In this document: piece after piece, positions 1 to 64,000 of the stretch | Numbering within the stretch: position 1 is the stretch's first letter | Layout: each line of letters starts with the position of its first letter | Assembly: GCA_017621705.1 (NCBI GenBank) | Contig: JAGASR010000028.1 | Coordinates: 62,001-126,000, forward strand | Length of the DNA: 64,000 nt | Reading direction: 5' to 3' | DNA from: Clostridia bacterium | Lineage (GTDB): Bacteria > Bacillota > Clostridia > Oscillospirales > UBA644 | The notes under the pieces: model-generated | What the model was told of the DNA's origin: nothing | The model's database searches: none | Seen by the model: only the letters and a program-made list of their open reading frames with translations | Made by a program: the position numbers and the translations under genes

Positions 1-2
1 GG

Positions 3-1511
3 GAAAACCTTCTTGAAGCGCATGAGCTTTATTGCGCAGGACATATGATGGAAGGTGCCTGTGCGTATTACGAAGCGACAGGCAAGCGCAAATTCCTCGA
101 TGTAATGGAAAGAAACGCTGAACATATTTATAATAAATTTATCGTAAACAAAGCCGAAGGCTATCCCGGTCACCCCGAGATCGAGCTTGCGCTGATGAAA
201 ATGTACAGACTTACGGGAAACGAGCATTGTCTCGATCTTGCAAAGCATTTCATCGATTGCAGAGGCGTTGATCCTCATTTTTACGAAAAAGAAAGAAAAG
301 CACGTTCATGGGTCGTCTGGGGAAGCAATCCTTCGAACTATGAATATCAGCAGAACAATAAGCCCGTAAGAGAGCTGAGCGAAGCTACGGGCCACTCCGT
401 AAGAGCGGCATATCTTTATACGGGTATGGCAGACCTTGCTTCCGAAACCGATGACAAAGAACTTTTTGATGCCTGCAGAAGACTTTGGGATAACATCGTT
501 GAAAAAAGAATGTATGTCACGGGCGGCATAGGTTCCACACACCACGGTGAAGCATTTACAAAGGATTACGATCTGCCGTCTGATACAGCATACGCCGAGA
601 CCTGCGCATCGATCGCACTCATGTTTTTTGCATCAAGAATGCTTGAAAATGAGATCAAGGGCGAATATGCGGATGTTATGGAACTTGCTTTTTACAACAC
701 CGTTCTTGCAGGCATTCAGATCGACGGAAAGAGATATTTTTATGTAAATCCGCTTGAATCTATCCCCGGTATTTCAGGTCAGGTTACATCCCACAGCCAT
801 GTTAAGATAACGAGACCCGGATGGTACGACTGTGCTTGCTGTCCCCCGAATGCGGCAAGACTTATTGCGTCCCTCGGTCAGTATGCATACAGCGAAAAAG
901 ACGATACTGCTTTCTGCCATATGTATGCTTCGGGCGATGTTGAATTCAAAAACGGTCTGAAGATCGAATGTAAGACAGAATATCCGTACGAAAATACCGT
1001 AAATTATAAAATTAACGGCAACGGAAATATGGCGATCAGAATTCCGAACTGGAGCGAAAAATACACCGTAAACAAGAACGGTGCGGAAATCAACCCCGAA
1101 AATAAAGACGGATATATCTATATTCCCGTTTGTGACGGCGACGAGATCGGAATTGAACTCGATATGACTCCGAGATACATCTATGCTTCCGAAAAAATAC
1201 CCTACCTCACAGGCAAGGTTGCAATAGCTGTCGGTCCTACAGTATACTGTTTTGAAGGTGTTGACAATGACGGAGACGTTTTCTCTCTTTCTGTCGACAC
1301 AAGTAAACTCCCCGTTGTCGAAGAATACGATAACGATCTTCTCGGCGGCACTCGCAAAATGACAGTCAAAGGCTTCAAGAAAGAAGCGCAGAAAGGGCTT
1401 TACACATCAAAAGCTCCTACATATACAGAAAAAGATCTGACAGCGATCCCCTATCATCTCTGGGCAAACAGAGGCGAAAACCAGATGAGAGTCTGGATGA
1501 CAGAAAAATAA
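3..1511 (+). CDS. GH127 beta-L-arabinofuranosidase, 5' partial
   Basis: The frame is open from the first bases of the window, so the N-terminus lies upstream. The visible part begins with ENLLEAHELYCAGHMMEGA, a typical GH127 (DUF1680) segment. GH127 enzymes release L-arabinofuranose from plant arabinans or hydroxyproline-linked arabinosides by a zinc-dependent cysteine mechanism. Matching active-site signatures are visible: YAETCASIA (family acid/base Glu and zinc Cys) and DCACCPPNAARL (nucleophile and zinc Cys pair). The family is usually 600-650 residues, so roughly the last 500 are present. The C-terminal part is the usual beta-sandwich. No signal peptide can be judged. Other glycan hydrolases in the window fit a plant-polymer diet. 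The family call is firm; the exact substrate is inferred. Confidence 0.93.
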   Translation, partial: ENLLEAHELYCAGHMMEGACAYYEATGKRKFLDVMERNAEHIYNKFIVNKAEGYPGHPEIELALMKMYRLTGNEHCLDLAKHFIDCRGVDPHFYEKERKARSWVVWGSNPSNYEYQQNNKPVRELSEATGHSVRAAYLYTGMADLASETDDKELFDACRRLWDNIVEKRMYVTGGIGSTHHGEAFTKDYDLPSDTAYAETCASIALMFFASRMLENEIKGEYADVMELAFYNTVLAGIQIDGKRYFYVNPLESIPGISGQVTSHSHVKITRPGWYDCACCPPNAARLIASLGQYAYSEKDDTAFCHMYASGDVEFKNGLKIECKTEYPYENTVNYKINGNGNMAIRIPNWSEKYTVNKNGAEINPENKDGYIYIPVCDGDEIGIELDMTPRYIYASEKIPYLTGKVAIAVGPTVYCFEGVDNDGDVFSLSVDTSKLPVVEEYDNDLLGGTRKMTVKGFKKEAQKGLYTSKAPTYTEKDLTAIPYHLWANRGENQMRVWMTEK

Positions 1512-1521
1512 ATATACAGAA

Positions 1522-1552
1522 AAGAACTCCGAGATACTCGGAGTTCTTATTT
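1522..1552 (+). terminator. Intrinsic terminator after the GH127 gene
   Basis: A perfect 12-bp stem (AAGAACTCCGAG / CTCGGAGTTCTT) with an ATA loop is followed by a T-rich stretch, 10 bases after the stop codon. Confidence 0.9.
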
Positions 1553-1589
1553 TATAAAAAATTGGAGGATTATAAGTTTTTGTTATACC

Positions 1590-2495
1590 TTAGGGAACAT
1601 TTATGTATTCCGGATTAAATAAACCTTCATTTTCAGTTGCAAGGAGGGTTCCGTCTGTTTTTCTTACAATAATAACAGGACCTTTTGATCCCCATTGAAA
1701 CACAAAATCTTCAACATCGGTAAATGTTTTTGCTATCTCTATTGCTGCTTCAACTTTATCAATGTTTTCATCTGTAACGATTCCCTCTGGCAAATTACCG
1801 AAGATCATTTGACCGTCTTTTGTTACCGCAACAGGAAAATCCCCGTTTCTCTTGCCTAAATCAACGAAATTAAAGATATCGAACATCTTTATGTTTTCAT
1901 GATCAAAATCTGTTCCTAAAGACAAAAGTTTTCCGTCTGATGTCAAAGCAAGAATAAAATTATCGCACATACGATAATCGACAATATCGGTCCATTCTTC
2001 CGCTTCGGGAAATTGCGGGCAGTTTAGTGTTCCGTCCGTATTTAAAACGGGATTTTCAACTTCGGTATATTTAGTCGCATATTTTGATTTTAAGCTGAAA
2101 ACTTTTCCGTTTGCGCAAAATACATCATACACTCCGCGAAATCTGTCTTGCCTTATGTCTCTTATTCCCACAGTTTTGTTCAAATCATTAATGAATGACT
2201 CTGTGATTTCTTTTGATTGCGAAAGGAAATAATCCCACTCGTCTTCTTCGTAGTTTTGCTTTATATCTTCAATCATCCGATCTTCTGCGTCTTTCTTTTT
2301 AATATCGATAATTGAACCGTCTTTCATGAAAACAAATCTTCCGCATTTGAAATCGAGAATCTGTTCCTGATCGATCGGATCAAATAAATCGATACCTGCT
2401 AAAAATGGGTCTAAAGATACGGGGATATTGTTTACCAAAACTGTATTATAGTTTAAGTTCAATGATGGCGCAGACGATAAAAGTTTAGATTCAAA
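1590..2495 (-). repeat. RCC1-like lipoprotein domain, copy A
   Basis: Single copy of the roughly 300-residue FESKLL domain. About 48 bases around 1972-2019 are identical to the matching part of copy B2 (near 3188-3235), which suggests recent duplication or gene conversion. Confidence 0.8.
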
Positions 2496-2771
2496 CAGAG
2501 TATCTTCGTCTTTATTTTCTGTAAATTCATCATCTTTTTTCTCGGAATCACGATCTTCACTGATAATCTCGTCTTTATTTTGATCTATGGATTCGTCGTC
2601 TTCATTTTCATCTGTGTTATTATCCTGCAAGTTGTCGTTTTCGGTAATGGGAGGGGTTTGATTATTATCGGAATTTTCTGTAGTCCCTTTTTCTACGCAT
2701 GAACAACAGCATAATAATAAAGCAGTAATAATGACTAAACACTTTATTGTAATATCGATTTTCTTTTTCAT
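1590..2771 (-). CDS. Lipoprotein with one RCC1-like domain
   Basis: The protein has 393 residues with a lipoprotein-type signal: a KKK start, a hydrophobic core and a Cys cluster (CCCSC, residues 21-25). An acidic Asn/Asp/Glu-rich linker (about 30-92) follows, then one domain (93-393) starting FESKLL. This domain holds short DG-x-I/L beta-hairpins such as FMKDGSIID and LTSDGKLLSLG, reminiscent of RCC1/beta-propeller blades, and a conserved PEAEEWTDIVDYR core. The same domain occurs twice in the upstream neighbour. The start has GGAG 5 bases upstream, and 24 bases separate it from the neighbour's stop, so the two are co-transcribed. No enzyme motif is seen. It probably sits on the outer face of the membrane; function unknown. 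Confidence 0.85.
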   Translation of the reverse strand: MKKKIDITIKCLVIITALLLCCCSCVEKGTTENSDNNQTPPITENDNLQDNNTDENEDDESIDQNKDEIISEDRDSEKKDDEFTENKDEDTLFESKLLSSAPSLNLNYNTVLVNNIPVSLDPFLAGIDLFDPIDQEQILDFKCGRFVFMKDGSIIDIKKKDAEDRMIEDIKQNYEEDEWDYFLSQSKEITESFINDLNKTVGIRDIRQDRFRGVYDVFCANGKVFSLKSKYATKYTEVENPVLNTDGTLNCPQFPEAEEWTDIVDYRMCDNFILALTSDGKLLSLGTDFDHENIKMFDIFNFVDLGKRNGDFPVAVTKDGQMIFGNLPEGIVTDENIDKVEAAIEIAKTFTDVEDFVFQWGSKGPVIIVRKTDGTLLATENEGLFNPEYINVP

Positions 2772-2795
2772 TCTCCTATCCTCTTTCTTTGATAT

Positions 2796-3698
2796 TTACG
2801 GTTCATTAACAAATTCGTGGTTGAAATTCGTTCCTTTTAAATTGGTTATCATCAAAGATCCGTCTTTTTTGCGGACAATAATATATAAATTTCCGCTATT
2901 CGTTTCAAAAGTGAAGTCGTCAATATCTGTAAACGCTTTTGCCTTTTCGAATTGATTATCCCAGTCTGTCTTCTGCTTTTCCGAAGATAATTGATCGCGA
3001 CTTAATAGTTCTCCGAATATGAGTTTACCATCTGCTGTAAGTGCAACAGGCATATCTCCTTGGTTTGAATCCCAGGATACAGTATCCCAGATATCAAATT
3101 TAACTATATTTTCATGTTCAAATTCAATTCCTGCAGAACGAAGATTTCCGTTCGAAGTTAATCCGAGAATAAAATTATCGCATATACGATAATCGACAAT
3201 ATCGGTCCATTCTTCCGCTTCGGGAAATTGCGGACAGTTTATTGTACCGTCTGTGTTCAAAATCGGATTCATTTCTTTCCAGTACGATATCGAATACATA
3301 TACTGAAGATAATAGACGTTTCCGTCGGCAGCAAAAACGATATATTCATCATTGTATATATCTTCTCTTATATCTTTTATGCCGACAGACTTATTTAAAT
3401 TATTGAGAAATATTTCCGTGATTTCTTTCGGGTGGTTCTTTATTCGGATATCCCATTCCTCCGGTTCGAAGCTTGACTTTAGACCGCCAATAATTTCGTT
3501 TGCCGCTCTTTCTTTCTGTAAATCAATAATCGAACCGTCTTTAAAAAATACGAATCTGTCGCATTTAATCGTTATAACTTGTTCAGCATCAATTTCTGTA
3601 TAAGGAGTTTGTTCGGAACGAGTGATATTTATTATTTTATCACCGATTTTAACGATATTTCCCAGTGAAGGGGAAGATGGTAACAATTTCGATTCAAA
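2796..3698 (-). repeat. RCC1-like lipoprotein domain, copy B2
   Basis: Second domain of the two-domain lipoprotein, from the second FESKLL to the stop. It shares long identical stretches with copy A. Confidence 0.8.
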
Positions 3699-5009
3699 CG
3701 GTTCATCTGAAAACACAGGATTATATATTATACCGTGAGGGTCGGGTCTGTAGGGTTGATATTCAATAACTTCTCCGTCTTTAGTTATCTGTTTGTAATA
3801 TTCCGAACCTCGTGTTCCGGTATAGTAACACCATAGAGAATCATCGGATTTTCTGATCAAAAAACTATTTTTATAATCATGAAAATTAAAATCAACAATA
3901 TCAGTCATCGATCTTGCCGTTTCCATTGCATCTTTCATAGTGTCTATGTAGTTCAGATCCTTTTCGGAAAGCCTTTCATAATCAACGTTCTCATCAAATT
4001 CCCCGATTATAAGGTATCCGTCGGAATGTAGCGCAATCGGAATATTCTGTTCAAAATATGTATCATCATCTTCGTAATAATACACATCGGACCATATTTC
4101 AAATATCTTGATATTATCATATTCGAAATCAATGCCTGCCGAAAGCAGTTTTCCGTCGGATGTCAGCCCGAGAATAAAATCCTCGCAAATACGGTAGTCA
4201 ATAATATCCGTCCATTCCTCAGCTTCCGGAAATTCAGGACAGTTTAACGTTCCGTCTGCTTCGAGTAGAGAATCTTCAAGCTTTTCATAATAATAAATCG
4301 AAATAGAATGTCCGTCATCTATCTTATAAACAGAACCGTCGCATGCGTAAACAATATGGGACGAAATTCCACGTTCTTTTTCATCACGAATATCTTTTAT
4401 TCCGACAGTGCGATTTAATTCAGTCAGAAATGTTTCAGTGTATTCTTTTGATAAAAATTCTTCCATCAATTCGTCAGGATCGTCGTATGGATAATATTTT
4501 GTTAAATTATTCTTATACGCTTCTCTTTGCAGATCAATGACAGAACCGTCTTTCATGAAAAGAAATCTTCCGCATTTCAACGTCAGAATTTCGTTCGGGT
4601 CGAAGTAATCGTAAATCGTTCCGCCTGAAAGTTCTGTTGCCAGACGTTTCGGAATTCCGTTAACCAAAGAAGTATAGCCGTCCAGTGATGTTGAAGAAGT
4701 TAAAAGCTTCGATTCAAAAGGCTTATTCTCATCTTCTTCAATTTTGTCGCTTCCATCGTCTTGATTTTCTTCTTCCGAAGTCTGATTTTCATTCGTCGAA
4801 TCTATGGTTTCATCTTTGTCCGTACGATCGTCTTCTTTTTCTTTTGTATTTTTAATATCCGATAAGTTGTTATCTGTAACGGAAATATCCGTATCAGAGT
4901 CCTCAATCGATTCACCGTTGTTTTCGGATTTTTTGCAGGCAAAACAGGTTATTGAAATTGCCGCAATCAATATCAAAATTTTAACTCCGACAAAAAATCT
5001 GTTTTTCAT
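2796..5009 (-). CDS. Lipoprotein with two RCC1-like domains
   Basis: Start placed at 5009 (MKNRFFVG), which has AGGA about 9 bases upstream; an upstream ATG at 5045 lacks a ribosome site and would spoil the signal peptide. The 737-residue protein has a lipoprotein signal ending near Cys25, an acidic linker, and two tandem domains of about 300-340 residues, each starting FESKLL and carrying EAEEWTDI.DYR and LTS.GKL. Copy 2 is closer in sequence to the single-domain neighbour downstream than copy 1 is, so the pair probably arose by serial duplication. The first copy also carries a Tyr-rich insertion near its end. It lies just downstream of the giant BlaR1-like sensor, all on the minus strand. 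Function unknown; probably a surface sensor or binding module. Confidence 0.85.
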   Translation of the reverse strand: MKNRFFVGVKILILIAAISITCFACKKSENNGESIEDSDTDISVTDNNLSDIKNTKEKEDDRTDKDETIDSTNENQTSEEENQDDGSDKIEEDENKPFESKLLTSSTSLDGYTSLVNGIPKRLATELSGGTIYDYFDPNEILTLKCGRFLFMKDGSVIDLQREAYKNNLTKYYPYDDPDELMEEFLSKEYTETFLTELNRTVGIKDIRDEKERGISSHIVYACDGSVYKIDDGHSISIYYYEKLEDSLLEADGTLNCPEFPEAEEWTDIIDYRICEDFILGLTSDGKLLSAGIDFEYDNIKIFEIWSDVYYYEDDDTYFEQNIPIALHSDGYLIIGEFDENVDYERLSEKDLNYIDTMKDAMETARSMTDIVDFNFHDYKNSFLIRKSDDSLWCYYTGTRGSEYYKQITKDGEVIEYQPYRPDPHGIIYNPVFSDEPFESKLLPSSPSLGNIVKIGDKIINITRSEQTPYTEIDAEQVITIKCDRFVFFKDGSIIDLQKERAANEIIGGLKSSFEPEEWDIRIKNHPKEITEIFLNNLNKSVGIKDIREDIYNDEYIVFAADGNVYYLQYMYSISYWKEMNPILNTDGTINCPQFPEAEEWTDIVDYRICDNFILGLTSNGNLRSAGIEFEHENIVKFDIWDTVSWDSNQGDMPVALTADGKLIFGELLSRDQLSSEKQKTDWDNQFEKAKAFTDIDDFTFETNSGNLYIIVRKKDGSLMITNLKGTNFNHEFVNEP
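3699..4718 (-). repeat. RCC1-like lipoprotein domain, copy B1
   Basis: First domain of the two-domain lipoprotein. It is the most diverged of the three copies but keeps FESKLL, CGR.LFMKDGS, TVGIKDIRDE and PEAEEWTDIIDYR. Confidence 0.75.
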
Positions 5010-5159
5010 TAAATAATCCTTTCTCTGTTGTTTACGGTACGGCAACGTATTTTGAGTTAACGTTCTTCCTCTTTGCTGTTTTAATTAATTAGACGAACCA
5101 AAAAGGTAAAAGTTCCAAAATCAAATATGCAGAGTTTTTTTGTTAATATGTTGTTGTGT

Positions 5160-8100
5160 TTATACGGGCAGCTGATCGGCAATTCGCCAGCCGTTTTCGG
5201 TAAGTTGAAGAACGTACCGGAAAGTCTGATACGTTTCTTCTTCGCCAACCGTGGGGCTGTTTTCTTTATAGGTTATATCGATAACGACCTCGGAGTTGTT
5301 GTTTTCCACGATATTATAGGTGTAATCCTCGGAAAGGTACCAGCCCATTCCGCCCTGCATACAATACGTAAAACCGTCAACATTGATGTAAAGATCATTA
5401 TTCTTTGTGTTCGTAAGATAGTTACCGCAGAACACGCTTGAAACAAAAGCGGTCCATTCATCCCAGGTATCGTATTTTTCATCGATGACCTTATTATACA
5501 TACCGCTTTCATCTGTAACAGAAGAATCGACTTTCATAGAAGCGGAAGAATATTCTGCGTATTTCTGATAAAGGTGAAGCTTTTCAAAAAGCTCGGCAAT
5601 ATCGGAATCGTAGATTTCTTCGGTTGCGGGTTCTATAGGCACGGGTACGGGTGCAACATAAGAAGACGAGCGATTTACGGAAAGAGTGTTATTACCATCG
5701 TAATCTTTGGAAATAACAATATATAAAGTTTCCTTTTGTCCGTCAGTTGTTTCGATATCGTAACGGTATTCATTGCCGCCTACATAAGAACAAACAACAG
5801 AAGAAATTTCCCTGTATATTTTCAATGACGGTATTATTGTTGTAACACCGTTTTGCTGCTCATTTGAATAACCTGCACCCATTTCAGCGATAAGATTCCA
5901 GTCGCCGTTTTTAATGGCAACTCTGATCGCCTCCGCCAAAAAATTCAAATTAGAGCATGTTTTCCAGGATTCCGCGCTGACTGTAAAAGGAATTTTATCC
6001 GTTCCCGGGAAAGATATATAGTTCTCAACATCAAAATAAATGACATTAGGCTCTACATAGATACCGAACGAACGCAGATAGAAACGATCGTTTGCCTTTT
6101 CGACGCAGTAAGCCAGTGACTCAGTATAGTTCAAGACATTAAACGATGCGCTATCGATCAATTTTCGGGAGTACAGATAACCGTTTTCCCCTATTTGTAT
6201 ATTAAGCTCGGTATAACCCGTATCAGTAGCAACAGAGATTGAAGGGTCTGCAGGTAAGGAAAGATATTTCTGTTCACCCATAAGCAGATTGAGAAGATTA
6301 TGGTCCCCGTCTCTGAAAGCCTGAATAATATATTTTTCAAACTCTTTCAAATCATTAAGTTTGAGGCTTTCCTCGGGAACAGGTTCGATCGGTTTTGTTA
6401 TATATTTTTCGACGTCAACAAGTTCTGCGCTCATTATTCCCAAACCGTTATCACTGAAGAATAATTCAAAACCGATATATTTGTCGTCATATCCGATAAC
6501 AATTGTTTTATTATCATCAAAAACGATCGATGTGTATTCAAAATCTTTATAAGTATCTCCGTATGACATTACAGCGACATCAAAAAGATGTTTACCGATC
6601 GTATCGAGATCAGAGGAAGTTTCGGTCAGTTTCTCGTAATACGAATCGATTTTCCATGACATTTCGCCGACCGCTGATGAATAAGCAGAAAGCGATGCAA
6701 TATATATACGTTCGAGATTATTGCCGTCGGAACTGTATTTATAAACATTAAGAATATCGTCTATACCGCTTTGTTCAACTTTAGCGGCAAATGATTTCTT
6801 AAAATCTGTCGGGAAAAGAAAAGATGTTGTTGCGGGATTATAGAACGAAACGTTTTTCGGCTCGAACCTTGAAGCATAATCCTCGGAAATATGAGTTTCA
6901 AGAAGGTTTTGAATATAGTCTACGGGATAGATATCTCCGTATTCAGAATTTGAACCATCACATTCTCCGAAGAAATACGCGAGGAAGAATTTATCTTCAT
7001 CGGTCATTGAATTCCCGTCAAAAATGCCCTTTCCAATATAGGATGCTATATTTTCGAAAAGCTCCGTAAAACGTTTTTCTCCGAAAGAAATAGGTTTATC
7101 TTCTATTAACACATCGGACGGTCCGCTTGATACGATCGGTTCCGTTATATAGACGGGAGCTGACGATGATCTGAATTTATCGCTTTCGGAAATGTTGCCG
7201 TCGCTGTATATAATTTGACAAACAGAGTCTTTTATCGACCAATCTTCATTAAACGTAAAAGCACGGACAAGAACATCATCAAGTCCAAAGGAATCAATTA
7301 CGACCTCTTCCTGATCAAATTGATGAGGGAAATTAAAACCAACGATTTCATCTTTCTCCATATCGTAAGCAGACAATACGCCTTCAGAATCGATATAGTA
7401 AATATATTTTCCGGATATTGAGTAAGATTTAATATCAAAGTTTATAATGCTCTCCTGCTTTGTTGAAAGATCCAACAAACAAAGATGGGTTTCGCCGCTA
7501 TCCGGAGTATATGTATACACAAACAAATCTTTAACAAGACGGAAATCTGAGATATTACCGTCAAAATAACGGAACATATCTGTATCGGAAAGAATACGGT
7601 TGCTGAGATTTGTTTTCATATCACGTGCATAAACAGAGGTTACATCGGGAATTAAGCCCTCATTTTCTGCATGGTAATAGTAAAAGAGATCGTTATCCTT
7701 ATCGATAAAAATGTCATCCATCAGCATACAATCCTGATAACGTTCCGCCTCACTGATACTGTTTGCGGTTATGGCAATACGGTCAACGTACACATCTCCG
7801 ACATCGTAAACACCGTAAAGCAAATAAATATAGCCTTTATGAACGGCAAAACGATAAAAAGAATTATAACCTTCGTGTGAATCAGAATAGAAAAGATGAG
7901 TATACTCATACTTATCGGAAGCAAGATCGATATACCCTATCTCATCATCAAGAAGGACATAGAGCCTTCCGTTATCGATATCTATATCGAGGACAGGTTC
8001 TTCGCCGAAGCCGAAAAGCTCTTCAACATTGCCGTCATCGAAAACGCCTGCAACAGAATAATTCCAATTTTCATCACAGACAATGGAAAATGCAACAACG

Positions 8101-10292
8101 GATTTTTCTTCGGATCCTTCCGTTACGGGAGGATTATCGGAATTATCAGTCTCATCTGATTTCTGAGACTGATAATATTCGAAATCGGTCACATAAACGG
8201 GCGAGGAAAAACTCATATATTTCGAATCCTCGATGATGCCTTCACTGTCAGCTATTTTGAAAACATGACCGTTGACATGTTGTTCATCGTCATACGTAAG
8301 AGCCCAGAACAGTACTTTTTCAAGCCCATAAGGCTGAATACTTATTATTTCCTCTTTAATTTCTGACGGGAAAGTATGCTTCGAGATATTCTCATTTTCA
8401 AGATCAAGAGCAGAAAGAGTACCATCCCTACCGATAAAATAGAGATATTTTCCGGATACGGCGTATGATTTAATATCGAAATCCAACACACTGCTTGTCT
8501 TTTCTCTTATATCACGCAAAAAGAGTGCCGTATCGCCATCGTCACTATTGTGAGTAAAGATAATATAATCGCCGAAATGAAGAGGTGAAAATATACCCTC
8601 ATCAAAGTTACGGTAAACATCGAGATCCGCAACAATGCAGGTATGCTTATCTGTATTCAGATCACGAGTGTAGACAGATACGGTTTCTTCTGAAGAAGAC
8701 TCGTCAAATTCTGATAAGTAATAATACAGAAGGTCATTTTGTTTATCGATAAAGATTTTACCCATCGGCATACAATCCTGATAACGTTCGACCTTATTTA
8801 TACCTTCCGCATTAACGGGAATACGGTCGATATGGAAATTTCCGACTTCATACGAAGTATAAAGCAAATAAATATAGTCGTCATGGACTTCGAATTTTTG
8901 GAACGCATCGGACCCCCCGTCTGCATGCCAATAGAAAAGAGGTGTATACTCATATTCGGAAGAGGTAAGATCGATATAGCCTATTTCACTCGGAAGCATA
9001 ACATACAGTCTTCCGTTGTCGACTGAGATATCTGCAATTAATCGATCGAACCTGAAAAGCTCCATGACGGAACCATCTTCGAGAATACCGGCTACGGCAT
9101 AATTAAAATTCTCATCGCTGACGATCGAGAATGCGACAATGGGAATACCTTCCGGTTCTTCCGTTACGGGAGACTGAACGGGATCTTCGACCGTTTCATC
9201 GGAAACGGAGGGATCATCGGGACCGATATTTCCGTCCTGATTAAAATCACACGCCACAATCGCCGTAACTACAACGGAGATCAATACAATAAAGCAAAGA
9301 ACGGTAATACCAAGCTTACGCACATTCATATCGAGAATATACGAAAATCTTTCTTTGAGAATACGTTTATCATTTGCAAAATAGGTAGAATATCCCTGAG
9401 ATGCGGCATGACGTGATGCAATTTCAGAGAGGATCGCTTTTGAATACTGACCGCGGTATTCCGTCGGTCTGCCTTTAACGACATCACAGTCGCAAGAAAG
9501 TTCGACCGCTTTAAAGGCATTTGAACGCATTATCCAGGCAAAAGGATTGAACCAGTAAACTGCGGAAACAACGTTCATAAAAAATTTATACCAAAGATCG
9601 CGGCGTTTGAAATGAGTAAGTTCGTGAGTAAAAATAAGATCGAGCGTACGTTCATCGCAAGAATAGTTCGAGGGAAGAACGATTATCGGACGGAAATATC
9701 CGACGAGCATCGGACCTTTTGCTCCGTCAAAAAAAGAAACAGATGCATTTTTGATATTAAGATCCGCACAAACGCTGTCAAAAACTCCGAGTATGCTTTG
9801 ATCGCTGACGGGTATACGTTTACGTAAACGAATACGGAATACAAAATATTGAATAACATAATAAAGTAAAACTGCCGCCGCTCCGCAAAGCCAGACATTG
9901 CAAGCTATTAAGGAGATTGGGATATTTTCCTTTACAGGCTGCTGAGGCTGAGGAGGCGAAGTAATCGGATAGATTACGGGCGGAGGAAGATCCTCAGGGA
10001 TCGTAACATCGACGACGGGCATCTGATCCGTATAAGAGTCAAAGAATGTCTGCTGCGCAGGCTCGGCATATGTCACTGTAACAGTGCGGTCAGGGATCTT
10101 GACATTGACCGGAGCTTCAATTGTCGGTAAACTTATCGGAAGCATCATTCTGACAGCGAGGACAAGCCATGCAAAATAATAAAGCTTTGCTGAAAAACGC
10201 TTCGAAATAAGCTTTTCAAAGAGAAGCAAAAGAACCGTTACTATCGCAGAAACAATGGTTAACTCGAGTACTGCGGTAAAGACATCGGTCAT
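5160..10292 (-). CDS. Giant BlaR1-type M56 metallopeptidase sensor
   Basis: 1710 residues; typical BlaR1/MecR1 proteins have about 350-600. Residues 1-345 are the M56 module: membrane segments near 8-28, 38-55 and 125-150, the zinc motif HELTH at 223-227, the downstream family segment AVELSCDCDVV, and a last helix at about 327-347. BlaR1 proteases destroy a BlaI repressor after sensing outside stress, and a blaI gene sits 39 bases upstream. Instead of a penicillin-binding domain, the outside part has a DFNQDGNIGPDD calcium-type loop (349-360), two copies of a beta-propeller-like region (about 384-702 and 731-1051), two unrecognised segments (about 1065-1300 and 1310-1540), and a C-terminal domain (about 1563-1707) weakly reminiscent of IseA-type hydrolase inhibitors. 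Protease call firm; ligand unknown. Confidence 0.88.
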   Translation of the reverse strand: MTDVFTAVLELTIVSAIVTVLLLLFEKLISKRFSAKLYYFAWLVLAVRMMLPISLPTIEAPVNVKIPDRTVTVTYAEPAQQTFFDSYTDQMPVVDVTIPEDLPPPVIYPITSPPQPQQPVKENIPISLIACNVWLCGAAAVLLYYVIQYFVFRIRLRKRIPVSDQSILGVFDSVCADLNIKNASVSFFDGAKGPMLVGYFRPIIVLPSNYSCDERTLDLIFTHELTHFKRRDLWYKFFMNVVSAVYWFNPFAWIMRSNAFKAVELSCDCDVVKGRPTEYRGQYSKAILSEIASRHAASQGYSTYFANDKRILKERFSYILDMNVRKLGITVLCFIVLISVVVTAIVACDFNQDGNIGPDDPSVSDETVEDPVQSPVTEEPEGIPIVAFSIVSDENFNYAVAGILEDGSVMELFRFDRLIADISVDNGRLYVMLPSEIGYIDLTSSEYEYTPLFYWHADGGSDAFQKFEVHDDYIYLLYTSYEVGNFHIDRIPVNAEGINKVERYQDCMPMGKIFIDKQNDLLYYYLSEFDESSSEETVSVYTRDLNTDKHTCIVADLDVYRNFDEGIFSPLHFGDYIIFTHNSDDGDTALFLRDIREKTSSVLDFDIKSYAVSGKYLYFIGRDGTLSALDLENENISKHTFPSEIKEEIISIQPYGLEKVLFWALTYDDEQHVNGHVFKIADSEGIIEDSKYMSFSSPVYVTDFEYYQSQKSDETDNSDNPPVTEGSEEKSVVAFSIVCDENWNYSVAGVFDDGNVEELFGFGEEPVLDIDIDNGRLYVLLDDEIGYIDLASDKYEYTHLFYSDSHEGYNSFYRFAVHKGYIYLLYGVYDVGDVYVDRIAITANSISEAERYQDCMLMDDIFIDKDNDLFYYYHAENEGLIPDVTSVYARDMKTNLSNRILSDTDMFRYFDGNISDFRLVKDLFVYTYTPDSGETHLCLLDLSTKQESIINFDIKSYSISGKYIYYIDSEGVLSAYDMEKDEIVGFNFPHQFDQEEVVIDSFGLDDVLVRAFTFNEDWSIKDSVCQIIYSDGNISESDKFRSSSAPVYITEPIVSSGPSDVLIEDKPISFGEKRFTELFENIASYIGKGIFDGNSMTDEDKFFLAYFFGECDGSNSEYGDIYPVDYIQNLLETHISEDYASRFEPKNVSFYNPATTSFLFPTDFKKSFAAKVEQSGIDDILNVYKYSSDGNNLERIYIASLSAYSSAVGEMSWKIDSYYEKLTETSSDLDTIGKHLFDVAVMSYGDTYKDFEYTSIVFDDNKTIVIGYDDKYIGFELFFSDNGLGIMSAELVDVEKYITKPIEPVPEESLKLNDLKEFEKYIIQAFRDGDHNLLNLLMGEQKYLSLPADPSISVATDTGYTELNIQIGENGYLYSRKLIDSASFNVLNYTESLAYCVEKANDRFYLRSFGIYVEPNVIYFDVENYISFPGTDKIPFTVSAESWKTCSNLNFLAEAIRVAIKNGDWNLIAEMGAGYSNEQQNGVTTIIPSLKIYREISSVVCSYVGGNEYRYDIETTDGQKETLYIVISKDYDGNNTLSVNRSSSYVAPVPVPIEPATEEIYDSDIAELFEKLHLYQKYAEYSSASMKVDSSVTDESGMYNKVIDEKYDTWDEWTAFVSSVFCGNYLTNTKNNDLYINVDGFTYCMQGGMGWYLSEDYTYNIVENNNSEVVIDITYKENSPTVGEEETYQTFRYVLQLTENGWRIADQLPV
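7140..8102 (-). repeat. Propeller-like repeat 2 in the BlaR1-type sensor
   Basis: Codes for residues 731-1051. It runs in parallel with repeat 1 from VVAFSIV to SSAPVYIT, including DNGRLYVLL, IGYIDL, ERYQDCM and FDIKSYSISGKY. Period is about 347 residues. Confidence 0.85.
8187..9143 (-). repeat. Propeller-like repeat 1 in the BlaR1-type sensor
   Basis: Codes for residues 384-702, from IVAFSIV to SSPVYVT, with DNGRLYVML, IGYIDL, ERYQDCM and FDIKSYAVSGKY shared with repeat 2. Confidence 0.85.
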
Positions 10293-10331
10293 TCAGATCA
10301 TTCCTTTCTGTGTGTGTTTGGGTTAAAGGGA

Positions 10332-10727
10332 TTATTTGTCTTTTGAAGCATTCAGTTTTTCACTGATAAATGATTCGAGCTCTTTAAGATCGGCATCGGA
10401 AAGAGCGTTGCCGTCATAAAGAGATGCAACGAAACTTTTTACAGAATTACCGTTGACTCTTTCGAGGAAAGATCTGTTTGCACGGGTGCGGTATTCATCA
10501 TGTTTAATAAGCGCGGAAAAATAACGCTTATTATCCTTTTTCTCAGCAGAAACAAAACCTCGTTCGATCAATCTGTTGAGCAAAGTCTGCAGTGCGGATA
10601 AGTTCCAGGTGCGCTGTTTATCAAGCTCACGCTTGATCTGACCTGTTGAAACAGGATTTGGCAAAGCCCATACGGCGTCCATGACCTCAAGTTCGGTATC
10701 GGGCAAAGTATCGTGCGGTTTTTTCAT
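10332..10727 (-). CDS. blaI: BlaI/MecI/CopY family repressor
   Basis: 131 residues with the BlaI winged-helix pattern: LPDTELEVMDAVWAL, then STGQIKRELD, then LSALQTLLNRLIERGFVS, followed by KRYFSALI and a C-terminal dimerisation helix pair. BlaI proteins bind TACA/TGTA dyads as dimers and are cut by their partner M56 protease, releasing the genes they block. The M56 gene follows 39 bases downstream. A palindrome lies exactly between the -35 and -10 of its own promoter, so it should repress itself and the sensor. Whether the signal is a beta-lactam is doubtful because the sensor lacks a penicillin-binding domain and no beta-lactamase gene is in the window. Confidence 0.93.
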   Translation of the reverse strand: MKKPHDTLPDTELEVMDAVWALPNPVSTGQIKRELDKQRTWNLSALQTLLNRLIERGFVSAEKKDNKRYFSALIKHDEYRTRANRSFLERVNGNSVKSFVASLYDGNALSDADLKELESFISEKLNASKDK

Positions 10728-10749
10728 AAAAAATCACTCCTTTTTTTAT

Positions 10750-10778
10750 AGTATAACATACACGCGTATGTTTGTCAA
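10750..10778 (-). promoter_or_regulatory. blaI promoter with embedded operator
   Basis: Minus-strand TTGACA (10778-10773), 17-base spacer, TATACT (10755-10750). The spacer is filled by a perfect inverted repeat, AACATAC-acgc-GTATGTT (10755-10772), as expected for a BlaI operator. Confidence 0.88.
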
Positions 10779-10795
10779 GGGGTTAAAAAAAAAAT

Positions 10796-10828
10796 TTTTC
10801 GTCAAAGCACACAAACTTGTGACGAAAA
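10796..10828. promoter_or_regulatory. Inverted repeat upstream of the solute-binding gene
   Basis: TTTTCGTCA (10796-10804) is mirrored by TGACGAAAA (10820-10828), just before the -35 box at 10831. It is placed like an activator or repressor site; the regulator is unknown. Confidence 0.45.
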
Positions 10829-10830
10829 TA

Positions 10831-10859
10831 TTGACAAAATGATAATAATAATATATAAT
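10831..10859 (+). promoter_or_regulatory. Promoter of the solute-binding gene
   Basis: TTGACA (10831-10836), 17-base spacer, TATAAT (10854-10859), 35 bases before the ATG. Confidence 0.85.
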
Positions 10860-10894
10860 GAAGATGATAATAAAAATATATGGAGGTTTTCCGC

Positions 10895-12319
10895 ATGAAA
10901 AAACTATCACTATTACTCGCATTATTAATGTTTTTCACATTATTTGTTTCTTGTGCATCAACACAGCAGGAAGAAGTTTTTGACGCAGAATTGGACACAT
11001 CACATTCAATCGACTGGAGCGGAAAAGAATTTTTCATTCTTCAGACTTCCGCAATAGACGAAACCCCTCTTTACTACATCAGAGATACCATTCTTGCAGA
11101 CAATGCGATGCAGAGACTTAAAGATGTTGCGGCAAAGCACAACTGCGAGATATCTTTGAAATATATCGGTGTTGACAACACATTCAAGACCCTTATGGCG
11201 GCAACCCTTTCTTCGGGTGATGCTCTCGGTGATATAGTATTTACCGACCCGTATCAGATCCGTGAATTCGGGAACCTCGGAGGACTTGTAAATATTGAAC
11301 ACGTTCTCGATTATATTGATATTTACGATGAAACCAAATGGGGCGCTCCGAACGTATGGGAATTCCTTATGTGTAAAGGTGTTATGTGCGGCGTTGTTCC
11401 CGTATCGTGGATGCAGATGGAACCAGCAATCTTTTACCCGATCATTTTCAATCAGAATCTGACGAGCTCTTTCGGTGTTCCCGATCTTCGTGAATATTAC
11501 GAAAACGGCGAATGGACCCGTGAAAAGATGATGGATACCGTCGTTACATGCACAGATAATACGCTTGCTACCCCGATCAAAGGTATGGCGGCTTGTCTTA
11601 AGCACTTCATCCGTTCAGCCCTTCTCAATAACGGCACAACCTTTGCAGAATTTAACGATGATGTTTCCGAATACCACTGCGGCTGGGACAGCGAAGCAGG
11701 TATCGAAGCGCTTGAATGGGTAAAGAGCATTATCGATAATTACGAAGAATATATGTATGAGTTTTCCAACTCCAGTTACGGTGACTGGAACTACACAAAT
11801 CCGTTCATGAATAACGAAGCTACGCTGCTTCTGACTAAATCCGCTGAAATTTACGATAAGATCGCTTACGAAGTTGATAATTTCGGCATTCTCCCATTTC
11901 CCGCAGGTCCGTACGGCGATCCGAGCAAATACGTAGGCTTCTACGAAAAAGCTCAGACTCTTTCCATTCCTCTTTACGCAAAAGAAGTTGAATGTTCCGC
12001 TATTCTTATTGATGAGATCTTCTCTCCGCTCGAAGAATACCCCGATAAGAAATCGATGGAAGACTATTATAATTCCAACGTATTCAGTGACAGCAGAGAC
12101 TATAATATTTTCATCGAAATGAGCAAGAACTGCAAATACAGTTTTTGGCCCGACGGTGGCGATACTTTCCTTAATAACATCTACACAAGCCTTCCCAGAG
12201 CTACCCCGACGAAGATAATCGAATCGTACGGTACATCGAGTGACGAATGTATTATAGAACAAATGATACCCTCGATCCTCACGATCAGAAGACTTACGGG
12301 CGACGACACTTACAAATAA
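10895..12319 (+). CDS. Extracellular solute-binding lipoprotein, family 1 type
   Basis: Start at 10895 (MKKLSLLL) is set by GGAGG 10 bases upstream; the in-frame ATG at 10880 overlaps that site. A signal peptide ends in FVSC with lipid-bearing Cys20. The 474-residue mature shape (Asp/Trp-rich, SGDALGDIVFTDPYQI, NGEWTREKMMD, late FPAGPYGDP) is that of ABC-type family 1 sugar-binding proteins, which capture solutes outside the cell and pass them to a permease. No permease or ATPase gene is nearby, so it is an orphan binding protein here. A strong sigma-A promoter and an upstream inverted repeat suggest its own regulation. The substrate cannot be read from sequence. Confidence 0.82.
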   Translation: MKKLSLLLALLMFFTLFVSCASTQQEEVFDAELDTSHSIDWSGKEFFILQTSAIDETPLYYIRDTILADNAMQRLKDVAAKHNCEISLKYIGVDNTFKTLMAATLSSGDALGDIVFTDPYQIREFGNLGGLVNIEHVLDYIDIYDETKWGAPNVWEFLMCKGVMCGVVPVSWMQMEPAIFYPIIFNQNLTSSFGVPDLREYYENGEWTREKMMDTVVTCTDNTLATPIKGMAACLKHFIRSALLNNGTTFAEFNDDVSEYHCGWDSEAGIEALEWVKSIIDNYEEYMYEFSNSSYGDWNYTNPFMNNEATLLLTKSAEIYDKIAYEVDNFGILPFPAGPYGDPSKYVGFYEKAQTLSIPLYAKEVECSAILIDEIFSPLEEYPDKKSMEDYYNSNVFSDSRDYNIFIEMSKNCKYSFWPDGGDTFLNNIYTSLPRATPTKIIESYGTSSDECIIEQMIPSILTIRRLTGDDTYK

Positions 12320-12344
12320 AAAAACAAAGAAATCAAGGTAAATT

Positions 12345-12866
12345 ATGATACAAAACGAACAGCAAACAAAAATGATGATCCTCTACTCCCTTTGGTCTGC
12401 GGGATGCCCGATGCCCACTGTAACGCTCAGCCAGATATTGGGTGAATTCGGTATCGGCGCGATCGGAACAACGGGCGAAATTTACGATCTTGCCGAAAAG
12501 AAGCATATCACGGTAATAGATGACGATGATGTTGAATATATCGTTCTTCAAAAAACCGGTCAGGAGATCGCAACAACTCTCGGCAGAGACCTTTCGCCTT
12601 CCGTAAGAGAAAAGCTCATGCTTACGACCGCAAGGGAAGTGGCAAAATTAAGAAAAGATCTCGGTGTTGCGGCATCGTACGAAGGAAAAGAAAGCGGCGG
12701 ATACGAAGTATACGTTTCGTTAAGCGACGAAGGTTCCGCGCTGATGGATCTTAAAATGTTTGCGCCGACAAGAGCGCAGGCAGATATTATGATCGCAAAT
12801 TTCAAGGACGATCCGTATAAAGTCTACCGCGAGGTTCTTGCGAGCATGACGAAATCGAGACGGTAA
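12345..12866 (+). CDS. DUF4364 family protein
   Basis: 173 residues. The N-terminal third (KMMILYSLWSAGCPMPTVTLSQIL) and the following helix look like a winged helix. The rest matches the DUF4364 layout: SVREKL, KLRKDLGVAASYEG, YEVYVSLSDEGSALMDLKMF, and NFKDDPYKVYREVL near the end. The family is common in Clostridia and has no proven role; the helix pattern suggests a DNA-binding regulator. A weak AAGG site precedes the ATG. It sits 25 bases after the solute-binding gene and 13 bases before udp, so the three may form one transcript. Confidence 0.75.
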   Translation: MIQNEQQTKMMILYSLWSAGCPMPTVTLSQILGEFGIGAIGTTGEIYDLAEKKHITVIDDDDVEYIVLQKTGQEIATTLGRDLSPSVREKLMLTTAREVAKLRKDLGVAASYEGKESGGYEVYVSLSDEGSALMDLKMFAPTRAQADIMIANFKDDPYKVYREVLASMTKSRR

Positions 12867-12879
12867 GAAAGGAAATAAA

Positions 12880-13638
12880 ATGCTTCCGAAAGATATTCAG
12901 TTTCATATAAAATGCAAGCCCGGAGATATAGGACGTTACGTTATTTTAACGGGTGATCCGAAGCGTGTCGAAAAGATCGCGAAATATCTCGATGATGCGT
13001 ACCTTATCGCAGATAACAGAGAATATGTTATCTATACAGGTTCTATATGCGGAGAGAAAGTCTCTGTTTGTTCAACGGGTATAGGCGGACCTTCCGCAGC
13101 GATTGCTGTTGAAGAACTGCACGCATGCGGTGCAGAGTATATGATAAGAGTCGGAACTTGCGGAGGTATTGCTGAAAAAGTTATCGGTGGGGACGTAATA
13201 ATCCCCACCGCAGCTATAAGACAAGAAGGAACAACGCTTCAATATGTTCCGTCGGAATACCCTGCCGTTGCTGATTTCTCTGTTGTTTCAGCATTAAAAA
13301 AAGCGGCTGACGGGCTCAATGCGACTTCACACCTGGGCGTCGTTCAATCAAAAGATTCATTTTACGGTCAACATTCACCCGAGACAATGCCTGTATTTTT
13401 CGAGCTCGATCAGAAATGGCAAGCATGGAAAAAGGCGGGAGTTCTTGCAAGTGAAATGGAATGTTCGACGGTATTCGTCGTCGGAAACGTAAGAGGCATA
13501 AAGACGGGATCCGTACTACTTGCAATCTGGAATCAGGAAAGAGAAAAAGCAGGTCTTTCAAACCCGTCTACGGAAGACACAGATCTTGCGATCAGAATCG
13601 CCGTCAAAGCAATAGAAAATTTAATTAAAGAGCTTTAA
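12880..13638 (+). CDS. udp: Uridine phosphorylase / nucleoside phosphorylase
   Basis: 252 residues of the NP-I phosphorylase family. Landmarks: GDPKRVEKIAKYLDD near the start, CSTGIGGPSAAIAVEEL, IRVGTCGGI (phosphate and ribose site), QSKDSFYGQHSPE and SEMECSTVFVVG (the Glu-Met-Glu ribose-binding segment). The enzyme splits uridine with phosphate to uracil and ribose-1-phosphate in pyrimidine salvage. AGGAAA stands 6 bases before the ATG. Its end overlaps the end of thiT on the other strand by 14 bases. Uridine preference over other nucleosides is inferred from overall resemblance. Confidence 0.9.
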   Translation: MLPKDIQFHIKCKPGDIGRYVILTGDPKRVEKIAKYLDDAYLIADNREYVIYTGSICGEKVSVCSTGIGGPSAAIAVEELHACGAEYMIRVGTCGGIAEKVIGGDVIIPTAAIRQEGTTLQYVPSEYPAVADFSVVSALKKAADGLNATSHLGVVQSKDSFYGQHSPETMPVFFELDQKWQAWKKAGVLASEMECSTVFVVGNVRGIKTGSVLLAIWNQEREKAGLSNPSTEDTDLAIRIAVKAIENLIKEL

Positions 13639-14134
13639 ATCTTGGGAAAAATCTATACAGCGCGCAGATTACGATAACGCAGATAATCGTATCTGGAATC
13701 ATAAATGCGCCGTTATAGGCTATAGCCCATGTCAGCGGAGAAAATCCTTCAGCAGCCCACGACCCGAAGAAAAGCAGACCTGAAAGGAAATGGCAGAAAT
13801 AACGTAAAAGACCGGAAACGATAGTGCCGATAATTACGTTTCTGAGTGATTTTGTTCCGAAAAATCCGCAAACGCAAATAACGGAAAATGCAAGGATATA
13901 GTCTATAAAAATACAGCCGACAAATACGCCGGGGGTAAGCCCCCACGATGCGACTGCGGAAATACCGAGCAAAAGCTGGATAAAAGAATAACCGATCGAG
14001 ACAGGAATCCCCCATCTTACCCCGTACAAAAAAGAAATGAGCATTATCGGAACCATGCTTCCGACTGTTATCGAGCCATCCAACGGCGCCCTGATAGTAG
14101 GGAAAATACTTAAAACAGTGGCAAGGGCAAGCAT
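13625..14134 (-). CDS. thiT: Thiamine ECF transporter S component, 5' end likely frameshifted
   Basis: A small integral membrane protein with about six helices. ThiT is the substrate-binding part of an energy-coupling-factor transporter that imports thiamine. A TPP riboswitch directly upstream supports the call. The longest uninterrupted frame begins with the ATG at 14134, inside the first helix and without a ribosome site. In the same frame, codons upstream (to about 14153) still read as membrane sequence (QAFAICAV). A strong AAAAGGAG site instead serves an ATG at 14190 in another frame (MENKINRNQSVKRL), which runs out after about 26 codons. Adding one T in the TTT run near 14150-14152 would join them. 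So this is a real frameshift or a sequence error; the C-terminal 169 residues look intact. Confidence 0.82.
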   Translation of the reverse strand: MLALATVLSIFPTIRAPLDGSITVGSMVPIMLISFLYGVRWGIPVSIGYSFIQLLLGISAVASWGLTPGVFVGCIFIDYILAFSVICVCGFFGTKSLRNVIIGTIVSGLLRYFCHFLSGLLFFGSWAAEGFSPLTWAIAYNGAFMIPDTIICVIVICALYRFFPRFKAL

Positions 14135-14239
14135 GACTGCGCAGATAGCAAACGCTTGACAGATTGGTTTCTGTTGATTTTGTTTTCCATGAAGAAAACA
14201 CTCCTTTTATTGATATAAAATCAATTATAAAAGCAAAAA

Positions 14240-14267
14240 AGGTCCGCAGTAACAATACTGCGAACCT
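14240..14267 (-). terminator. Riboswitch-controlled terminator before thiT
   Basis: On the minus strand, AGGTtCGCAGTA and TACTGCGgACCT form a stem with a TTGT loop, followed by six T (14240-14235). It lies between the TPP aptamer and the ribosome site, as the expression platform. Confidence 0.88.
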
Positions 14268-14282
14268 GAAACGATCGGTTGT

Positions 14283-14365
14283 TTGCTTTTCCTACGGAGG
14301 TATTAACCTCGTCAGGTTCAATGGGTGTTTCTCAACCTTCCATTTCGGAAGGTACCCCAAAGCAA
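14283..14365 (-). ncRNA. TPP riboswitch (THI element)
   Basis: The minus strand carries the THI-box signatures in order: GGGGTACC, TTGAGAAACACCC, TTGAACCTGA, TTAATACC and CGTAGGAAA. The P1 stem is closed by TTGCTTT (14365-14359) and AAAGCAA (14289-14283). Binding of thiamine pyrophosphate should favour the downstream terminator and shut off thiT. Confidence 0.97.
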
Positions 14366-14382
14366 TATTGATTTTGAGTGAA

Positions 14383-14411
14383 AGTATATCACAAAATATT
14401 CACTTTGTCAA
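14383..14411 (-). promoter_or_regulatory. Promoter of the TPP riboswitch-thiT transcript
   Basis: Minus-strand TTGACA (14411-14406), 17-base spacer, TATACT (14388-14383), 18 bases before the aptamer. Confidence 0.85.
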
Positions 14412-14447
14412 TACCAAATACAACGTAAAAAGCGAGGAAATCAAAAA

Positions 14448-15107
14448 ATGATATGCAAAAAATGCGGTGCGGAAATCACAGAAAACGTTAAATTTTGCAC
14501 CAACTGCGGAGCGAATATAACCGAAGAAATTCAGACCGATACAGAAGAAAAAGTAAAGACTTACTGTAAAAAATGTAATGCTCCTATTTTAGAGGGAATG
14601 GAAGCATGTCCTATTTGTCTGACACCTGTTAAAGAAAATATTCCTCAGTCACCTAATCCGAACAGACCTATGATACAGCCTAATTCAGCCCAAAGAACAT
14701 TTTCTGTAAAACCCGGTAAAGGCGGCGGATGGATAGTATTTGCAAAAATCTTGCTCTGGTTATTGTTTGCCGGTATTATTCTTATCGGGATTTCAAGCGG
14801 TATTATGCTTATTTCCACGGGACTTTCAAGTACCGGATCTGTTAATGTCCCTGAAGAGTATTATTACTACTACGGTGCAATGAGAGTTGAACCGATGCTT
14901 GCGGTAGTTTCGGGAATTGCAGTAATCATAGTTAGCATTATTCTTGCATTTGTAACGGTTTGTACGGGTTTTCTTGCGATCGATGCATGTCTTAACCTTA
15001 AAAACATGAACGATAACCTTTCAGAGCTTATCAAAATAAGCGCAGAAACAGGAAATACATCCGAAAAGATAAATGTCGCAGTCCTTGAAATAATGAAAAA
15101 GAAATAA
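14448..15107 (+). CDS. Double zinc-ribbon membrane protein
   Basis: 219 residues. Two zinc-ribbon Cys pairs lie at the N-terminus: CKKCG...CTNCG (residues 3-20) and CKKCN...CPIC (about 41-60). A Pro/Asn-rich linker follows, then two membrane helices (about 100-125 and 150-180) flanking a Tyr-rich loop (EEYYYYYGA), and a short amphipathic tail. Such zinc-ribbon/helix proteins are frequent in Clostridia without a known role. GAGG stands 9 bases before the ATG. It is transcribed alone and ends in a strong terminator. No neighbour hints at a function. Confidence 0.78.
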   Translation: MICKKCGAEITENVKFCTNCGANITEEIQTDTEEKVKTYCKKCNAPILEGMEACPICLTPVKENIPQSPNPNRPMIQPNSAQRTFSVKPGKGGGWIVFAKILLWLLFAGIILIGISSGIMLISTGLSSTGSVNVPEEYYYYYGAMRVEPMLAVVSGIAVIIVSIILAFVTVCTGFLAIDACLNLKNMNDNLSELIKISAETGNTSEKINVAVLEIMKKK

Positions 15108-15113
15108 AATATG

Positions 15114-15140
15114 CCCGTGTGAGTGATCACACGGGTTTTT
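15114..15140 (+). terminator. Intrinsic terminator after the zinc-ribbon gene
   Basis: CCCGTGTGA (15114-15122), GTGA loop, TCACACGGG (15127-15135), then TTTTT. Confidence 0.92.
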
Positions 15141-15793
15141 CATGTCATTGATTTTCTCAAAGTTTCAAGCGCTTTTTTCTCAAGTCTTGAAACATACGAT
15201 CTGGATATTCCGAGTCTGTCGGCTGTCTCTTTTTGGGTCAATGCGGGCTCGGATAAACCGTAACGTAAAAGAATGATAGAACGCTCTCGTTCGTCAAGAA
15301 GAGATATTGCCTTTGCTAGTTTTTCGGTCTGCATTTTACCGTAAATTTGCTCGACGATATTATCATCCTCGCTGATTATATCCATAAAAGAAAGCGGATT
15401 TCCGTCTTTATCGCAGTCTATCTCGTCATTTATGGAAATATCGTTCGCGGTTTTCTTTTTTGATCTGAAAAACATCAGAATTTCATTTTCGATACACCGC
15501 GCAGCATACGTCGCAAGCTTTGTCGATTTATCGGGATTAAAGCTATCGACAGCCTTTATAAGACCGAGCGAACCGATAGAAATGAGATCATCGGGATCGT
15601 CGGACGACTGATAATATTTTTTAACAATGTGCGCAACGAGACGCATATTACACTCAATAAGTTTTGCACGAGCAGATTTATCGCCCTTTTTCATATGCTC
15701 GAAACATTCACGCTCTTCTGCGGCAGATAGCGGTTTCGGAAATGAACCTGCGGCTGATACATGAAGAATAAGAAAAAACAGATTAAAAAACAT
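15140..15793 (-). CDS. sigK: Sporulation sigma factor K (pro-sigma-K)
   Basis: Start at 15793 (MFFNLFFLILH); AGGGGGTG lies close upstream. The hydrophobic first 20 residues before SFPKPLS are the membrane pro-sequence typical of SigK. Region 2 is complete (NMRLVAHIVKKYY, DDLISIGSLGLIKAV, TKLATYAARCIENEILMFFR) and region 4 ends in a helix-turn-helix (TQKETADRLGISRSYVSRLEKKALETL). SigK directs late mother-cell transcription, coat and cortex genes included, after cleavage by SpoIVFB. The gene is not interrupted by a skin-type element. A dyad overlaps the start codon and a CATATAATA box fits mother-cell -10 rules. The call over SigE rests on the pro-sequence and the FPKPLS junction. Confidence 0.92.
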   Translation of the reverse strand: MFFNLFFLILHVSAAGSFPKPLSAAEERECFEHMKKGDKSARAKLIECNMRLVAHIVKKYYQSSDDPDDLISIGSLGLIKAVDSFNPDKSTKLATYAARCIENEILMFFRSKKKTANDISINDEIDCDKDGNPLSFMDIISEDDNIVEQIYGKMQTEKLAKAISLLDERERSIILLRYGLSEPALTQKETADRLGISRSYVSRLEKKALETLRKSMT

Positions 15794-15825
15794 AAAGCAC
15801 CCCCTGTTCGGTGCTTTATTATATG
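15792..15825 (-). promoter_or_regulatory. Dyad over the sigK start and mother-cell-type -10
   Basis: ATAAAGCACC (15819-15810 on the minus strand) and GGTGCTTTAT (15801-15792) are perfect inverted arms around an 8-base gap. The right arm includes the first two bases of the ATG and touches the ribosome site. CATATAATA (15825-15817) matches the CATANNNTA -10 pattern of late mother-cell sigma factors. Confidence 0.6.
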
Positions 15826-15873
15826 TTTGAAAATACAACGAAAGACCGCGAATGCTTGTCAAAAAAACAGAAA

Positions 15874-15902
15874 AACAGCCCTGCCTGAGCAGAGCTGTTT
15901 TT
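15874..15902 (-). terminator. Terminator after the Gfo/Idh gene
   Basis: AACAGC.CTGC and GCAG.GCTGTT arms around a TCAG loop, followed by T on both strands, so it may act in both directions. On the minus strand it follows the oxidoreductase stop at 15914. Confidence 0.8.
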
Positions 15903-15913
15903 TAACGGAGATA

Positions 15914-17008
15914 TTAGTCCTGATATTCGTTTTTATCGACAGATCTGAAATGTTTGATCTGTTTTGCGTCGTCGATCATTTTGATAACTTCGAGAGCCTG
16001 ATCGAGGGAGATGGGATAAGGAATGCCGTTTACGAGATCATCGTAAAGGGTATCCCAGGGAAGAGTGATCTCTTTATTCGGGGGAGCAACAACTTCTTCT
16101 TCGATCCATCTGATTTCTTCTGCGGATTCGAAAGTTCCGCTTGCGCCGAAGCTGGTAGCGCCGGGGGTTCTGGGGTCAGCTTCGATTCTGTTGAATTTCT
16201 GAGCGGGATCAACATATCTGAGTTTTGCAGTAACCCCGTCAATAATAGCGGAACCGCGGGTACCGTAGATAACGTATTCGGGAACGTGGCAAGCAACGCC
16301 GCTGTTGATTTCCATATCAATAATACGGCCGTTTTCGCCTTCGAAGATCATCTTGATAGCGTCTTCGCAGTCACCTGCAGCGGTAACACAGTCAAGGTGA
16401 GAGAACATACGTTTAACAGGGCTATCGAGAAGACGGAGAGAATGGTCAACGATATGGGGACCCCAGTTAAGGATCATACCGCCGCCGAATTCGTTAAGAG
16501 TCTGCCAGTCGTTACGACGGCCGAAACTGTTACGTGCAAGTCTGATCTCATGAACAAAACCGAGGATACCGGAGTCAATAAGCTTTCTTACGTATTCATA
16601 ACCACGTTCAAAACGGCGGTTGTGACGGACGAAAAGTCTGCCGTATTTGCCGCTGTCGCTGATCTCTTTAAGTTCAGCAGCCTGAGCGTAAGTGCAGGAC
16701 ATGGGTTTTTCGATAAGAACATGTTTACCTGCAAGAAGAGCCATTTTTGCATGAGCATAATGGTCAACGGAACGGGTAGCGATATCTACTATTTCAACAT
16801 CGGGATCAGCGATAAGATCTTCAATCTTGGTGTAGCATTTACAACCGGGGAAACGTTCTTTGATAAGTTCAAGACGTTCGGGGATTATATCGCAGCCTGC
16901 AACGTAGGTAAATTTATCGGGAACATCCATAAGTTCGCCCATATGCATGCCTTTACCTGCGCGGCCAATACCGACAAGACCGAGGCGGATTATTCTTTTA
17001 TTTTCCAT
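15914..17008 (-). CDS. Gfo/Idh/MocA family oxidoreductase
   Basis: Start at 17008 (MENKRIIRLGL) has AGAGGAG 8 bases upstream; an upstream ATG at 17065 lies inside the promoter. 364 residues. An N-terminal Rossmann fold begins LGLVGIGRAGKGMHMGEL. The family EKP motif is present as HVLIEKPMSCTYAQAAE, and GGGMILNWGPHIVDHSLRLL supplies the conserved Asp-x-x-x-His segment of the C-terminal domain. These enzymes oxidise or reduce sugars and inositols with NAD(P). It is a single-gene transcript with its own promoter and terminator. The substrate cannot be told. Confidence 0.9.
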   Translation of the reverse strand: MENKRIIRLGLVGIGRAGKGMHMGELMDVPDKFTYVAGCDIIPERLELIKERFPGCKCYTKIEDLIADPDVEIVDIATRSVDHYAHAKMALLAGKHVLIEKPMSCTYAQAAELKEISDSGKYGRLFVRHNRRFERGYEYVRKLIDSGILGFVHEIRLARNSFGRRNDWQTLNEFGGGMILNWGPHIVDHSLRLLDSPVKRMFSHLDCVTAAGDCEDAIKMIFEGENGRIIDMEINSGVACHVPEYVIYGTRGSAIIDGVTAKLRYVDPAQKFNRIEADPRTPGATSFGASGTFESAEEIRWIEEEVVAPPNKEITLPWDTLYDDLVNGIPYPISLDQALEVIKMIDDAKQIKHFRSVDKNEYQD

Positions 17009-17051
17009 AGTAAAACTCCTCTCTGTTATTAACAGAAATAAATTTTTATTA

Positions 17052-17080
17052 ATTTTAACATACAAGAACTACAAAGTCAA
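17052..17080 (-). promoter_or_regulatory. Promoter of the Gfo/Idh gene
   Basis: Minus-strand TTGACT (17080-17075), 17-base spacer, TAAAAT (17057-17052). Confidence 0.75.
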
Positions 17081-17090
17081 GAGGTTTCAC

Positions 17091-17120
17091 AAAAAAAATC
17101 GGTGCTGAAAAACAGCACCG
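17091..17120 (-). terminator. Terminator after mreB
   Basis: CGGTGCTG / CAGCACCG stem (17100-17120) with a five-base loop, followed on the minus strand by eight T. Confidence 0.92.
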
Positions 17121-17136
17121 TTATTATTTCGGACCA

Positions 17137-18159
17137 TCAGCCCCAGAGTTTTTTATTCGGGGAGTTTGCTTTGATAGCAGAAAGATCGCCGACAAGTTCA
17201 AACGCCGCACCTGTTCCTTTTGCAACACAGGAAACAGCATCGTCCGCAACGTAAACACGGATACCGACATACTCTGCAATCATCTTATCAAAGCCATAGA
17301 TAAGGCTTCCGCCGCCGGTCATAATGATACCGTCAAGAGAAATATCACCGATAAGTTCGGGCGGAGTACGGGAAAGAACATCATGAGTCGCTTCCGCAAC
17401 AGTTCTACCCGGTTCGAGATACGCTTCCATGGTATCTTCGGAAGTGATTGTAAATTCACGGGGAAGACCTGAAGTAAGGTCTCTGCCTCGAACGGTCATC
17501 GAAAGCTTTTCGGGACGGGGGGAAAGACAGCCGATACGCATTTTAATATCTTCTGCAGTTCTTTCGCCGATGAGAATACCCCATTCTTTTCTGATAAACT
17601 TAACGAGAGCTTCGTCAAATCTGTCGCCTGCTACCTTAACGCTTTCGGAAACGACAACGTCACCTAAAGAAATAACGGCAATATCCGCTGTTCCGCCGCC
17701 GATATCGATAACCATTACACCTCTGGGTTTGGAAATATCTATACCTGCGCCGATTGCGGCAGCCATAGGTTCTTCGATAAGTTCGACAGTCTTTGCGCCA
17801 GCATTGAGAGCAGCGTCTCTTACTGCACGTTCTTCAACTTCGTTAATTCTTGAAGGGATACAAACGACGATATTCGGACGGAAGATAGAATGTCCGTTAA
17901 CACGCTTAATAAAATATTTAAGCATACGTTCGGTCGTTTCGTAATCGGATATAACGCCGTCACGCAAAGGACGGATGGCGAGGATATTGCCGGGAGTTCT
18001 GCCGAGCATTTCCTGCGCTTCTACGCCGACTTTGAGTATTTTTCCCGTTGTTCTGTCAATAGCGACAACGGAGGGTTCGCGTAAAACGATCCCCTTACCT
18101 CTGACATAGATCAGAACAGAGGCAGTTCCAAGGTCTATACCTATATTTTTTTCAAACAT
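17137..18159 (-). CDS. mreB: Actin-like cell-shape protein MreB
   Basis: 340 residues, usual length for MreB/Mbl. Actin-fold ATP motifs: IGIDLGTASVLIYV (phosphate 1), VMVIDIGGGTADIAVISLG (phosphate 2) and IIMTGGGSLIYG (adenosine). EEPMAAAIGAGI is the usual connecting helix. MreB polymers on the membrane guide the side-wall peptidoglycan machinery of rods. A good AAAGGA site precedes the ATG. It lies 12 bases behind a membrane protein gene and shares its promoter. No mreC or mreD is next to it, so it may be a paralogue such as Mbl. Confidence 0.95.
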   Translation of the reverse strand: MFEKNIGIDLGTASVLIYVRGKGIVLREPSVVAIDRTTGKILKVGVEAQEMLGRTPGNILAIRPLRDGVISDYETTERMLKYFIKRVNGHSIFRPNIVVCIPSRINEVEERAVRDAALNAGAKTVELIEEPMAAAIGAGIDISKPRGVMVIDIGGGTADIAVISLGDVVVSESVKVAGDRFDEALVKFIRKEWGILIGERTAEDIKMRIGCLSPRPEKLSMTVRGRDLTSGLPREFTITSEDTMEAYLEPGRTVAEATHDVLSRTPPELIGDISLDGIIMTGGGSLIYGFDKMIAEYVGIRVYVADDAVSCVAKGTGAAFELVGDLSAIKANSPNKKLWG

Positions 18160-18171
18160 CTTTTTATTCCT

Positions 18172-18765
18172 TTATGAGTTTGTTTCGGGTTCGGAAGAAA
18201 GCTCCTCCGATACGAGTGTTGTGTTGGTTTGTTTGGTTGTTGTGGGTAAAAGATAATCTTTCATGTGTTTGACAAGACATGCTGCGACACATGCAGATGC
18301 CGCATAGTCAAAATAAAAATCAAAAAGAAACGTGCCCAGCCATCCGACAAAAATAATTGCGAAAATTGTCATATCTTCAATGACGCTGTCCATGAGTATT
18401 TTCGGTTCGTAAATATCGGTAATTTCGTCGGAATACAGGTCTTCACGTGCAAACATCATCATGGCAATAAGCACGATAAAAGTTATTGCGAGAGGGATCG
18501 CAACCCAGGTCTCGGGACGGACCGTTGCATAATCAAGCTCTGAAACAAACATGAAAAACGAATAGTATATCAAATAAACACAAATGATTGCAAAAACAAT
18601 GCAAACCATTGCTTTTATCGGTTTTTTTGAAGTTGAAGATGCCGACTGAATACCTTTGAAAAGCATCAGACAGCCCGAAACAACAAAAGCAAAACAAGAT
18701 CCGAAGATACCGACAAGTATCTGAAGGATACCGAGAATAAGATGAATACAAATTTCTTTTTTCAT
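18172..18765 (-). CDS. Multi-pass membrane protein, unknown
   Basis: Start placed at 18765 (MKKEICIHLILG), since a strong promoter covers 18817-18845 and rules out the longer frame from 18834; only a weak GGA serves it. 197 residues with five or six hydrophobic helices (about 6-28, 35-50, 55-80, 88-108, 128-150) and a short polar tail rich in Thr, Glu and Ser. No family motif recognised. It is co-transcribed with mreB 12 bases downstream, and the promoter faces away from dacA, so a wall-related role is possible but only inferred from position. Confidence 0.72.
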   Translation of the reverse strand: MKKEICIHLILGILQILVGIFGSCFAFVVSGCLMLFKGIQSASSTSKKPIKAMVCIVFAIICVYLIYYSFFMFVSELDYATVRPETWVAIPLAITFIVLIAMMMFAREDLYSDEITDIYEPKILMDSVIEDMTIFAIIFVGWLGTFLFDFYFDYAASACVAACLVKHMKDYLLPTTTKQTNTTLVSEELSSEPETNS

Positions 18766-18816
18766 AGTCTGATCCGAAAAATACCTCTCATTTTTATTTA
18801 AAATTCTACATATATC

Positions 18817-18845
18817 ATTATACAACATAATCAACTTCTTGTCAA
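18817..18845 (-). promoter_or_regulatory. Promoter of the membrane protein-mreB operon
   Basis: Consensus TTGACA (18845-18840), 17-base spacer, TATAAT (18822-18817) on the minus strand. Confidence 0.92.
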
Positions 18846-18870
18846 GCGGTAAATTTCTTAAATTTGCTAC

Positions 18871-18899
18871 TTGACTAAATTATTAAAATATATTATAAT
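18871..18899 (+). promoter_or_regulatory. Promoter of dacA
   Basis: TTGACT (18871-18876), 17-base spacer, TATAAT (18894-18899). It is divergent from the mreB-side promoter, with 25 bases between the two -35 boxes. Confidence 0.88.
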
Positions 18900-18969
18900 A
18901 TAATAAGATATTAAGTAGAATCCTGATGACAAACGATAAACAGTATAATAACCTAAGGAGACGAAAACA

Positions 18970-20391
18970 ATGTACTGTCAGCTAAAAAAACTGATCTGCT
19001 GTTTAATAATAACCATAATGATCTGCTCAATGATTCCGTTGCAGGTGTTTGCTGCGCCTGATGGAATAACGGGTGGAGCATACGTTGTAATGGATGCGGA
19101 AACAGGTCAGGTGCTGATCGAAAAAAATATGGATCAGCAGCTATATCCCGCAAGCATAACGAAGATCATGACTATTCTTCTGGCGGTTGAAAACGCAAAC
19201 CCCGAAACCGTCGTTACCGTATCCCCCGAAGCTACAATTCTTGATAAGGACAAGTATTCGGACAGCATGCATATCGCTCTTACTTCCGGTGAAAACATCA
19301 GACTTGAAGACCTTATGTATGCAACAATGATCGAATCCGCGAACGATGCGGCAAACTGCGTTGCAGAGGCTGTTTCGGGAAATAACGAAGCATTCGCAAA
19401 GCTCATGAACGAAAGAGCCGTTCAGCTCGGTGCTAAAAACACTAATTTTACAAACCCACACGGTCTTCCCGACGATAATCACGTCACAACCGCATATGAC
19501 ATGGCACAGATAACGAGATTTGCAATCACAAATGATGCATTTCTGAAGATCTTTTCTACCGTTATATACGATATTCCCCCGGATAATAAAAAGACGGAAG
19601 TTCTCACTATCTCAAACAGATTTTCGATGATAAAAAAGAACGATCCTACTTACTACGAAGGCATAATCGGCGGTAAAACAGGTTATACTGTCCCTGCGGG
19701 ATATACAGGCGTTGCAGTTGCTAAAAGAGGGGATAAAACTCTCGTAGCTGTTGTTATGGGTTCAACTTCGGGTGCAAATCGTTTTGCAGATCTGAAAACG
19801 CTCCTCGACTACGGTTTCGACAATTTCGTTAAAACACCGATAACAACAACAGACGTTAAACCGACTGTTTCACAGGTCATAGAAAACGATAAGATAGTTG
19901 CTACTGTTGCTGTAAGTCCCAGTAACGATATGTATTATTTAAGACATTCATCTGTTTCAGAATCAGATGTTACATTTACTGTTGATATAAAAGATTCATA
20001 CAGCTGGTATGATATCCAGCCTACTGTAACGGTATCGGTACCCGAAAATACATATATGTATTCGCAGATCGGTTCTTTTGCTCTTACTCATACAGAAAAA
20101 CAACTCACTAACCCCATTCCGGTACAGGGAAGCACTTCAACTTCAACAGAAAACGAAACAGATAAAAAAGAAGAAGAGAAAACACCCGTTGAAAGAAAAC
20201 CGTTATCTACGGGCCTTAAAGTATTTCTTATAATTCTTGCTGTCGTACTTATTCTTGTAGGCGGTCTTATTATTGTATTCTTTGTTTCCAATGCAAGAAG
20301 AAGAAAACGCGACAAACTCAGAAGACTCAAGAGACAAGAAATGTACGAAAAATCCAGAAGAGAAATGCTCGTTTCTCAAGGCAAACATTAA
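18970..20391 (+). CDS. dacA: D-alanyl-D-alanine carboxypeptidase (PBP5 type)
   Basis: 473 residues. Signal peptide ending near VFAAP (residue 28). The serine-peptidase S11 motifs are complete: PASITKIMT (nucleophile Ser and Lys), ESANDAANC (SxN) and GGKTGYT (KTG). A C-terminal beta-sandwich follows, then a Thr/Lys/Glu-rich linker, one membrane helix (about 418-440) and an Arg/Lys-rich tail, so it is anchored by a true helix rather than the usual amphipathic end. It trims the last D-Ala from peptidoglycan stem peptides. AAGGAG stands 9 bases before the ATG. It may continue into the yerC-like and rseP genes. Confidence 0.94.
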   Translation: MYCQLKKLICCLIITIMICSMIPLQVFAAPDGITGGAYVVMDAETGQVLIEKNMDQQLYPASITKIMTILLAVENANPETVVTVSPEATILDKDKYSDSMHIALTSGENIRLEDLMYATMIESANDAANCVAEAVSGNNEAFAKLMNERAVQLGAKNTNFTNPHGLPDDNHVTTAYDMAQITRFAITNDAFLKIFSTVIYDIPPDNKKTEVLTISNRFSMIKKNDPTYYEGIIGGKTGYTVPAGYTGVAVAKRGDKTLVAVVMGSTSGANRFADLKTLLDYGFDNFVKTPITTTDVKPTVSQVIENDKIVATVAVSPSNDMYYLRHSSVSESDVTFTVDIKDSYSWYDIQPTVTVSVPENTYMYSQIGSFALTHTEKQLTNPIPVQGSTSTSTENETDKKEEEKTPVERKPLSTGLKVFLIILAVVLILVGGLIIVFFVSNARRRKRDKLRRLKRQEMYEKSRREMLVSQGKH

Positions 20392-20429
20392 TAAAAAGAA
20401 AAAAATTTAGAGATAAGAAGGCTACTGCT

Positions 20430-20720
20430 ATGACAGACAAACTCAGAAACGAACAGATGGATATGCTTATCCAGGCGATACTTTCACTCAAGACACCGGA
20501 TGATTGTTACGCTTTTCTTGAAGACTTATGCACCGTATCCGAGCTTAAGAGCATGGAACAGAGATTTACCGTTGCACGAATGCTCACGGACGGAATGCAG
20601 TATGCCGACATTGTCGGAAAAACAGGCGCATCCACAGCTACCATTTCGAGAGTAAACAGAGCTCTTATGTACGGCGCCGATGGCTACCAGAAAGTTATTA
20701 AAAAAATCAAAGAGCAATAA
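20430..20720 (+). CDS. YerC/YecD-type TrpR-like regulator
   Basis: 96 residues, all helical. The middle (LEDLCTVSELKSMEQRFTVARMLTDGMQYADIV) and the helix-turn-helix (KTGASTATISRVNRALMYG) match the YerC/YecD branch of the Trp-repressor fold, as does the length. Its target is unknown in most bacteria. AAGAAGG precedes the start. It lies between dacA and rseP, 38 and 67 bases from them, so a shared transcript is likely. Confidence 0.9.
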   Translation: MTDKLRNEQMDMLIQAILSLKTPDDCYAFLEDLCTVSELKSMEQRFTVARMLTDGMQYADIVGKTGASTATISRVNRALMYGADGYQKVIKKIKEQ

Positions 20721-20787
20721 AATAATCCGTAAAATACAGTCATACATATTAATTACGGAAATAAAACCCTTTCGCATCGGAGAATAA

Positions 20788-22092
20788 ATGGAAATCCTTT
20801 TACAGATAATCTACACCGTTCTTGTCCTCGGGGCACTTATATTTATACATGAGTTCGGTCACTTCATAACTGCAAAACTGTCGGGCGTTAAAGTCAATGA
20901 ATTTGCGTTGGGCATGGGCCCTACCCTATTAAAATTCCAGGGTAAAGAGACGAAATACGCAATAAGACTTTTTCCTATCGGCGGATTTGTCGCAATGGAA
21001 GGCGAAGATGAAGAAAGCGAAGATGAACGGTCTTTCAGTAAAAAAAGCGTTTGGAAGAGGATGATAATAGTTGTGGCAGGTGCCGCAATGAACCTTATTC
21101 TCGGATTTGTTATAACTACAGCGCTCGTTATTCTTTCTACGATTTCCGCTTCAACGACCGTTCTCGGTTTTGAAGAAAATGCTGTTTCCAACACAGCGGG
21201 ACTTCAGTCGGGAGACCGCATAGTTGAAATCAACGGAAAAGAGATAAATTCGTACGGAGATATCAAAAAAGCTTTTTCTTTAGTAGAAAGCGACACACTC
21301 GATATTAAAGTTATCCGTAAAGGAGCGGAGACTTATCTTGAAGATGTCAAATTTCCGTCTGTCGATAAAAACGGAAAAACAAGACCTCAAATCGATTTCA
21401 AGATATCATCGGGGCTTCCGTCCACAACAGTCGGCGGATTTATCGAAGGAGCATTGTCAAAAGATACAGGACTTTCGATCGGAGATAAGATCGTAAAAAT
21501 CAACGGCAGAAAGATCAGTATTTATACAGACATTGCGACCGCTTTTTCTGTTGCATACAATGAAAACACGCTTGATATCGAAGTTGAAAGAGACGGCAAA
21601 ATCGTATTACTTGAAGATGTTACTTTCCCTGTTTTTGAAGCGGCAGAAGGTCTGACATCACCCGATCTTGACTTCAAAGTCAGAGCAGACGAAAAAACTG
21701 TTTTTAACATAATCAAGCACTCCGTTTTCAGAACAAGATCATTCGTAACTCTTATGTATGATACGATAATAGATATGGTTACGGGAAAGCTTTCCGTTAA
21801 ATACGTTTCGGGACCGGTCGGAACATCGAGCGTTATTTACGAGGCGGCACAGTCAGGTTTTGAAACATTACTTTCTCTTGTCGCACTCATTTCGATTAAC
21901 CTTGCTGTTGTAAATCTCCTTCCACTCCCCGCGCTTGACGGCGGACGGTTTGTATTTCTGCTTATCGAACTTATTTTCAGAAAGAAAGTTCCGCAGGAAG
22001 TTGAAGGAACAATTAATTTTATCGGACTGGCGGCTTTGATGATATTGATGGTTGTCATTGTTTTCAAAGATATATTCTTCCCGATAGTATAA
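20788..22092 (+). CDS. rseP: Site-2 membrane metalloprotease RseP
   Basis: 434 residues with the M50 zinc motif HEFGH in the first helix, a second zinc-side motif NLLPLPALDGGR near residue 380, and two PDZ-type domains in between (about 130-180 and 205-255, each with SGDRIVEINGK or IGDKIVKINGR). Four membrane helices. RseP-type proteases cut anti-sigma factors and remnant signal peptides inside the membrane. GGAG stands 7 bases before the ATG. The usual clostridial order dxr-rseP-ispG is partly kept: ispG follows 16 bases later, but no dxr is seen upstream. It is not SpoIVFB, which lacks PDZ domains. Confidence 0.95.
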   Translation: MEILLQIIYTVLVLGALIFIHEFGHFITAKLSGVKVNEFALGMGPTLLKFQGKETKYAIRLFPIGGFVAMEGEDEESEDERSFSKKSVWKRMIIVVAGAAMNLILGFVITTALVILSTISASTTVLGFEENAVSNTAGLQSGDRIVEINGKEINSYGDIKKAFSLVESDTLDIKVIRKGAETYLEDVKFPSVDKNGKTRPQIDFKISSGLPSTTVGGFIEGALSKDTGLSIGDKIVKINGRKISIYTDIATAFSVAYNENTLDIEVERDGKIVLLEDVTFPVFEAAEGLTSPDLDFKVRADEKTVFNIIKHSVFRTRSFVTLMYDTIIDMVTGKLSVKYVSGPVGTSSVIYEAAQSGFETLLSLVALISINLAVVNLLPLPALDGGRFVFLLIELIFRKKVPQEVEGTINFIGLAALMILMVVIVFKDIFFPIV

Positions 22093-22108
22093 ATTAAGGA
22101 ACTAAAAA

Positions 22109-23167
22109 ATGATATATAAGACCGTTAATGTCGGCGCCGTCACGGTAGGCGGCGCCGCTCCGATTTCAGTGCAATCCATGTGCTCAATTCCGTTTTCGAG
22201 ATTTGACGAGCTTGTACGCCAGGCAAAAGAACTCGAAGAAGCGGGATGCGAGATATTGAGAGTCTCCGTTCCCGATAAGGAAAGCGCCGAAGGATTTGCA
22301 AAGCTAAAAAAAGAACTTAAAATTCCGCTTGTTGCAGATATTCACTTTGATTACAGAATGGCGCTCGCTTCAATCGATGCAGGTGCAGATAAGATAAGAA
22401 TCAATCCCGGAAATATCGGAAAAGAGCATATTAAAAAAGTTACAGAGAGAGCTAAAGAAAGACATATACCGATAAGAGTCGGCATAAACAGCGGATCTCT
22501 TGAAAAAGATATATTAAACAAATATGGTTCACCGACTGCCGAAGCTCTCGCGGAAAGCGCAAGAAATAACGTTAAATTACTTGAAGACCTCGATTTCGGA
22601 GACATGATCGTTTCGATCAAATGTTCGGATGTCAGAAAGACAGTCGATGCATACAGAATATTCGATCGAATGAACGACGGACGATACCCTCTTCATGTCG
22701 GTGTTACGGAGGCGGGAACGCTTCACTCGGGTCTGATAAAAAATTCAGTCGGAATCGGTGCCCTTTTGCTCGACGGAATAGGAAGCACGATCAGATATTC
22801 GATCTCTGCGCCTCCCGTTGAAGAAATAGTTGCGGCAAAGACCTTACTCCGTTCCCTCGGACTTCGAGAAGAAGGCGTTGAGATAGTCGCATGCCCGACT
22901 TGCGGCAGAACAACAACTGATGTAATGGGTCTGGCAGCAGAGCTTGAACAAAAGCTATCATCCGTAAAAAAACATATGAAAGTCGCAGTTATGGGCTGTG
23001 TAGTTAACGGGCCCGGAGAAGCCGCAGAAGCGGATATAGGACTTACCGGAGCCGACGGTAAATATGTAATTTTCGCAAAAGACGAAAACGGTCAGTCAAA
23101 GATCGTTTTAAGAGGCGTTGACAGACAAACAGCAACAGAATACATAATAAAAGAATGTTATAAATAA
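22109..23167 (+). CDS. ispG: 4-hydroxy-3-methylbut-2-enyl diphosphate synthase
   Basis: 352 residues, normal for the short bacterial IspG (GcpE). It catalyses the penultimate MEP-pathway step to isoprenoid precursors with a [4Fe-4S] cluster. N-terminal TIM barrel: VGAVTVGGAAPISVQSMCS, LVADIHFDYRMA and ADKIRINPGNIG. C-terminal cluster domain: VACPTCGRT (two Cys) and VMGCVVNGPGEA (third Cys), followed by EADIGLTG. It is in operon with rseP and pyrD. Regulation is not visible beyond the shared transcript. Confidence 0.97.
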   Translation: MIYKTVNVGAVTVGGAAPISVQSMCSIPFSRFDELVRQAKELEEAGCEILRVSVPDKESAEGFAKLKKELKIPLVADIHFDYRMALASIDAGADKIRINPGNIGKEHIKKVTERAKERHIPIRVGINSGSLEKDILNKYGSPTAEALAESARNNVKLLEDLDFGDMIVSIKCSDVRKTVDAYRIFDRMNDGRYPLHVGVTEAGTLHSGLIKNSVGIGALLLDGIGSTIRYSISAPPVEEIVAAKTLLRSLGLREEGVEIVACPTCGRTTTDVMGLAAELEQKLSSVKKHMKVAVMGCVVNGPGEAAEADIGLTGADGKYVIFAKDENGQSKIVLRGVDRQTATEYIIKECYK

Positions 23168-23193
23168 AGGATCAATAAAGAGAGGTAAATATT

Positions 23194-24063
23194 ATGGATC
23201 TTTCCGTAAATATAGCAGGCGTTACACTTAAAAACCCCATCATCACAGCATCCGGTACTTGCGGATTCGGCCGTGAAATGAACGAGATATTCCCTATTTC
23301 CGAACTTGGCGCGCTCGCAGGAAAAGGTATGACTCTCCTGCCCAAAGAAGGAAATGACACACCCAGAATTGCAGAAACACCCTCCGGTATGCTCAACGCA
23401 GTAGGTCTTCAGAATCCTGGTGTAGATTATTACATAGAACACGAACTTCCTTTCATGAAGCAAGCAGGTGCAACTGTTATTGCGAACATCGCAGGAAGCA
23501 CTATCGAAGACTACGTTGAAATTGCAAAGCGCATCTCCCCTACCGACACTGATATGGTAGAAATGAACATTTCCTGCCCGAACGTCAAAAACGGCGGTCT
23601 TGCTTTCGGTACAGATGCAAAGATTATTACCGAAATTACAAGAAGAGTTAAAGATGTGCTCCGCCAGCCTCTTATCGTTAAACTTTCCCCGAATGTAACA
23701 AGCATTACAGATATGGCTCTTGCCGCTGAAAGCGCAGGCGCTGATGCAGTTTCTCTTATTAACACTCTTCTCGGTATGAGAATCGATATCAAAACAGGTA
23801 AACCGATCCTCGCAAATACTTTTGGCGGTCTTTCGGGTCCTGCGGTTCTTCCCGTTGCAATCAGAATGGTTTATCAGGTATCTCACGCAGTAAAGATCCC
23901 TGTAATCGGTATGGGCGGTATCATGAGCGCAGAAAACGTACTTGAATTTATGTATGCAGGTGCAAGCGCAGTCATGGTAGGCACCGCTTCCCTTATCGAT
24001 CCTGCGGCACCATACAAGATCCTTAAAGACTACGAAAAGCTCATTGAAAGCAGGAATATGTAA
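23194..24063 (+). CDS. pyrD: Dihydroorotate dehydrogenase, class 1B catalytic subunit
   Basis: 289 residues, FMN-binding TIM barrel. ITASGTCGFG at the N-terminus, AVGLQNPGVDYY, and the active-site loop MNISCPNVKNGG with the class 1 catalytic Cys; FGGLSGPAVLPVA and GMGGIMSAENVLEFMYAGASAVMVGTA bind FMN phosphate. It oxidises dihydroorotate to orotate. Class 1B enzymes use NAD through PyrK, yet no pyrK is next door, so the partner is elsewhere or absent. GAGAGG precedes the ATG. The TAATG overlap with birA shows translational coupling. Confidence 0.96.
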   Translation: MDLSVNIAGVTLKNPIITASGTCGFGREMNEIFPISELGALAGKGMTLLPKEGNDTPRIAETPSGMLNAVGLQNPGVDYYIEHELPFMKQAGATVIANIAGSTIEDYVEIAKRISPTDTDMVEMNISCPNVKNGGLAFGTDAKIITEITRRVKDVLRQPLIVKLSPNVTSITDMALAAESAGADAVSLINTLLGMRIDIKTGKPILANTFGGLSGPAVLPVAIRMVYQVSHAVKIPVIGMGGIMSAENVLEFMYAGASAVMVGTASLIDPAAPYKILKDYEKLIESRNM

Positions 24064-24839
24064 TGTCGGATCCGACATCGCTTTCAAAAGATCTGATTGA
24101 AAAATCACTTTCGAAAAATGCAAAAAAATACAGAATCAACGTCTATGATCTGATTTCTTCCACAAACACCGTTTTACGTGAACTTGCGGAACAAGGAGCG
24201 GAAGAAAACACCGTTCTGATCGCAAGTGAGCAGACAAACGGGCGCGGAAGAATGGGCAGAAATTTCTTTTCGCCCTCAGAAACAGGCGTTTATATAAGTG
24301 TCCTTCTCCATCCTGATCTTCCTGCCGAAAAAACAGTTTTTATAACAACTGCGGCGGCAGTCGCAATATGTAAAGCAATAGAAAAAACGACTGATAAAAC
24401 ACCGAAGATAAAATGGGTCAACGATATTTTTATAGACGGCAAAAAAGCTTGCGGAATTCTTACTGAAGCAGTTTTTGAAAACGGTAAGATCAAATATGCG
24501 GTCTTAGGCATCGGAATAAATGTTTTCGAACCGGAGGGCGGTTTTCCCGAAGAGATAAAAGACATAGCCGGTGCGGTTAGCGAAAATGCTCAACGCGGAC
24601 TCAGAGAAAAGATCACGGCTGAATTTCTCAATGAATTGGCTTTGACCGATCCCGAAAAAACGAGCGAAGAATATAAAAAAAGAAGCTTTGTTATCGGCAA
24701 AAAGATCACTGTTATCAATGCAGGGATATCGTACGATGCGGTCGCAGAAGATATAGATGAAAACTGCTGTCTGATGATAAAAAAAGAAGACGGCGAAAAA
24801 ATTGCACTGTCTTCAGGTGAAATAAGTATAAGATTATAA
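24063..24839 (+). CDS. birA: Biotin--[acetyl-CoA-carboxylase] ligase, monofunctional
   Basis: 258 residues. Contains the biotinyl-AMP loop SEQTNGRGRMGR, SPSETGVYISVLL, IKWVNDIFIDGKKACGILTE and a C-terminal SH3-like domain (KKITVINAGISYDAVAEDID). The N-terminal repressor helix-turn-helix of E. coli type BirA is absent: the first 30 residues lead straight into the catalytic fold. So it attaches biotin to carrier proteins but should not repress genes itself. Its ATG overlaps the pyrD stop (TAATG) and it closes the operon. Confidence 0.95.
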   Translation: MSDPTSLSKDLIEKSLSKNAKKYRINVYDLISSTNTVLRELAEQGAEENTVLIASEQTNGRGRMGRNFFSPSETGVYISVLLHPDLPAEKTVFITTAAAVAICKAIEKTTDKTPKIKWVNDIFIDGKKACGILTEAVFENGKIKYAVLGIGINVFEPEGGFPEEIKDIAGAVSENAQRGLREKITAEFLNELALTDPEKTSEEYKKRSFVIGKKITVINAGISYDAVAEDIDENCCLMIKKEDGEKIALSSGEISIRL

Positions 24840-24850
24840 TTTAAAAGCTC

Positions 24851-24881
24851 AAAACCCGATCTATGATTCAGATCGGGTTTT
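24851..24881 (+). terminator. Terminator after birA (works both ways)
   Basis: AAAACCCGATCT / AGATCGGGTTTT, a perfect 12-bp stem with a 7-base loop. A's and T's on both flanks let it serve the convergent gene ending at 24886 as well. Confidence 0.9.
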
Positions 24882-24885
24882 ATGT

Positions 24886-25998
24886 TTATCCTAATTTTTT
24901 GCTGTACAAACGGTCTGTCTCATTTCCATAATTGACTATATCCCTTTGATATTTATATCCGTATTTTTCATACAGACCGATATGAGATGACGGAATATAT
25001 GTTTGAGAAAAACCGAGTTTTTTTGCATACGAATTTGCAAAATCGATAAGCTTTTCGCTTATTCTGTTGCCACGATACTCTTCCGAAACAAATATGCATG
25101 AGATCCACGGGAAAATTTCGGGCAACGGATAATAGTCAGTCTTCATAATAGTTGCCATTCCGATGATACGACCGTTTACAGTTGCAGCAAACGGAGTTTC
25201 CCAGTCTGTAAACTCCCAATTCCGAAGCATAGATAAAATATGGTCTTTAACTTCTGGCCACGAGAAATTTTCGACAAATCCAATCAGCTTATCGGCAAGA
25301 TCAGAGCCTTTTTCGACCTTGATTATTTGCAACGAATTCAAAAATAAATCGTTTTTTAGAAAACCAAAGTGCTGCTCAACTTTTTTAACAGTATCTTCGA
25401 CAGTGCTCAAATTTGTTCTTTCAACCCAGAAATATTCACTGTTTTTGATATTATTAAAGCGGTTCTCATTGAGACTTTTCAATGTATCGTTACATATTGC
25501 TTTTGCTTTTTCGGGATCAGAGGCGCTGTTTATAAAATTACTAAACCCTTGATGATCCGGACGATTACAGTAATCGTCGACAATGTTCGAGGGTTCTTTA
25601 ATTAAAAAGACTATTCGTGACGGATCCGTAAATTTACGGGCTTCTTCCAGAGTCAAATGACAATCGCACAATACAATTTGATTTTGCGATAGCCTTATGA
25701 GATCCAAAATGACAAAATCCAATTGTTCCCGCGTATTATCAATGAGCCATTTTTTATATTCATCGACCGTTCGTCCGAAAAATTCATCAGCATTTTTAAA
25801 TGCTTTATTCATTGACGGTTGAAAATCAGAATTTGATATTTTTTTATGCTTATCAAACTGTTCATCAATGTCATAAACAATGAAACCATGACGTTTCGAC
25901 AATTCACGCGAAATTGTTGTTTTGCCACCGCACGGTGTTCCCGAAAAAAAGTATACATTTTTTAAATATTCTTTTATTATATTATCTTGAAGTATCAT
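24886..25998 (-). CDS. P-loop kinase-like/GNAT acetyltransferase fusion
   Basis: 370 residues. Residues about 12-215 form a small P-loop nucleotide kinase-like domain: Walker A FFSGTPCGGKTTISREL, then VYDIDEQFD, a VILDLIRLSQNQIVLCDCH strand, and a helical lid (YCNRPDHQGF). Residues about 230-370 are a GNAT domain: ATVNGRIIGMATIM, CIFVSEEYRGNRISEKLI (the acetyl-CoA R/Q-x-x-G-x-G/A site, here with EEYRGNRIS) and GLYEKYGYKY. AAGGAG precedes the ATG. It could modify a small molecule by both phosphate and acetyl transfer, as in two-headed drug-resistance enzymes, but the substrate is unknown. It stands alone with about 160 bases of AT-rich sequence upstream. Confidence 0.82.
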   Translation of the reverse strand: MILQDNIIKEYLKNVYFFSGTPCGGKTTISRELSKRHGFIVYDIDEQFDKHKKISNSDFQPSMNKAFKNADEFFGRTVDEYKKWLIDNTREQLDFVILDLIRLSQNQIVLCDCHLTLEEARKFTDPSRIVFLIKEPSNIVDDYCNRPDHQGFSNFINSASDPEKAKAICNDTLKSLNENRFNNIKNSEYFWVERTNLSTVEDTVKKVEQHFGFLKNDLFLNSLQIIKVEKGSDLADKLIGFVENFSWPEVKDHILSMLRNWEFTDWETPFAATVNGRIIGMATIMKTDYYPLPEIFPWISCIFVSEEYRGNRISEKLIDFANSYAKKLGFSQTYIPSSHIGLYEKYGYKYQRDIVNYGNETDRLYSKKLG

Positions 25999-26160
25999 TA
26001 TAAAATCTCCTTAAATAGTTTCAGTTATTTTAAAGTACATAAAACTATTTAATAAAGTTTCATGTACTCAGATACTTCTTAATCTTAATGCAGTCATTTT
26101 ATTTACCTCAACAATTATTTAATAAACAAGTTTTTATATAAAAGAACCAATAGGATCCTT

Positions 26161-27255
26161 TTACATCAAATTTCTGATTATCTCGTTTGAGACAAGAAAA
26201 CCGTCATCCGTAAGAGATAATCCGCCTTTATCATTTACATATGCAAGAGACGACGATAAAAGATTATCCACAAAAGCCTTTTTTTGTTTATCGGAGATTA
26301 TGCGGTCAAACGTCTGTTTATCGATTCCGTCACAAAGCCTTAAAGAGAGCATCGTTTTTTCTTCTTCGAGATTCGTAGAAGAAAGAGTTTCTTCCACAAA
26401 GGGCTCTACCAATCCGTTTTTTTCAATAAATTCGTCGGTAGAACAATCTATACGGAAACGCGAAGTTCCGTCAAAACCGCAGGCTGTGGGGCCGAATGCA
26501 AGGTATTTTTGCTGGGTCCAGTAACACATGTTATGAACACAACGATAATCTTTTTTTGCGAAATTTGATATTTCGTAATGCTCATATCCTGCAGAAGCAA
26601 GCTCATTGCAAACATGGCGGTAAATATCGGGAGCTATATCATCGTTAAAATATCCGTATTTTTCATATAACGGCGTGTTTTCTTCGGGAGTTAAGATATA
26701 AGCGGAGATATGCTCGGGAGAAAGTTTTATTGCTGTTTCGAGCGTTTTTTCAAGTTTTTGAAAATGATTTTCCCCGGGAAGCGCAAGCATAAGATCAATA
26801 TTGATATTTTTTGCGCCTGCGGAACGAAGTTTTTCATAGGCTTTTATGGCTTGATCGGCATTGTGAATTCGTCCGAGAACCGAAAGTTCTTCATCGTCAA
26901 ACGATTGAACGCCCATGCTAAAACGAGTAAATTTCGTAAAGACAGACGGATCGAGAATATTATCAACACTGTCGGGGTTAAGCTCTGTCGTAATTTCAGC
27001 ATCGGAAAGATCGAAAGTATCGAAAAGCGCACTGAGGAGTCTTTCAAAAAGATGCGGAGGTAAAACAGACGGGGTGCCTCCGCCGAAAAAGACACTCTTT
27101 ATTTTTTCGCCTTTTGAGGGAGAATTTCTGATCTGATTTTCGAGTGCGGAAACGTATTTTTCTATTTTGACAGAGTTTGTTGCCGCAGAGTAAAACGCAC
27201 AATAATTGCATTTGCGCGCGCAGAACGGAATATGGACGTATGCCGAGGTTGACAC
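26161..27255 (-). CDS. hemW: Heme chaperone HemW-like radical SAM protein
   Basis: Start is a GTG at 27255, one base after the TAA of the ABC-F gene and 10 bases after GAGGAGG; an upstream ATG at 27276 would place that site inside the gene. 364 residues. Radical SAM Cys motif CARKCNYC, then FFGGGTPSVL, ITTELNPDS, FSMGVQSFDDEEL and HISAYILTPEENTPLY, followed by YEISNFAKKDYRCVHNMCYW typical for HemW. HemW inserts or carries heme and is not a true HemN; the extra Cys of HemN is absent. Last gene of a six-gene minus-strand unit. The family is firm; heme delivery is known for relatives. Confidence 0.9.
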   Translation of the reverse strand: MSTSAYVHIPFCARKCNYCAFYSAATNSVKIEKYVSALENQIRNSPSKGEKIKSVFFGGGTPSVLPPHLFERLLSALFDTFDLSDAEITTELNPDSVDNILDPSVFTKFTRFSMGVQSFDDEELSVLGRIHNADQAIKAYEKLRSAGAKNINIDLMLALPGENHFQKLEKTLETAIKLSPEHISAYILTPEENTPLYEKYGYFNDDIAPDIYRHVCNELASAGYEHYEISNFAKKDYRCVHNMCYWTQQKYLAFGPTACGFDGTSRFRIDCSTDEFIEKNGLVEPFVEETLSSTNLEEEKTMLSLRLCDGIDKQTFDRIISDKQKKAFVDNLLSSSLAYVNDKGGLSLTDDGFLVSNEIIRNLM

Positions 27256-27256
27256 G

Positions 27257-29170
27257 TTATTCGTCCTCCTCAACAAGGGTAGCCCATTCTTCGTAAAGTT
27301 TATCGTATTTTTCAGTGGCCGCTGCGATCTGATTTGAAAGCTCGACTATTTTTTCATAGTCGCCCCCTACCCCGTCAGCCGAAAGAGATTCTTCGAGAGC
27401 CTGTTTTTCGCTTTCACATTTTTCCATCTCTTCTTCAAGACGGGCAATACGGGTTTTTCTCTTTCTTCGTTCGGATTCTTCGGCTTTTCTGCGATGATAA
27501 TCGTTTTCTTTCGTTTCTTTAACGGTCTCAACAACGACGGTCTGCTTTTTCTTTTCAAGCTCGTTAAGATAATTTTCGTAACCGCCTATGTAATGAACGA
27601 CTTTACTGCCTTTACCCGACTCGTTTTCTTCCATTGCGAAAATCTGAGTTGCAAGTTTATTAACAAAATAACGGTCATGAGAAATAACGAGCATTGTGCC
27701 GTCATAACCTAAAAGAGCGTCTTCCAAAGCTTCTTTTGAAGCAATGTCGAGATGGTTTGTAGGTTCGTCGAGAATAAGGAAGTTAGTTCGGCGGAGCATA
27801 AGTTTTGCAAGCTCTACTCTTGCACGTTCGCCGCCGCTCAACTTTTTGATCTCTTTAAAGACCTCATCGCCGCGGAAAAGGAAAGTACCGAGAGCCGAAC
27901 GTATTTTACCGTTCGTCATCGTCGGGAACGAATAGCCGATTTCGTCAAATATAGTTTTAGACATATCGAGACCGCCGATATTCTGATCGTAATAACCGTA
28001 TTCGACACGTGAACCTTTTTTGCAGGAACCGCTTGTGGGTGTTTGTTCGCCGGTAATTATGCGCAAAAGAGTAGTCTTACCGCAACCGTTCGGGCCGGTA
28101 AGAAAAGCTCTGTCTTTTGCTTTTATGAGCATATTTACGTTTGAAAATAGAACTCTGTCGCCAAACTGCTGAGAAACATTATCAACAATCAGCGCATCCT
28201 GCCCTGTCTCGGAGCAGGCTGTAAAAGTAAATTCGACTTCATCAGGATCCTTCGGAGGATCGACGACGGTTGCCTTAATATGCTCGATCTGCTTTTGTTT
28301 TGATTTTATGGTTACGTAATTTCGTTCCTGATTGAAGCGCTTTTGCTGCTCGATTATGCCTTCGATGCGCTCGATTTCTTTTTGCTTTCGTTCGTAATCA
28401 CGCTCAGCGGTAAGTCTGTCGAGAGCTTTGAGTTCTTTGAATTTTGTATAATTGCCTTTATACTCTTTTAAGGTTTCATTTTCGATTTCAAAAGTCTTAT
28501 TGCAGATCTTATCGAGGAAATAACGGTCGTGCGATATTACGAGAACTGCGCCTTTATATGTCGAAAGAAAATCTTCAAGCCACTGAATAGCGCGGATATC
28601 GAGATGGTTTGTGGGCTCGTCCAATAAGAGAAGATCTGCGCCCGAGAGCAAAATTTTGGCAAGGAGAACACGTGTTCTCTGACCGCCCGAAAGTTTTTCG
28701 AGGGGAAGAGAAAGTTCGCTTTCAAGAAAACCGAGACCGAGAAGCGTTGCGCGGCAACGGCTTTTATAAGTCATACCGCCCTCGGAGATATAGCGTTCGT
28801 TAAGCTTTTGCTGAGCCTCAAGCCATGTTTTATCGGGATACAGCTCGAGCTTTTTATTGATTTCCTCGATCTGCTGTTCCATTCTCTCAAAATGAGAAAA
28901 CAACGAAAGAACCTCGTCCAATGGCGAGTTTTGCGAAGTATAGTCTGAATGCTGCTCCATATAGGAGATAGACAGCTGTTTTTCCTTTATGATCGAGCCC
29001 GAATCATAGTCTTCGGTTCCTGTAAGAACACGAAAAAGGGTCGTCTTTCCAGAACCGTTAACGCCGACAATGCCTATTTTATCGTTACTTTCAACTTTAA
29101 AAGAAACGTCAGAAAAAATAGTTCTTGTGACGAACGATTTGGTAAGCCCCGAAACTGTTAAAATACTCAT
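27257..29170 (-). CDS. ABC-F family ATPase
   Basis: 637 residues with two ABC domains and no membrane part. Domain 1: GVNGSGKTT, LSGGQRTRVLLAK, LLLLDEPTNHLD. Domain 2: GPNGCGKTT, LSGGERARVELAK, FLILDEPTNHLD. The P-site linker (about 235-300, Glu/Arg/Lys-rich, RNYVTIKSKQKQIEHI) and a charged C-terminal coiled coil (about 540-635) are those of ribosome-acting ABC-F proteins. They bind the ribosomal E site to relieve stalled translation or antibiotics. AGGATT of the ribosome site lies within the end of the DUF368 gene, so both are coupled. Which subfamily it is cannot be fixed by eye. Confidence 0.94.
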   Translation of the reverse strand: MSILTVSGLTKSFVTRTIFSDVSFKVESNDKIGIVGVNGSGKTTLFRVLTGTEDYDSGSIIKEKQLSISYMEQHSDYTSQNSPLDEVLSLFSHFERMEQQIEEINKKLELYPDKTWLEAQQKLNERYISEGGMTYKSRCRATLLGLGFLESELSLPLEKLSGGQRTRVLLAKILLSGADLLLLDEPTNHLDIRAIQWLEDFLSTYKGAVLVISHDRYFLDKICNKTFEIENETLKEYKGNYTKFKELKALDRLTAERDYERKQKEIERIEGIIEQQKRFNQERNYVTIKSKQKQIEHIKATVVDPPKDPDEVEFTFTACSETGQDALIVDNVSQQFGDRVLFSNVNMLIKAKDRAFLTGPNGCGKTTLLRIITGEQTPTSGSCKKGSRVEYGYYDQNIGGLDMSKTIFDEIGYSFPTMTNGKIRSALGTFLFRGDEVFKEIKKLSGGERARVELAKLMLRRTNFLILDEPTNHLDIASKEALEDALLGYDGTMLVISHDRYFVNKLATQIFAMEENESGKGSKVVHYIGGYENYLNELEKKKQTVVVETVKETKENDYHRRKAEESERRKRKTRIARLEEEMEKCESEKQALEESLSADGVGGDYEKIVELSNQIAAATEKYDKLYEEWATLVEEDE

Positions 29171-29173
29171 TTA

Positions 29174-30010
29174 TTAATCCTGATCTGTTAATTTTCCGCA
29201 TGTGACGGCAAGAACAAGTGCGCCGCCTGCAATGAATGCGAGAACTGTTCCGATAATCATACCGATACCGGACGGAAAGCCTATATATATATCCTTGATT
29301 GATGCGATGACAAAACCAAGGATCGCAGAATACGACTGTACGGGATATTTTGTCAAAACGAACTCAAGAAGCTTTATAAACGCAAGAATACCGATCGCAA
29401 TGGGAATGCCGAGACAGATAAGAAAAACGATATCGAAAGACGTAAGTGCCTCGTAAAAGCGTTCATATAAGCCGAAAACGAGAAGCATATGAGAAAAGCT
29501 GATACCCGGAAGGATCAGCGAAACCGCAAGGGCGACACCGCCGATCAAAAATGCGGGGATCTGAGCCAATGAAAAACTGCCCGAAAGATCGAGAAGCCCC
29601 GACGGTATAAGATCAAGTGCGAAAACGCATACTACGCCGAGTAAACAGAAAATAACGGAAACGGGATTGACTTTTTTAAGCTCCGTTTTTCTGAAAAGCA
29701 TCGGAATACTGCCGACAATAGCGCCTATAAAGAAAAATCTGACGGGAACAGGGGCTATATTCGAAAGAAGAAGAATAAGCTTTGACAAAGAGATCATACC
29801 GAGAAGCATCGAAAGTCCGACTGTAAAAAGAAAGAAGAAATTCTTCTTAAAGTCTTTAAAAATCGATGCTACGGAAAAAACCATCTTATCGTATATATCA
29901 AGAATAATTGCAACTGTTCCGCCGCTTACACCGGGAACGGTCATTGCGGAACCGATAGCAAAACCTTTTGCGGCATAAATTCCGTATTCTTTGAGTTTAT
30001 TTTTTTGCAT
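29174..30010 (-). CDS. DUF368 membrane protein, probable polyprenyl-phosphate transporter
   Basis: 278 residues with about eight hydrophobic helices. The family signature AIGSAMTVPGVSGGTVAIIL opens the protein, and GVALAVSLILPGISFSHML repeats it in inverted topology, the mark of DUF368. Members of DUF368 (PopT) have been shown in other bacteria to recycle undecaprenyl-phosphate across the membrane for wall synthesis. AGGAGA stands 8 bases before the ATG. It sits 4 bases behind a FemAB-like wall enzyme gene, in line with that role. Confidence 0.88.
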   Translation of the reverse strand: MQKNKLKEYGIYAAKGFAIGSAMTVPGVSGGTVAIILDIYDKMVFSVASIFKDFKKNFFFLFTVGLSMLLGMISLSKLILLLSNIAPVPVRFFFIGAIVGSIPMLFRKTELKKVNPVSVIFCLLGVVCVFALDLIPSGLLDLSGSFSLAQIPAFLIGGVALAVSLILPGISFSHMLLVFGLYERFYEALTSFDIVFLICLGIPIAIGILAFIKLLEFVLTKYPVQSYSAILGFVIASIKDIYIGFPSGIGMIIGTVLAFIAGGALVLAVTCGKLTDQD

Positions 30011-30014
30011 GGAG

Positions 30015-31280
30015 TTATCTCCTGTATATGATCCTGCGGAAGTAATTGAGTTTACCGTTGAGAAGTTTGAACATCTTACGGTTCAGAACGAGGAAATACT
30101 CACCCGGCATTTCGACGAATTCGCCGCCGTACTGCTTTTTATACTGATAAAGCTCATACATTTTATCGTCTTTGATATTTACCGTATCGAGACGGAGCGT
30201 ACCGCCCATATTGAAAGATGATACTTTGCCGTCAAGAGAATCTTCGAGCATATCTGCATAGTTAGCGGTAAGCTTGAGTTCACGAAGAGCCGCAGAGTTT
30301 GCCCCATAAAAATTGTATGCTTTATTACCCATCTTTATGAAGAAAGAGGCACTCAGATACGGGCAATTTTCGTATTTCTTTGCGATCTCTACCCTCTTGA
30401 CGGTCGCATCGATCTGCTTTTTGACCTCGCGGATCTTCGGTTCGAGACGAAGACGTTTCTGCTCGGTAGTGTTTGGATCAGCGTGCTCATCGGTAAGAGT
30501 TTTAAGACGGATAGCCGCCTGTCTCAAGATCTCATCTGTGTATTCTTTATCTTTTTCATAGTCGTATTTATAAAGATAAATCGATACATAATCCTTTAAA
30601 GACTCGGCAAAATTACGGTAATAGTCGAGATTTCTGCGGCCGAAGCCTTTTTTCTCCGTCGTTTCGACAAGAAGATCGTAGAAGATACGTACGCCTCGGT
30701 CGAGATCGTCACCCTTGCAAACTTCAAGAGTAACGCCACGATCATGAGAGAATTTTATATCGTTTTTGAGATGCACGGTAAAATCGCCGTACATCTTTTT
30801 GCGTTCTGCGGCAATATCATTGGACGGATCGAGAAGCAAACGATAATTCGTTCTCGGTTGGAGAACACCTATTCTGTTTTTCTCATAACCGAGAGATTCG
30901 AAGAAAGAATTGATATTATCATCCGAAAGTTCTTCAAAATCGATACGGTAATCACAGAACGGGTCAAAAATAACGTAAGCAACGTGTTTTTTTGAACAAT
31001 ACGCTTTAAGAAAGTCTGTAAATTCGGAAATAAGGGTTCTGTTTGAATAATCGCAGACAAAACCTCTTGTTATATATCCGACGGAAAACGGAGTGAGATA
31101 GACGGGGAGACGGAGCATGAGGCACGTAAGAACAGTATTACCGTCTTCATCATATCCGATAAAGGCATCGGGCTTCATAAAAGAGCGGAAGGATGCCCAA
31201 TTTGATGTCTGCTGAAATATACCGTTTTCAACAGCGAAAGCATCTATGTTTTTAACATCTGTTTTTTCAAATCTGTACAT
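30015..31280 (-). CDS. FemAB-type peptidoglycan amino-acyltransferase
   Basis: 421 residues. The Fem layout is visible: an N-terminal QTSNWASFRSF acceptor helix, YITRGFVCDY, a GNAT-like second half with FGRRNLDYY, a long Arg/Lys/Glu coiled-coil arm (about 245-310) and a C-terminal ASFFIKMGNKAYNFYGANS-type core ending in lysine-rich sequence. Fem enzymes add amino acids from tRNA to the lipid II stem peptide, making cross-bridges. The arm binds tRNA in known relatives. It may also be a MurM-type lipid II amino-acyltransferase. It belongs to the GH35-to-hemW unit. Confidence 0.85.
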   Translation of the reverse strand: MYRFEKTDVKNIDAFAVENGIFQQTSNWASFRSFMKPDAFIGYDEDGNTVLTCLMLRLPVYLTPFSVGYITRGFVCDYSNRTLISEFTDFLKAYCSKKHVAYVIFDPFCDYRIDFEELSDDNINSFFESLGYEKNRIGVLQPRTNYRLLLDPSNDIAAERKKMYGDFTVHLKNDIKFSHDRGVTLEVCKGDDLDRGVRIFYDLLVETTEKKGFGRRNLDYYRNFAESLKDYVSIYLYKYDYEKDKEYTDEILRQAAIRLKTLTDEHADPNTTEQKRLRLEPKIREVKKQIDATVKRVEIAKKYENCPYLSASFFIKMGNKAYNFYGANSAALRELKLTANYADMLEDSLDGKVSSFNMGGTLRLDTVNIKDDKMYELYQYKKQYGGEFVEMPGEYFLVLNRKMFKLLNGKLNYFRRIIYRR

Positions 31281-31299
31281 TTTAGAACCTATATATTAA

Positions 31300-31800
31300 T
31301 TATTTTGTTATTGCTTCGAATACGGCTGTGTTATCTTCGCTGATAACGAGAACGAGCGTATTGCCGTATTCTCTGAATTCATACGCCTGCGCAAGAGCAG
31401 TCTGATCGGGGTCGTAAGGCATAAGTGCGGTTATGAGAGCCTGAACGTAAACATCGGTAATAAGACTTTCGACAGAATCAATAACTGCGCTGTCTGTCCC
31501 ATCTTTAAAATCGATAGCGGCAAAAGTTGCGGCATACATTCCCGAACGTTCGGAAACGACGAAATCTTCGATCGCAGAAAGAGCAGTCTCATCTTCGATG
31601 CCGTACATATACATCAGAACTTCTTCGGAGTGTTCATCCTGCATATATGTAAAAGAGACGGAGGAGAAATCCGCAGCGTTGCAGGCTTTTGCTGTTATAT
31701 CGGAAAGAGATCCCGTTAACTCAACAGCAGACTGAGAGCAACTGACAGCAAAGATCAAAGAAAAGACAACAAGAAGAAAGGAAACGATAGTTTTTTTCAT
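31300..31800 (-). CDS. Small lipoprotein, DUF4358-like
   Basis: 166 residues. Lipoprotein signal: KK, hydrophobic core, VSC at Cys21. The mature part has two repeated Asp/Val-rich segments and ends in EFREYGNTLVLVISEDNTAVFEAI, which resembles the DUF4358 pattern of clostridial lipoproteins (an even alternation of short strands, a final xYxxxxVISxD). GGAGGGG precedes the ATG. It is sandwiched between GH35 and the Fem gene with gaps of 16 and 19 bases. Function unknown; the family match is by eye only. Confidence 0.7.
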   Translation of the reverse strand: MKKTIVSFLLVVFSLIFAVSCSQSAVELTGSLSDITAKACNAADFSSVSFTYMQDEHSEEVLMYMYGIEDETALSAIEDFVVSERSGMYAATFAAIDFKDGTDSAVIDSVESLITDVYVQALITALMPYDPDQTALAQAYEFREYGNTLVLVISEDNTAVFEAITK

Positions 31801-31816
31801 TTTAATCCCCTCCTGT

Positions 31817-33565
31817 TTAAAGTTCAGGTGCCGCAGTGAAAGAAGCGGTAAGTCCGATAGAAGAATCTGTCTCGAAAATTATGATCTCATTTTCACCCTG
31901 CTTGAGCAGACATGCGGGAATATAGAAAGTTTTCTGCGGACCGACGGTTACCCAATATCTTGAAAGATTAAATCCGTTGACCCAGATCTGACCGCGAGCA
32001 AAATTATCAAGACGGAGATATGTATCGACAGGAGTTTCATCAATATTGAATTTTGAACGAAGGAACGTCGGACCGCTTACGTTATCGGAACATTCCTTGA
32101 ACGGAACGACTGAGATATCGTCGAGCTCTATACAGGAAACATCCCAACCGAAAAGTTCCTGGAAACCTGCAATAAGAACGGGGCAGTCAAGACCCTTTCT
32201 GTCATGAAGATGATGACCGAAATTTACTCTGCCGAGAGTATCGACAAAAATCTCAAGTGTGTTTTCCTTTTCGGGGAAAGATACTTTTACTGTTTTATTT
32301 TCGTCGTTACGGTATATTATAGCCTGACGTTCGCCGTTTATGAAAGTATGAGCTCTGTCGTGAGGAGCTTCGATGGTGAGGATCGTTTCTTTATAATACG
32401 GAACGGTTGTTTTGTAACAGATAAAGCCGTAATTCTGACCGTAACGTTCCATTGTGAGAGCAGATGCTGTATGGAATTTTTTTGCAACGGAATCCATACA
32501 ATCAAAAAGGTACGCCTGCTCTGTGAAAGTTATATCGTTATACGCTTTGGCGGGAGTTTTTGGAAATTCGGGAGCTTCGAAATCTCCGAAATATTTCTTT
32601 ATGATACGCTGGGTGATGCGGTATTTTTCGGTAATATTGCCTGCTTCGTCAAGAAGTGCATCATAGTCATAGCTCGAAACATCGGGTTCGTATTTTCCGC
32701 CATGGTTTGCACCTGCCATCCAGCCGAAAGATGTGCCGCCGTGGAACATGTAGATATTGATATTGCCGCCCATTTCAAAAAGACGGTCAAGGCATTTTTC
32801 ATAGTTTGCAAGATCGCGGACATGATGATCTTCGCCGAAATGGTCAAACCAGCCGTTCCAGAATTCACCGCACATAAGAGGCATATTCGGTTGGAATTCG
32901 GCAAGGCAGTTGAAGTCTTCATCGGGCCAACCGCCGAAGTTTGCAACTTTAAATACTTCGGGAAGAGTTCCGCCGTTGAGATGAGTAAAAGTTCCTCCGT
33001 CGGAAGTGAAGAGCTGAACATTGACACCGAGCTCGATCATGAGATCTTTAAGGTAACGGAGGTATTTTTTATCATTGCCGTAGCTGCCGTATTCATTTTC
33101 GATCTGGAACATGATTACGGGGCCGCCGTTTGTACACTGATATTTTGTAAGACGGGGAATAAGCTCTTTATAGTAATTTGTTACTTTTTCAAGATAGAGC
33201 GGACAGGAGCAACGAACATTGATATTTTTATCTGCAAGAAGCCATGCGGGAAGTCCGCCGAAATCCCATTCGGAGCATATATACGGACTGGGACGGAGGA
33301 TAACAAAAAGACCGAGACTGCCTGCAATTTCGATAAAGCGTTCGATATCGGCAATACCAGTAAAATCGAACTCTCCTTCTCTTTTTTCATGAATATTCCA
33401 AGCAATATATGTTTCAACGGTATTAAGACCGCAGGCTTTGAGTTTTCTTAATCTATCTTCCCAATATTCGGGTAGAGTACGGAAATAATGCATTGCACCG
33501 GAGAGGACAGGCATTTTATTATCGTCGTAATAAAAACCGTCATTTCTTACTTCAAATACAGACAT
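31817..33565 (-). CDS. Glycoside hydrolase family 35 beta-galactosidase
   Basis: 582 residues. GH35 starts with SGAMHYFRTLPEYWEDRLRK and LNTVETYIAWNIHE. The acid/base Glu is in FQIENEYGSYG and the nucleophile Glu in CGEFWNGWFDHFG, both intact. A C-terminal part with jelly-roll domains follows (ARGQIWVNGFNLSRYWV). No signal peptide, so it works inside the cell on imported beta-galactosides. GGAGG stands 10 bases before the ATG, with a sigma-A type promoter 50 bases above. It heads an operon of wall and translation genes. Confidence 0.94.
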   Translation of the reverse strand: MSVFEVRNDGFYYDDNKMPVLSGAMHYFRTLPEYWEDRLRKLKACGLNTVETYIAWNIHEKREGEFDFTGIADIERFIEIAGSLGLFVILRPSPYICSEWDFGGLPAWLLADKNINVRCSCPLYLEKVTNYYKELIPRLTKYQCTNGGPVIMFQIENEYGSYGNDKKYLRYLKDLMIELGVNVQLFTSDGGTFTHLNGGTLPEVFKVANFGGWPDEDFNCLAEFQPNMPLMCGEFWNGWFDHFGEDHHVRDLANYEKCLDRLFEMGGNINIYMFHGGTSFGWMAGANHGGKYEPDVSSYDYDALLDEAGNITEKYRITQRIIKKYFGDFEAPEFPKTPAKAYNDITFTEQAYLFDCMDSVAKKFHTASALTMERYGQNYGFICYKTTVPYYKETILTIEAPHDRAHTFINGERQAIIYRNDENKTVKVSFPEKENTLEIFVDTLGRVNFGHHLHDRKGLDCPVLIAGFQELFGWDVSCIELDDISVVPFKECSDNVSGPTFLRSKFNIDETPVDTYLRLDNFARGQIWVNGFNLSRYWVTVGPQKTFYIPACLLKQGENEIIIFETDSSIGLTASFTAAPEL

Positions 33566-33624
33566 GAGTCATACCTCCAACAAAAACAATATAATTAACA
33601 TGACCGCAAACTTTTTCAATTAAC

Positions 33625-33653
33625 ATTTTACCATACAGCAGGCATTTTGTCAA
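33625..33653 (-). promoter_or_regulatory. Promoter of the GH35-hemW unit
   Basis: Minus-strand TTGACA (33653-33648), 17-base spacer, TAAAAT (33630-33625). The gaps between the six genes downstream are 1-19 bases. Confidence 0.78.
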
Positions 33654-33742
33654 TAACATTCCTATTAAAAATCAAAGATCGAACAATAACTTTAAGTTCG
33701 ACAAATTATACGACAATACACATAAAATTCACAAAATTCCAC

Positions 33743-33771
33743 TTGACAAAATATGCTTGCGGTGCTATAAT
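33743..33771 (+). promoter_or_regulatory. Promoter of the feo operon
   Basis: Consensus TTGACA (33743-33748), 17-base spacer, TATAAT (33766-33771). Confidence 0.9.
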
Positions 33772-33780
33772 ATCATCGAA

Positions 33781-33794
33781 TTAGCCAAGGCTAA
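33781..33794. promoter_or_regulatory. Iron-box-like palindrome at the feo transcription start
   Basis: TTAGCC-AA-GGCTAA is a perfect dyad placed at about +3 to +16. The TTAG/CTAA arms resemble DtxR/IdeR-type iron operators, so an iron-loaded repressor could block the start. Confidence 0.6.
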
Positions 33795-33861
33795 CTTTTG
33801 TATTATCGTAGAAAGAAAACGATATATACTGAATATATTTTAACGAGGAGGACTGTTCAGG

Positions 33862-34086
33862 ATGAAAACGCTCAAAGATGTAAAGATCGGAAAGACTGCA
33901 AAAGTTGTTAAGCTCCGCGGTGAAGGCGCTCTTAAAAGACGCATCATGGATATGGGGATAACAAAAGGAGTAGAGATCTACGTCAGAAAAGTCGCACCGC
34001 TCGGAGACCCTATTGAAATAATGGTTCGCGGATACGAGCTTTCTCTCAGAAAAGAAGACGCGGAACTCATAGATGTTGAAGATTAA
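33862..34086 (+). CDS. feoA: Ferrous iron transport protein FeoA
   Basis: 74 residues, a small SH3-like protein. LKDVKIGKTAKVVKLRGEG, LKRRIMDMGITKGVEIYVRKVAPLGDPIEI and LRKEDAELI follow the FeoA pattern closely. FeoA helps FeoB import Fe2+. AGGAGG lies 11 bases before the ATG. It heads the feoA-feoB-Cys-rich operon behind the 90-base leader with an iron-box-like dyad. Confidence 0.96.
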   Translation: MKTLKDVKIGKTAKVVKLRGEGALKRRIMDMGITKGVEIYVRKVAPLGDPIEIMVRGYELSLRKEDAELIDVED

Positions 34087-34095
34087 ATAATACCG

Positions 34096-34107
34096 GGGCA
34101 TATGCCC
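34096..34107. promoter_or_regulatory. Palindrome between feoA and feoB
   Basis: GGGCATATGCCC is a perfect 12-base dyad followed by TATTTTT. It could form a weak attenuator between feoA and feoB; T run short. Confidence 0.4.
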
Positions 34108-34126
34108 TGTATTTTTAAGATTAAAA

Positions 34127-34142
34127 GTTAGCACGTACTAAC
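34127..34142. promoter_or_regulatory. Second iron-box-like dyad before feoB
   Basis: GTTAG-cACGTa-CTAAC, 40 bases before feoB. It carries the same TTAG/CTAA half-sites as the dyad at 33781, hinting at one regulator. Confidence 0.5.
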
Positions 34143-34181
34143 CAATCAAATATAAATAAAATATTCATCAGAGGTACAGAA

Positions 34182-36581
34182 ATGGATATAAAAATTGCTC
34201 TTGCAGGCAATCCAAACTGCGGCAAGACTACGCTGTTCAACGAACTTACGGGTTCCAACCAGTTTGTCGGTAACTGGCCCGGCGTTACCGTAGAAAAAAA
34301 AGAAGGTAAATTAAAAAAGCACGATGGCGTTATAATCACAGACCTTCCGGGCATATATTCGCTTTCGCCGTATACGCTTGAAGAAGTTGTTGCAAGAAAT
34401 TATCTTGTTGAAGAACGACCCGATGCGATCCTGAATATTGTCGACGGTTCGAATATCGAAAGAAACCTTTATCTTACAACTCAGCTTACGGAGCTCGGTA
34501 TTCCGGTTGTCGTTGCGATCAACATGATGGATATCGTCCGTAAAAACGGAGACAAGATAGATATTGAAGGTCTTTCAAAGGCAATCGGATGCAGAGTTCT
34601 TGAAGTATCTGCAATCAAAGGCGAAGGCGTTTATGAAGCGGTAGAAGCGGCCATAAGCGCTGTTACAAACACAAAAACAGTTCCGCAGCACGCTTTTTCG
34701 GGCGAAGTTGAACACGCTCTTGCTCATATCGAAGAAGCGGCAGTCCACGATATGCCTGCAGAACAGCAGAGATGGTATGCCGTTAAGATATTCGAGCGTG
34801 ACGAAAAAGTTCTTGAAAAACTGAAGCTTTCAAAAGAAAAACTTTCTCATATCGAAGAAGATATAAAGCACGTTGAAGAAGAATTTGACGATGATGCCGA
34901 AAGTATTATCACAAACGAAAGATATAACTACATAGCCGCTTTCCTTAAAAATTGCTACAAGAAAAAGAACGCAGGAAGGCTGAGTGTTTCGGATAAAATA
35001 GATAAAGTTGTAACAAACAGAATCCTTGCGATACCGATCTTTGCGGTGATAATGTTTCTTGTTTATTTTATTTCCGTAACAACCGTCGGTACATGGGTAA
35101 CCGACTTTACAAACGACGGACTTTTCGGCGACGGCTGGCATCTTTTCGGAATAGGAACCGAGGAATACGATCAGGCTATTACCGAATATGCGAATGAAAA
35201 CATCTGGACCGAAGAACTTACCACTACCCTATCCTCTGCTGTTGACGCAGGAGTGATCGGTGCGGAAGATATTCTCACAGCGGTTCAAGACGGAAACTTC
35301 GGTGCTTTTGATGAAGCATACGGATCTTTCGGCGAAAGTCTTACCGAAAAAGGTTACGATATTTCCGATATAGTTGATACTGCAATGGAAAACGCACCCG
35401 ATACTTCCGAATACGGTAAATGGGTTCCCGGTGTTCCCGTACTCGTTGAAGGACTTCTTGATGATATCGGATGTGCAGAATGGCTCAAAGGCCTTATTCT
35501 TGACGGTATAGTCGGCGGTGTAGGTGCGGTTCTCGGATTTGTACCGCAGATGATCGTTCTATTTATTCTTCTTGCATTCCTCGAAGCGTGCGGATATATG
35601 TCCCGTATAGCTTTCGTTCTTGACCGTATTTTCCGTAAATTCGGTCTTTCCGGCAAATCGTTTATTCCGATGCTTGTAGGTGTCGGTTGCGGTGTTCCGG
35701 GTGTTATGGCTTCGCGTACGATCGAAAGCGAACGTGACCGCCGTATGACTATTATGACAACGACTTTCATCCCCTGCGGCGCAAAACTGCCTATCGTTGC
35801 GCTTATTGCTTCCGCGCTTTTTGACGGAGCATGGTGGGTTGCTCCAAGTGCATATTTCCTTGGTATCGGTGCGATCATCACATCAGGTATCATGCTCAAG
35901 AAAACAAAACTTTTCGCCGGCGATCCTGCGCCTTTCGTAATGGAACTTCCCGCATATCATTGGCCTACGGCTAAAAATATGTTCCATTCCGTCTGGGAAA
36001 GAGGCTGGTCGTTCGTAAAAAAAGCAGGTACGATAATTCTTCTTTCTTCCATAATTATCTGGGCAGGTTCGGCATTCGGAATCGTTGACGGCAATCTTGC
36101 TTTTGATCCCGAAATGGACCTTTCAAATAGCTTCCTCGGCATTATCGGCAGTGCTATTTGCTGGATATTTGCTCCTCTTGGCTTCGGCACTATCAAGGCG
36201 GCAGTTGCAACTTTGATGGGTCTCGTTGCAAAAGAAGAGGTCGTTGCAGTATTCGGTGTTCTTGACTTCGAAGGTATGTCTGCGCTTGCAGGTTATTCGT
36301 TCCTCACATTCAACCTTCTTTGCGCACCTTGCTTTGCGGCTATGGGCGCTATCAGAAGAGAGATGAACAGCGGTAAATGGACTGCATTTGCGCTCTGTTA
36401 TCAGTGCGTTTTTGCTTATGCAATCTCCCTTATGATCTTCCAGTTCGGTTCTGCATTGAGCGGAAATATCAATATTATCGGAACAATCGCCGCAGTTATT
36501 GTCCTTGCTTTCATGCTCTTCATGCTTTTCAGACCGTATAAAGAAGCGACAAAGCTCACAAAAGACGTTAAAATAAAATAA
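34182..36581 (+). CDS. feoB: Ferrous iron transporter FeoB
   Basis: 799 residues. N-terminal GTPase: G1 GNPNCGKTTLFN, G3 DLPGIYSL, G4-type NMMD, then a helical GDI part. The membrane part has about nine helices, with the two gate motifs GCGVPGVMASRTI and, near the end, LLCAPCFAAMGAIRRE with Cys. An acidic insert of some 95 residues (about 313-405: DGWHLFGIGTEEYDQ to YGKWVPGVPV) lengthens the first outside loop. FeoB takes up Fe2+ under anoxic conditions. feoA and the Cys-rich gene flank it. Confidence 0.97.
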   Translation: MDIKIALAGNPNCGKTTLFNELTGSNQFVGNWPGVTVEKKEGKLKKHDGVIITDLPGIYSLSPYTLEEVVARNYLVEERPDAILNIVDGSNIERNLYLTTQLTELGIPVVVAINMMDIVRKNGDKIDIEGLSKAIGCRVLEVSAIKGEGVYEAVEAAISAVTNTKTVPQHAFSGEVEHALAHIEEAAVHDMPAEQQRWYAVKIFERDEKVLEKLKLSKEKLSHIEEDIKHVEEEFDDDAESIITNERYNYIAAFLKNCYKKKNAGRLSVSDKIDKVVTNRILAIPIFAVIMFLVYFISVTTVGTWVTDFTNDGLFGDGWHLFGIGTEEYDQAITEYANENIWTEELTTTLSSAVDAGVIGAEDILTAVQDGNFGAFDEAYGSFGESLTEKGYDISDIVDTAMENAPDTSEYGKWVPGVPVLVEGLLDDIGCAEWLKGLILDGIVGGVGAVLGFVPQMIVLFILLAFLEACGYMSRIAFVLDRIFRKFGLSGKSFIPMLVGVGCGVPGVMASRTIESERDRRMTIMTTTFIPCGAKLPIVALIASALFDGAWWVAPSAYFLGIGAIITSGIMLKKTKLFAGDPAPFVMELPAYHWPTAKNMFHSVWERGWSFVKKAGTIILLSSIIIWAGSAFGIVDGNLAFDPEMDLSNSFLGIIGSAICWIFAPLGFGTIKAAVATLMGLVAKEEVVAVFGVLDFEGMSALAGYSFLTFNLLCAPCFAAMGAIRREMNSGKWTAFALCYQCVFAYAISLMIFQFGSALSGNINIIGTIAAVIVLAFMLFMLFRPYKEATKLTKDVKIK

Positions 36582-36603
36582 TTTCAATTAAAGGAGGAAA
36601 AAT

Positions 36604-36780
36604 ATGCTCGATTGGCTTATTAATAATCTCGGAACGATAGCCGTTCTTGTTATCCTTGCAATTATTGTTACATTGATCGTTATAAAATTAATCAAAGATA
36701 AAAAACAGGGCAGATCCTCCTGCGGATGCGGTTGCCAAAACTGCAGCATGAGCGAACATTGCCATAAAAAGAATAATTAA
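36604..36780 (+). CDS. FeoB-associated Cys-rich membrane protein
   Basis: 58 residues. The ATG at 36604 follows AAAGGAGG by 6 bases. One membrane helix (residues 8-30) is followed by a basic stretch and a Cys/His tail, CGCGCQNCSMSEHCH. Small proteins of this design regularly follow feoB in Firmicutes and are thought to take the place of FeoC or hold metal at the inner face. It closes the operon before a strong terminator. Confidence 0.9.
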   Translation: MLDWLINNLGTIAVLVILAIIVTLIVIKLIKDKKQGRSSCGCGCQNCSMSEHCHKKNN

Positions 36781-36785
36781 TATTA

Positions 36786-36817
36786 AACAGTCGCCCGATA
36801 TAAGGCGACTGTTTTTT
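36786..36817 (+). terminator. Terminator after the feo operon
   Basis: AACAGTCGCC / GGCGACTGTT stem with an 8-base loop, followed by TTTT. Confidence 0.92.
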
Positions 36818-36823
36818 GCATAA

Positions 36824-36853
36824 AAAAGAACACCGATAAATCGGTGTTCTTTT
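36824..36853 (-). terminator. Terminator after the corrinoid protein gene
   Basis: AAAAGAACACCGAT / ATCGGTGTTCTTTT inverted arms, followed on the minus strand by T's. The gene ends at 36874. Confidence 0.85.
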
Positions 36854-36873
36854 AAGTTTTAAGTTAAATTCAA

Positions 36874-37506
36874 TTATTTAACAAAGCTTACAGCAACGTC
36901 AGCAGCGGTAGCAGCATCGGGAGTATAAGCGTCAGCGCCGATCTGTTTGCAGAAAGCGTCGGTAAGGGGTGCGCCGCCTACCATAATCTTAACCTGATCG
37001 CGGATACCTTCCGCAATAGCAACATCAACAACTTCTTTCATAGCGCTCATAGTGGTGGTGAGAAGAGCGGAGCAGCAGATGATCTGGCAACCTTCGTTTT
37101 TAGCGGTTGCAACGAAAGTTTCGGGAGCAACGTCAGTACCGAGGTCGATAACTTCAAAGCCTTTGCCTTCGAGCATCATTTTAACGAGGTTCTTACCGAT
37201 ATCGTGGAGGTCGCCTCTTACAGTACCGATACAAACTTTACCGATAGATTCAACGCCTGCAGCAGCGAGAAGGGGTTTGAGGATTTCAGTACCTTTGTTC
37301 ATAGCTCTTGCAGCAACGAGAACTTCGGGAACGTAGATTTCGTTTTTCTGGAATTTTTCACCTACAACGGACATACCTGCGAGAAGACCTTCTTCGAGAA
37401 CTTCTTTAGCGGAGATGCCTTCGTCGATAGCCTGCTGAACGAGACCGGTAACGATTTTAGCTTTACCTTTGATAAGATTTTCTTTGATTTCAACGAGAAT
37501 GCTCAT
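36874..37506 (-). CDS. Cobalamin-binding corrinoid protein, methyltransferase partner
   Basis: Start at 37506 (MSILVEIKENL) with AGGAG 10 bases upstream; the longer reading from 37545 lies on the -10 box. 210 residues. The N-terminal helical cap (about 5-85: LVQQAIDEGISAKEVLEEGLLAGM, NEIYVPEVLVAARAM) and the C-terminal B12 fold are complete. Base-off His ligand motif: GDLHDIGKN; then VIDLGTDVAPE and ALLTTTMSAM. Such proteins carry the methyl group between a substrate methyltransferase (MtaB/MtbB/MttB type) and a THF or CoM acceptor. None of these enzymes is nearby, so it is an orphan here. Confidence 0.93.
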   Translation of the reverse strand: MSILVEIKENLIKGKAKIVTGLVQQAIDEGISAKEVLEEGLLAGMSVVGEKFQKNEIYVPEVLVAARAMNKGTEILKPLLAAAGVESIGKVCIGTVRGDLHDIGKNLVKMMLEGKGFEVIDLGTDVAPETFVATAKNEGCQIICCSALLTTTMSAMKEVVDVAIAEGIRDQVKIMVGGAPLTDAFCKQIGADAYTPDAATAADVAVSFVK

Positions 37507-37544
37507 GATTGATTTCTCTCCTATTTTTAAGTTTTTGTGCTTCA

Positions 37545-37573
37545 ATTATACCCCATTGAGGTGGTTAAGTCAA
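37545..37573 (-). promoter_or_regulatory. Promoter of the corrinoid protein gene
   Basis: Minus-strand TTGACT (37573-37568), 17-base spacer, TATAAT (37550-37545). Confidence 0.88.
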
Positions 37574-37639
37574 GGAAATATTTTGTCATGCATTGAAATA
37601 TTTTGTTATTTTTATATTCAATGGCAAAATTTTTCAATT

Positions 37640-38896
37640 TTACTCAAGTCTCTGCCAGTCGGAACCATCGTGCTTTATTTTATATACGCTGTTTTTATCC
37701 TTGCGGTTTTTATAATATATCCAGTCAGCGGTGACATTTATATAAGAAGTCTCGTCACGATTAAGGATCTTTTTATCCGAACCGTCTTTATTGATACGAC
37801 AAAGGCAATGCTTATCGGAATAGTTACTGTAATAGATATGATCGCCGTAAACATTAAGATAATAGCAATTATCGGAACAGATCTTTTTACGGTCGCTACC
37901 ATCCGTATTCATGGAATAGATCGCATTTTTATCCGAAGCATTGCAGTAATAGAGTCTACCGTCGCTGTAATTGAGAAAAGATGAATCGTCGTCATTGAGC
38001 TGTTTTTTATTGCTTCCGTCGAGATTCATGGAAAAAATACGGTCTTTGTGACGGTAAGACTGATAATAGATAACATTATCGATTATATAGATCTCTCTTG
38101 CACCGTCGGCATCGATGCGTTTACGCTCCGTTCCGTCAAGAGTAAGTCTGTAAAGACCGTATCTGTCGCTTCGGCTTGAATAATAAACATAGTTATCGTA
38201 AATCGTTATATAACACGAAATATCGTTATTTAATGCTTTGCTTGCGGTCCCGTCTTTACGGATACGGTATATACGGCAGTTATCGCTCGCATTGCAGTAA
38301 TATATGTAATTTTCATATGCAAAGACAGAATAGCAGCTGTCGTAATTAAGACGTTTAAGGTTAGTTCCGTCTTTATTCATGCGGTAGAGATGACCTTTAT
38401 CGTTGGGGTTTGAAAAGAAGACTGTATTATCAAGCTGATAAAAAAGACCGTCGTTTACGGTATTTCCGTTCATATTAGTTATGGTCTCGGAAATATTGGC
38501 GAAATACTCTTCGATCTCGTTTTTAATATAAAGGAACCTCTCGCCTTCTTCGGTTAAAAAAGAACGTTTTTTATCGTCGCACAGTTTTTTAACGATAGCA
38601 TCACCGAGGAGCGGAGAAACGCTGTTGAATATTTCGGCAAGAAGTGCGTTAGGAACGGCATTGAGCTGCTCGGTGGAAAGCTTTTTTGCGAAAACGGCGA
38701 TCATATTATCGTTTATATGATTCTGAATTTTCATTCTCGCTTCATAAACGCGAAGATCATAAGCTCTTATATCGTCGGGTGAAACGCAAAGCGGGTCTGC
38801 AAGCGCGGTTATATCGTTACCGAAAAGCCAGCCGCATTTTTCGCAGAAAGCAACATTGACAACAAAATTTTTACCGCAAACAGGACACATCAGCAT
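37640..38896 (-). CDS. Zinc-ribbon protein with DUF5050-like beta-propeller
   Basis: 418 residues, no signal peptide and no membrane helix. The N-terminal zinc ribbon is CPVCGKN...CEKCGW (residues 4-22). A helical middle (about 40-150) follows. The last 270 residues are some seven repeats of about 42 residues with the pattern YYCNASDK..IYSMNTDGSDRKKI, typical for DUF5050/TolB-like propellers. The family is usually outside the cell; here the absent signal suggests the cytoplasm. GAGGG stands 9 bases before the ATG. Likely a protein-binding scaffold; function unknown. Confidence 0.82.
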   Translation of the reverse strand: MLMCPVCGKNFVVNVAFCEKCGWLFGNDITALADPLCVSPDDIRAYDLRVYEARMKIQNHINDNMIAVFAKKLSTEQLNAVPNALLAEIFNSVSPLLGDAIVKKLCDDKKRSFLTEEGERFLYIKNEIEEYFANISETITNMNGNTVNDGLFYQLDNTVFFSNPNDKGHLYRMNKDGTNLKRLNYDSCYSVFAYENYIYYCNASDNCRIYRIRKDGTASKALNNDISCYITIYDNYVYYSSRSDRYGLYRLTLDGTERKRIDADGAREIYIIDNVIYYQSYRHKDRIFSMNLDGSNKKQLNDDDSSFLNYSDGRLYYCNASDKNAIYSMNTDGSDRKKICSDNCYYLNVYGDHIYYSNYSDKHCLCRINKDGSDKKILNRDETSYINVTADWIYYKNRKDKNSVYKIKHDGSDWQRLE

Positions 38897-38982
38897 AAAA
38901 AAGCCCTCGTTATTCCAAATATAGGTGAGTAAATAATAACAGAAAAATGTGACGTAAGATGAAACTATTGTCTAATTTTATA

Positions 38983-39022
38983 AATGAACCGATGTGATTT
39001 ATATGGATCACATCGGTTCATT
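38983..39022 (-). terminator. Terminator after the tandem lipoproteins
   Basis: A 16-bp inverted repeat (AATGAACCGATGTGAT / ATCACATCGGTTCATT) with an 8-base loop, just behind the stop at 39030. Confidence 0.88.
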
Positions 39023-39029
39023 CGTATTT

Positions 39030-40019
39030 TCATCCTATAAGTTCCCAGTAAATATCTTCGACGGTTCCGCCGTGTGGGAATGTTGCCTTGATAATATAAG
39101 TTTTAAGTGCGTCGAAGTTTACGCCGAGTTCTTCGAGATCGGAAATAAAAAACGAAACCGAATCAAAATTTTCATCTTTCAGGTTATCGTATATGCCGCC
39201 TCCCGATATTGGATAATAGACATATTCAGCCTTAATATCAGCTAAAGCATTGGAAATATCTTCTGAATCTTCAGATAAAAACCATTCCGTAAATTCCTTG
39301 ACAGTCCCCTTTTTATAATGTTCGTAATGAAATTTTTTGTATGTTGATTTAAGATATTCATAAGCTTCTTCTGACATCAGAAAAGGAAGACGGTACGCCC
39401 CAGTGTAAAACAAACTGGTTTTCTGAAATACAACATACAGTTCGGTTGAATTTTCAAATTGACTGAAATAAACAGATGACTCAAATTGTTCGGTTAAAGG
39501 ATTATACCAATATGCATCAAGTAACCCGTGCTTTGAACTGTGATCGTCTATAACGGGGATATTATAATCTATCCATTCTGTCCATTCGGGATAGCATTTA
39601 ACTTCAAAATCACGAAGAATGTACGCGAAATTTTCGGGAGCCTTTTGAGTTATATATCTATCCTGTTTATCAAAGAAATCCTCACCGTATATTGAGATTA
39701 ATTTAGTCGGATAAAGTTGCGGAACATCGGACGGAACTTCAATTCTAAAAAGTTCATGCAAAAGAATGCCGTAATAATTACGCCCGGACATGGTTGAATT
39801 CAAACTTTTAATAATGTTTTTTATAGCCAAAGTATTATCTTTGCATGTAAGATATACCGGTTCGTCTCTATAGTCAAGAGGAGTTAAACCGTCAATCTCG
39901 GAAAGATATTCCGCGAGTTCATTGTAGGTGAAACCTTTCATCTTTTTGCTTTCTTCACCGCATGAAGTTAGCGAAAAACAAAGCGAAAAGATAATTAAGA
40001 ACAGAGATAATTTTTTCAC
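39030..40019 (-). CDS. Lipoprotein, tandem paralogue 2, unknown
   Basis: 329 residues, GTG start at 40019 behind GGAGG. Lipoprotein signal ends at TSC (Cys20). It shares KKMKGFTYNELAEYLSEIDGL at the start, HYKKGTVKEFTEWFLSE and LGVNFDALKTYIIKATFPHGG near the end with its upstream neighbour, so the two are tandem duplicates. Many Tyr, Asp and Glu residues; no enzyme motif found. The gap to the neighbour is 12 bases. Likely an outer membrane-surface protein of unknown role. Confidence 0.82.
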   Translation of the reverse strand: MKKLSLFLIIFSLCFSLTSCGEESKKMKGFTYNELAEYLSEIDGLTPLDYRDEPVYLTCKDNTLAIKNIIKSLNSTMSGRNYYGILLHELFRIEVPSDVPQLYPTKLISIYGEDFFDKQDRYITQKAPENFAYILRDFEVKCYPEWTEWIDYNIPVIDDHSSKHGLLDAYWYNPLTEQFESSVYFSQFENSTELYVVFQKTSLFYTGAYRLPFLMSEEAYEYLKSTYKKFHYEHYKKGTVKEFTEWFLSEDSEDISNALADIKAEYVYYPISGGGIYDNLKDENFDSVSFFISDLEELGVNFDALKTYIIKATFPHGGTVEDIYWELIG

Positions 40020-40031
40020 GATACTCGCCTC

Positions 40032-41162
40032 CTACCCTATCAATTCCCAATAAATATCAGAAAAGACACCGTCATGAGGGACTGTTATCTTGATAATATA
40101 CGAGCGTAATTCATCAAAATTAACACCGAGATTTTTCATATCGGGAATAAACATTGCGTCACAGTCGTATTCTTCCCCGTTTAAATCCTCGGGATGAACT
40201 CCGTTTCCGTACGCAGGATAATAGATGTATTCGTCTTCAATATCAGCGAAAACGGCAGGGATCTCTTCGATATATTCACCCATGAACCACTCAGAAAATT
40301 CTTGTACCGTACCCTTTTTATAATGGTCGTATTTAAAAGACGGATATTCGGCTTTAAGCTCATTATATTTTGTTTCGGATATCAATAACGGAGCGAAGTA
40401 TCTGACATTATAATCTTCTGACGACAGCTGAGGATTTGAAAAGAGCGATATTTCCTGAAATACGACATATATTTCAGTAGCATCATCGGTTTGAGTGTAA
40501 TATTCACCGTATTCAAACTCCCCGGACAGAGGATTATACCAATAATAATTAAAATATCCGTGGGATTCATAGACTTCTGACGCCCATTTGATTCCGTAAT
40601 CGACCCACTCTGCCCAATCGGGTGAAGACCTGAATCCTGCATTTCCAATAACATATGCAATATTGTTGGGAGTAGGATTTCCTCTGAAACGCGGCTTATA
40701 ATCTTCTCCTGTATGGAATGCATCGAAAGTACGGTATTCCGGTTTGCAATCAGGTATCCTGGGATATTGCTTGGGAAGTATTGATCGCCATGCACTGGGG
40801 AACATAACTTCAATTTTCAAAATATATTTCAACGAAATATTCAAATATTGATTATAGTATCTATTAGTAATACCGGAAGTACAACTTGCTTTGATTTTAT
40901 CCTCTCCGCAGGTTATATATAAACCATCTCCGATCTCATACATACTGCCGCCTTCATAAACATATGTGCCGTCTTCTTGAAGGACATATTCACCGGGCTC
41001 AACGACAGTTTCGAAAGAACCAAGTTCCGTCAACCCATCAACAGACGAAAAATATTCGGCAAGTTCTTCATAAGTAAAGCCTTTCATTTTCTTTCCGCTT
41101 TCGCAGGAGGAAAGAAAGACAAATAAAAAAATAAACAAGAAAACAATTACGGTTTTTTTCAT
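40032..41162 (-). CDS. Lipoprotein, tandem paralogue 1, unknown
   Basis: 376 residues. Lipoprotein signal with SSC (Cys20), then KKMKGFTYEELAEYFSSVDGL. The body matches the downstream paralogue apart from an extra segment at about 45-95 (EPGEYVLQEDGTYVYEGGS). It ends in SDIYWELIG, as the neighbour does (EDIYWELIG). AAGGAA precedes the ATG. The tandem copy and a shared terminator show one operon. No recognised domain. The pair may mark a clade-specific surface protein family. Confidence 0.82.
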   Translation of the reverse strand: MKKTVIVFLFIFLFVFLSSCESGKKMKGFTYEELAEYFSSVDGLTELGSFETVVEPGEYVLQEDGTYVYEGGSMYEIGDGLYITCGEDKIKASCTSGITNRYYNQYLNISLKYILKIEVMFPSAWRSILPKQYPRIPDCKPEYRTFDAFHTGEDYKPRFRGNPTPNNIAYVIGNAGFRSSPDWAEWVDYGIKWASEVYESHGYFNYYWYNPLSGEFEYGEYYTQTDDATEIYVVFQEISLFSNPQLSSEDYNVRYFAPLLISETKYNELKAEYPSFKYDHYKKGTVQEFSEWFMGEYIEEIPAVFADIEDEYIYYPAYGNGVHPEDLNGEEYDCDAMFIPDMKNLGVNFDELRSYIIKITVPHDGVFSDIYWELIG

Positions 41163-41266
41163 TTACGGTCATTCCTTCCCCAATTCAAATTGTAATATTC
41201 AGGTCATATATATTTTACCATAAAGATACCGCATTGTCAATATAAGTTACGATTAAGAAGTATAAG

Positions 41267-41296
41267 AAAGCACGTACCATATAAAGTACGTGCTTT
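41267..41296 (-). terminator. Terminator after the MaoC gene
   Basis: AAAGCACGTAC / GTACGTGCTTT stem with an 8-base loop, followed by T-rich minus-strand sequence; the gene stops at 41300. Confidence 0.85.
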
Positions 41297-41299
41297 AAA

Positions 41300-41728
41300 T
41301 TATCTTCTTTTTTTGACTACTGCCTCAACAACGGCAGAGAGAACTTTTTCATCTTTTTGGTTGAAAGCATTGATCGTAAGTTCGACTATTCCGTTTTTCT
41401 CGTTACGATCTGTAAGGGCGGTTACGACTGCTTTCGATGTAAGAACATCATCCGCAAAAACAGGTTTGAACCATTCGATCTTTGTTGATTTTCCGGCAAG
41501 AAGTTCTTCTCCGAAAAGATCGACCTCTAGATACTTTGCCCAGACTGACATAAAAGACATGACCCCAGGTGCAATAAGTTTTCCGAAATGAGTTGATTTG
41601 GCGTATTCTTCATCGGTGTGAATAGGAATATTATCATATTTTACTGCGAAATCGATCATTCGTTCTTTATCGATCGTTGCAGGAGAGATCTCGATTTCTG
41701 TACCTAGTTTAATATCGTTAAAATACAT
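41300..41728 (-). CDS. MaoC-like (R)-specific enoyl hydratase
   Basis: 142 residues, single hot-dog fold. The hydratase-2 motif is present in the order YDNIPIHTDEEYAKSTHFGKLIAPGVMSFMSV, where Asp and His are the catalytic pair. PVFADDVLTSKAVV and NAFNQKDEKVL end the fold. MaoC proteins hydrate trans-2-enoyl-CoA or related thioesters. AGAGG precedes the ATG. It is a lone gene with its own terminator; the substrate is unknown. Confidence 0.9.
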   Translation of the reverse strand: MYFNDIKLGTEIEISPATIDKERMIDFAVKYDNIPIHTDEEYAKSTHFGKLIAPGVMSFMSVWAKYLEVDLFGEELLAGKSTKIEWFKPVFADDVLTSKAVVTALTDRNEKNGIVELTINAFNQKDEKVLSAVVEAVVKKRR

Positions 41729-41770
41729 GCTGAATACCTCTTTTGATGTTTTGGGGTTTTATGCAATCCC

Positions 41771-41995
41771 CTATTTTATATTCTTTGTCAGACAATAAAA
41801 AGCGCTGATTGCAATAGATGCGACGCCCGCGGCAGAAAAAATGAGTTCTTTTGCATATATGAGATATGTATAACCACCGCAGGATTCATATCTGCAGATC
41901 AAGGAAAGTGCGATAAATAAACTTATAAGGACAATAACGCAACAGAAACGGAGAAAGAAGATCGGAAAGTTTTTGGATAATATAAATTTTTTCAT
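41771..41995 (-). CDS. Small two-helix membrane protein
   Basis: 74 residues with two hydrophobic helices (about 10-35 and 48-68) around a Cys/Tyr-rich loop (RYESCGGYTYL). ACGGAGGTC gives a strong ribosome site 8 bases before the ATG, and a sigma-A promoter lies 23 bases above the start, so it is a real gene despite its size. No family recognised. It lies between the MaoC gene and the divergent symporter. Confidence 0.75.
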   Translation of the reverse strand: MKKFILSKNFPIFFLRFCCVIVLISLFIALSLICRYESCGGYTYLIYAKELIFSAAGVASIAISAFYCLTKNIK

Positions 41996-42017
41996 AAACG
42001 ACCTCCGTTATGCTTAT

Positions 42018-42046
42018 ATAATACCACAAAAACAGAAGATTTTCAA
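42018..42046 (-). promoter_or_regulatory. Promoter of the small membrane protein
   Basis: Minus-strand TTGAAA (42046-42041), 17-base spacer, TATTAT (42023-42018). Confidence 0.75.
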
Positions 42047-42086
42047 GTATCGGAATTTTCCAACTGACGGCGCATATCAATTTAAT

Positions 42087-43379
42087 ATGGATAATTTATT
42101 TTTAATTTCGAACGTTTTTAACGATGCGGCGGCAGTGCTGCTTTTCGGATCGGGGCTTTATTTCACTTTCAGATTCGGTTTTTTCCAATTTAAGGGATTG
42201 GGGGAAATTTTCTCAAAGACCGTTGGCGGAATGATCGGCAAAAACAAAGACAAGACTGCATTTCGTCTTTTCAGTACGTCTCTTGCGGGTGCCGCAGGGG
42301 TCGGGAATATAACCGGAGTGGCAACCGCTATAGCAATGGGTGGTCCCGGCGCGGTCTTCTGGATGTGGGTTGCGGCATTTCTAGGAATGGCGACAAAATA
42401 TGCGGAAACAAGATTTGCCGTAATTTACAGACAAAGAAAAAACGGCTATAATTCAAGCCCGATGGAATATATTTTCAAGGGCACAAAGAATGCTGTATTG
42501 CCGTTTATTTTCGCATTTTTCGGGATTATTGTCTCATTCTTAATGGGAAACCTCATTCAAAGCAGAGCCGCTTGTGAGGCGATTTATGAAGCGACAGAAA
42601 CATCTCAATCGATAAGCGGTCCGCTGATGTGTATTGTTATCACGATCGTAATTTTCGGCGGTTTCAAACGGATCGGGAAATTCACGGAAAAAGCCGTACC
42701 TATAATGACGGGACTATACACGGTTATGTGCGCCGTTGTTATTATAATCTACAGAGAAAATATTATATCTTCCGTTTTCGATATTTTTATTTACGCATTC
42801 AAGCCAATGTCTGCATTCGGAGGATTTACGGGAGCAAGCATTTCTGCGGCTGTAAGATGCGGTGTTTCAAAAGGTATATTTTCGAACGAAGCAGGACTCG
42901 GAAGCGCAGGCCTTGCATACGGCAATACAGAAAGCAGTAATCCCGACGACCATGCCCTGTGGGGTGCATTCGATGTCTTTGCGGATACGATCATTATTTC
43001 GTCTTTTTCGGCTTTTGCAATACTGACATCGGACATATGGAAAGAAAACGGTAGTATTATTTCCGTATTTGACAAAACGATGGGAAGTATCGGCGGAGCT
43101 TTGGGAGCGGTATGTATCGTATTATTTGCCGTTGCTTCAATAATAACTTGGGAATACTACGGTGAAGCATGTTTTGCATATATGACAAACGGAAAAGCGA
43201 TAAACTTATTTCGTACTGTTTTTGCAGGTTTAGTACTTGTAGGAGCGATGATTGATTCCCGTATATTATGGCCGATCGCAGAGATCGCAAATACGTTGAT
43301 GATGGGAGTCAATATGTCGGCCGTTCTGATTTTAGATGTAAAAACAAAAAGAAACATTCCGCCAAAGACGAATCAGTAA
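42087..43379 (+). CDS. Alanine/glycine:cation symporter (AGCS)
   Basis: Start at 42087 (MDNLFLISNVFND) is chosen by family alignment; the frame is open further up, but that part is not like the family, and no good ribosome site is visible. 430 residues with about eleven helices. AGCS signatures: SLAGAAGVGNITGVATAIAMGGPGAVFWMW, AETRFAVIYR, and GVSKGIFSNEAGLGSAG. It imports alanine or glycine with Na+. It is divergent from the small membrane protein; the upstream 90 bases overlap that gene's promoter. Confidence 0.9.
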   Translation: MDNLFLISNVFNDAAAVLLFGSGLYFTFRFGFFQFKGLGEIFSKTVGGMIGKNKDKTAFRLFSTSLAGAAGVGNITGVATAIAMGGPGAVFWMWVAAFLGMATKYAETRFAVIYRQRKNGYNSSPMEYIFKGTKNAVLPFIFAFFGIIVSFLMGNLIQSRAACEAIYEATETSQSISGPLMCIVITIVIFGGFKRIGKFTEKAVPIMTGLYTVMCAVVIIIYRENIISSVFDIFIYAFKPMSAFGGFTGASISAAVRCGVSKGIFSNEAGLGSAGLAYGNTESSNPDDHALWGAFDVFADTIIISSFSAFAILTSDIWKENGSIISVFDKTMGSIGGALGAVCIVLFAVASIITWEYYGEACFAYMTNGKAINLFRTVFAGLVLVGAMIDSRILWPIAEIANTLMMGVNMSAVLILDVKTKRNIPPKTNQ

Positions 43380-43409
43380 ATCTCTGGCGGAACGTTTCTC
43401 AAAAAAACG
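43351..43409 (-). terminator. Terminator between the symporter and yabR
   Basis: GAAACaTTCCGCCA and TGGCGGAAcGTTTC are inverted arms around a 20-base gap, followed on the minus strand by TTTCTTTTTG. It partly overlaps the 3' end of the symporter gene. Confidence 0.65.
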
Positions 43410-43419
43410 AAAGGAGTAA

Positions 43420-43794
43420 TTATTTTCTTCTTTTAGCGTAATCGGAGCGACGGTTTTCTTTGCTCATACGGTAATCAGCAAATTTATCGTCACTTTCCTG
43501 CTTGAATTTCGAGAGCATATCCTCGAATGAGACAGGCTTCTTCTCCGGAACTTTTTCGGGCTCGACAGCCTTTTTGATAGAAAGGTTAATTCTGCCCTTT
43601 TCATCAATACCGATAACTTTTACACGAACTTCGTTGCCCTCTGTCAGATGATCATGAATATCATTGACATAATTGTTCGATACCTCAGAGATATGAACCA
43701 TGCCGCTTTTACCTTCCGGAAGCTGAACAAAAGCACCGAATTTGGAAAGGCCGGTTACCTTTCCGTCGTATATCTTTCCGACCTCAATGGCCAT
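43420..43794 (-). CDS. yabR: S1 RNA-binding domain protein YabR type
   Basis: 124 residues. The N-terminal 70 residues are one S1 domain (VGKIYDGKVTGLSKFGAFVQLPEGKSGMVHISEVS, EGNEVRVKVIGIDEKGRINLSIKKA). The tail is basic and charged. B. subtilis YabR and relatives (CvfD) act at the ribosome or on RNA under stress. It is last in the conserved flippase-HU-rqcP-yabP-yabQ-divIC-yabR order, 23 bases behind divIC. Confidence 0.92.
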   Translation of the reverse strand: MAIEVGKIYDGKVTGLSKFGAFVQLPEGKSGMVHISEVSNNYVNDIHDHLTEGNEVRVKVIGIDEKGRINLSIKKAVEPEKVPEKKPVSFEDMLSKFKQESDDKFADYRMSKENRRSDYAKRRK

Positions 43795-43817
43795 TATACG
43801 AATTATCCCCCTAAATA

Positions 43818-44093
43818 TCAGTTTCCTGATATGTCTTTATATATTTTCTCGTCATTTCTGCCATAACCGAGGTTGTCCTCAGCTATGCTCTGATAGAAGT
43901 CTTCCTCATTTTCGATAGCAAGAAGATCTTCCATTTCGCTGTTACGGAGCAACTGTTCCTTTATCTGCTCGGAGATAACTGCGATCTCACGCTCTTTTTC
44001 AGCTATATCAAGCCTCATAAAGATCAGACTGATGACAGACACTGCCGCTATAACAAACAGCATAAATTTAATCAAAGCGCTTGTTTTCGACAT
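43818..44093 (-). CDS. divIC: Septum formation initiator DivIC/FtsL-like
   Basis: 91 residues: a short inside end, one membrane helix (about 8-28), then a coiled coil (LDIAEKEREIAVISEQIKEQLLRNSEME) and NEEDFYQSIAEDNLGYGRNDEKIY, the usual DivIC end. It joins FtsL and DivIB in the division ring. Position between yabQ and yabR is that of divIC in other Firmicutes. Confidence 0.92.
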   Translation of the reverse strand: MSKTSALIKFMLFVIAAVSVISLIFMRLDIAEKEREIAVISEQIKEQLLRNSEMEDLLAIENEEDFYQSIAEDNLGYGRNDEKIYKDISGN

Positions 44094-44144
44094 ACTTCTC
44101 CCATCTCCGCAACTTATTTAATATATTATAGCACAATCCGTCCA

Positions 44145-44486
44145 TTATTTCAAGTCTTTCCGACATTTTTTTCTGAATTTTTCCGTACATTTTCTGACAA
44201 TAAACGAGATAAACCGACCAAACGTCAAAAAGAACAGGATCCAACCGAGGCAAACGGATGCGATTACGTATATGCGTATCTCTCCGTTATTTGCAACAAA
44301 GATAAAAACCACGGTCGCAATAGCCGTTATCAGAAAATATAAAAGATCAAAAATGAAAGCGGAGATAGGATAAGCGAGAAAAATATTCCGTACAATCCGG
44401 AAAACACAATAAACGGCGGAAAGAGTTCCGCCGAAAAGAAGGGATAACCAAAAGAGCGTTTGCTGAGAAAGTAACGTAAAGCCCAT
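44145..44486 (-). CDS. yabQ: Spore cortex biosynthesis protein YabQ
   Basis: 113 residues with four hydrophobic helices: SQQTLFWLSLLFGGTLSAVYCVFR at the start is the YabQ mark, and a basic tail (KCTEKFRKKCRK) ends it. YabQ sits in the outer forespore membrane and is needed for the cortex. The yabP stop is 3 bases before its ATG. Confidence 0.88.
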   Translation of the reverse strand: MGFTLLSQQTLFWLSLLFGGTLSAVYCVFRIVRNIFLAYPISAFIFDLLYFLITAIATVVFIFVANNGEIRIYVIASVCLGWILFFLTFGRFISFIVRKCTEKFRKKCRKDLK

Positions 44487-44489
44487 AAT

Positions 44490-44771
44490 TCACCCGAAAA
44501 GTTTAGAAGCGAGGCTCTCATTTTTGCCCCTACCCGAATTTGAATACTCCAAAGAATTGATATGTCCTTCTATGCGAAGAGATCTGTCGGGATTATCAAG
44601 GTCAAGAGATAGGACTTTAAGACCGGAGCCTTTGACCGTGAGTTTCCCGTGATCTGTTCTTGCAACAACAACGGATTCATCGAATTTTTCGACTTCGGAC
44701 ACACCTGTAAGATCGACGAACGCACGATCTTTCATTGAAACGCTGTGAGAAAATAACTGTTCGTTCTGCAT
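44490..44771 (-). CDS. yabP: Sporulation protein YabP
   Basis: 93 residues of the YabP/YqfC fold: DRAFVDLTGVSEVEKFDESVVVARTDHGKLTVKGSGLKVLSLDLDNPDRSLRIEGHINSLEY. It is followed at once by yabQ. The family is found only in spore formers and is expressed in the mother cell. A strong terminator-like hairpin separates it from rqcP upstream, so a separate sporulation promoter is likely, though none could be placed with confidence. Confidence 0.9.
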   Translation of the reverse strand: MQNEQLFSHSVSMKDRAFVDLTGVSEVEKFDESVVVARTDHGKLTVKGSGLKVLSLDLDNPDRSLRIEGHINSLEYSNSGRGKNESLASKLFG

Positions 44772-44789
44772 ATGATACCTCTGAAATAA

Positions 44790-44826
44790 AATAAAAAATA
44801 ACTCTGCATATAAAATATATGCAGAG
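44790..44826 (-). terminator. Terminator between rqcP and yabP
   Basis: CTCTGCATATA / TATATGCAGAG (44802-44826) with a three-base loop, followed on the minus strand by TTATTTTTTATTTT. Confidence 0.82.
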
Positions 44827-44848
44827 CATTTTCGGTTTATTACTATTT

Positions 44849-45094
44849 TTATTCAGACAGAGCGCGATACATGGATGCGGCTGTGTCTTTAGAAGCGTGT
44901 TCCGAAAGAGAAAGTACTTCGAATTTGGAGACTTTTCCGCCGAGGGAAAGCTCAATAATATCTCCGACTTTAAGCTCGTAGGCGGGCTTAGCCGTTTTTC
45001 CGTTAACACTTACACGGGAACCTGAACATGCCTCATTGGCAACAGTACGCCTTTTAATAAGGCGAGAAACCTTTAAAAACTTATCGAGACGCAC
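44849..45094 (-). CDS. rqcP: S4-domain RNA-binding protein RqcP (YabO)
   Basis: 81 residues, one S4 domain: MRLDKFLKVSRLIKRRTVANEACSGSRVSVNGKTAKPAYELKVGDIIEL. RqcP (YabO/Hsp15-like) assists alanine tailing of stalled nascent chains with RqcH. It lies 6 bases behind HU and before the internal terminator. Confidence 0.93.
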   Translation of the reverse strand: MRLDKFLKVSRLIKRRTVANEACSGSRVSVNGKTAKPAYELKVGDIIELSLGGKVSKFEVLSLSEHASKDTAASMYRALSE

Positions 45095-45100
45095 TTTGAA

Positions 45101-45376
45101 TTATTTGATTTCTTCGCGAAGAACTTTGCCTGCTTTGAAAACGGGAACTTTAGTTGCAGGAATAGCGATCTTCTCATCGGGTTTCTGGGGATTTCTGCCT
45201 TCTCTTGCAGCTCTTTCACGAACTTCGAAGCAACCGAAGCCAACGAGCTGAACTTTATCACCTGCTTTGAGAGCATCGGAAATGCTGTCAATAAAAGCAT
45301 CGATAACCTTAGCAGTCTCTTTCTTGGAAAGACCTACCTTTTCAGCAACTTCAGAAACTATAACGTTCTTATTCAT
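45101..45376 (-). CDS. hup: HU-type DNA-binding protein
   Basis: 91 residues. HU landmarks: KNVIVSEVAEKVGLSKKETAKVIDAFIDSI, GDKVQLVGFGCFEVRERAAREGRNPQK (arm with the conserved RNPQ) and FKAGKVLREEI. HU bends and packs DNA. A good ribosome site (AGG 7 bases upstream) is present. Between the flippase and rqcP it takes the place that hup or mazG hold in other members of this cluster. Confidence 0.96.
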   Translation of the reverse strand: MNKNVIVSEVAEKVGLSKKETAKVIDAFIDSISDALKAGDKVQLVGFGCFEVRERAAREGRNPQKPDEKIAIPATKVPVFKAGKVLREEIK

Positions 45377-45444
45377 TTTGTACCTCCGAATATTTATCTA
45401 TATATTTTTACTAAATTATATTTTACACTATTTTACCGTATTTT

Positions 45445-47028
45445 TCAAGCTCTTTTTCGCTTTTTCAGCAAAATAGATTTAATTTCATTAAAACTGACTA
45501 ATTTGATAATAATCAAAAATATCAAATATACCAATATTGCACATAAAATTGCGGGGAAAAGTGCGATCTTTTCGGGTAAAAACGCGTCAAATGCGAACAT
45601 AAATGCTTTTGCCGAAATCCAGCAAACAGCGCCCGAAACAAGAGGTTTGACAAAAACATCGATCCAGTTGGGCAGGAAACCGAGATGCTTATATACAAAA
45701 ATGATATTCATGATAAGCATGATCGGATACGCAATATTCGTAGCGATCGGCGCACCGAGAACATTTATCGACGGAACACTTACAAGGATCAATGTACTTA
45801 CAGTCTTAATAGCGGCACCTACAGCGACTGAGATTACAGGCAGATATGATTTACCGACAGACTGAAGGATAGCCGAAAAGATATTCGTAAGTCCTACGGC
45901 AATAAGAGCAAACGATATGATCTGAAGAAGCGGCGTTGCGGAAGCGACACCTGCAGGGTCTCCGGGGAAAAAGAGATTAAGAACCTCTTCGGAAACTGCG
46001 TTAAGTCCGAATGCACTGCCGAAAGCAAGGATCGAAGAGTATTTCAACGCCTCATTCGATGTTTTAACAACTTTCTGCTGATCTTTTTTTGCGTATGCGG
46101 CAGCGATAGCGGGAATAAGGCTGATACCTATTGCCGTTATCAGGAACGACGGAAGGTTGAATATCGTAAGAGCCATATTTCCGTATGAGCCCCATAAAAG
46201 CTTTGCCTGCTCGATATCGAGATAACCTTTAAGACGGTTCATTACAACGAACGAGTCGACAAGACTCATAAGGTTGGCGGTTACAGAGCTTACAATCAGC
46301 GGAAGGGATATTATAAGAAAATCTTTTGTCAGCTTCCTTGTGGGAGTTTCGCTGTCATCAAGAAAACCCTTCACAGAAATACGGTAATTCTTACTGCGAA
46401 AAACATATCTGCAGATCATAAAGACCATCGCCGCAAGCGTACTAACGGAAACGCCCAGAACGGCACCGCCTACAACGATTTCGGACGGATATCCGAGATT
46501 ATGAAGCGCAAGAGCGATACCGTAACCTGCAAGAAGTTTAACTATGGCTTCTATAAGGTTGGAAAGAGCTGTGGGGGTCATATTTCTGTATCCCTGGAAA
46601 AATCCTTTAAATACAGAAACGACCGAAATACAAATGATCGCGGGCATTATAGCCGCAACTGACCAATACGCTTCGCGGCTGTTCATCCCCTCCGCAAGCG
46701 GCATCGCAAAAATAAAACCGACGATAGCCAGAATCGTTCCCAAAGAAACAAAAATGGCAGAAGCGATCTTCATTATCTTTGAAATATTTTTATATTTTTC
46801 AACAGCAAGGGAGCTTGAGACCATTGTTGCAATACCGGTCGGGAGACCTGAAGTTGCAATAGACAAAAGAAAAACATAAATGCTGTATGCCGAAGTAAAA
46901 TAACTCATGGCCGCGGCTCCGACGAGGTTTGTCAGAGGTATCTTAAATATCGCGCCGACGAGTTTGACAAGAAAGCCGGATACAGAAAGTATCAATGCTC
47001 CGTATGCGACACTTTGTTTTTTTGACAT
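45445..47028 (-). CDS. SpoVB/YabM-like lipid flippase (MOP superfamily)
   Basis: 527 residues, about 14 helices, of the oligosaccharidyl-lipid flippase family (MurJ/SpoVB). SGFLVKLVGAIFKIPLTNLVGAAAMSYFTSAYSIY at the start is the SpoVB/YabM form. Its ATG overlaps the TAA of the zinc-ribbon gene (TAATG). By gene order it answers to yabM, next to the yabO-yabR run. The likely role is to flip wall or cortex precursors bound to lipid. MurJ itself cannot be ruled out. Confidence 0.88.
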   Translation of the reverse strand: MSKKQSVAYGALILSVSGFLVKLVGAIFKIPLTNLVGAAAMSYFTSAYSIYVFLLSIATSGLPTGIATMVSSSLAVEKYKNISKIMKIASAIFVSLGTILAIVGFIFAMPLAEGMNSREAYWSVAAIMPAIICISVVSVFKGFFQGYRNMTPTALSNLIEAIVKLLAGYGIALALHNLGYPSEIVVGGAVLGVSVSTLAAMVFMICRYVFRSKNYRISVKGFLDDSETPTRKLTKDFLIISLPLIVSSVTANLMSLVDSFVVMNRLKGYLDIEQAKLLWGSYGNMALTIFNLPSFLITAIGISLIPAIAAAYAKKDQQKVVKTSNEALKYSSILAFGSAFGLNAVSEEVLNLFFPGDPAGVASATPLLQIISFALIAVGLTNIFSAILQSVGKSYLPVISVAVGAAIKTVSTLILVSVPSINVLGAPIATNIAYPIMLIMNIIFVYKHLGFLPNWIDVFVKPLVSGAVCWISAKAFMFAFDAFLPEKIALFPAILCAILVYLIFLIIIKLVSFNEIKSILLKKRKRA

Positions 47029-47405
47029 TAATTATCAGTCTCTTTCAGGCTTGCCGCACATTCAGAGCAGTATTTAGCCTTTTCGGGATTAAGAGTTCCG
47101 CATTTGGGGCACATTCTTGCTCCTTTAAGTTCGCAAAGTTCACGAGTAAGAAGTTTAATACGGTAATTTGCTCTGTCTATATCGGATTCAAGCATTTTAA
47201 TACGTGAATCTGCTTTGAGGTCACCGGATTTAATAAGATCATATGCAATCTTGCCGAGAGCTATGTATGCCTGTCTTGCCTGAAGCTTGGAATCCTGAAT
47301 CTTGAACTGTATCTTTGTACGCTCGATCATCTCAAGACTTTTCTGACAAGCAATATCTGTTATATCCTTACCTCTGTTAATAATTTCTTCTGTTTTTACG
47401 TTCAC
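47028..47405 (-). CDS. Zinc-ribbon coiled-coil protein
   Basis: GTG start at 47405 has AAAGGAG 9 bases upstream; a TTG at 47423 would overlap that site. 125 residues. A helical N-terminal part (EMIERTKIQFKIQDSKLQARQAYIALG, YDLIKSGDL) is followed by a zinc ribbon CPKCGTLNPEKAKYCSEC. The helix pair resembles heptad coiled coils. A promoter is seen at 47439-47467. Translation runs on into the flippase by a TAATG overlap. No family name recognised; many Clostridia carry such genes. Confidence 0.75.
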   Translation of the reverse strand: MNVKTEEIINRGKDITDIACQKSLEMIERTKIQFKIQDSKLQARQAYIALGKIAYDLIKSGDLKADSRIKMLESDIDRANYRIKLLTRELCELKGARMCPKCGTLNPEKAKYCSECAASLKETDN

Positions 47406-47438
47406 GGTAAAAACTCCTTTCAAAATCTTTGATTTACA

Positions 47439-47467
47439 TTATATTATATCACTAATATACAGAAATA
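47439..47467 (-). promoter_or_regulatory. Promoter of the zinc-ribbon/flippase operon
   Basis: Minus-strand TTGCTA, 17-base spacer, TATAAT, ending about 30 bases before the GTG start. It separates this operon from the small RNA upstream. Confidence 0.7.
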
Positions 47468-47496
47468 GCAATAGTTTTCTTTGTAAATTTTTTGGC

Positions 47497-47525
47497 AAAA
47501 AAAACGGACCGGCAATATCCGGTCC
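47497..47525 (-). terminator. Terminator of the small RNA
   Basis: GGACCGG / CCGGTCC stem with a six-base loop and eight T on the minus strand. Confidence 0.9.
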
Positions 47526-47609
47526 GGCGGACGAATCGGCTATCCGTAAAAGGCAGGATAAGTTTTCGGCGTCCAAAATAAATCGGGGTCAATGAAGGGA
47601 GTAAAACAT
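47497..47609 (-). ncRNA. Probable small structured RNA
   Basis: A stretch of about 113 bases between a consensus promoter and a strong terminator, without a credible reading frame. It can fold an outer stem GGACG (47574-47570) with CGTCC (47533-47529) and an inner stem TATCC (47560-47556) with GGATA (47545-47541). It ends in GGACCGG/CCGGTCC (47506-47525) plus eight T. The downstream gene has its own promoter, so a free RNA is more likely than a leader. Family not recognised; it does not show 6S, SRP or known riboswitch signatures that I could identify. Confidence 0.6.
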
Positions 47610-47615
47610 AAATAG

Positions 47616-47644
47616 ATTATAACCTTTTTCAATTCAAATGTAAA
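47616..47644 (-). promoter_or_regulatory. Promoter of the small RNA
   Basis: Minus-strand TTTACA (47644-47639), 17-base spacer, TATAAT (47621-47616). Confidence 0.82.
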
Positions 47645-47777
47645 GAGTTTTTGTGCCATATTCGTTCGACAAAGTTCTTCAAAACGACACATATAAAAAA
47701 GAAAAAAAAGGTATAATAAAAGAGATTGAAAAATACAGAGTAAATAAAAAATTTAAGGGAGCTTTCCTCTGAAAGCA

Positions 47778-49061
47778 ATGGTGAAATTAATGACAGTACC
47801 TTTTTATCCCGCAAACATTCTTCTGCCCAAGGAGAATTTTGAAAAATGGAGCGTTATCGCATGTGACCAGTATACTTCCGATTCCAAATACTGGAAAGAC
47901 GTTGAAGAAATTGTTGCGGATGCTCCGTCGGCGCTCAAGATAACCCTTCCCGAGATATATCTTGAAGAAGACGATGTCGAAGAACGTGTCGAAAAAATCA
48001 ATGAAACAATGGAAAAATACCTTGCTGACGGTATTTTTGAAGAACTGACAAATTCTTTTATCTATGTTGAAAGAACTCTGCGTTCAGATACCGTAAGAAA
48101 AGGCATCGTAGGCGTTGTCGACCTTGAGGCATACGATTTTCTTCCTGATTCCAAAGCACTTATAAGAGCAACGGAAAAAACCGTAACAGAAAGAATCCCG
48201 CCCAGAGTAAAGATCAGAAAAAATGCTTCACTAGAACTTCCGCACATTATGCTTCTTTTCGATGATCCCGGAGACAGTATTTTCTCCTCTCTTTCGAAAT
48301 TCAAGCCGACAATGAAAAAGGTCTACGATTTTGAACTGATGAAAAACAGCGGTTATATTTCAGGTTGGAAAGCCGAAGGTGCCGCTGCCGAAGATATCAA
48401 AAAAGAATTCGAAGAACTTTTCAAGAGAAGCGTCGAGCATGCGGAAGGCAAATCCCCTCTCCTTTTTGCAGTCGGAGACGGTAACCATTCGCTTGCGACC
48501 GCAAAAACCTGCTGGGAGATAATCAAACCGTTCCTTACAGAAGAAGAAAAGGCTTCTCACCCCGCACGTTTTGCACTTGCGGAAGCAGTAAACATCCACG
48601 ATGAATCTCTCGATTTCGAACCGATACACAGAGTTGTTTTCAATACAGATACCGAGCTTTTCAGAGATGAACTTTTAAAATATTTTTCCGGCCGTATCAG
48701 TGAAGATCAGGGCGACGTTAACGATTTCAACGATTTTGTTGTTGTATCTTCCGAATACGAACACGTTTACGAGCTCCTCGAAAAGAGAACGAATCTTACT
48801 ATCGGCGATGTTCAGGAATTTCTTGATTACTACATAAAAGAAATCGACACAGGTGCAAAGATCGACTACATCCACGGAGACGGCGTTGCTATCGATCTCG
48901 GCAGAAAAGAGAAAAACATTGCGATTCTCATGCCCTCCATTTCCAAAAGTGACCTGTTTGACATGGTCATGCTCGCGGGTGTCCTTCCGAGAAAGACATT
49001 CTCTATGGGTGAAGCGGATGACAAGAGATTTTATCTTGAAGCGAAAAAAATAACAAAATAA
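47778..49061 (+). CDS. DUF1015 family protein
   Basis: 427 residues. VPFYPANILLPKENFEKWSVIACDQYTSDSKYW at the start and ADAPSALKITLPEIYLEED follow the DUF1015 layout; LLFAVGDGNHSLATAKTCWE holds the family GDGNHS motif, a likely catalytic or ligand site, and DYIHGDGVAIDLG is near the end. The family is widespread and of unproven function; some place it with sugar or phosphoserine handling by gene context. No clear ribosome site is near the ATG; an AGGGAG lies 20 bases up, so the start is unsure. mscL follows 24 bases later. Confidence 0.85.
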   Translation: MVKLMTVPFYPANILLPKENFEKWSVIACDQYTSDSKYWKDVEEIVADAPSALKITLPEIYLEEDDVEERVEKINETMEKYLADGIFEELTNSFIYVERTLRSDTVRKGIVGVVDLEAYDFLPDSKALIRATEKTVTERIPPRVKIRKNASLELPHIMLLFDDPGDSIFSSLSKFKPTMKKVYDFELMKNSGYISGWKAEGAAAEDIKKEFEELFKRSVEHAEGKSPLLFAVGDGNHSLATAKTCWEIIKPFLTEEEKASHPARFALAEAVNIHDESLDFEPIHRVVFNTDTELFRDELLKYFSGRISEDQGDVNDFNDFVVVSSEYEHVYELLEKRTNLTIGDVQEFLDYYIKEIDTGAKIDYIHGDGVAIDLGRKEKNIAILMPSISKSDLFDMVMLAGVLPRKTFSMGEADDKRFYLEAKKITK

Positions 49062-49085
49062 TTTTCAGAAACGGAGAAACAAAAA

Positions 49086-49454
49086 ATGAAAAAATTTTTC
49101 GGTGAATTCAAAGAATTTATTGCCAAAGGAAACGTCATGGACCTTGCAATCGGTATGGTTGTCGGCAGCACGTTTACAAAGATCGTAAATAGCATGGTAA
49201 ACGACATCCTTATGCCTATCGTAAGCCTTCTTACCGGCAGAACGAACTTTGCCAATATGTTCATTCCTCTTGACGGTAACGAATATCTTACTATCGAAGA
49301 GGCTCAGGCAGCAGGTGCTACCGTTATCGCATACGGTAACCTTATTGAGCTCGTTATCAACTTCCTTCTCACTGCGCTTTTCCTTTTCTTTATTGTAAAA
49401 GCACTCAATAAACTTCGTTCCCTCAAGGAAAAAGACGAAGAAGAAGCAAAATAA
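49086..49454 (+). CDS. mscL: Large-conductance mechanosensitive channel MscL
   Basis: 122 residues with two helices. KKFFGEFKEFIAKGNVMDLAIGMVVGSTFTKIVNSMVNDILMP is a textbook MscL first half. The loop is EYLTIEEAQAAGA and the second helix NLIELVINFLLTALFLFFIVKAL ends in a Lys/Glu tail. Pentamers open to relieve osmotic shock. GGAG precedes the ATG. Confidence 0.97.
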   Translation: MKKFFGEFKEFIAKGNVMDLAIGMVVGSTFTKIVNSMVNDILMPIVSLLTGRTNFANMFIPLDGNEYLTIEEAQAAGATVIAYGNLIELVINFLLTALFLFFIVKALNKLRSLKEKDEEEAK

Positions 49455-49489
49455 AAAATCAAAAAAATAAAAGCCGGGAGTAAGTGATC

Positions 49490-50779
49490 ATGAAATACGA
49501 AGCTAACTGGGAATCCCTTGACAAGCGCCCCGTACCTTCATGGTTCGAAGATGCCAAATTCGGTATTTTCATTCATTGGGGCATTTATTCCGTACCCTCC
49601 TATACAGGCAAAGGCGAATATGCAGAATGGTATGCATGTCAGCTTGACAACCCTCAGCATCCCTCAAGAATATTCCATGATAAGACATACGGTCCTAACT
49701 TCAAATATTCCGATTTTGCCGGAATGTTTAAAGCGGAGCTTTTCAATGCGGACGAATGGGCACAACTGTTTGAAAAATCCGGCGCAAAATATATCAATTT
49801 CGTAACGAAACATCACGACGGTTTCTGTATGTACGATACAGACTATGCTTGGAACTGGAACAGTTACGACGTAGGTCCCCACAGAGACTTCTGCAAAGAG
49901 CTCAAAGAGGCTCTTGACAAAACAGATGTCAAATTCGGTATTTACCATTCCGTATATGAATGGACAAATCCCGTATATTTAAGAAATCCAGAAGAGTATG
50001 CAACCGAGCATCTTATTCCGATGCTTAAAGAACTTATCGAAAAATATAAGCCCTATACTCTTTTTACCGACGGTGAATGGGATCAGACGGCGGCAACGTG
50101 GCACAGTGCGGAATTTTTACAGTGGCTATATAATGAGTCTTCCGTAAAAGACTATATTGTACCCAACGACAGATGGGGTATCGGCACTCGCGGCCACCAC
50201 GGCGGAAACTTCACGACGGAATACGACAATATCGCGAAGAAAAAAGCCGAGTTTATGCAGGTCGATCCGAACAAACCGTTCGAAGAATGCCGCGGCATGG
50301 GCAGATCTTTCGGTCTTAACAGAATCGAAACCACCGATGATTATATGTCGGCAAAAGAGCTTATCGAATTTCTCGTTATGGTCGTAGGTCACGGAGGAAA
50401 CTTACTCCTTAATATCGGCCCTGCGGCAGACGGAACAATCCCCGTAATCCAGCAGGAAAGACTGCTTCAGATGGGCAAATGGCTTGAAACGAACGGAGAA
50501 GCTATCTACGGTTCAAGAGAATATTGCTCTACTCCCGAAGACGGACATTTCTACACCCAAAAGGGAGATGCCGTATACGGATTTACGACTTCGTTCCCGT
50601 TTGAGAGCGTTGTTTTTGAAAAGGTACCCTACTCTGCAGACCTTAAAGTCTCTTTGCTCGGTTCCGACGCAAAGATCGAGACTGCAAATGATAACGGCAA
50701 TCTCAAGCTTTTAATCCCCGCACTTAATCCCGATAAGGTAGACAGCGAGTATGTCTACACATTCAACATCGAAAGATAA
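49490..50779 (+). CDS. Glycoside hydrolase family 29 alpha-L-fucosidase
   Basis: Start at the ATG 49490, 9 bases behind GGGAG; a GTG at 49484 is too close. 429 residues. GH29 landmarks: WFEDAKFGIFIHWGIYSVPS, INFVTKHHDGFCMYDTDYAWNWNS and LFTDGEWDQ, where the Asp is the family nucleophile. GGNLLLNIGPAADGTI and a C-terminal beta-sandwich end it. No signal peptide, so it acts inside on imported fucosides. It is followed by a terminator. Confidence 0.95.
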   Translation: MKYEANWESLDKRPVPSWFEDAKFGIFIHWGIYSVPSYTGKGEYAEWYACQLDNPQHPSRIFHDKTYGPNFKYSDFAGMFKAELFNADEWAQLFEKSGAKYINFVTKHHDGFCMYDTDYAWNWNSYDVGPHRDFCKELKEALDKTDVKFGIYHSVYEWTNPVYLRNPEEYATEHLIPMLKELIEKYKPYTLFTDGEWDQTAATWHSAEFLQWLYNESSVKDYIVPNDRWGIGTRGHHGGNFTTEYDNIAKKKAEFMQVDPNKPFEECRGMGRSFGLNRIETTDDYMSAKELIEFLVMVVGHGGNLLLNIGPAADGTIPVIQQERLLQMGKWLETNGEAIYGSREYCSTPEDGHFYTQKGDAVYGFTTSFPFESVVFEKVPYSADLKVSLLGSDAKIETANDNGNLKLLIPALNPDKVDSEYVYTFNIER

Positions 50780-50785
50780 AAGATT

Positions 50786-50817
50786 GATCCTTCCGAATAA
50801 CTCGGAAGGATCTTTTT
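50786..50817 (+). terminator. Terminator after the GH29 gene
   Basis: GATCCTTCCGA / TCGGAAGGATC stem with an ATAAC loop, then TTTTT. Confidence 0.92.
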
Positions 50818-51603
50818 CTATTTTACGTTTTTTCTGTATTCACTCGGGGAAAGACCGACATTCTTTTTAAACTGACGGCTCATATGAAATTCATCGTAAA
50901 AACCTAGGTTTGATGCGATCTCATACATTTTCATCTCTGGGAAATTTTTCAGATAAAATTTAACGTGTTCGATCTTGGTATCGATCACATACTGGTGAAT
51001 GGAAACATGAAAAGCGTTTTTGAAAATAGTTTCGGCAGTTTTGACTCCGATATTGAATTTTTCGGCAATCTCGCTGTTTTTAAGAATTCTGCTTGAAGAT
51101 ATGATTGTCTGACGTATATTTTCTGCAATATTGTTCGGGCTGAAATCGTCGGAACAACTCTGAAGTTCACACAAAAGAGCATCAAAATACACGGATGCCA
51201 TAAGATTGTTTTTACAGGAATCGGCATAGAGAACTTTATCAAAGCAATTTTTAACATTCGGATTCGAAGAAGCATGAATACAGGTCGGCAATGAAATTTT
51301 TTGGTTTCCCGATAACGACTCATTATCGAAAGGCTCGCAGGAAGCATGGATATAAATTGTTCTTGTTCCGACCGAACAAGGCTCGATACCGTAATGGTAA
51401 CGGTCTGCGGAAAGGATGAGAACATCTCCTTTTTTTACATGATATTCTTCCCCATCCTGTCCGATTTTCCATTCACCGTCAAGCATATAAATAAAATCGT
51501 GCATTGACATTTTACGGTTCGGATGAAGCGTTGGAATAACATATTTATTGCGATTTACGTCTATAATGGTATGCTTTGTGGAAAGATCAAAAAAATTAAT
51601 CAT
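50818..51603 (-). CDS. AraC family transcriptional regulator
   Basis: 261 residues. An N-terminal cupin-type sensing part (FIYMLDGEWKIGQDGEEYHVKKGDVLILSADRYHYGIEP) and a C-terminal double helix-turn-helix: SEIAEKFNIGVKTAETIFKNAFHVSIHQYV, then KMYEIASNLGFYDEFHMSRQFKKNVGLSPSEYR. AGAGG precedes the ATG. It is divergent from a Gfo/Idh gene, and the two promoters touch back to back, so it most likely controls both by a sugar signal. It lies next to the fucosidase gene. Confidence 0.92.
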   Translation of the reverse strand: MINFFDLSTKHTIIDVNRNKYVIPTLHPNRKMSMHDFIYMLDGEWKIGQDGEEYHVKKGDVLILSADRYHYGIEPCSVGTRTIYIHASCEPFDNESLSGNQKISLPTCIHASSNPNVKNCFDKVLYADSCKNNLMASVYFDALLCELQSCSDDFSPNNIAENIRQTIISSSRILKNSEIAEKFNIGVKTAETIFKNAFHVSIHQYVIDTKIEHVKFYLKNFPEMKMYEIASNLGFYDEFHMSRQFKKNVGLSPSEYRKNVK

Positions 51604-51628
51604 AAAAGCCTCTTCTATGTTTTTACCA

Positions 51629-51657
51629 ATTATACATCAAATTTTCCGTTTTGTCAA
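51629..51657 (-). promoter_or_regulatory. Promoter of the AraC gene
   Basis: Minus-strand TTGACA (51657-51652), 17-base spacer, TATAAT (51634-51629). Confidence 0.88.
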
Positions 51658-51686
51658 TTCACATTTATACATTTAAAATATATAAT
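51658..51686 (+). promoter_or_regulatory. Promoter of the divergent Gfo/Idh gene
   Basis: TTCACA (51658-51663), 17-base spacer, TATAAT (51681-51686). Its -35 box starts the base after the AraC promoter's -35 box ends. Confidence 0.72.
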
Positions 51687-51721
51687 TTATTTAAAGAAAA
51701 AAACAAGGAGGTTATCTCTGT

Positions 51722-52849
51722 ATGAAAAAGTTAAATATTGCACTTGTCGGCCTTGGATTCGGCGGTTGCTTTGCGGGAATTTACAAAGATCATCCCAATG
51801 TAGGAACGATCGGTATCTGCGATACAAACGCAGAAGTTGCAAAGAACTGTGCTAAACACCACGGTATCGATAAGATATATGACAGTCTTGACGATATTCT
51901 TAACGATAAGGACGTTGACGCTGTTCATCTTGTAACTCCTATCCCCATGCACGCAGATCATACCGTTAAAGTTCTCGAAGCAGGAAAGCATTGTGCTTGT
52001 ACTGTTCCGATGGCAACCTCTCTCGAAGATATTCAGCGTATTACCGATGCTGTCCGCAAATCCGGCAAGAACTACATGATGATGGAAACCACGCTTTACA
52101 CCTATCAGTTTTTCTATGTCAAAAAGATGATCGAAAGCGGCGAACTCGGCAGAATCCAGTTCATGAGAGGTTCTCATTATCAGGATATGTCCAACTGGCC
52201 CTATTATTGGATGGGTCTTCCCCCGATGTGGTACGGAACACACGCTATCGGTCCGATGGTAGCCCTTTCAGGTTCAAGAATAAAGAGAGTAAACTGCTTT
52301 GGTTCCGGCACTATGGACGAAAAACTTCATGAACAGTACGGAAACCCGTTCCCGATTGAAACCGCTATTTTCGAATTCGAAAACGGATTGAAAGGCGAAG
52401 CAACAAGATCCCTTTTTGAAACAGCAAGAATGTATCAGGAAGGTCTCCATGTTTACGGAAGCAAGAAATCTTTCGAATGGGGCTTCACAGACGGAAGTCT
52501 GCCGTACATTACTGAATTAAGAGAACAGCAGGACAGAAGAGGCTTCGACACATTCTTTGAAGAAGTTAAGATGCCGAACTTCCATCAGACTCTTCCCGAA
52601 GAGATCAAGAAACACACCGTTGGCGGAAGATTTGACCCGCTCAACCCGCAGGAATCTCTTATGGAAGGCGCTGGCGGCGGTCATCACGGATCTCACCCCC
52701 ACCTCGTTCACGAATTTATCATGAGTATTCTCGAAGAAAGAAAACCGTGGATCGACGAAGTTCTCGGCGGCAATATCACCGCAGCAGGCGTATGCGCACA
52801 TATCTCTGCTATGAACAACGGCGAAGCTACTATCGTTCCCGAATTTTAA
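51722..52849 (+). CDS. Gfo/Idh/MocA family oxidoreductase
   Basis: 375 residues. N-terminal NAD fold: LNIALVGLGFGGCFAGIY, then HLVTPIPMHADHTVKVLEAGKHCACTVPMATS, where the usual EKP is replaced by TVPM, an uncommon form. GLPPMWYGTHAIGPMVAL carries the family His. The C-terminal part has GAGGGHHGSHPHLVHEFIMS. AGGAGG lies 11 bases before the ATG. The divergent AraC gene and nearby fucosidase hint at sugar or glycoside oxidation, perhaps of fucose or host glycans; that is inferred only. Confidence 0.88.
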   Translation: MKKLNIALVGLGFGGCFAGIYKDHPNVGTIGICDTNAEVAKNCAKHHGIDKIYDSLDDILNDKDVDAVHLVTPIPMHADHTVKVLEAGKHCACTVPMATSLEDIQRITDAVRKSGKNYMMMETTLYTYQFFYVKKMIESGELGRIQFMRGSHYQDMSNWPYYWMGLPPMWYGTHAIGPMVALSGSRIKRVNCFGSGTMDEKLHEQYGNPFPIETAIFEFENGLKGEATRSLFETARMYQEGLHVYGSKKSFEWGFTDGSLPYITELREQQDRRGFDTFFEEVKMPNFHQTLPEEIKKHTVGGRFDPLNPQESLMEGAGGGHHGSHPHLVHEFIMSILEERKPWIDEVLGGNITAAGVCAHISAMNNGEATIVPEF

Positions 52850-52866
52850 TTTTCAATTATAAGTTA

Positions 52867-52892
52867 AAAGTCACCGCAATAGCGGTGACTTT
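52867..52892 (+). terminator. Terminator after the Gfo/Idh gene (both ways)
   Basis: AAAGTCACCGC / GCGGTGACTTT stem with an AATA loop; T tracts follow on either strand, and the XRE gene ends at 52898. Confidence 0.85.
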
Positions 52893-52897
52893 TACTT

Positions 52898-53488
52898 TTA
52901 TTTTTTGCGTTTTGTTTTAACTATTCCGATAATAAGCAAAACTGAAGCGACCAGGAAAAGAACGGAAAGAAACAGTTCAAACCACGGAAAACCCGTTGTT
53001 GCGATAAGAATCGCAGTCGGGCCGTCGGCACCCCCTATTATACCAAGCGACGGAGTAATTTCATCTGAAGGTTCAGCAAAATAAACATTTGTTGACGAAA
53101 CATCGACCGTTACAGATGCGGCACATAGTACGATCACGCTTTGAATCAACAGAAAAAGAGTTATAACAAGCAATATGACGAGAGTGATCCTCGTTCGCTT
53201 TCTGTGCTTTTCATTATGATCTGCGAATTGAACGGTAAGAAGTTCCAGCTTTTGAGATAATTCCGTTAGTGAGATTTTTTCGGGTTCGGATTCTTCGGTT
53301 TCGCCTAAGAGAGAATTGACGGAGGTATTCAGAACCTCTGCAAGCCTGATAAGCATTTCAGCATCGGGTACGGAAAGACCTGTCTCCCATTTTGAGACGG
53401 TCTGGCGGACGACATTAAGTTTCGCTGCAAGATCTTCCTGAGAAAGACCGTTCTTTTTACGGTATGATTTGATATTTTCGTTTAACAT
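52898..53488 (-). CDS. XRE regulator with membrane tail and decarboxylase-like motif
   Basis: 196 residues. N-terminal helix-turn-helix (IKSYRKKNGLSQEDLAAKLNVVRQTVSKWE, SVPDAEMLIRLAEVL) and a linker with coiled coil, then two membrane helices (about 98-122 and 165-190). Between them lies SLGIIGGADGPTAILIATT, which copies the GIIGGADGPT signature of sodium-pumping decarboxylase beta subunits (OadB/GcdB), though the rest of that protein is missing. Similar XRE/GADGPT proteins are frequent in Clostridia. Its promoter carries a dyad around the -35 box. AAAGGAG precedes the ATG. Confidence 0.85.
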   Translation of the reverse strand: MLNENIKSYRKKNGLSQEDLAAKLNVVRQTVSKWETGLSVPDAEMLIRLAEVLNTSVNSLLGETEESEPEKISLTELSQKLELLTVQFADHNEKHRKRTRITLVILLVITLFLLIQSVIVLCAASVTVDVSSTNVYFAEPSDEITPSLGIIGGADGPTAILIATTGFPWFELFLSVLFLVASVLLIIGIVKTKRKK

Positions 53489-53517
53489 TTAAATACTCCT
53501 TTGGTTTTGATAGAAAA

Positions 53518-53553
53518 ATTATACATCAAAACCGCGTTGCAATCAAGCAACGC
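53518..53553 (-). promoter_or_regulatory. XRE promoter with dyad around its -35 box
   Basis: Minus-strand TTGATT (53546-53541), 17-base spacer, TATAAT (53523-53518). Arms GCGTTGC and GCAACGC flank the -35 box exactly, as for an autoregulatory operator. Confidence 0.8.
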
Positions 53554-53566
53554 AAGTTAACATTCG

Positions 53567-53595
53567 CAAAACAGCACCGATAAAATCGGTGCTGT
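53567..53595 (-). terminator. Terminator after the Na/Pi gene
   Basis: ACAGCACCGAT / ATCGGTGCTGT inverted arms with a three-base loop, followed on the minus strand by TTTT, 12 bases behind the stop. Confidence 0.85.
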
Positions 53596-53607
53596 AGGTT
53601 TTACGTA

Positions 53608-55362
53608 TTATTTAAGAGCAAAACGTTTGCTGAATTCATTGAATTTTGTTTCGAAATCAGCATTACCGTCGTGCTTGACCGCATCGAGATACTCGTGTGT
53701 ATCATAAGTACCATGATGAGATTCGATAATGGTAACTGCGATATTTGAACAATGATCGGAAACTCTGCCATAGCTTGTTACGAGATCGTTAAGAACAAAA
53801 CCGTGGTTTATGGTACATGTACCGTTCTGAAGACGGGTAATATGATTCCTTTTCATAACGAGCTTGAGTTCATCGATAACCTGTTCGAGAGGTTCAACAT
53901 AAGTTGCGAGATTGACATCGTTGTCTCTGAAAGAGCGAACAGTCAAATCGATTATTTCACGGATAGCATCGGTGATGTTAGTTACTTCACGGTATGCTTC
54001 ATCGGAAAATACGATCTTTTTATCGTGGATTTCTTTTGCGACATCAACGAGATTTACAGCATGGTCTGCGATACGTTCGAAGTCATCAATAGTATGAAGG
54101 ATCTTTGTTACATTTTTCGTATCGGTATCGGAAAGACCGATCTTCGAAAGCTTCATCATGTATGTACCGAGCTGGTCTTCATATTTATCGATATGCGTTT
54201 CCATTTCAAGGATCTCTGCAGCTTTTTTATCATCATATTTAAAGATGATATCGAGAGATTCAAGAAAAGCTTTTGTCGCGAGATTACACATATCGATCAC
54301 GGTATCAAGAGACTTTTCAACCGCAACGGAGGGGACGGCGAGAAGACGGTCGTCGAGAACAATAGACGGAACTTCCTTTTTATCTGTTTCAGGAATAATT
54401 TTGTTTGCAAGTTTTTCAAGCTGTTTCGAAAACGGAAGCAGAATAAATGTCGTTGTAACGTTAAAAATACTGTGAACGATAGCGATCATGAAAGGAGTGA
54501 TCTCCATATCAACGAATGCCCAGTTGAATATAAAATCAAGTAAATAAAAAGGAATAAGGAAGAGAAGCGTGCCGATGATATTGAACGAAAGATGAACAAT
54601 GGCAACTTTTTTAGCATTACGGCTGACACCGATACTGGAAATAAGGGCAGTAACGCAAGTACCGATATTCTGACCCATGATGATGGGAATAGCCATACCG
54701 TACGTTACGCCGCCTGCCATGGAGAACGCCTGAAGGATAGCAACAGAAGCGGCTGAGCTCTGAATAATACCCGTAAATGCTGCACCGACAAGAACTGCAA
54801 GTATAGGATTTGTAAACATCATAAGGATCTGCTTGAATTCATCCATTTCGGCAAGAGGCTTCATAGCATCCGACATCATAGTCATACCGAACATAAGAAT
54901 AGCAAAACCTAAAAGGACATGACCCGCGCTCTTGGTTTTCTCTTTCTTGCTTACCATTGTAAGAAGGATACCGATGAATGCAAAAAGCGGTGAGAAGTTT
55001 GCGGGTTTAAGAATATTGATCCACCAGATATCGCCGCCGTCAAGACCTGCAAGGCTGAGGATCCATGCGGTAAGAGTTGTTCCGATATTGGAACCCATCA
55101 AAACGCCGATCGTCTGACCGAATTCCAGAATACCTGAGTTAACAAGACCGACAAGCATGACCGTAACTGCGGAAGATGATTGAACCGCGATAGTAAGACC
55201 AGCGCCGAAGATCATTGCAAGAAAACGGTTTTTGGTTACCACTTTAAGATTTTTATTAAGCGCACCGTTGGATGATTTCTCAAGACCTTCGGACATAATA
55301 TTCATGCCGTACAAGAAAAGAGCAAGTCCCCCAAGAAGAGATATTATTGAAAAAATATCCAT
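53608..55362 (-). CDS. Na/Pi cotransporter family protein with PhoU domain
   Basis: 584 residues. About eight to ten helices hold two NptA-type repeats (GAGLTIAVQSSSAVTVMLVGLVNSG and FTGIIQSSAASVAILQAFSMAGG), each with the QSSSA or QSSAA motif. The C-terminal third (about 345-560) is a PhoU-like helical bundle. Such proteins are linked to phosphate export or import and to wall stress in some bacteria. AAGGAGA precedes the ATG. It is a lone transcript. The direction of transport cannot be judged. Confidence 0.93.
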   Translation of the reverse strand: MDIFSIISLLGGLALFLYGMNIMSEGLEKSSNGALNKNLKVVTKNRFLAMIFGAGLTIAVQSSSAVTVMLVGLVNSGILEFGQTIGVLMGSNIGTTLTAWILSLAGLDGGDIWWINILKPANFSPLFAFIGILLTMVSKKEKTKSAGHVLLGFAILMFGMTMMSDAMKPLAEMDEFKQILMMFTNPILAVLVGAAFTGIIQSSAASVAILQAFSMAGGVTYGMAIPIIMGQNIGTCVTALISSIGVSRNAKKVAIVHLSFNIIGTLLFLIPFYLLDFIFNWAFVDMEITPFMIAIVHSIFNVTTTFILLPFSKQLEKLANKIIPETDKKEVPSIVLDDRLLAVPSVAVEKSLDTVIDMCNLATKAFLESLDIIFKYDDKKAAEILEMETHIDKYEDQLGTYMMKLSKIGLSDTDTKNVTKILHTIDDFERIADHAVNLVDVAKEIHDKKIVFSDEAYREVTNITDAIREIIDLTVRSFRDNDVNLATYVEPLEQVIDELKLVMKRNHITRLQNGTCTINHGFVLNDLVTSYGRVSDHCSNIAVTIIESHHGTYDTHEYLDAVKHDGNADFETKFNEFSKRFALK

Positions 55363-55553
55363 AACTCTATCTCCTTTTTAATTACTGTTGAATTTGTATC
55401 TACGATTCTCTGTTTTTAATTATAACACAAAATAATACAAAAATCAACATTTTTCCAATATAAATATAAAAAAATATTTTTTGATTTTTAGTTTTCTTTA
55501 AGGTAAAAGGAGTATAATTTATATATAAAATAAAATGAGGAAAGTGCGAACAA

Positions 55554-57362
55554 ATGAAAAAGTTTTTTTCACTGTTAATAACAGCGACGATCTTGCTGAC
55601 GATCTGTTCATGTCAAACGCAAGATCCGCTCGAAAATATCAATAATGACATACCGAATAAAAATCAAATAAATTCGGAACAGACCGAAATAGCTAAAAAC
55701 AGTACGGATAAAGAAATGTTTTCAGACAGAGATCTTCGATCGGAATACAGCGACGGAATATTGATAGAATTAAATGGAGATACCGCGATATGCGATTCAG
55801 ATTCCGTCAGGATCGACGATTCGCAAATCGTTATATGTGAGGAAGGAACTTACGTTATAACGGGAACGCTTGACGACGGCATGATAATCGTAAACGCAAA
55901 AGATACGGAAAAGATTCAGATCGTTCTGGACGGATCATCCGTGACGAGCAAAACTTCTGCGTCGTTATATATTCTTGAAGCGGACAAAGTTTTTGTAACA
56001 CTTGCAGCCGGCACGGAAAATTTTCTCTCCAACGGCGGAGAGTTTATTGCGATAGATGAAAACAATATTGATGCGGTGGTATTTTCGAAACAGGATCTCA
56101 CTTTTAACGGCACGGGAACTTTAAGCGTTTCCTCGCCTGCAGGGCACGGTATTGTTTCGAAAGACGATCTTGTTTTTACGGGCGGTACGTTCAACGTCAC
56201 GGCATCAGCCCACGGTATCGATGCAAACGACAGCATCAGAGCGACAAATTCGCTTTTTAATATAACAAGCGGAAAAGACGGATTTCATTCGGAAAACAAT
56301 GAGGACGAGACGCTCGGTTTTGTTTATATCAAAGACGGAAACTTTAATATAACTGCAGACGGAGACGGAATAAGCGCAGAAGTGTATATGCAGATCGTTG
56401 ACGGGAATTTCAACATCGTTTCTGGCGGCGGAAGCGTAAACGGTGAAGAACATTCATCGGGAATGTTCGGCGGTTTCGGTGGTCCGATGGGTGGAAGAAG
56501 TCAGCAAAGCAGTTCTGAAAGCGAAACGGAAACCGTAAGCACAAAAGCGTTAAAAGCAAGAGGTACACTTACGATCGAAAACGGTACTTTTACTTTGAAC
56601 TCCGCGGACGATGCGGTTCATTCGAACACCTCAATAACCGTAAACGACGGATCATACATTATTTCGACGGGTGACGATGCTTTCCATGCAGACGAAACGT
56701 TGACAGTCAAAAACGGCAAAATAACAGTTACTGAAAGTTATGAGGGGCTCGAGGGGCTTGATATTGAAGTTTCGGGTGGAAAGATAAATATAGTTTCAAG
56801 TGACGACGGGCTGAATGCCGCAGGCGGTACGGACTCAAGTGGTTTTGGCGGACAGTTCGGCGGTGATATGTTCGGAGGCGGACGAGGTCCGGGTGGTGGC
56901 GGTCGCGGCGGTCCGGGCGGAATGGGTGGATCGTCAGACGGAAGCATCGTTATTTCGGGCGGAGAGCTTTATATAAACGCTTCGGGAGACGGAATAGATG
57001 CGAACGGAACACTTGAAATTACGGGAGGATACACGGTCGTTTGCGGTCCCACGATGGGAGACACTGCAACTCTAGACTACGATATAAGCGCAATAATTTC
57101 GGGCGGTACTTTTATCGGTACGGGTGCTTCGAATATGGCGCAGACATTCAGCAGATCGGAACAGGGAGTTATTGCGGTGAGTGTCGGCAGTCAAAAAGCG
57201 GAAACACAGATAAAACTTGAAGATATGTCAGGCAATGTTATTATAGATTACTCCCCTGCCCTTTCTTTCCAGGTCGTTATTTTGAGTTCTCCCGATATTG
57301 TTTCGGGACAGACTTATAAAATCACAGTCGGAGAAAATTCGGCTGAATTTGAAGCAAATTGA
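55554..57362 (+). CDS. Cthe_2159-type carbohydrate-binding lipoprotein
   Basis: 602 residues. Lipoprotein signal with CSC (Cys18 or Cys20), a short linker, then a long right-handed beta-helix of repeated turns such as SPAGHGIVSKDDLVFTGGTFNV, SAHGIDANDSIRATN and ADGDGISAEVYMQIVDGNFNI. This is the pattern of the Cthe_2159 family (carbohydrate-binding, polygalacturonate in the type case). A Gly-rich insertion of about 35 residues (near 435-462, GGGRGPGGGGRGGPGGMGG) and a Ser/Glu run break two turns. GAGG precedes the ATG. It may bind pectin at the surface; the beta-helix may also simply be structural. Confidence 0.85.
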   Translation: MKKFFSLLITATILLTICSCQTQDPLENINNDIPNKNQINSEQTEIAKNSTDKEMFSDRDLRSEYSDGILIELNGDTAICDSDSVRIDDSQIVICEEGTYVITGTLDDGMIIVNAKDTEKIQIVLDGSSVTSKTSASLYILEADKVFVTLAAGTENFLSNGGEFIAIDENNIDAVVFSKQDLTFNGTGTLSVSSPAGHGIVSKDDLVFTGGTFNVTASAHGIDANDSIRATNSLFNITSGKDGFHSENNEDETLGFVYIKDGNFNITADGDGISAEVYMQIVDGNFNIVSGGGSVNGEEHSSGMFGGFGGPMGGRSQQSSSESETETVSTKALKARGTLTIENGTFTLNSADDAVHSNTSITVNDGSYIISTGDDAFHADETLTVKNGKITVTESYEGLEGLDIEVSGGKINIVSSDDGLNAAGGTDSSGFGGQFGGDMFGGGRGPGGGGRGGPGGMGGSSDGSIVISGGELYINASGDGIDANGTLEITGGYTVVCGPTMGDTATLDYDISAIISGGTFIGTGASNMAQTFSRSEQGVIAVSVGSQKAETQIKLEDMSGNVIIDYSPALSFQVVILSSPDIVSGQTYKITVGENSAEFEAN

Positions 57363-57380
57363 TTTAATAGGATTAACTAC

Positions 57381-57413
57381 AAAACGGTCAGCCGAAATTC
57401 GACTGACCGTTTT
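57381..57413. terminator. Shared terminator between convergent genes
   Basis: AAAACGGTCAG / CTGACCGTTTT inverted arms, with a second short pair (CGAA/TTCG) in the loop. It serves the gene ending at 57362 and the permease ending at 57427. Confidence 0.85.
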
Positions 57414-57426
57414 GTGTTATATTAAA

Positions 57427-59892
57427 TTAACCGCGTTTGATATCTCGTGCAGAGCCTCTGAAGGATTTATTTATCGCGATAAACGAGAATAAGAGCGAGA
57501 CGAGAAGGATCAAGCTGTATGAAAAAGTAAGAACAGGGAGATTAATCGTATAAGCGGAGAACAGCGACACATTTTTAAGAAGAGTTTTTGCTATTATATA
57601 CATTGCGGTGTTTCCGATAATAAACGCTCCGGTTGAAAGCGAAAGGAATTCTGCCTGAGCATCGAGCATTATAATATGTTTGGAATATCCGAGGAATTTT
57701 TTGATATTGATGATATATCTTATTTTATCGATAAAATAAATACAGAAGACAGATCCTGTAAGGAAAATAAGAATGATGAAAGCATCGACGACTTTTTTGG
57801 AAATTCCAAGGTCGATCCTTGCCCTGTATTCATTCTTCTGATAAGCAAATCTTCCCTCAAACTGCTCTTCGAAAAATTCTCCGATGACGGGTTTATCTTC
57901 GGGATCTTTGGTCTCAATATAGATATTACCGTATGTCATAGGATAATAACTAAATGCAGACGGAAGAGTAAGGAAAACCCAGTCGTCAAGACTTGTTTCG
58001 TGCCCCTCTCTGCCGACGACTCCAATAACTTCGAAGGTCTGATTTTCGTATGTGAAAGTGCGTTTTCCGTCTTTTTCTACAACGAAATCTTTAAGGACAT
58101 TTTTACCGACGACCGCGTATCTTACCGCTTTAGTCATTTCCTCTTCGGTAAAGAAGCGGCCCTCCGTGACGTTGGGCGTTTCCATTTCGTCTTGACGATA
58201 CCAACCTCTTATACGAGGTCCCTCTTCCGTGTCATACTTGGAACGAACCAGAATATCGAAAGAATAAGATTCGACTTGATCTGTTTCGTATTCAACGGAA
58301 AAAGTGGAATCTTTGCCGTGCGAAATGTTGAAATAATACAGCAGTCCCGTTCCGCCCCAGAAGTTATTCTGATAACGGTCGATATGCTCCAACTGCCAGT
58401 TATAACTGACAAGAAAAGTTATACAGATGCTTGAAAGCATGAACATAATAAAAGTTATTGCTTTATATAGGGTCAAATGTCCGCTCTTTTTGACTTCGGA
58501 ACCTCTGATAAGCTCGGAAACACTGTAGTTTCTGACTTTGAAATACACAAAGATAAAAGATAAAACGCACGCGAGAATCAAAAATGAGACAGCCGCAAAT
58601 ACACTTTTTTCAAGCATTAACGGAGTTGCGGGAAGATGTTTCAAACCACTGTGAAGTATTTCTCCGTATTTTATCGTGAAACCGACAGCAAGACCGACTG
58701 CACTGTATAAAAACGTTTCAAAAACAGAATACATCAATACCTGCATTTTCGTAGCACCGATAAGGTGATGGATCGCATAGGCTTTCATATTATTTGAGGC
58801 GTTGTTAACAGCAGAAAAAGATGTGCCCATAAGAGTGAAAACGAGCATTATTCCTACGAGAACTGCGAGGACTGTATCTTTTTCTCTGACCTCATCGAGA
58901 GTCTGATAAGTTGATGCAGGTCTGCCTCCAACCTTAAGACAATCGGAAGTATTCGTTTCTTCGAAGACACCGTTCATAAATTCCATGAATTCATTTTCGG
59001 TTCCGATCTCCGTCAAAAGATATCTTGAGATAAATGCTCCGTTTGTTCCGAGGTTCTGAAGATAATATCTCATGATCGGTTTGGGATTTGAGCCGAGATA
59101 TTCGTGATATTCTTCGTAAACCGCAGCCCATTCTTCTATGGTTTTATCAACCTGAGGCAAAAGGATAGCGGAATCAAACGACCATGTTGCGTTTCCCGGT
59201 TCAATAAAAAACTGACCTTCTGTAATAAAACCTATTACTTCATATGTTGTCATCTTATCCCCTGCAAACATTGTTCCCTCAAATGTATCACCGATTGAGA
59301 AATATTTTTTATAATCATATCCGAGGATCGCAGGAACATGTTTTGGGTCGAAATTCTTATATTCATCATCGGTAAAAAATCTGCCGTGAGAAAGAATGAC
59401 ACCGAAAATATCAAAGAAATTACGGTCAACCGAAAATGTTTTCACCTCATAAACAGTACGATCAGGGACTTCAACCGGAACATAAAACGAATACCAGGAA
59501 GTATTATCTTCGGTTTTGGGTATTCCCGGCAATTCATCGGGCAAGGTAAGGATATTCCGTGAGCATACAGCCGTAAGGATATTTTCATTTGCCATTATTT
59601 TATCATAAACAGGTTTAAAATCCGAAAAACCCGTATCATCGGGAGATTTATAGGCGCCTGCGGTTGCCCTATAGATAAACTCTGCGGAGCTATCCTTATA
59701 AGTGACATAATACATACTGTATTTCGACATTGTGCTGTGAAGAGATTTATCGTTAATTTCCGACTGACTCTGCGTAAACAGAATATCGAAAATCGCGTAA
59801 GAAAACAGGATCATCTGTAAGATCAGAAAAACAGCAACGATCGGCGACCTTTTGATATTAGACCATAAATTTAAAAGGAACAATTTGACCAT
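57427..59892 (-). CDS. FtsX/MacB-type ABC transporter permease, no partner ATPase
   Basis: 821 residues. One N-terminal helix (about 15-35), a large MacB-like outside domain (about 40-340), three helices (about 347-465), a second outside domain (about 520-690) and three more helices to the end. This is the eight-helix double FtsX plan used for lipoprotein, peptide or drug export. TLMGTSFSAVNNASNNMKAYAIHHLIGATKMQVLM is the FtsX coupling part. GAGGTG stands 7 bases before the ATG. No ATPase or membrane fusion gene adjoins it, so the partner must lie elsewhere. Confidence 0.85.
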   Translation of the reverse strand: MVKLFLLNLWSNIKRSPIVAVFLILQMILFSYAIFDILFTQSQSEINDKSLHSTMSKYSMYYVTYKDSSAEFIYRATAGAYKSPDDTGFSDFKPVYDKIMANENILTAVCSRNILTLPDELPGIPKTEDNTSWYSFYVPVEVPDRTVYEVKTFSVDRNFFDIFGVILSHGRFFTDDEYKNFDPKHVPAILGYDYKKYFSIGDTFEGTMFAGDKMTTYEVIGFITEGQFFIEPGNATWSFDSAILLPQVDKTIEEWAAVYEEYHEYLGSNPKPIMRYYLQNLGTNGAFISRYLLTEIGTENEFMEFMNGVFEETNTSDCLKVGGRPASTYQTLDEVREKDTVLAVLVGIMLVFTLMGTSFSAVNNASNNMKAYAIHHLIGATKMQVLMYSVFETFLYSAVGLAVGFTIKYGEILHSGLKHLPATPLMLEKSVFAAVSFLILACVLSFIFVYFKVRNYSVSELIRGSEVKKSGHLTLYKAITFIMFMLSSICITFLVSYNWQLEHIDRYQNNFWGGTGLLYYFNISHGKDSTFSVEYETDQVESYSFDILVRSKYDTEEGPRIRGWYRQDEMETPNVTEGRFFTEEEMTKAVRYAVVGKNVLKDFVVEKDGKRTFTYENQTFEVIGVVGREGHETSLDDWVFLTLPSAFSYYPMTYGNIYIETKDPEDKPVIGEFFEEQFEGRFAYQKNEYRARIDLGISKKVVDAFIILIFLTGSVFCIYFIDKIRYIINIKKFLGYSKHIIMLDAQAEFLSLSTGAFIIGNTAMYIIAKTLLKNVSLFSAYTINLPVLTFSYSLILLVSLLFSFIAINKSFRGSARDIKRG

Positions 59893-59932
59893 AGCGGCAC
59901 CTCATTTCAAGCATATTTCTTTATCTGAATTT

Positions 59933-59962
59933 ATTATAGCATGAAAAATTTGAGGTTGTCAA
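59933..59962 (-). promoter_or_regulatory. Promoter of the FtsX-type permease
   Basis: Minus-strand TTGACA (59962-59957), 18-base spacer, TATAAT (59938-59933). Confidence 0.82.
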
Positions 59963-60047
59963 TATGTTTGACACCCCTGAAAAAAATAAATGTCACAAGC
60001 GTAGCGTTTTTTGGCACATTCGTTGAGCGAAGCAGAAAATAAGAGAA

Positions 60048-60073
60048 AAGAACCGCTCAAAAGAGCGGTTCTT
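60048..60073 (-). terminator. Terminator after ddh
   Basis: AAGAACCGCTC / GAGCGGTTCTT stem with AAAA/TTTT loop, followed on the minus strand by TTCTC and further T's. Confidence 0.88.
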
Positions 60074-60091
60074 AATGTTATAAAAATGAAA

Positions 60092-61078
60092 TTAAAGAAG
60101 ATTTTTTACGATCTCGGATGCGGGTTTTGCGCTGAGATAAATCGGGGGAATATCGAAAACGGTCTTGCAACCGAAGTTACCCTCGGACTGAAGTCTGTTA
60201 ACGGCACGCGCGAAAGCGACAATGACGGACGATGTAAATTCGGGGTTGGAATCGAGCTTGAGGCTGTATTCAATAACGTGATTATGCTCTTTATTTGCGC
60301 CCGTTTTACCTGTACGGATAACAAAGCCGCCGTGAGGAATACCGCTGTGGTCACGTTTGAGTTCTTCGGCGGTGATAAAATGAACGGTGGTATCGTAATC
60401 TGCGAAATAGTTGGGCATGGTCTTGATCTCGTTTTCGATGCGATCAAGATCTGCGCCCTCTTCTGCGACAACGAAGCACTCACGGGTATGTTTCTGACGG
60501 GTGGTAAGAGTCGGAGCAGCGCCGCTTCTGACGGCTTCGAGAGCGGAGTCTACGGGGATAGTATACTGCTTGGCATCGGCAACACCGTCAATTCTGCGGA
60601 TAGCATCGGAGTGTCCCTGGCTTACGCCTTTGCCCCAGAAAGTGTAATCTTCGCCTTCGGGGAGAACTGCGCTTGCATAAAAACGATTAAGAGAGAACAT
60701 ACCGGGATCCCAGCCGACAGAGATCATTGCGGCATGACCGCCCTGCTTTGCAGCTTCATCAACTTTTGCAAGATGTGCTGGTATATTCGCGTGAGTATCG
60801 AAACTATCTACTACAGGGAAAAGTTTTGCGAGCGCGGGAGTCTGTTCGGGCAGGTCGGTGGCACTTCCTCCGCAAAGGATCATTACATCTATCTTACCGA
60901 CATATTGCTCGACATCGCTTGCGAGTACGACGGGAACGTTGGGAGTTGCGATTTTAACTTTTGAAGGATCACGGCGAGTAAAGACTGCGGCGAGAGTCAT
61001 ATCGGGGTTCTGACGGATAGCATTTTCGATGCCCTTGCCGAGATTACCGTAGCCGTAAATACCAATTCTGATGCTCAT
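60092..61078 (-). CDS. ddh: meso-Diaminopimelate D-dehydrogenase
   Basis: Start at 61078 (MSIRIGIYGYGNLGKG) has GCAGG 9 bases upstream; an upstream ATG at 61162 is not needed. 328 residues, the usual length. NADP fold GIYGYGNLGKGIENAI, then VILCGGSATDLPEQTP, VDSFDTHANIPAHLAKVDEAAKQGG and ISVGWDPGMFSLNRFYA, and QGHSDAIRRIDGVADA, all standard for Ddh. It makes meso-diaminopimelate from tetrahydrodipicolinate, NADPH and ammonia for lysine and peptidoglycan. This points to the short (dehydrogenase) lysine route. Confidence 0.97.
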   Translation of the reverse strand: MSIRIGIYGYGNLGKGIENAIRQNPDMTLAAVFTRRDPSKVKIATPNVPVVLASDVEQYVGKIDVMILCGGSATDLPEQTPALAKLFPVVDSFDTHANIPAHLAKVDEAAKQGGHAAMISVGWDPGMFSLNRFYASAVLPEGEDYTFWGKGVSQGHSDAIRRIDGVADAKQYTIPVDSALEAVRSGAAPTLTTRQKHTRECFVVAEEGADLDRIENEIKTMPNYFADYDTTVHFITAEELKRDHSGIPHGGFVIRTGKTGANKEHNHVIEYSLKLDSNPEFTSSVIVAFARAVNRLQSEGNFGCKTVFDIPPIYLSAKPASEIVKNLL

Positions 61079-61198
61079 AAAAAGACCTGCTTTCTTATAT
61101 AAAACTGAAAAATATCGATTAAAATACTTTATGAGTATAGCACAAAACGGCTGAAATTTCAATAGGCTAAAGTATTTTATTATAAAAATTTAACATTA

Positions 61199-61708
61199 TC
61201 AAAGCGATATATCGGATGTTCCGTATTTTTTGAAAATGCACGAAAAATCACCTTTATAATAAAAGATCGCTCCGTCACTGACTTCTCCGCATTTAACGAG
61301 TCCGAGATGCTCCAATATTTGCTGAGACCTTAAATTTTCTTTATTTGAATAAGCCTCGACAGAAATCAGGTCTGATGGCAAGCACAAAACGAGCCATTCG
61401 TAAAACAAACGAAAAATACCCGACCCCTGAAACTCTTTCTTTATCTGAATTTCCTCCATCACAAGCGAACCGTTATTGATATAATACTGAAAATAGCCGA
61501 CGATTTCTTCATTACAGAACATCAATACGATACAACGAGGTTCTTTTTGCATAGCAGGAAACACCTCGGAATACCATTCACTAAATTCATCCTCATAACT
61601 TTTTTCAGTCGAAATAACATAAGACATATTTAGGTACAGAATATGAAACAACTCGGGAAGAATTTGTTCAAGAGCAGATTTATCAAGATATTCAAAACGA
61701 AAGGTCAT
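61199..61708 (-). CDS. GNAT family N-acetyltransferase
   Basis: 169 residues. RFEYLDKSALEQILPELFHIL at the start, then CIVLMFCNEEIVGYFQYYI, VMEEIQIKKEFQGSGIFRLFYEWL (acetyl-CoA loop QGSGIF) and ENLRSQQILEHLGLVKCG near the end: the GNAT fold. The usual Q/R-x-x-G-x-G/A reads FQGSGI. AGGG lies before the ATG and within the end of the deacetylase gene, 4 bases away. Substrate unknown. Confidence 0.88.
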   Translation of the reverse strand: MTFRFEYLDKSALEQILPELFHILYLNMSYVISTEKSYEDEFSEWYSEVFPAMQKEPRCIVLMFCNEEIVGYFQYYINNGSLVMEEIQIKKEFQGSGIFRLFYEWLVLCLPSDLISVEAYSNKENLRSQQILEHLGLVKCGEVSDGAIFYYKGDFSCIFKKYGTSDISL

Positions 61709-61712
61709 TTCC

Positions 61713-62414
61713 CTACCCTAAAACTTCGAAATTTGTACCATAAAAAATATCATCCCTACCGCTCATCATTGCGCAGAATTCTTCGAATTTCTCCCAACGT
61801 TCGGGATAGATATCGAATTCATAAGCGTGCCCCCAGATATAGAAAATCTGCGGAGTATCGGCTTTTAGCTCGAGGAATTTCTGTCCCATAGAAAAGAGTT
61901 TATCCCAGTCCTCATGGTGATAAAGCGTTCCTTTATACTGATAATTATCGGAATAGGGAGAAAAGCTGTAAGTCACATCGACGGTTCTAGCATATCTGAT
62001 CGGCGTATTTTCTTTAATAATACGCGCGACACGGTCATCGCAGTTAACACCTCCGCAGGGATAAGCCATGCCCTTAACTTCATAACGGACGAGTTCCGAG
62101 AGATTGAGCCTATCCTGCTCGACCTGACGGAACACTTCGTTATCGTCCGATATGTTCGTCAGATTTGGATGTGTAAGAGTATGTACGGCAACCTCATGAC
62201 CGTCATAGATATATTTTATATCTTCGGGTTTATTTTTAATATGAGTTATTCTGACATCATTACGGATAAGCTCACCGTCAAGACCGAGAAGTTCGGAATT
62301 GAGATTGAAAGTTGCTTTGAGACCGTATTTATTAAAGATCTCTATGAGCCTTTTATCCTGAGTGACGCCATCGTCATAGCTGAAAGTCAAAGCTTTATTT
62401 TTACCGTTAAACAT
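61713..62414 (-). CDS. Polysaccharide deacetylase (NodB fold)
   Basis: 233 residues without signal. LTFSYDDGVTQDKRLIEIFNKYGLKATFNLNS supplies the first NodB motif (with the DD metal and base pair) and HEVAVHTLTHPNLTNI the second (HxxxH); the later motifs are present (GMAYPCGG, IFYIWGHAYEFD). Such enzymes remove acetyl groups from amino-sugar polymers or xylan. AAGGAG precedes the ATG. It lies 4 bases from the GNAT gene and 50 from the DUF3737 gene, so the three plus the GH78-like gene probably form one unit. Confidence 0.92.
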   Translation of the reverse strand: MFNGKNKALTFSYDDGVTQDKRLIEIFNKYGLKATFNLNSELLGLDGELIRNDVRITHIKNKPEDIKYIYDGHEVAVHTLTHPNLTNISDDNEVFRQVEQDRLNLSELVRYEVKGMAYPCGGVNCDDRVARIIKENTPIRYARTVDVTYSFSPYSDNYQYKGTLYHHEDWDKLFSMGQKFLELKADTPQIFYIWGHAYEFDIYPERWEKFEEFCAMMSGRDDIFYGTNFEVLG

Positions 62415-62467
62415 AATAATCTCCTTTTTAATACCATTATTGCCCGCTGCATTTCACGAGATCTCCC

Positions 62468-63304
62468 CTATTTCAAAATTTCAATAATGCAAGCCGAATT
62501 CGGATCATCTCTTATAATTTCTTCGACGGAAGGAACTGTAATAATACCCGAAGTAGGATTTTTGATGCTTATTATCGAAGAAATGAGCGTTGCATCGACA
62601 TCGGATTTTTCGAAGCTCAGATCTGCATCTTCCATTTTGCAATCAATGAGTTTTAAACCTTTGCAGTAACAAAGCGGCTGTGTTCCGATTATGGTGCAAT
62701 GATCAAACGTTATATTTTCGGCATACCATGCAAGATATTCGCCTTTAATGATACTGTTTTTAACAACAACGTTTTTCGCATGCCAGAAAGCATCCTTTGT
62801 GTTAAAAACGCAGTTTTCAAAGACGGAATCTGTTATATACTGAAAAGAATATTTACCCGAAAGCTCGACATTTTTTAAATTAAGCTTTTCGGAGCGAAGC
62901 ATAAAATATTCGCTTTCGGCTTTGCAGTTTTCCATACGGATATCCGAAACAAACCAGCCGAACTCGGGAGATACGATACTTGTATCGGTTATATCGATAT
63001 CAGAACATTCGCGTAGAGCTTTTATACCGTGAAGCTTGGAATTTTTTACGGTGATATTTTTCGAATACCACAGAGCCGCACGGCAGTTTCCCGTAAACTC
63101 CGTGCTGTTGATATTTAAACCGTCATCATGCCAGAACGGATAACGTAGATCCCAGTAACAGTCGTTGACCGTTATATTTTTACATTCCTTAAATGCGCTT
63201 TCGCCGTCGGCAGCGCCCTGAAAAGTGCAGTTATTTATTTCGACATAAGATGTGCCGTAAAAAGCACGTTCTTCATCAAAAATCTGATTTTCTACTGTTT
63301 TCAT
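62468..63304 (-). CDS. DUF3737 family beta-helix protein
   Basis: Start at 63304 (MKTVENQIFDEERAFYG) has AAGGAT 8 bases upstream; the open frame further up overlaps the next gene. 278 residues. Repeats of about 20 residues, such as WYSKNITVKNSKLHGIKAL, build a right-handed parallel beta-helix of the DUF3737 type. No signal peptide. The family is widespread in gut Firmicutes and has no known reaction. By its neighbours it may handle glycans inside the cell. Confidence 0.88.
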   Translation of the reverse strand: MKTVENQIFDEERAFYGTSYVEINNCTFQGAADGESAFKECKNITVNDCYWDLRYPFWHDDGLNINSTEFTGNCRAALWYSKNITVKNSKLHGIKALRECSDIDITDTSIVSPEFGWFVSDIRMENCKAESEYFMLRSEKLNLKNVELSGKYSFQYITDSVFENCVFNTKDAFWHAKNVVVKNSIIKGEYLAWYAENITFDHCTIIGTQPLCYCKGLKLIDCKMEDADLSFEKSDVDATLISSIISIKNPTSGIITVPSVEEIIRDDPNSACIIEILK

Positions 63305-63315
63305 TTTTATTATCC

Positions 63316-64000
63316 TTATTTTCCGAGACCGTATTTTCGTATAAAATATGCAGGAGTGCAGCTCCATGCATGGCACATGCTGTTTATTTTTCTGTCTCCA
63401 TACGGAGAGAAATCGGGAACCCCGGGAACATATATCTCAAAAAATGTATCGGCTCCAATATCGACCATACCGCCCCAGATATTACGGATATATTGTTCTG
63501 CCTCATCTATAAGACCGAGCTTAATGAGCGCATCTACGGTATAATGATGCATATAGGGAGTTTTCGGTTTTACGGAATCCTCACTGTTCAGTGCAGATAA
63601 AAGAATTTCTTTTGCTTTTTCGTCTGTTACAACGCCGCCGAGAACCATCCAGACCGCAGAGTGAACGCTGTATTGTCTGTCATCAATATCGTTAATAAAC
63701 GCATTCTTTTCTTTATCGAAGAGAAGATTGACAGCATTTTTTCTGTCATTCGAAAGTATATTACGGTAAGCGGACACCTCTTCATATCCGAGTTTTTCAA
63801 GAGTTTCGCACCAGAGATCGAGGGTATAAAGATAGACGCCCTCGTATGCTGTACGTTTTCGAAGATCGGGGCACCAGTCGATAAACGCATCGCCGTCGAC
63901 AAGACCGTTTTTATCTTTATTATTTTCAGCAGAATCTATTGCGGATTTCGCAACGGAATAAAGATCTCGGAAAGTTTCTTCGTCACCCGTATGATTATAA
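63316..64000 (-). CDS. GH78-like alpha-L-rhamnosidase, 5' partial
   Basis: The frame is open from the stop at 63316 to the window edge, so the N-terminus is beyond 64000. About 228 residues are visible. The (alpha/alpha)6-barrel end of bacterial alpha-L-rhamnosidases is seen: GLVDGDAFIDWCPDL, YMHHYTVDALIKLGL, GADTFFEIYVPG and INSMCHAWSCTPAYFIRKYGLG. The Glu and His at the end are the conserved barrel residues. It lies 11 bases before the DUF3737 gene. Other six-hairpin hydrolases cannot be excluded without the rest. Confidence 0.82.
   Translation of the reverse strand, partial: YNHTGDEETFRDLYSVAKSAIDSAENNKDKNGLVDGDAFIDWCPDLRKRTAYEGVYLYTLDLWCETLEKLGYEEVSAYRNILSNDRKNAVNLLFDKEKNAFINDIDDRQYSVHSAVWMVLGGVVTDEKAKEILLSALNSEDSVKPKTPYMHHYTVDALIKLGLIDEAEQYIRNIWGGMVDIGADTFFEIYVPGVPDFSPYGDRKINSMCHAWSCTPAYFIRKYGLGK

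Follow-up and report, generated by a model that had tools for sequence, protein, structure and literature searches.

The Operon and Its Genomic Surroundings

The stretch of DNA analyzed here, in the following called the window, comprises 64,000 bp (bases 62001–126000 of contig C15) of a genome of 2.63 Mb in 42 contigs (G000). Four open reading frames, all on the minus strand, were found at the coordinates of the original prediction (Table 1). The product of the first gene matched the BlaI-type family PF03965 with 88.5 bits (cut-off 22.6) and scored under the cut-offs of the NCBIfam CopY/BlaI/MecI models, equivalog and exception alike. The second gene encodes the postulated 1710-residue M56 sensor, of which residues 7–319 were aligned to PF05569 with 145.8 bits (cut-off 31). 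The remaining two genes encode the predicted lipoproteins with three copies of an RCC1-like domain, two in the first protein and one in the second. No beta-lactamase or mecA gene is present within the operon, as also described before.

The ATG at position 5009, with AAAGGA ahead of it, is the better start of the first lipoprotein gene. Counted to this ATG the gap behind the sensor gene is 150 bp, and no promoter-like or terminator-like site was found in it on the operon strand. The two lipoprotein genes are separated by 24 bp, and a terminator follows the second one. Thus, the four genes likely form a single transcript under BlaI in this genome, as judged from these sequence features.

The operon is flanked by the convergent GH127 glycosidase gene and by a divergent gene for a solute-binding-like lipoprotein (window 10880–12319). 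In a sister species (G008) the gene order is solute-binding-like lipoprotein, blaI, sensor and convergent GH127 gene, and both flanking genes are kept together with blaI and sensor there (DNA identity of 76.7% and 75.5%). Since these flanks are 75–77% identical to the window, this is the same locus minus the RCC1-like lipoproteins.

Judged by eye from the N-terminal sequences, a MreB-like gene (17137–18159) and a D-Ala-D-Ala carboxypeptidase-like gene (18970–20391), both wall genes, are located 7–9 kb away from the operon. A large membrane protein (57427–59892), FtsX-like in its N-terminal sequence, is related to a second one at locus L040 (875–3427). The latter gene stands after the only other BlaI and M56 pair of the genome, which lies on contig C42 and has a sensor of 916 amino acids. 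Two related tandem lipoproteins of the MKGFTYEELAEYFSSVDGLT type at 39030–41162 were assigned no function.

Table 1: Features of the operon and domains of the encoded sensor (window coordinates).
Feature	Position	Strand	Basis or remark
BlaI-type repressor gene, 131 aa	10332..10727	-	PF03965, E 5e-25
M56 (BlaR1-type) sensor gene, 1710 aa	5160..10292	-	PF05569, E 2e-42
Lipoprotein gene, two RCC1-like domain copies	2796..5045 (probable ATG 5009)	-	sequence
Lipoprotein gene, one RCC1-like domain copy, 393 aa	1590..2771	-	sequence
Hairpin terminator, 12 pairs, between operon and convergent GH127 gene	1522..1548	-	
blaI promoter TTGACA-N17-TATACT	10750..10778	-	layout conserved in G008
Fourth membrane helix of the sensor, residues 326–348, KLGITVLCFIVLISVVVTAIVAC then D	9249..9317	-	fits Gram-positive lipoprotein signal pattern
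First propeller-type unit, residues about 385–705	8178..9140	-	47% identical to second unit
Second propeller-type unit, residues about 731–1062	7107..8102	-	model pLDDT, fold matches
Middle region of the sensor, residues about 1065–1300	6393..7100	-	low model confidence, no family match
Two-part domain, residues 1307–1534	5691..6374	-	common to free lipoproteins of the genus
IseA-like C-terminal domain, residues 1558–1707	5172..5621	-	PF16800 matches of relatives, profile-profile comparison
Mosaic block, about 98% DNA identity to G008	5375..6333	-	third codon positions included

The blaI Promoter and a Putative Operator

The promoter of blaI reads TTGACA - AACATACGCGTGTATGT - TATACT, and its 17-bp spacer is occupied by the perfect dyad ACATACGCGTGTATGT at 10756–10771. 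The equivalent region of the sister species reads TTGACA-AATCTACATGTGTATGT-TATAAT. This conserved layout, which is better than the one described earlier, agrees with the claim of a self-operator, and we propose the dyad as the putative operator of BlaI. A genome-wide search returned this exact site only. Sites with one mismatch occurred at three places in the genome and were no commoner than with a reversed-pattern control. The operator was also absent upstream of the third RCC1-like lipoprotein gene of this genome, of its own IseA-like gene, of the second BlaI gene and of the GH127 gene, as well as upstream of the lipoprotein genes of G008, G002 and G003. With one-mismatch sites at the level of the control and no site before the genes tested, a wider regulon through this operator is unsupported. 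The divergent solute-binding-like gene has a perfect promoter of its own, about 60 bp from the operator.

The RCC1-Like Lipoproteins

Both lipoproteins of the operon possess a lipobox signal peptide. Their three RCC1-like domain copies are 38–48% identical among themselves and showed no BLAST similarity to the sensor, in agreement with the previous description of the domain as unrelated to it. The lipoproteins scored 20.6 bits against RCC1_2 (cut-off 22), and 5 of 12 members of the family matched this model (best 9e-4). The lipoprotein model looks propeller-like, but its comparison with propellers, RCC1-like domains included, gave TM-scores near 0.2 only. The proposed RCC1 likeness appears to be real but weak.

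A third RCC1-like lipoprotein of the genome is encoded on contig C21 with no M56 gene adjoining (locus L039, 4858–6021). It carries a zinc-ribbon-like CxxC...CxxC tail, which is odd in a secreted protein. Full-length relatives were found in five species of the genus only (384 genomes of the order searched), and the contigs of the eight located outside the operon carry no M56 gene. Seven M56 proteins of more than 1200 amino acids were read, a non-random sample in which several were found via their IseA domain. All seven are accompanied by blaI; RCC1-like lipoproteins follow in the window alone and stand beside none of the other six. Consequently, the idea of a conserved pair of sensor and lipoproteins was rejected in view of the locus of the sister species, the eight relatives without M56 genes and the six other giant M56 proteins. 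Of the suggestion that the lipoproteins are regulated output or co-sensors, the likely common transcript in this genome remains, whereas the conserved partnership is unsupported. We prefer to regard the two proteins as cargo or output specific to this lineage; between the two orthologous loci compared, gain and loss are indistinguishable.

Protease Part and Ectodomain of the Sensor

The M56 part of the sensor contains the zinc motif HELTH. In a PDB sequence search BlaR1 of S. aureus (8exs) matched residues 133–345 with an E-value of 3e-9, and all matches ended at residue 345. The NCBIfam model blaR1_generic was matched partially, by the protease only (residues 12–346, 94.9 bits versus a cut-off of 400). 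Thus, likeness to BlaR1 is restricted to residues 7–346. A scan of genome contigs returned general M56 loci, none of which aligned past residue about 430 of the sensor. The ectodomain of about 1360 residues matched no penicillin-binding protein or beta-lactamase family among the Pfam and NCBIfam profiles. The sensor contains no KTG/KSG motif and two isolated SxxK motifs only. A penicillin-binding ectodomain was rejected on the basis of these family, motif and PDB searches together with the fold search described below, and the replacement of the penicillin-binding sensor stated in the original prediction was supported.

The structure model of the sensor has a mean pLDDT of 57.6. Since the whole model is weak, the propeller alone was used from it. 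The second propeller-type unit reached a pLDDT of mostly 60–89 over its first ~260 residues. The fold search with the model gave propellers (E about 1e-6), among them BamB and those of the sugar-responsive sensors BT4663 and BT4673. Prediction and fold search hence bear out the term "propeller-like". The original prediction mentions neither the duplication of this unit nor the IseA-like tip, the mosaic 3' region and the lipobox resemblance at helix 4. The sensor of the sister species, with 1375 amino acids, has a single propeller and misses the first unit. Among 394 genomes searched within the order, these two species were the only ones with the propeller.

The two-part domain matched no Pfam family. 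It shows 40% identity to a lipoprotein of 267 amino acids in G002 and is present in further lipoproteins of G001, G006 and G009, with relatives in G004 and G005. A PDB sequence search with this domain and with the IseA-like domain gave no usable match.

A block of ~960 bp in the 3' region of the sensor gene, which encodes part of the sensor tip, is nearly identical to its counterpart on contig C108 of G008, while the remainder of the gene is mostly 50–80% identical. The identity extends to silent sites, which is unexplained by selection on the protein and therefore points to a recent exchange between the species. Both assemblies are drafts, which leaves a small probability of an assembly artefact; against this stands that the flanks on either side are clearly from different species. 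No phage or plasmid source of the block was matched.

The IseA-Like Domain

By itself the C-terminal domain of the sensor stays below detection by PF16800, the family of the DL-endopeptidase inhibitor IseA. Six of 12 aligned relatives of the domain matched this family (best 6.5e-6), and a relative in G304, which is 30% identical, exceeds the cut-off as a full protein. When the relatives were compared by hhalign to separately collected IseA proteins with Pfam support, the probability was 98.1 (E 1e-13), and the branch of the window sensor alone gave 93.9 (E 2e-7). These profile comparisons suggest that the domain is distantly related to IseA.

Beside the sensors of G000 and G008, M56 sensors with an IseA-like domain were found in G257 (1382 aa), G272 (1539 aa), G334 (1637 aa), G304 (986 aa), G322 (475 aa), G162 (648 aa), and G138 and G268 (860 aa). 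Each of them is adjoined by blaI except the one of G268, which lies on a short contig. Those of G257, G334 and G304 score over the PF16800 cut-off as full M56 proteins. Since three other giant sensors paired with BlaI pass this cut-off, the sensor type recurs in the order. In a sample of 331 genomes of the class the PF16800 matches are mostly short free-standing proteins; the fusion of M56 and IseA therefore seems to be mainly a feature of this order, where three of the sampled families have it. The literature searched, of limited journal coverage, held no report on M56 proteins with IseA.

Lipoproteins with an IseA-like domain were also found in G001 and G006. In G322 an IseA-like lipoprotein sits between two M56 genes, in a row (C7, 3639–7739) of blaI, the IseA-type M56 sensor, the lipoprotein with the same domain type and the second M56 gene. 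The solute-binding-like lipoprotein family of the window, which matches no Pfam family and whose members compared are 26–30% identical, adjoins blaI in G000 and G008, a free IseA-like gene in G000, G004, G005 and G009, and a gene with the two-part domain in G006.

The Fourth Membrane Helix

In the sensor, membrane helix 4 terminates in a lipobox-like sequence. Among M56 proteins with ectodomains of more than 600 amino acids this pattern was present at helix 4 in five of nine, the window sensor included, and in 6 of 30 with ectodomains of 100–600 amino acids. For the first three helices the count was 0 of 42. Cysteines close to the end of helix 4 are common among M56 proteins without the lipobox. 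An internal start at Met322, which would yield a free lipoprotein, was rejected, no ribosome site lying ahead of it. Because helix 4 fits the lipoprotein signal pattern, we read it as a sign that M56 ectodomains derive from fusion with lipoprotein genes. The literature searched, again of limited journal coverage, contained no report of a lipobox in BlaR1.

Two other sensors differ from that of the window. One in G002 (C29, 3512–10633), with 2373 amino acids and accompanied by blaI, has a repeated ectodomain unlike that of the window sensor; a stretch of it recurs in two small lipoproteins (E 2e-8 and 3e-8), one of them in G000. The other, a BlaI-paired sensor of 1308 amino acids in G037 (C1, 6870–10796), carries BspA-type leucine-rich repeats (PF13306, E 1e-52).

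Comparison with Known Systems

With the BlaI-BlaR1 and MecI-MecR1 systems of Staphylococcus aureus and Bacillus licheniformis the operon shares a repressor of the BlaI family, an adjacent M56 zinc protease with an outside C-terminal domain and a dyad operator at its own promoter, the latter here predicted from the DNA. In contrast to these systems it lacks the class-D-like penicillin-binding domain and a resistance gene, and its ectodomain consists of propellers and an IseA-like tip. In C. thermocellum the repressors BlaI_1845 and BlaI_0696 belong to autoregulated operons of BlaI, a BlaR1-type sensor and hypothetical proteins (PMC8457756). These are likewise small self-contained BlaI regulons; they use another operator sequence, no IseA-like or RCC1-like parts were described for them, and their authors assume beta-lactam sensing.

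The secreted protein IseA (YoeB) of B. subtilis inhibits LytE as part of the homeostasis of wall hydrolysis, and phosphorylated WalR acts as repressor of the iseA gene (PMC7299342). In contrast to this small secreted protein, the IseA-like domain of the window forms the C-terminus of a membrane sensor, with a sequence too diverged for Pfam. A likeness to WalRK may be drawn in logic only, in that a reading of DL-endopeptidase activity would control envelope genes; a two-component kinase acts there (PMC7299342), versus proteolysis of a repressor in the system proposed here.

Proposed Mechanism and Alternatives

We suggest, and give about an even chance to, a regulated-proteolysis switch of the BlaI/BlaR1 type that was re-tooled for sensing of the envelope, perhaps of peptidoglycan hydrolysis; the lipoproteins would be an output peculiar to this lineage. 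BlaI would occupy the putative operator in its own promoter and hold the operon low. The membrane protease would reach outside via propellers, a lipoprotein-type domain and the IseA-like tip. Instead of beta-lactams, its most likely input would come from the cell wall or the surface, such as the activity of DL-endopeptidases or the peptidoglycan products of these enzymes; the cell-wall nature of the signal is inferred more weakly than the switch. By analogy to the family, in which signal-activated M56 proteolysis removes BlaI from the operon that it represses (PMC7593790), the signal would activate the zinc site, which would lead to cleavage of BlaI and derepression of the operon. The surface output in this genome would probably be the two RCC1-like lipoproteins, and the operon of the sister species apparently consists of blaI and sensor alone. 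A wall input into a BlaI switch has a precedent, since BlaI of B. licheniformis responds to a peptidoglycan dipeptide (PMC3305447).

The envelope switch is favored by the two protein families, by the conserved operator in the promoter spacer with its single exact genomic site, and by an IseA-like tip in place of a penicillin-binding domain. Further M56 sensors with such a domain, three of which exceed the cut-off of Pfam, and the sensor domains common to free lipoproteins argue in the same direction, as do the role of IseA in wall homeostasis (PMC7299342) and the self-contained BlaI operons of C. thermocellum (PMC8457756). On the other hand, the relation to IseA is distant and undetected from the window copy alone, binding of an endopeptidase is only predicted, and a single weak NlpC/P60 match was found in the genome. 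The propellers, taken from a weak model, could bind something else. Both conserved neighbors, the GH127 gene and the gene for the solute-binding-like lipoprotein, look sugar-related, so that the main rival is a carbohydrate or polymer sensor with glycan-binding propellers whose switch serves these genes. Their conservation with blaI and sensor in the sister species and the sugar-responsive propellers among the fold matches are in line with it. However, a separate perfect promoter serves the divergent gene, GH127 has no operator and the tip points towards the wall, and we consider a carbohydrate sensor unlikely.

Quite improbable is a conserved signalling unit with the RCC1-like lipoproteins as dedicated co-sensors or ligands, the system originally envisaged: adjacency, common strand and probably common transcript speak for it in this genome, but the sister locus lacks them, the eight full-length relatives have no M56 gene and the six other giant M56 proteins no such lipoproteins. 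An ordinary beta-lactam sensor whose penicillin-binding domain diverged strongly would explain the BlaI/M56 pair and the partial blaR1_generic match; this match remains far below its cut-off and within the protease, PDB matches stop there too, KTG/KSG is missing, the two SxxK motifs are isolated and propellers dominate the fold matches, which makes such a sensor hardly credible. Alternatively, cleavage and lipidation of the ectodomain might take place where helix 4 resembles a lipobox, which would split the receptor into two chains, a protease in the membrane and a lipoprotein on the surface. The higher frequency of the pattern with large ectodomains and its absence from the first three helices would fit. 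However, cysteines near this position are common in M56 proteins free of a lipobox, the pattern may merely record a past gene fusion, and we know of no processed internal lipobox in a multi-pass protein; we therefore doubt this arrangement strongly. Slightly more doubtful still is the wider proposal that M56 proteases of the order repeatedly captured surface lipoproteins for use as outside sensors, IseA-like binders of wall enzymes included, that the lipoprotein signal persists as helix 4 and is still processed, and that a protease together with a lipid-anchored reader of wall hydrolysis controls BlaI. If true, this would be a pathway of wall homeostasis without two-component kinases.

Significance

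Since large M56 ectodomains without a penicillin-binding part are common in the order, the locus of the window exemplifies a wider type. What makes it interesting is the tip of the sensor together with the M56-IseA combination that recurs, rather than the lipoproteins stressed originally. BlaI and BlaR1 have been studied almost solely as a switch of antibiotic resistance. The BlaI-paired M56 sensors described here have large ectodomains that lack the penicillin-binding part, and several carry an IseA-like domain. This leads to the testable proposal that reading the state of the cell wall is a job of the BlaI/M56 switch, be it ancestral or parallel, and BlaI/M56 pairs should not all be annotated as regulators of beta-lactam resistance.
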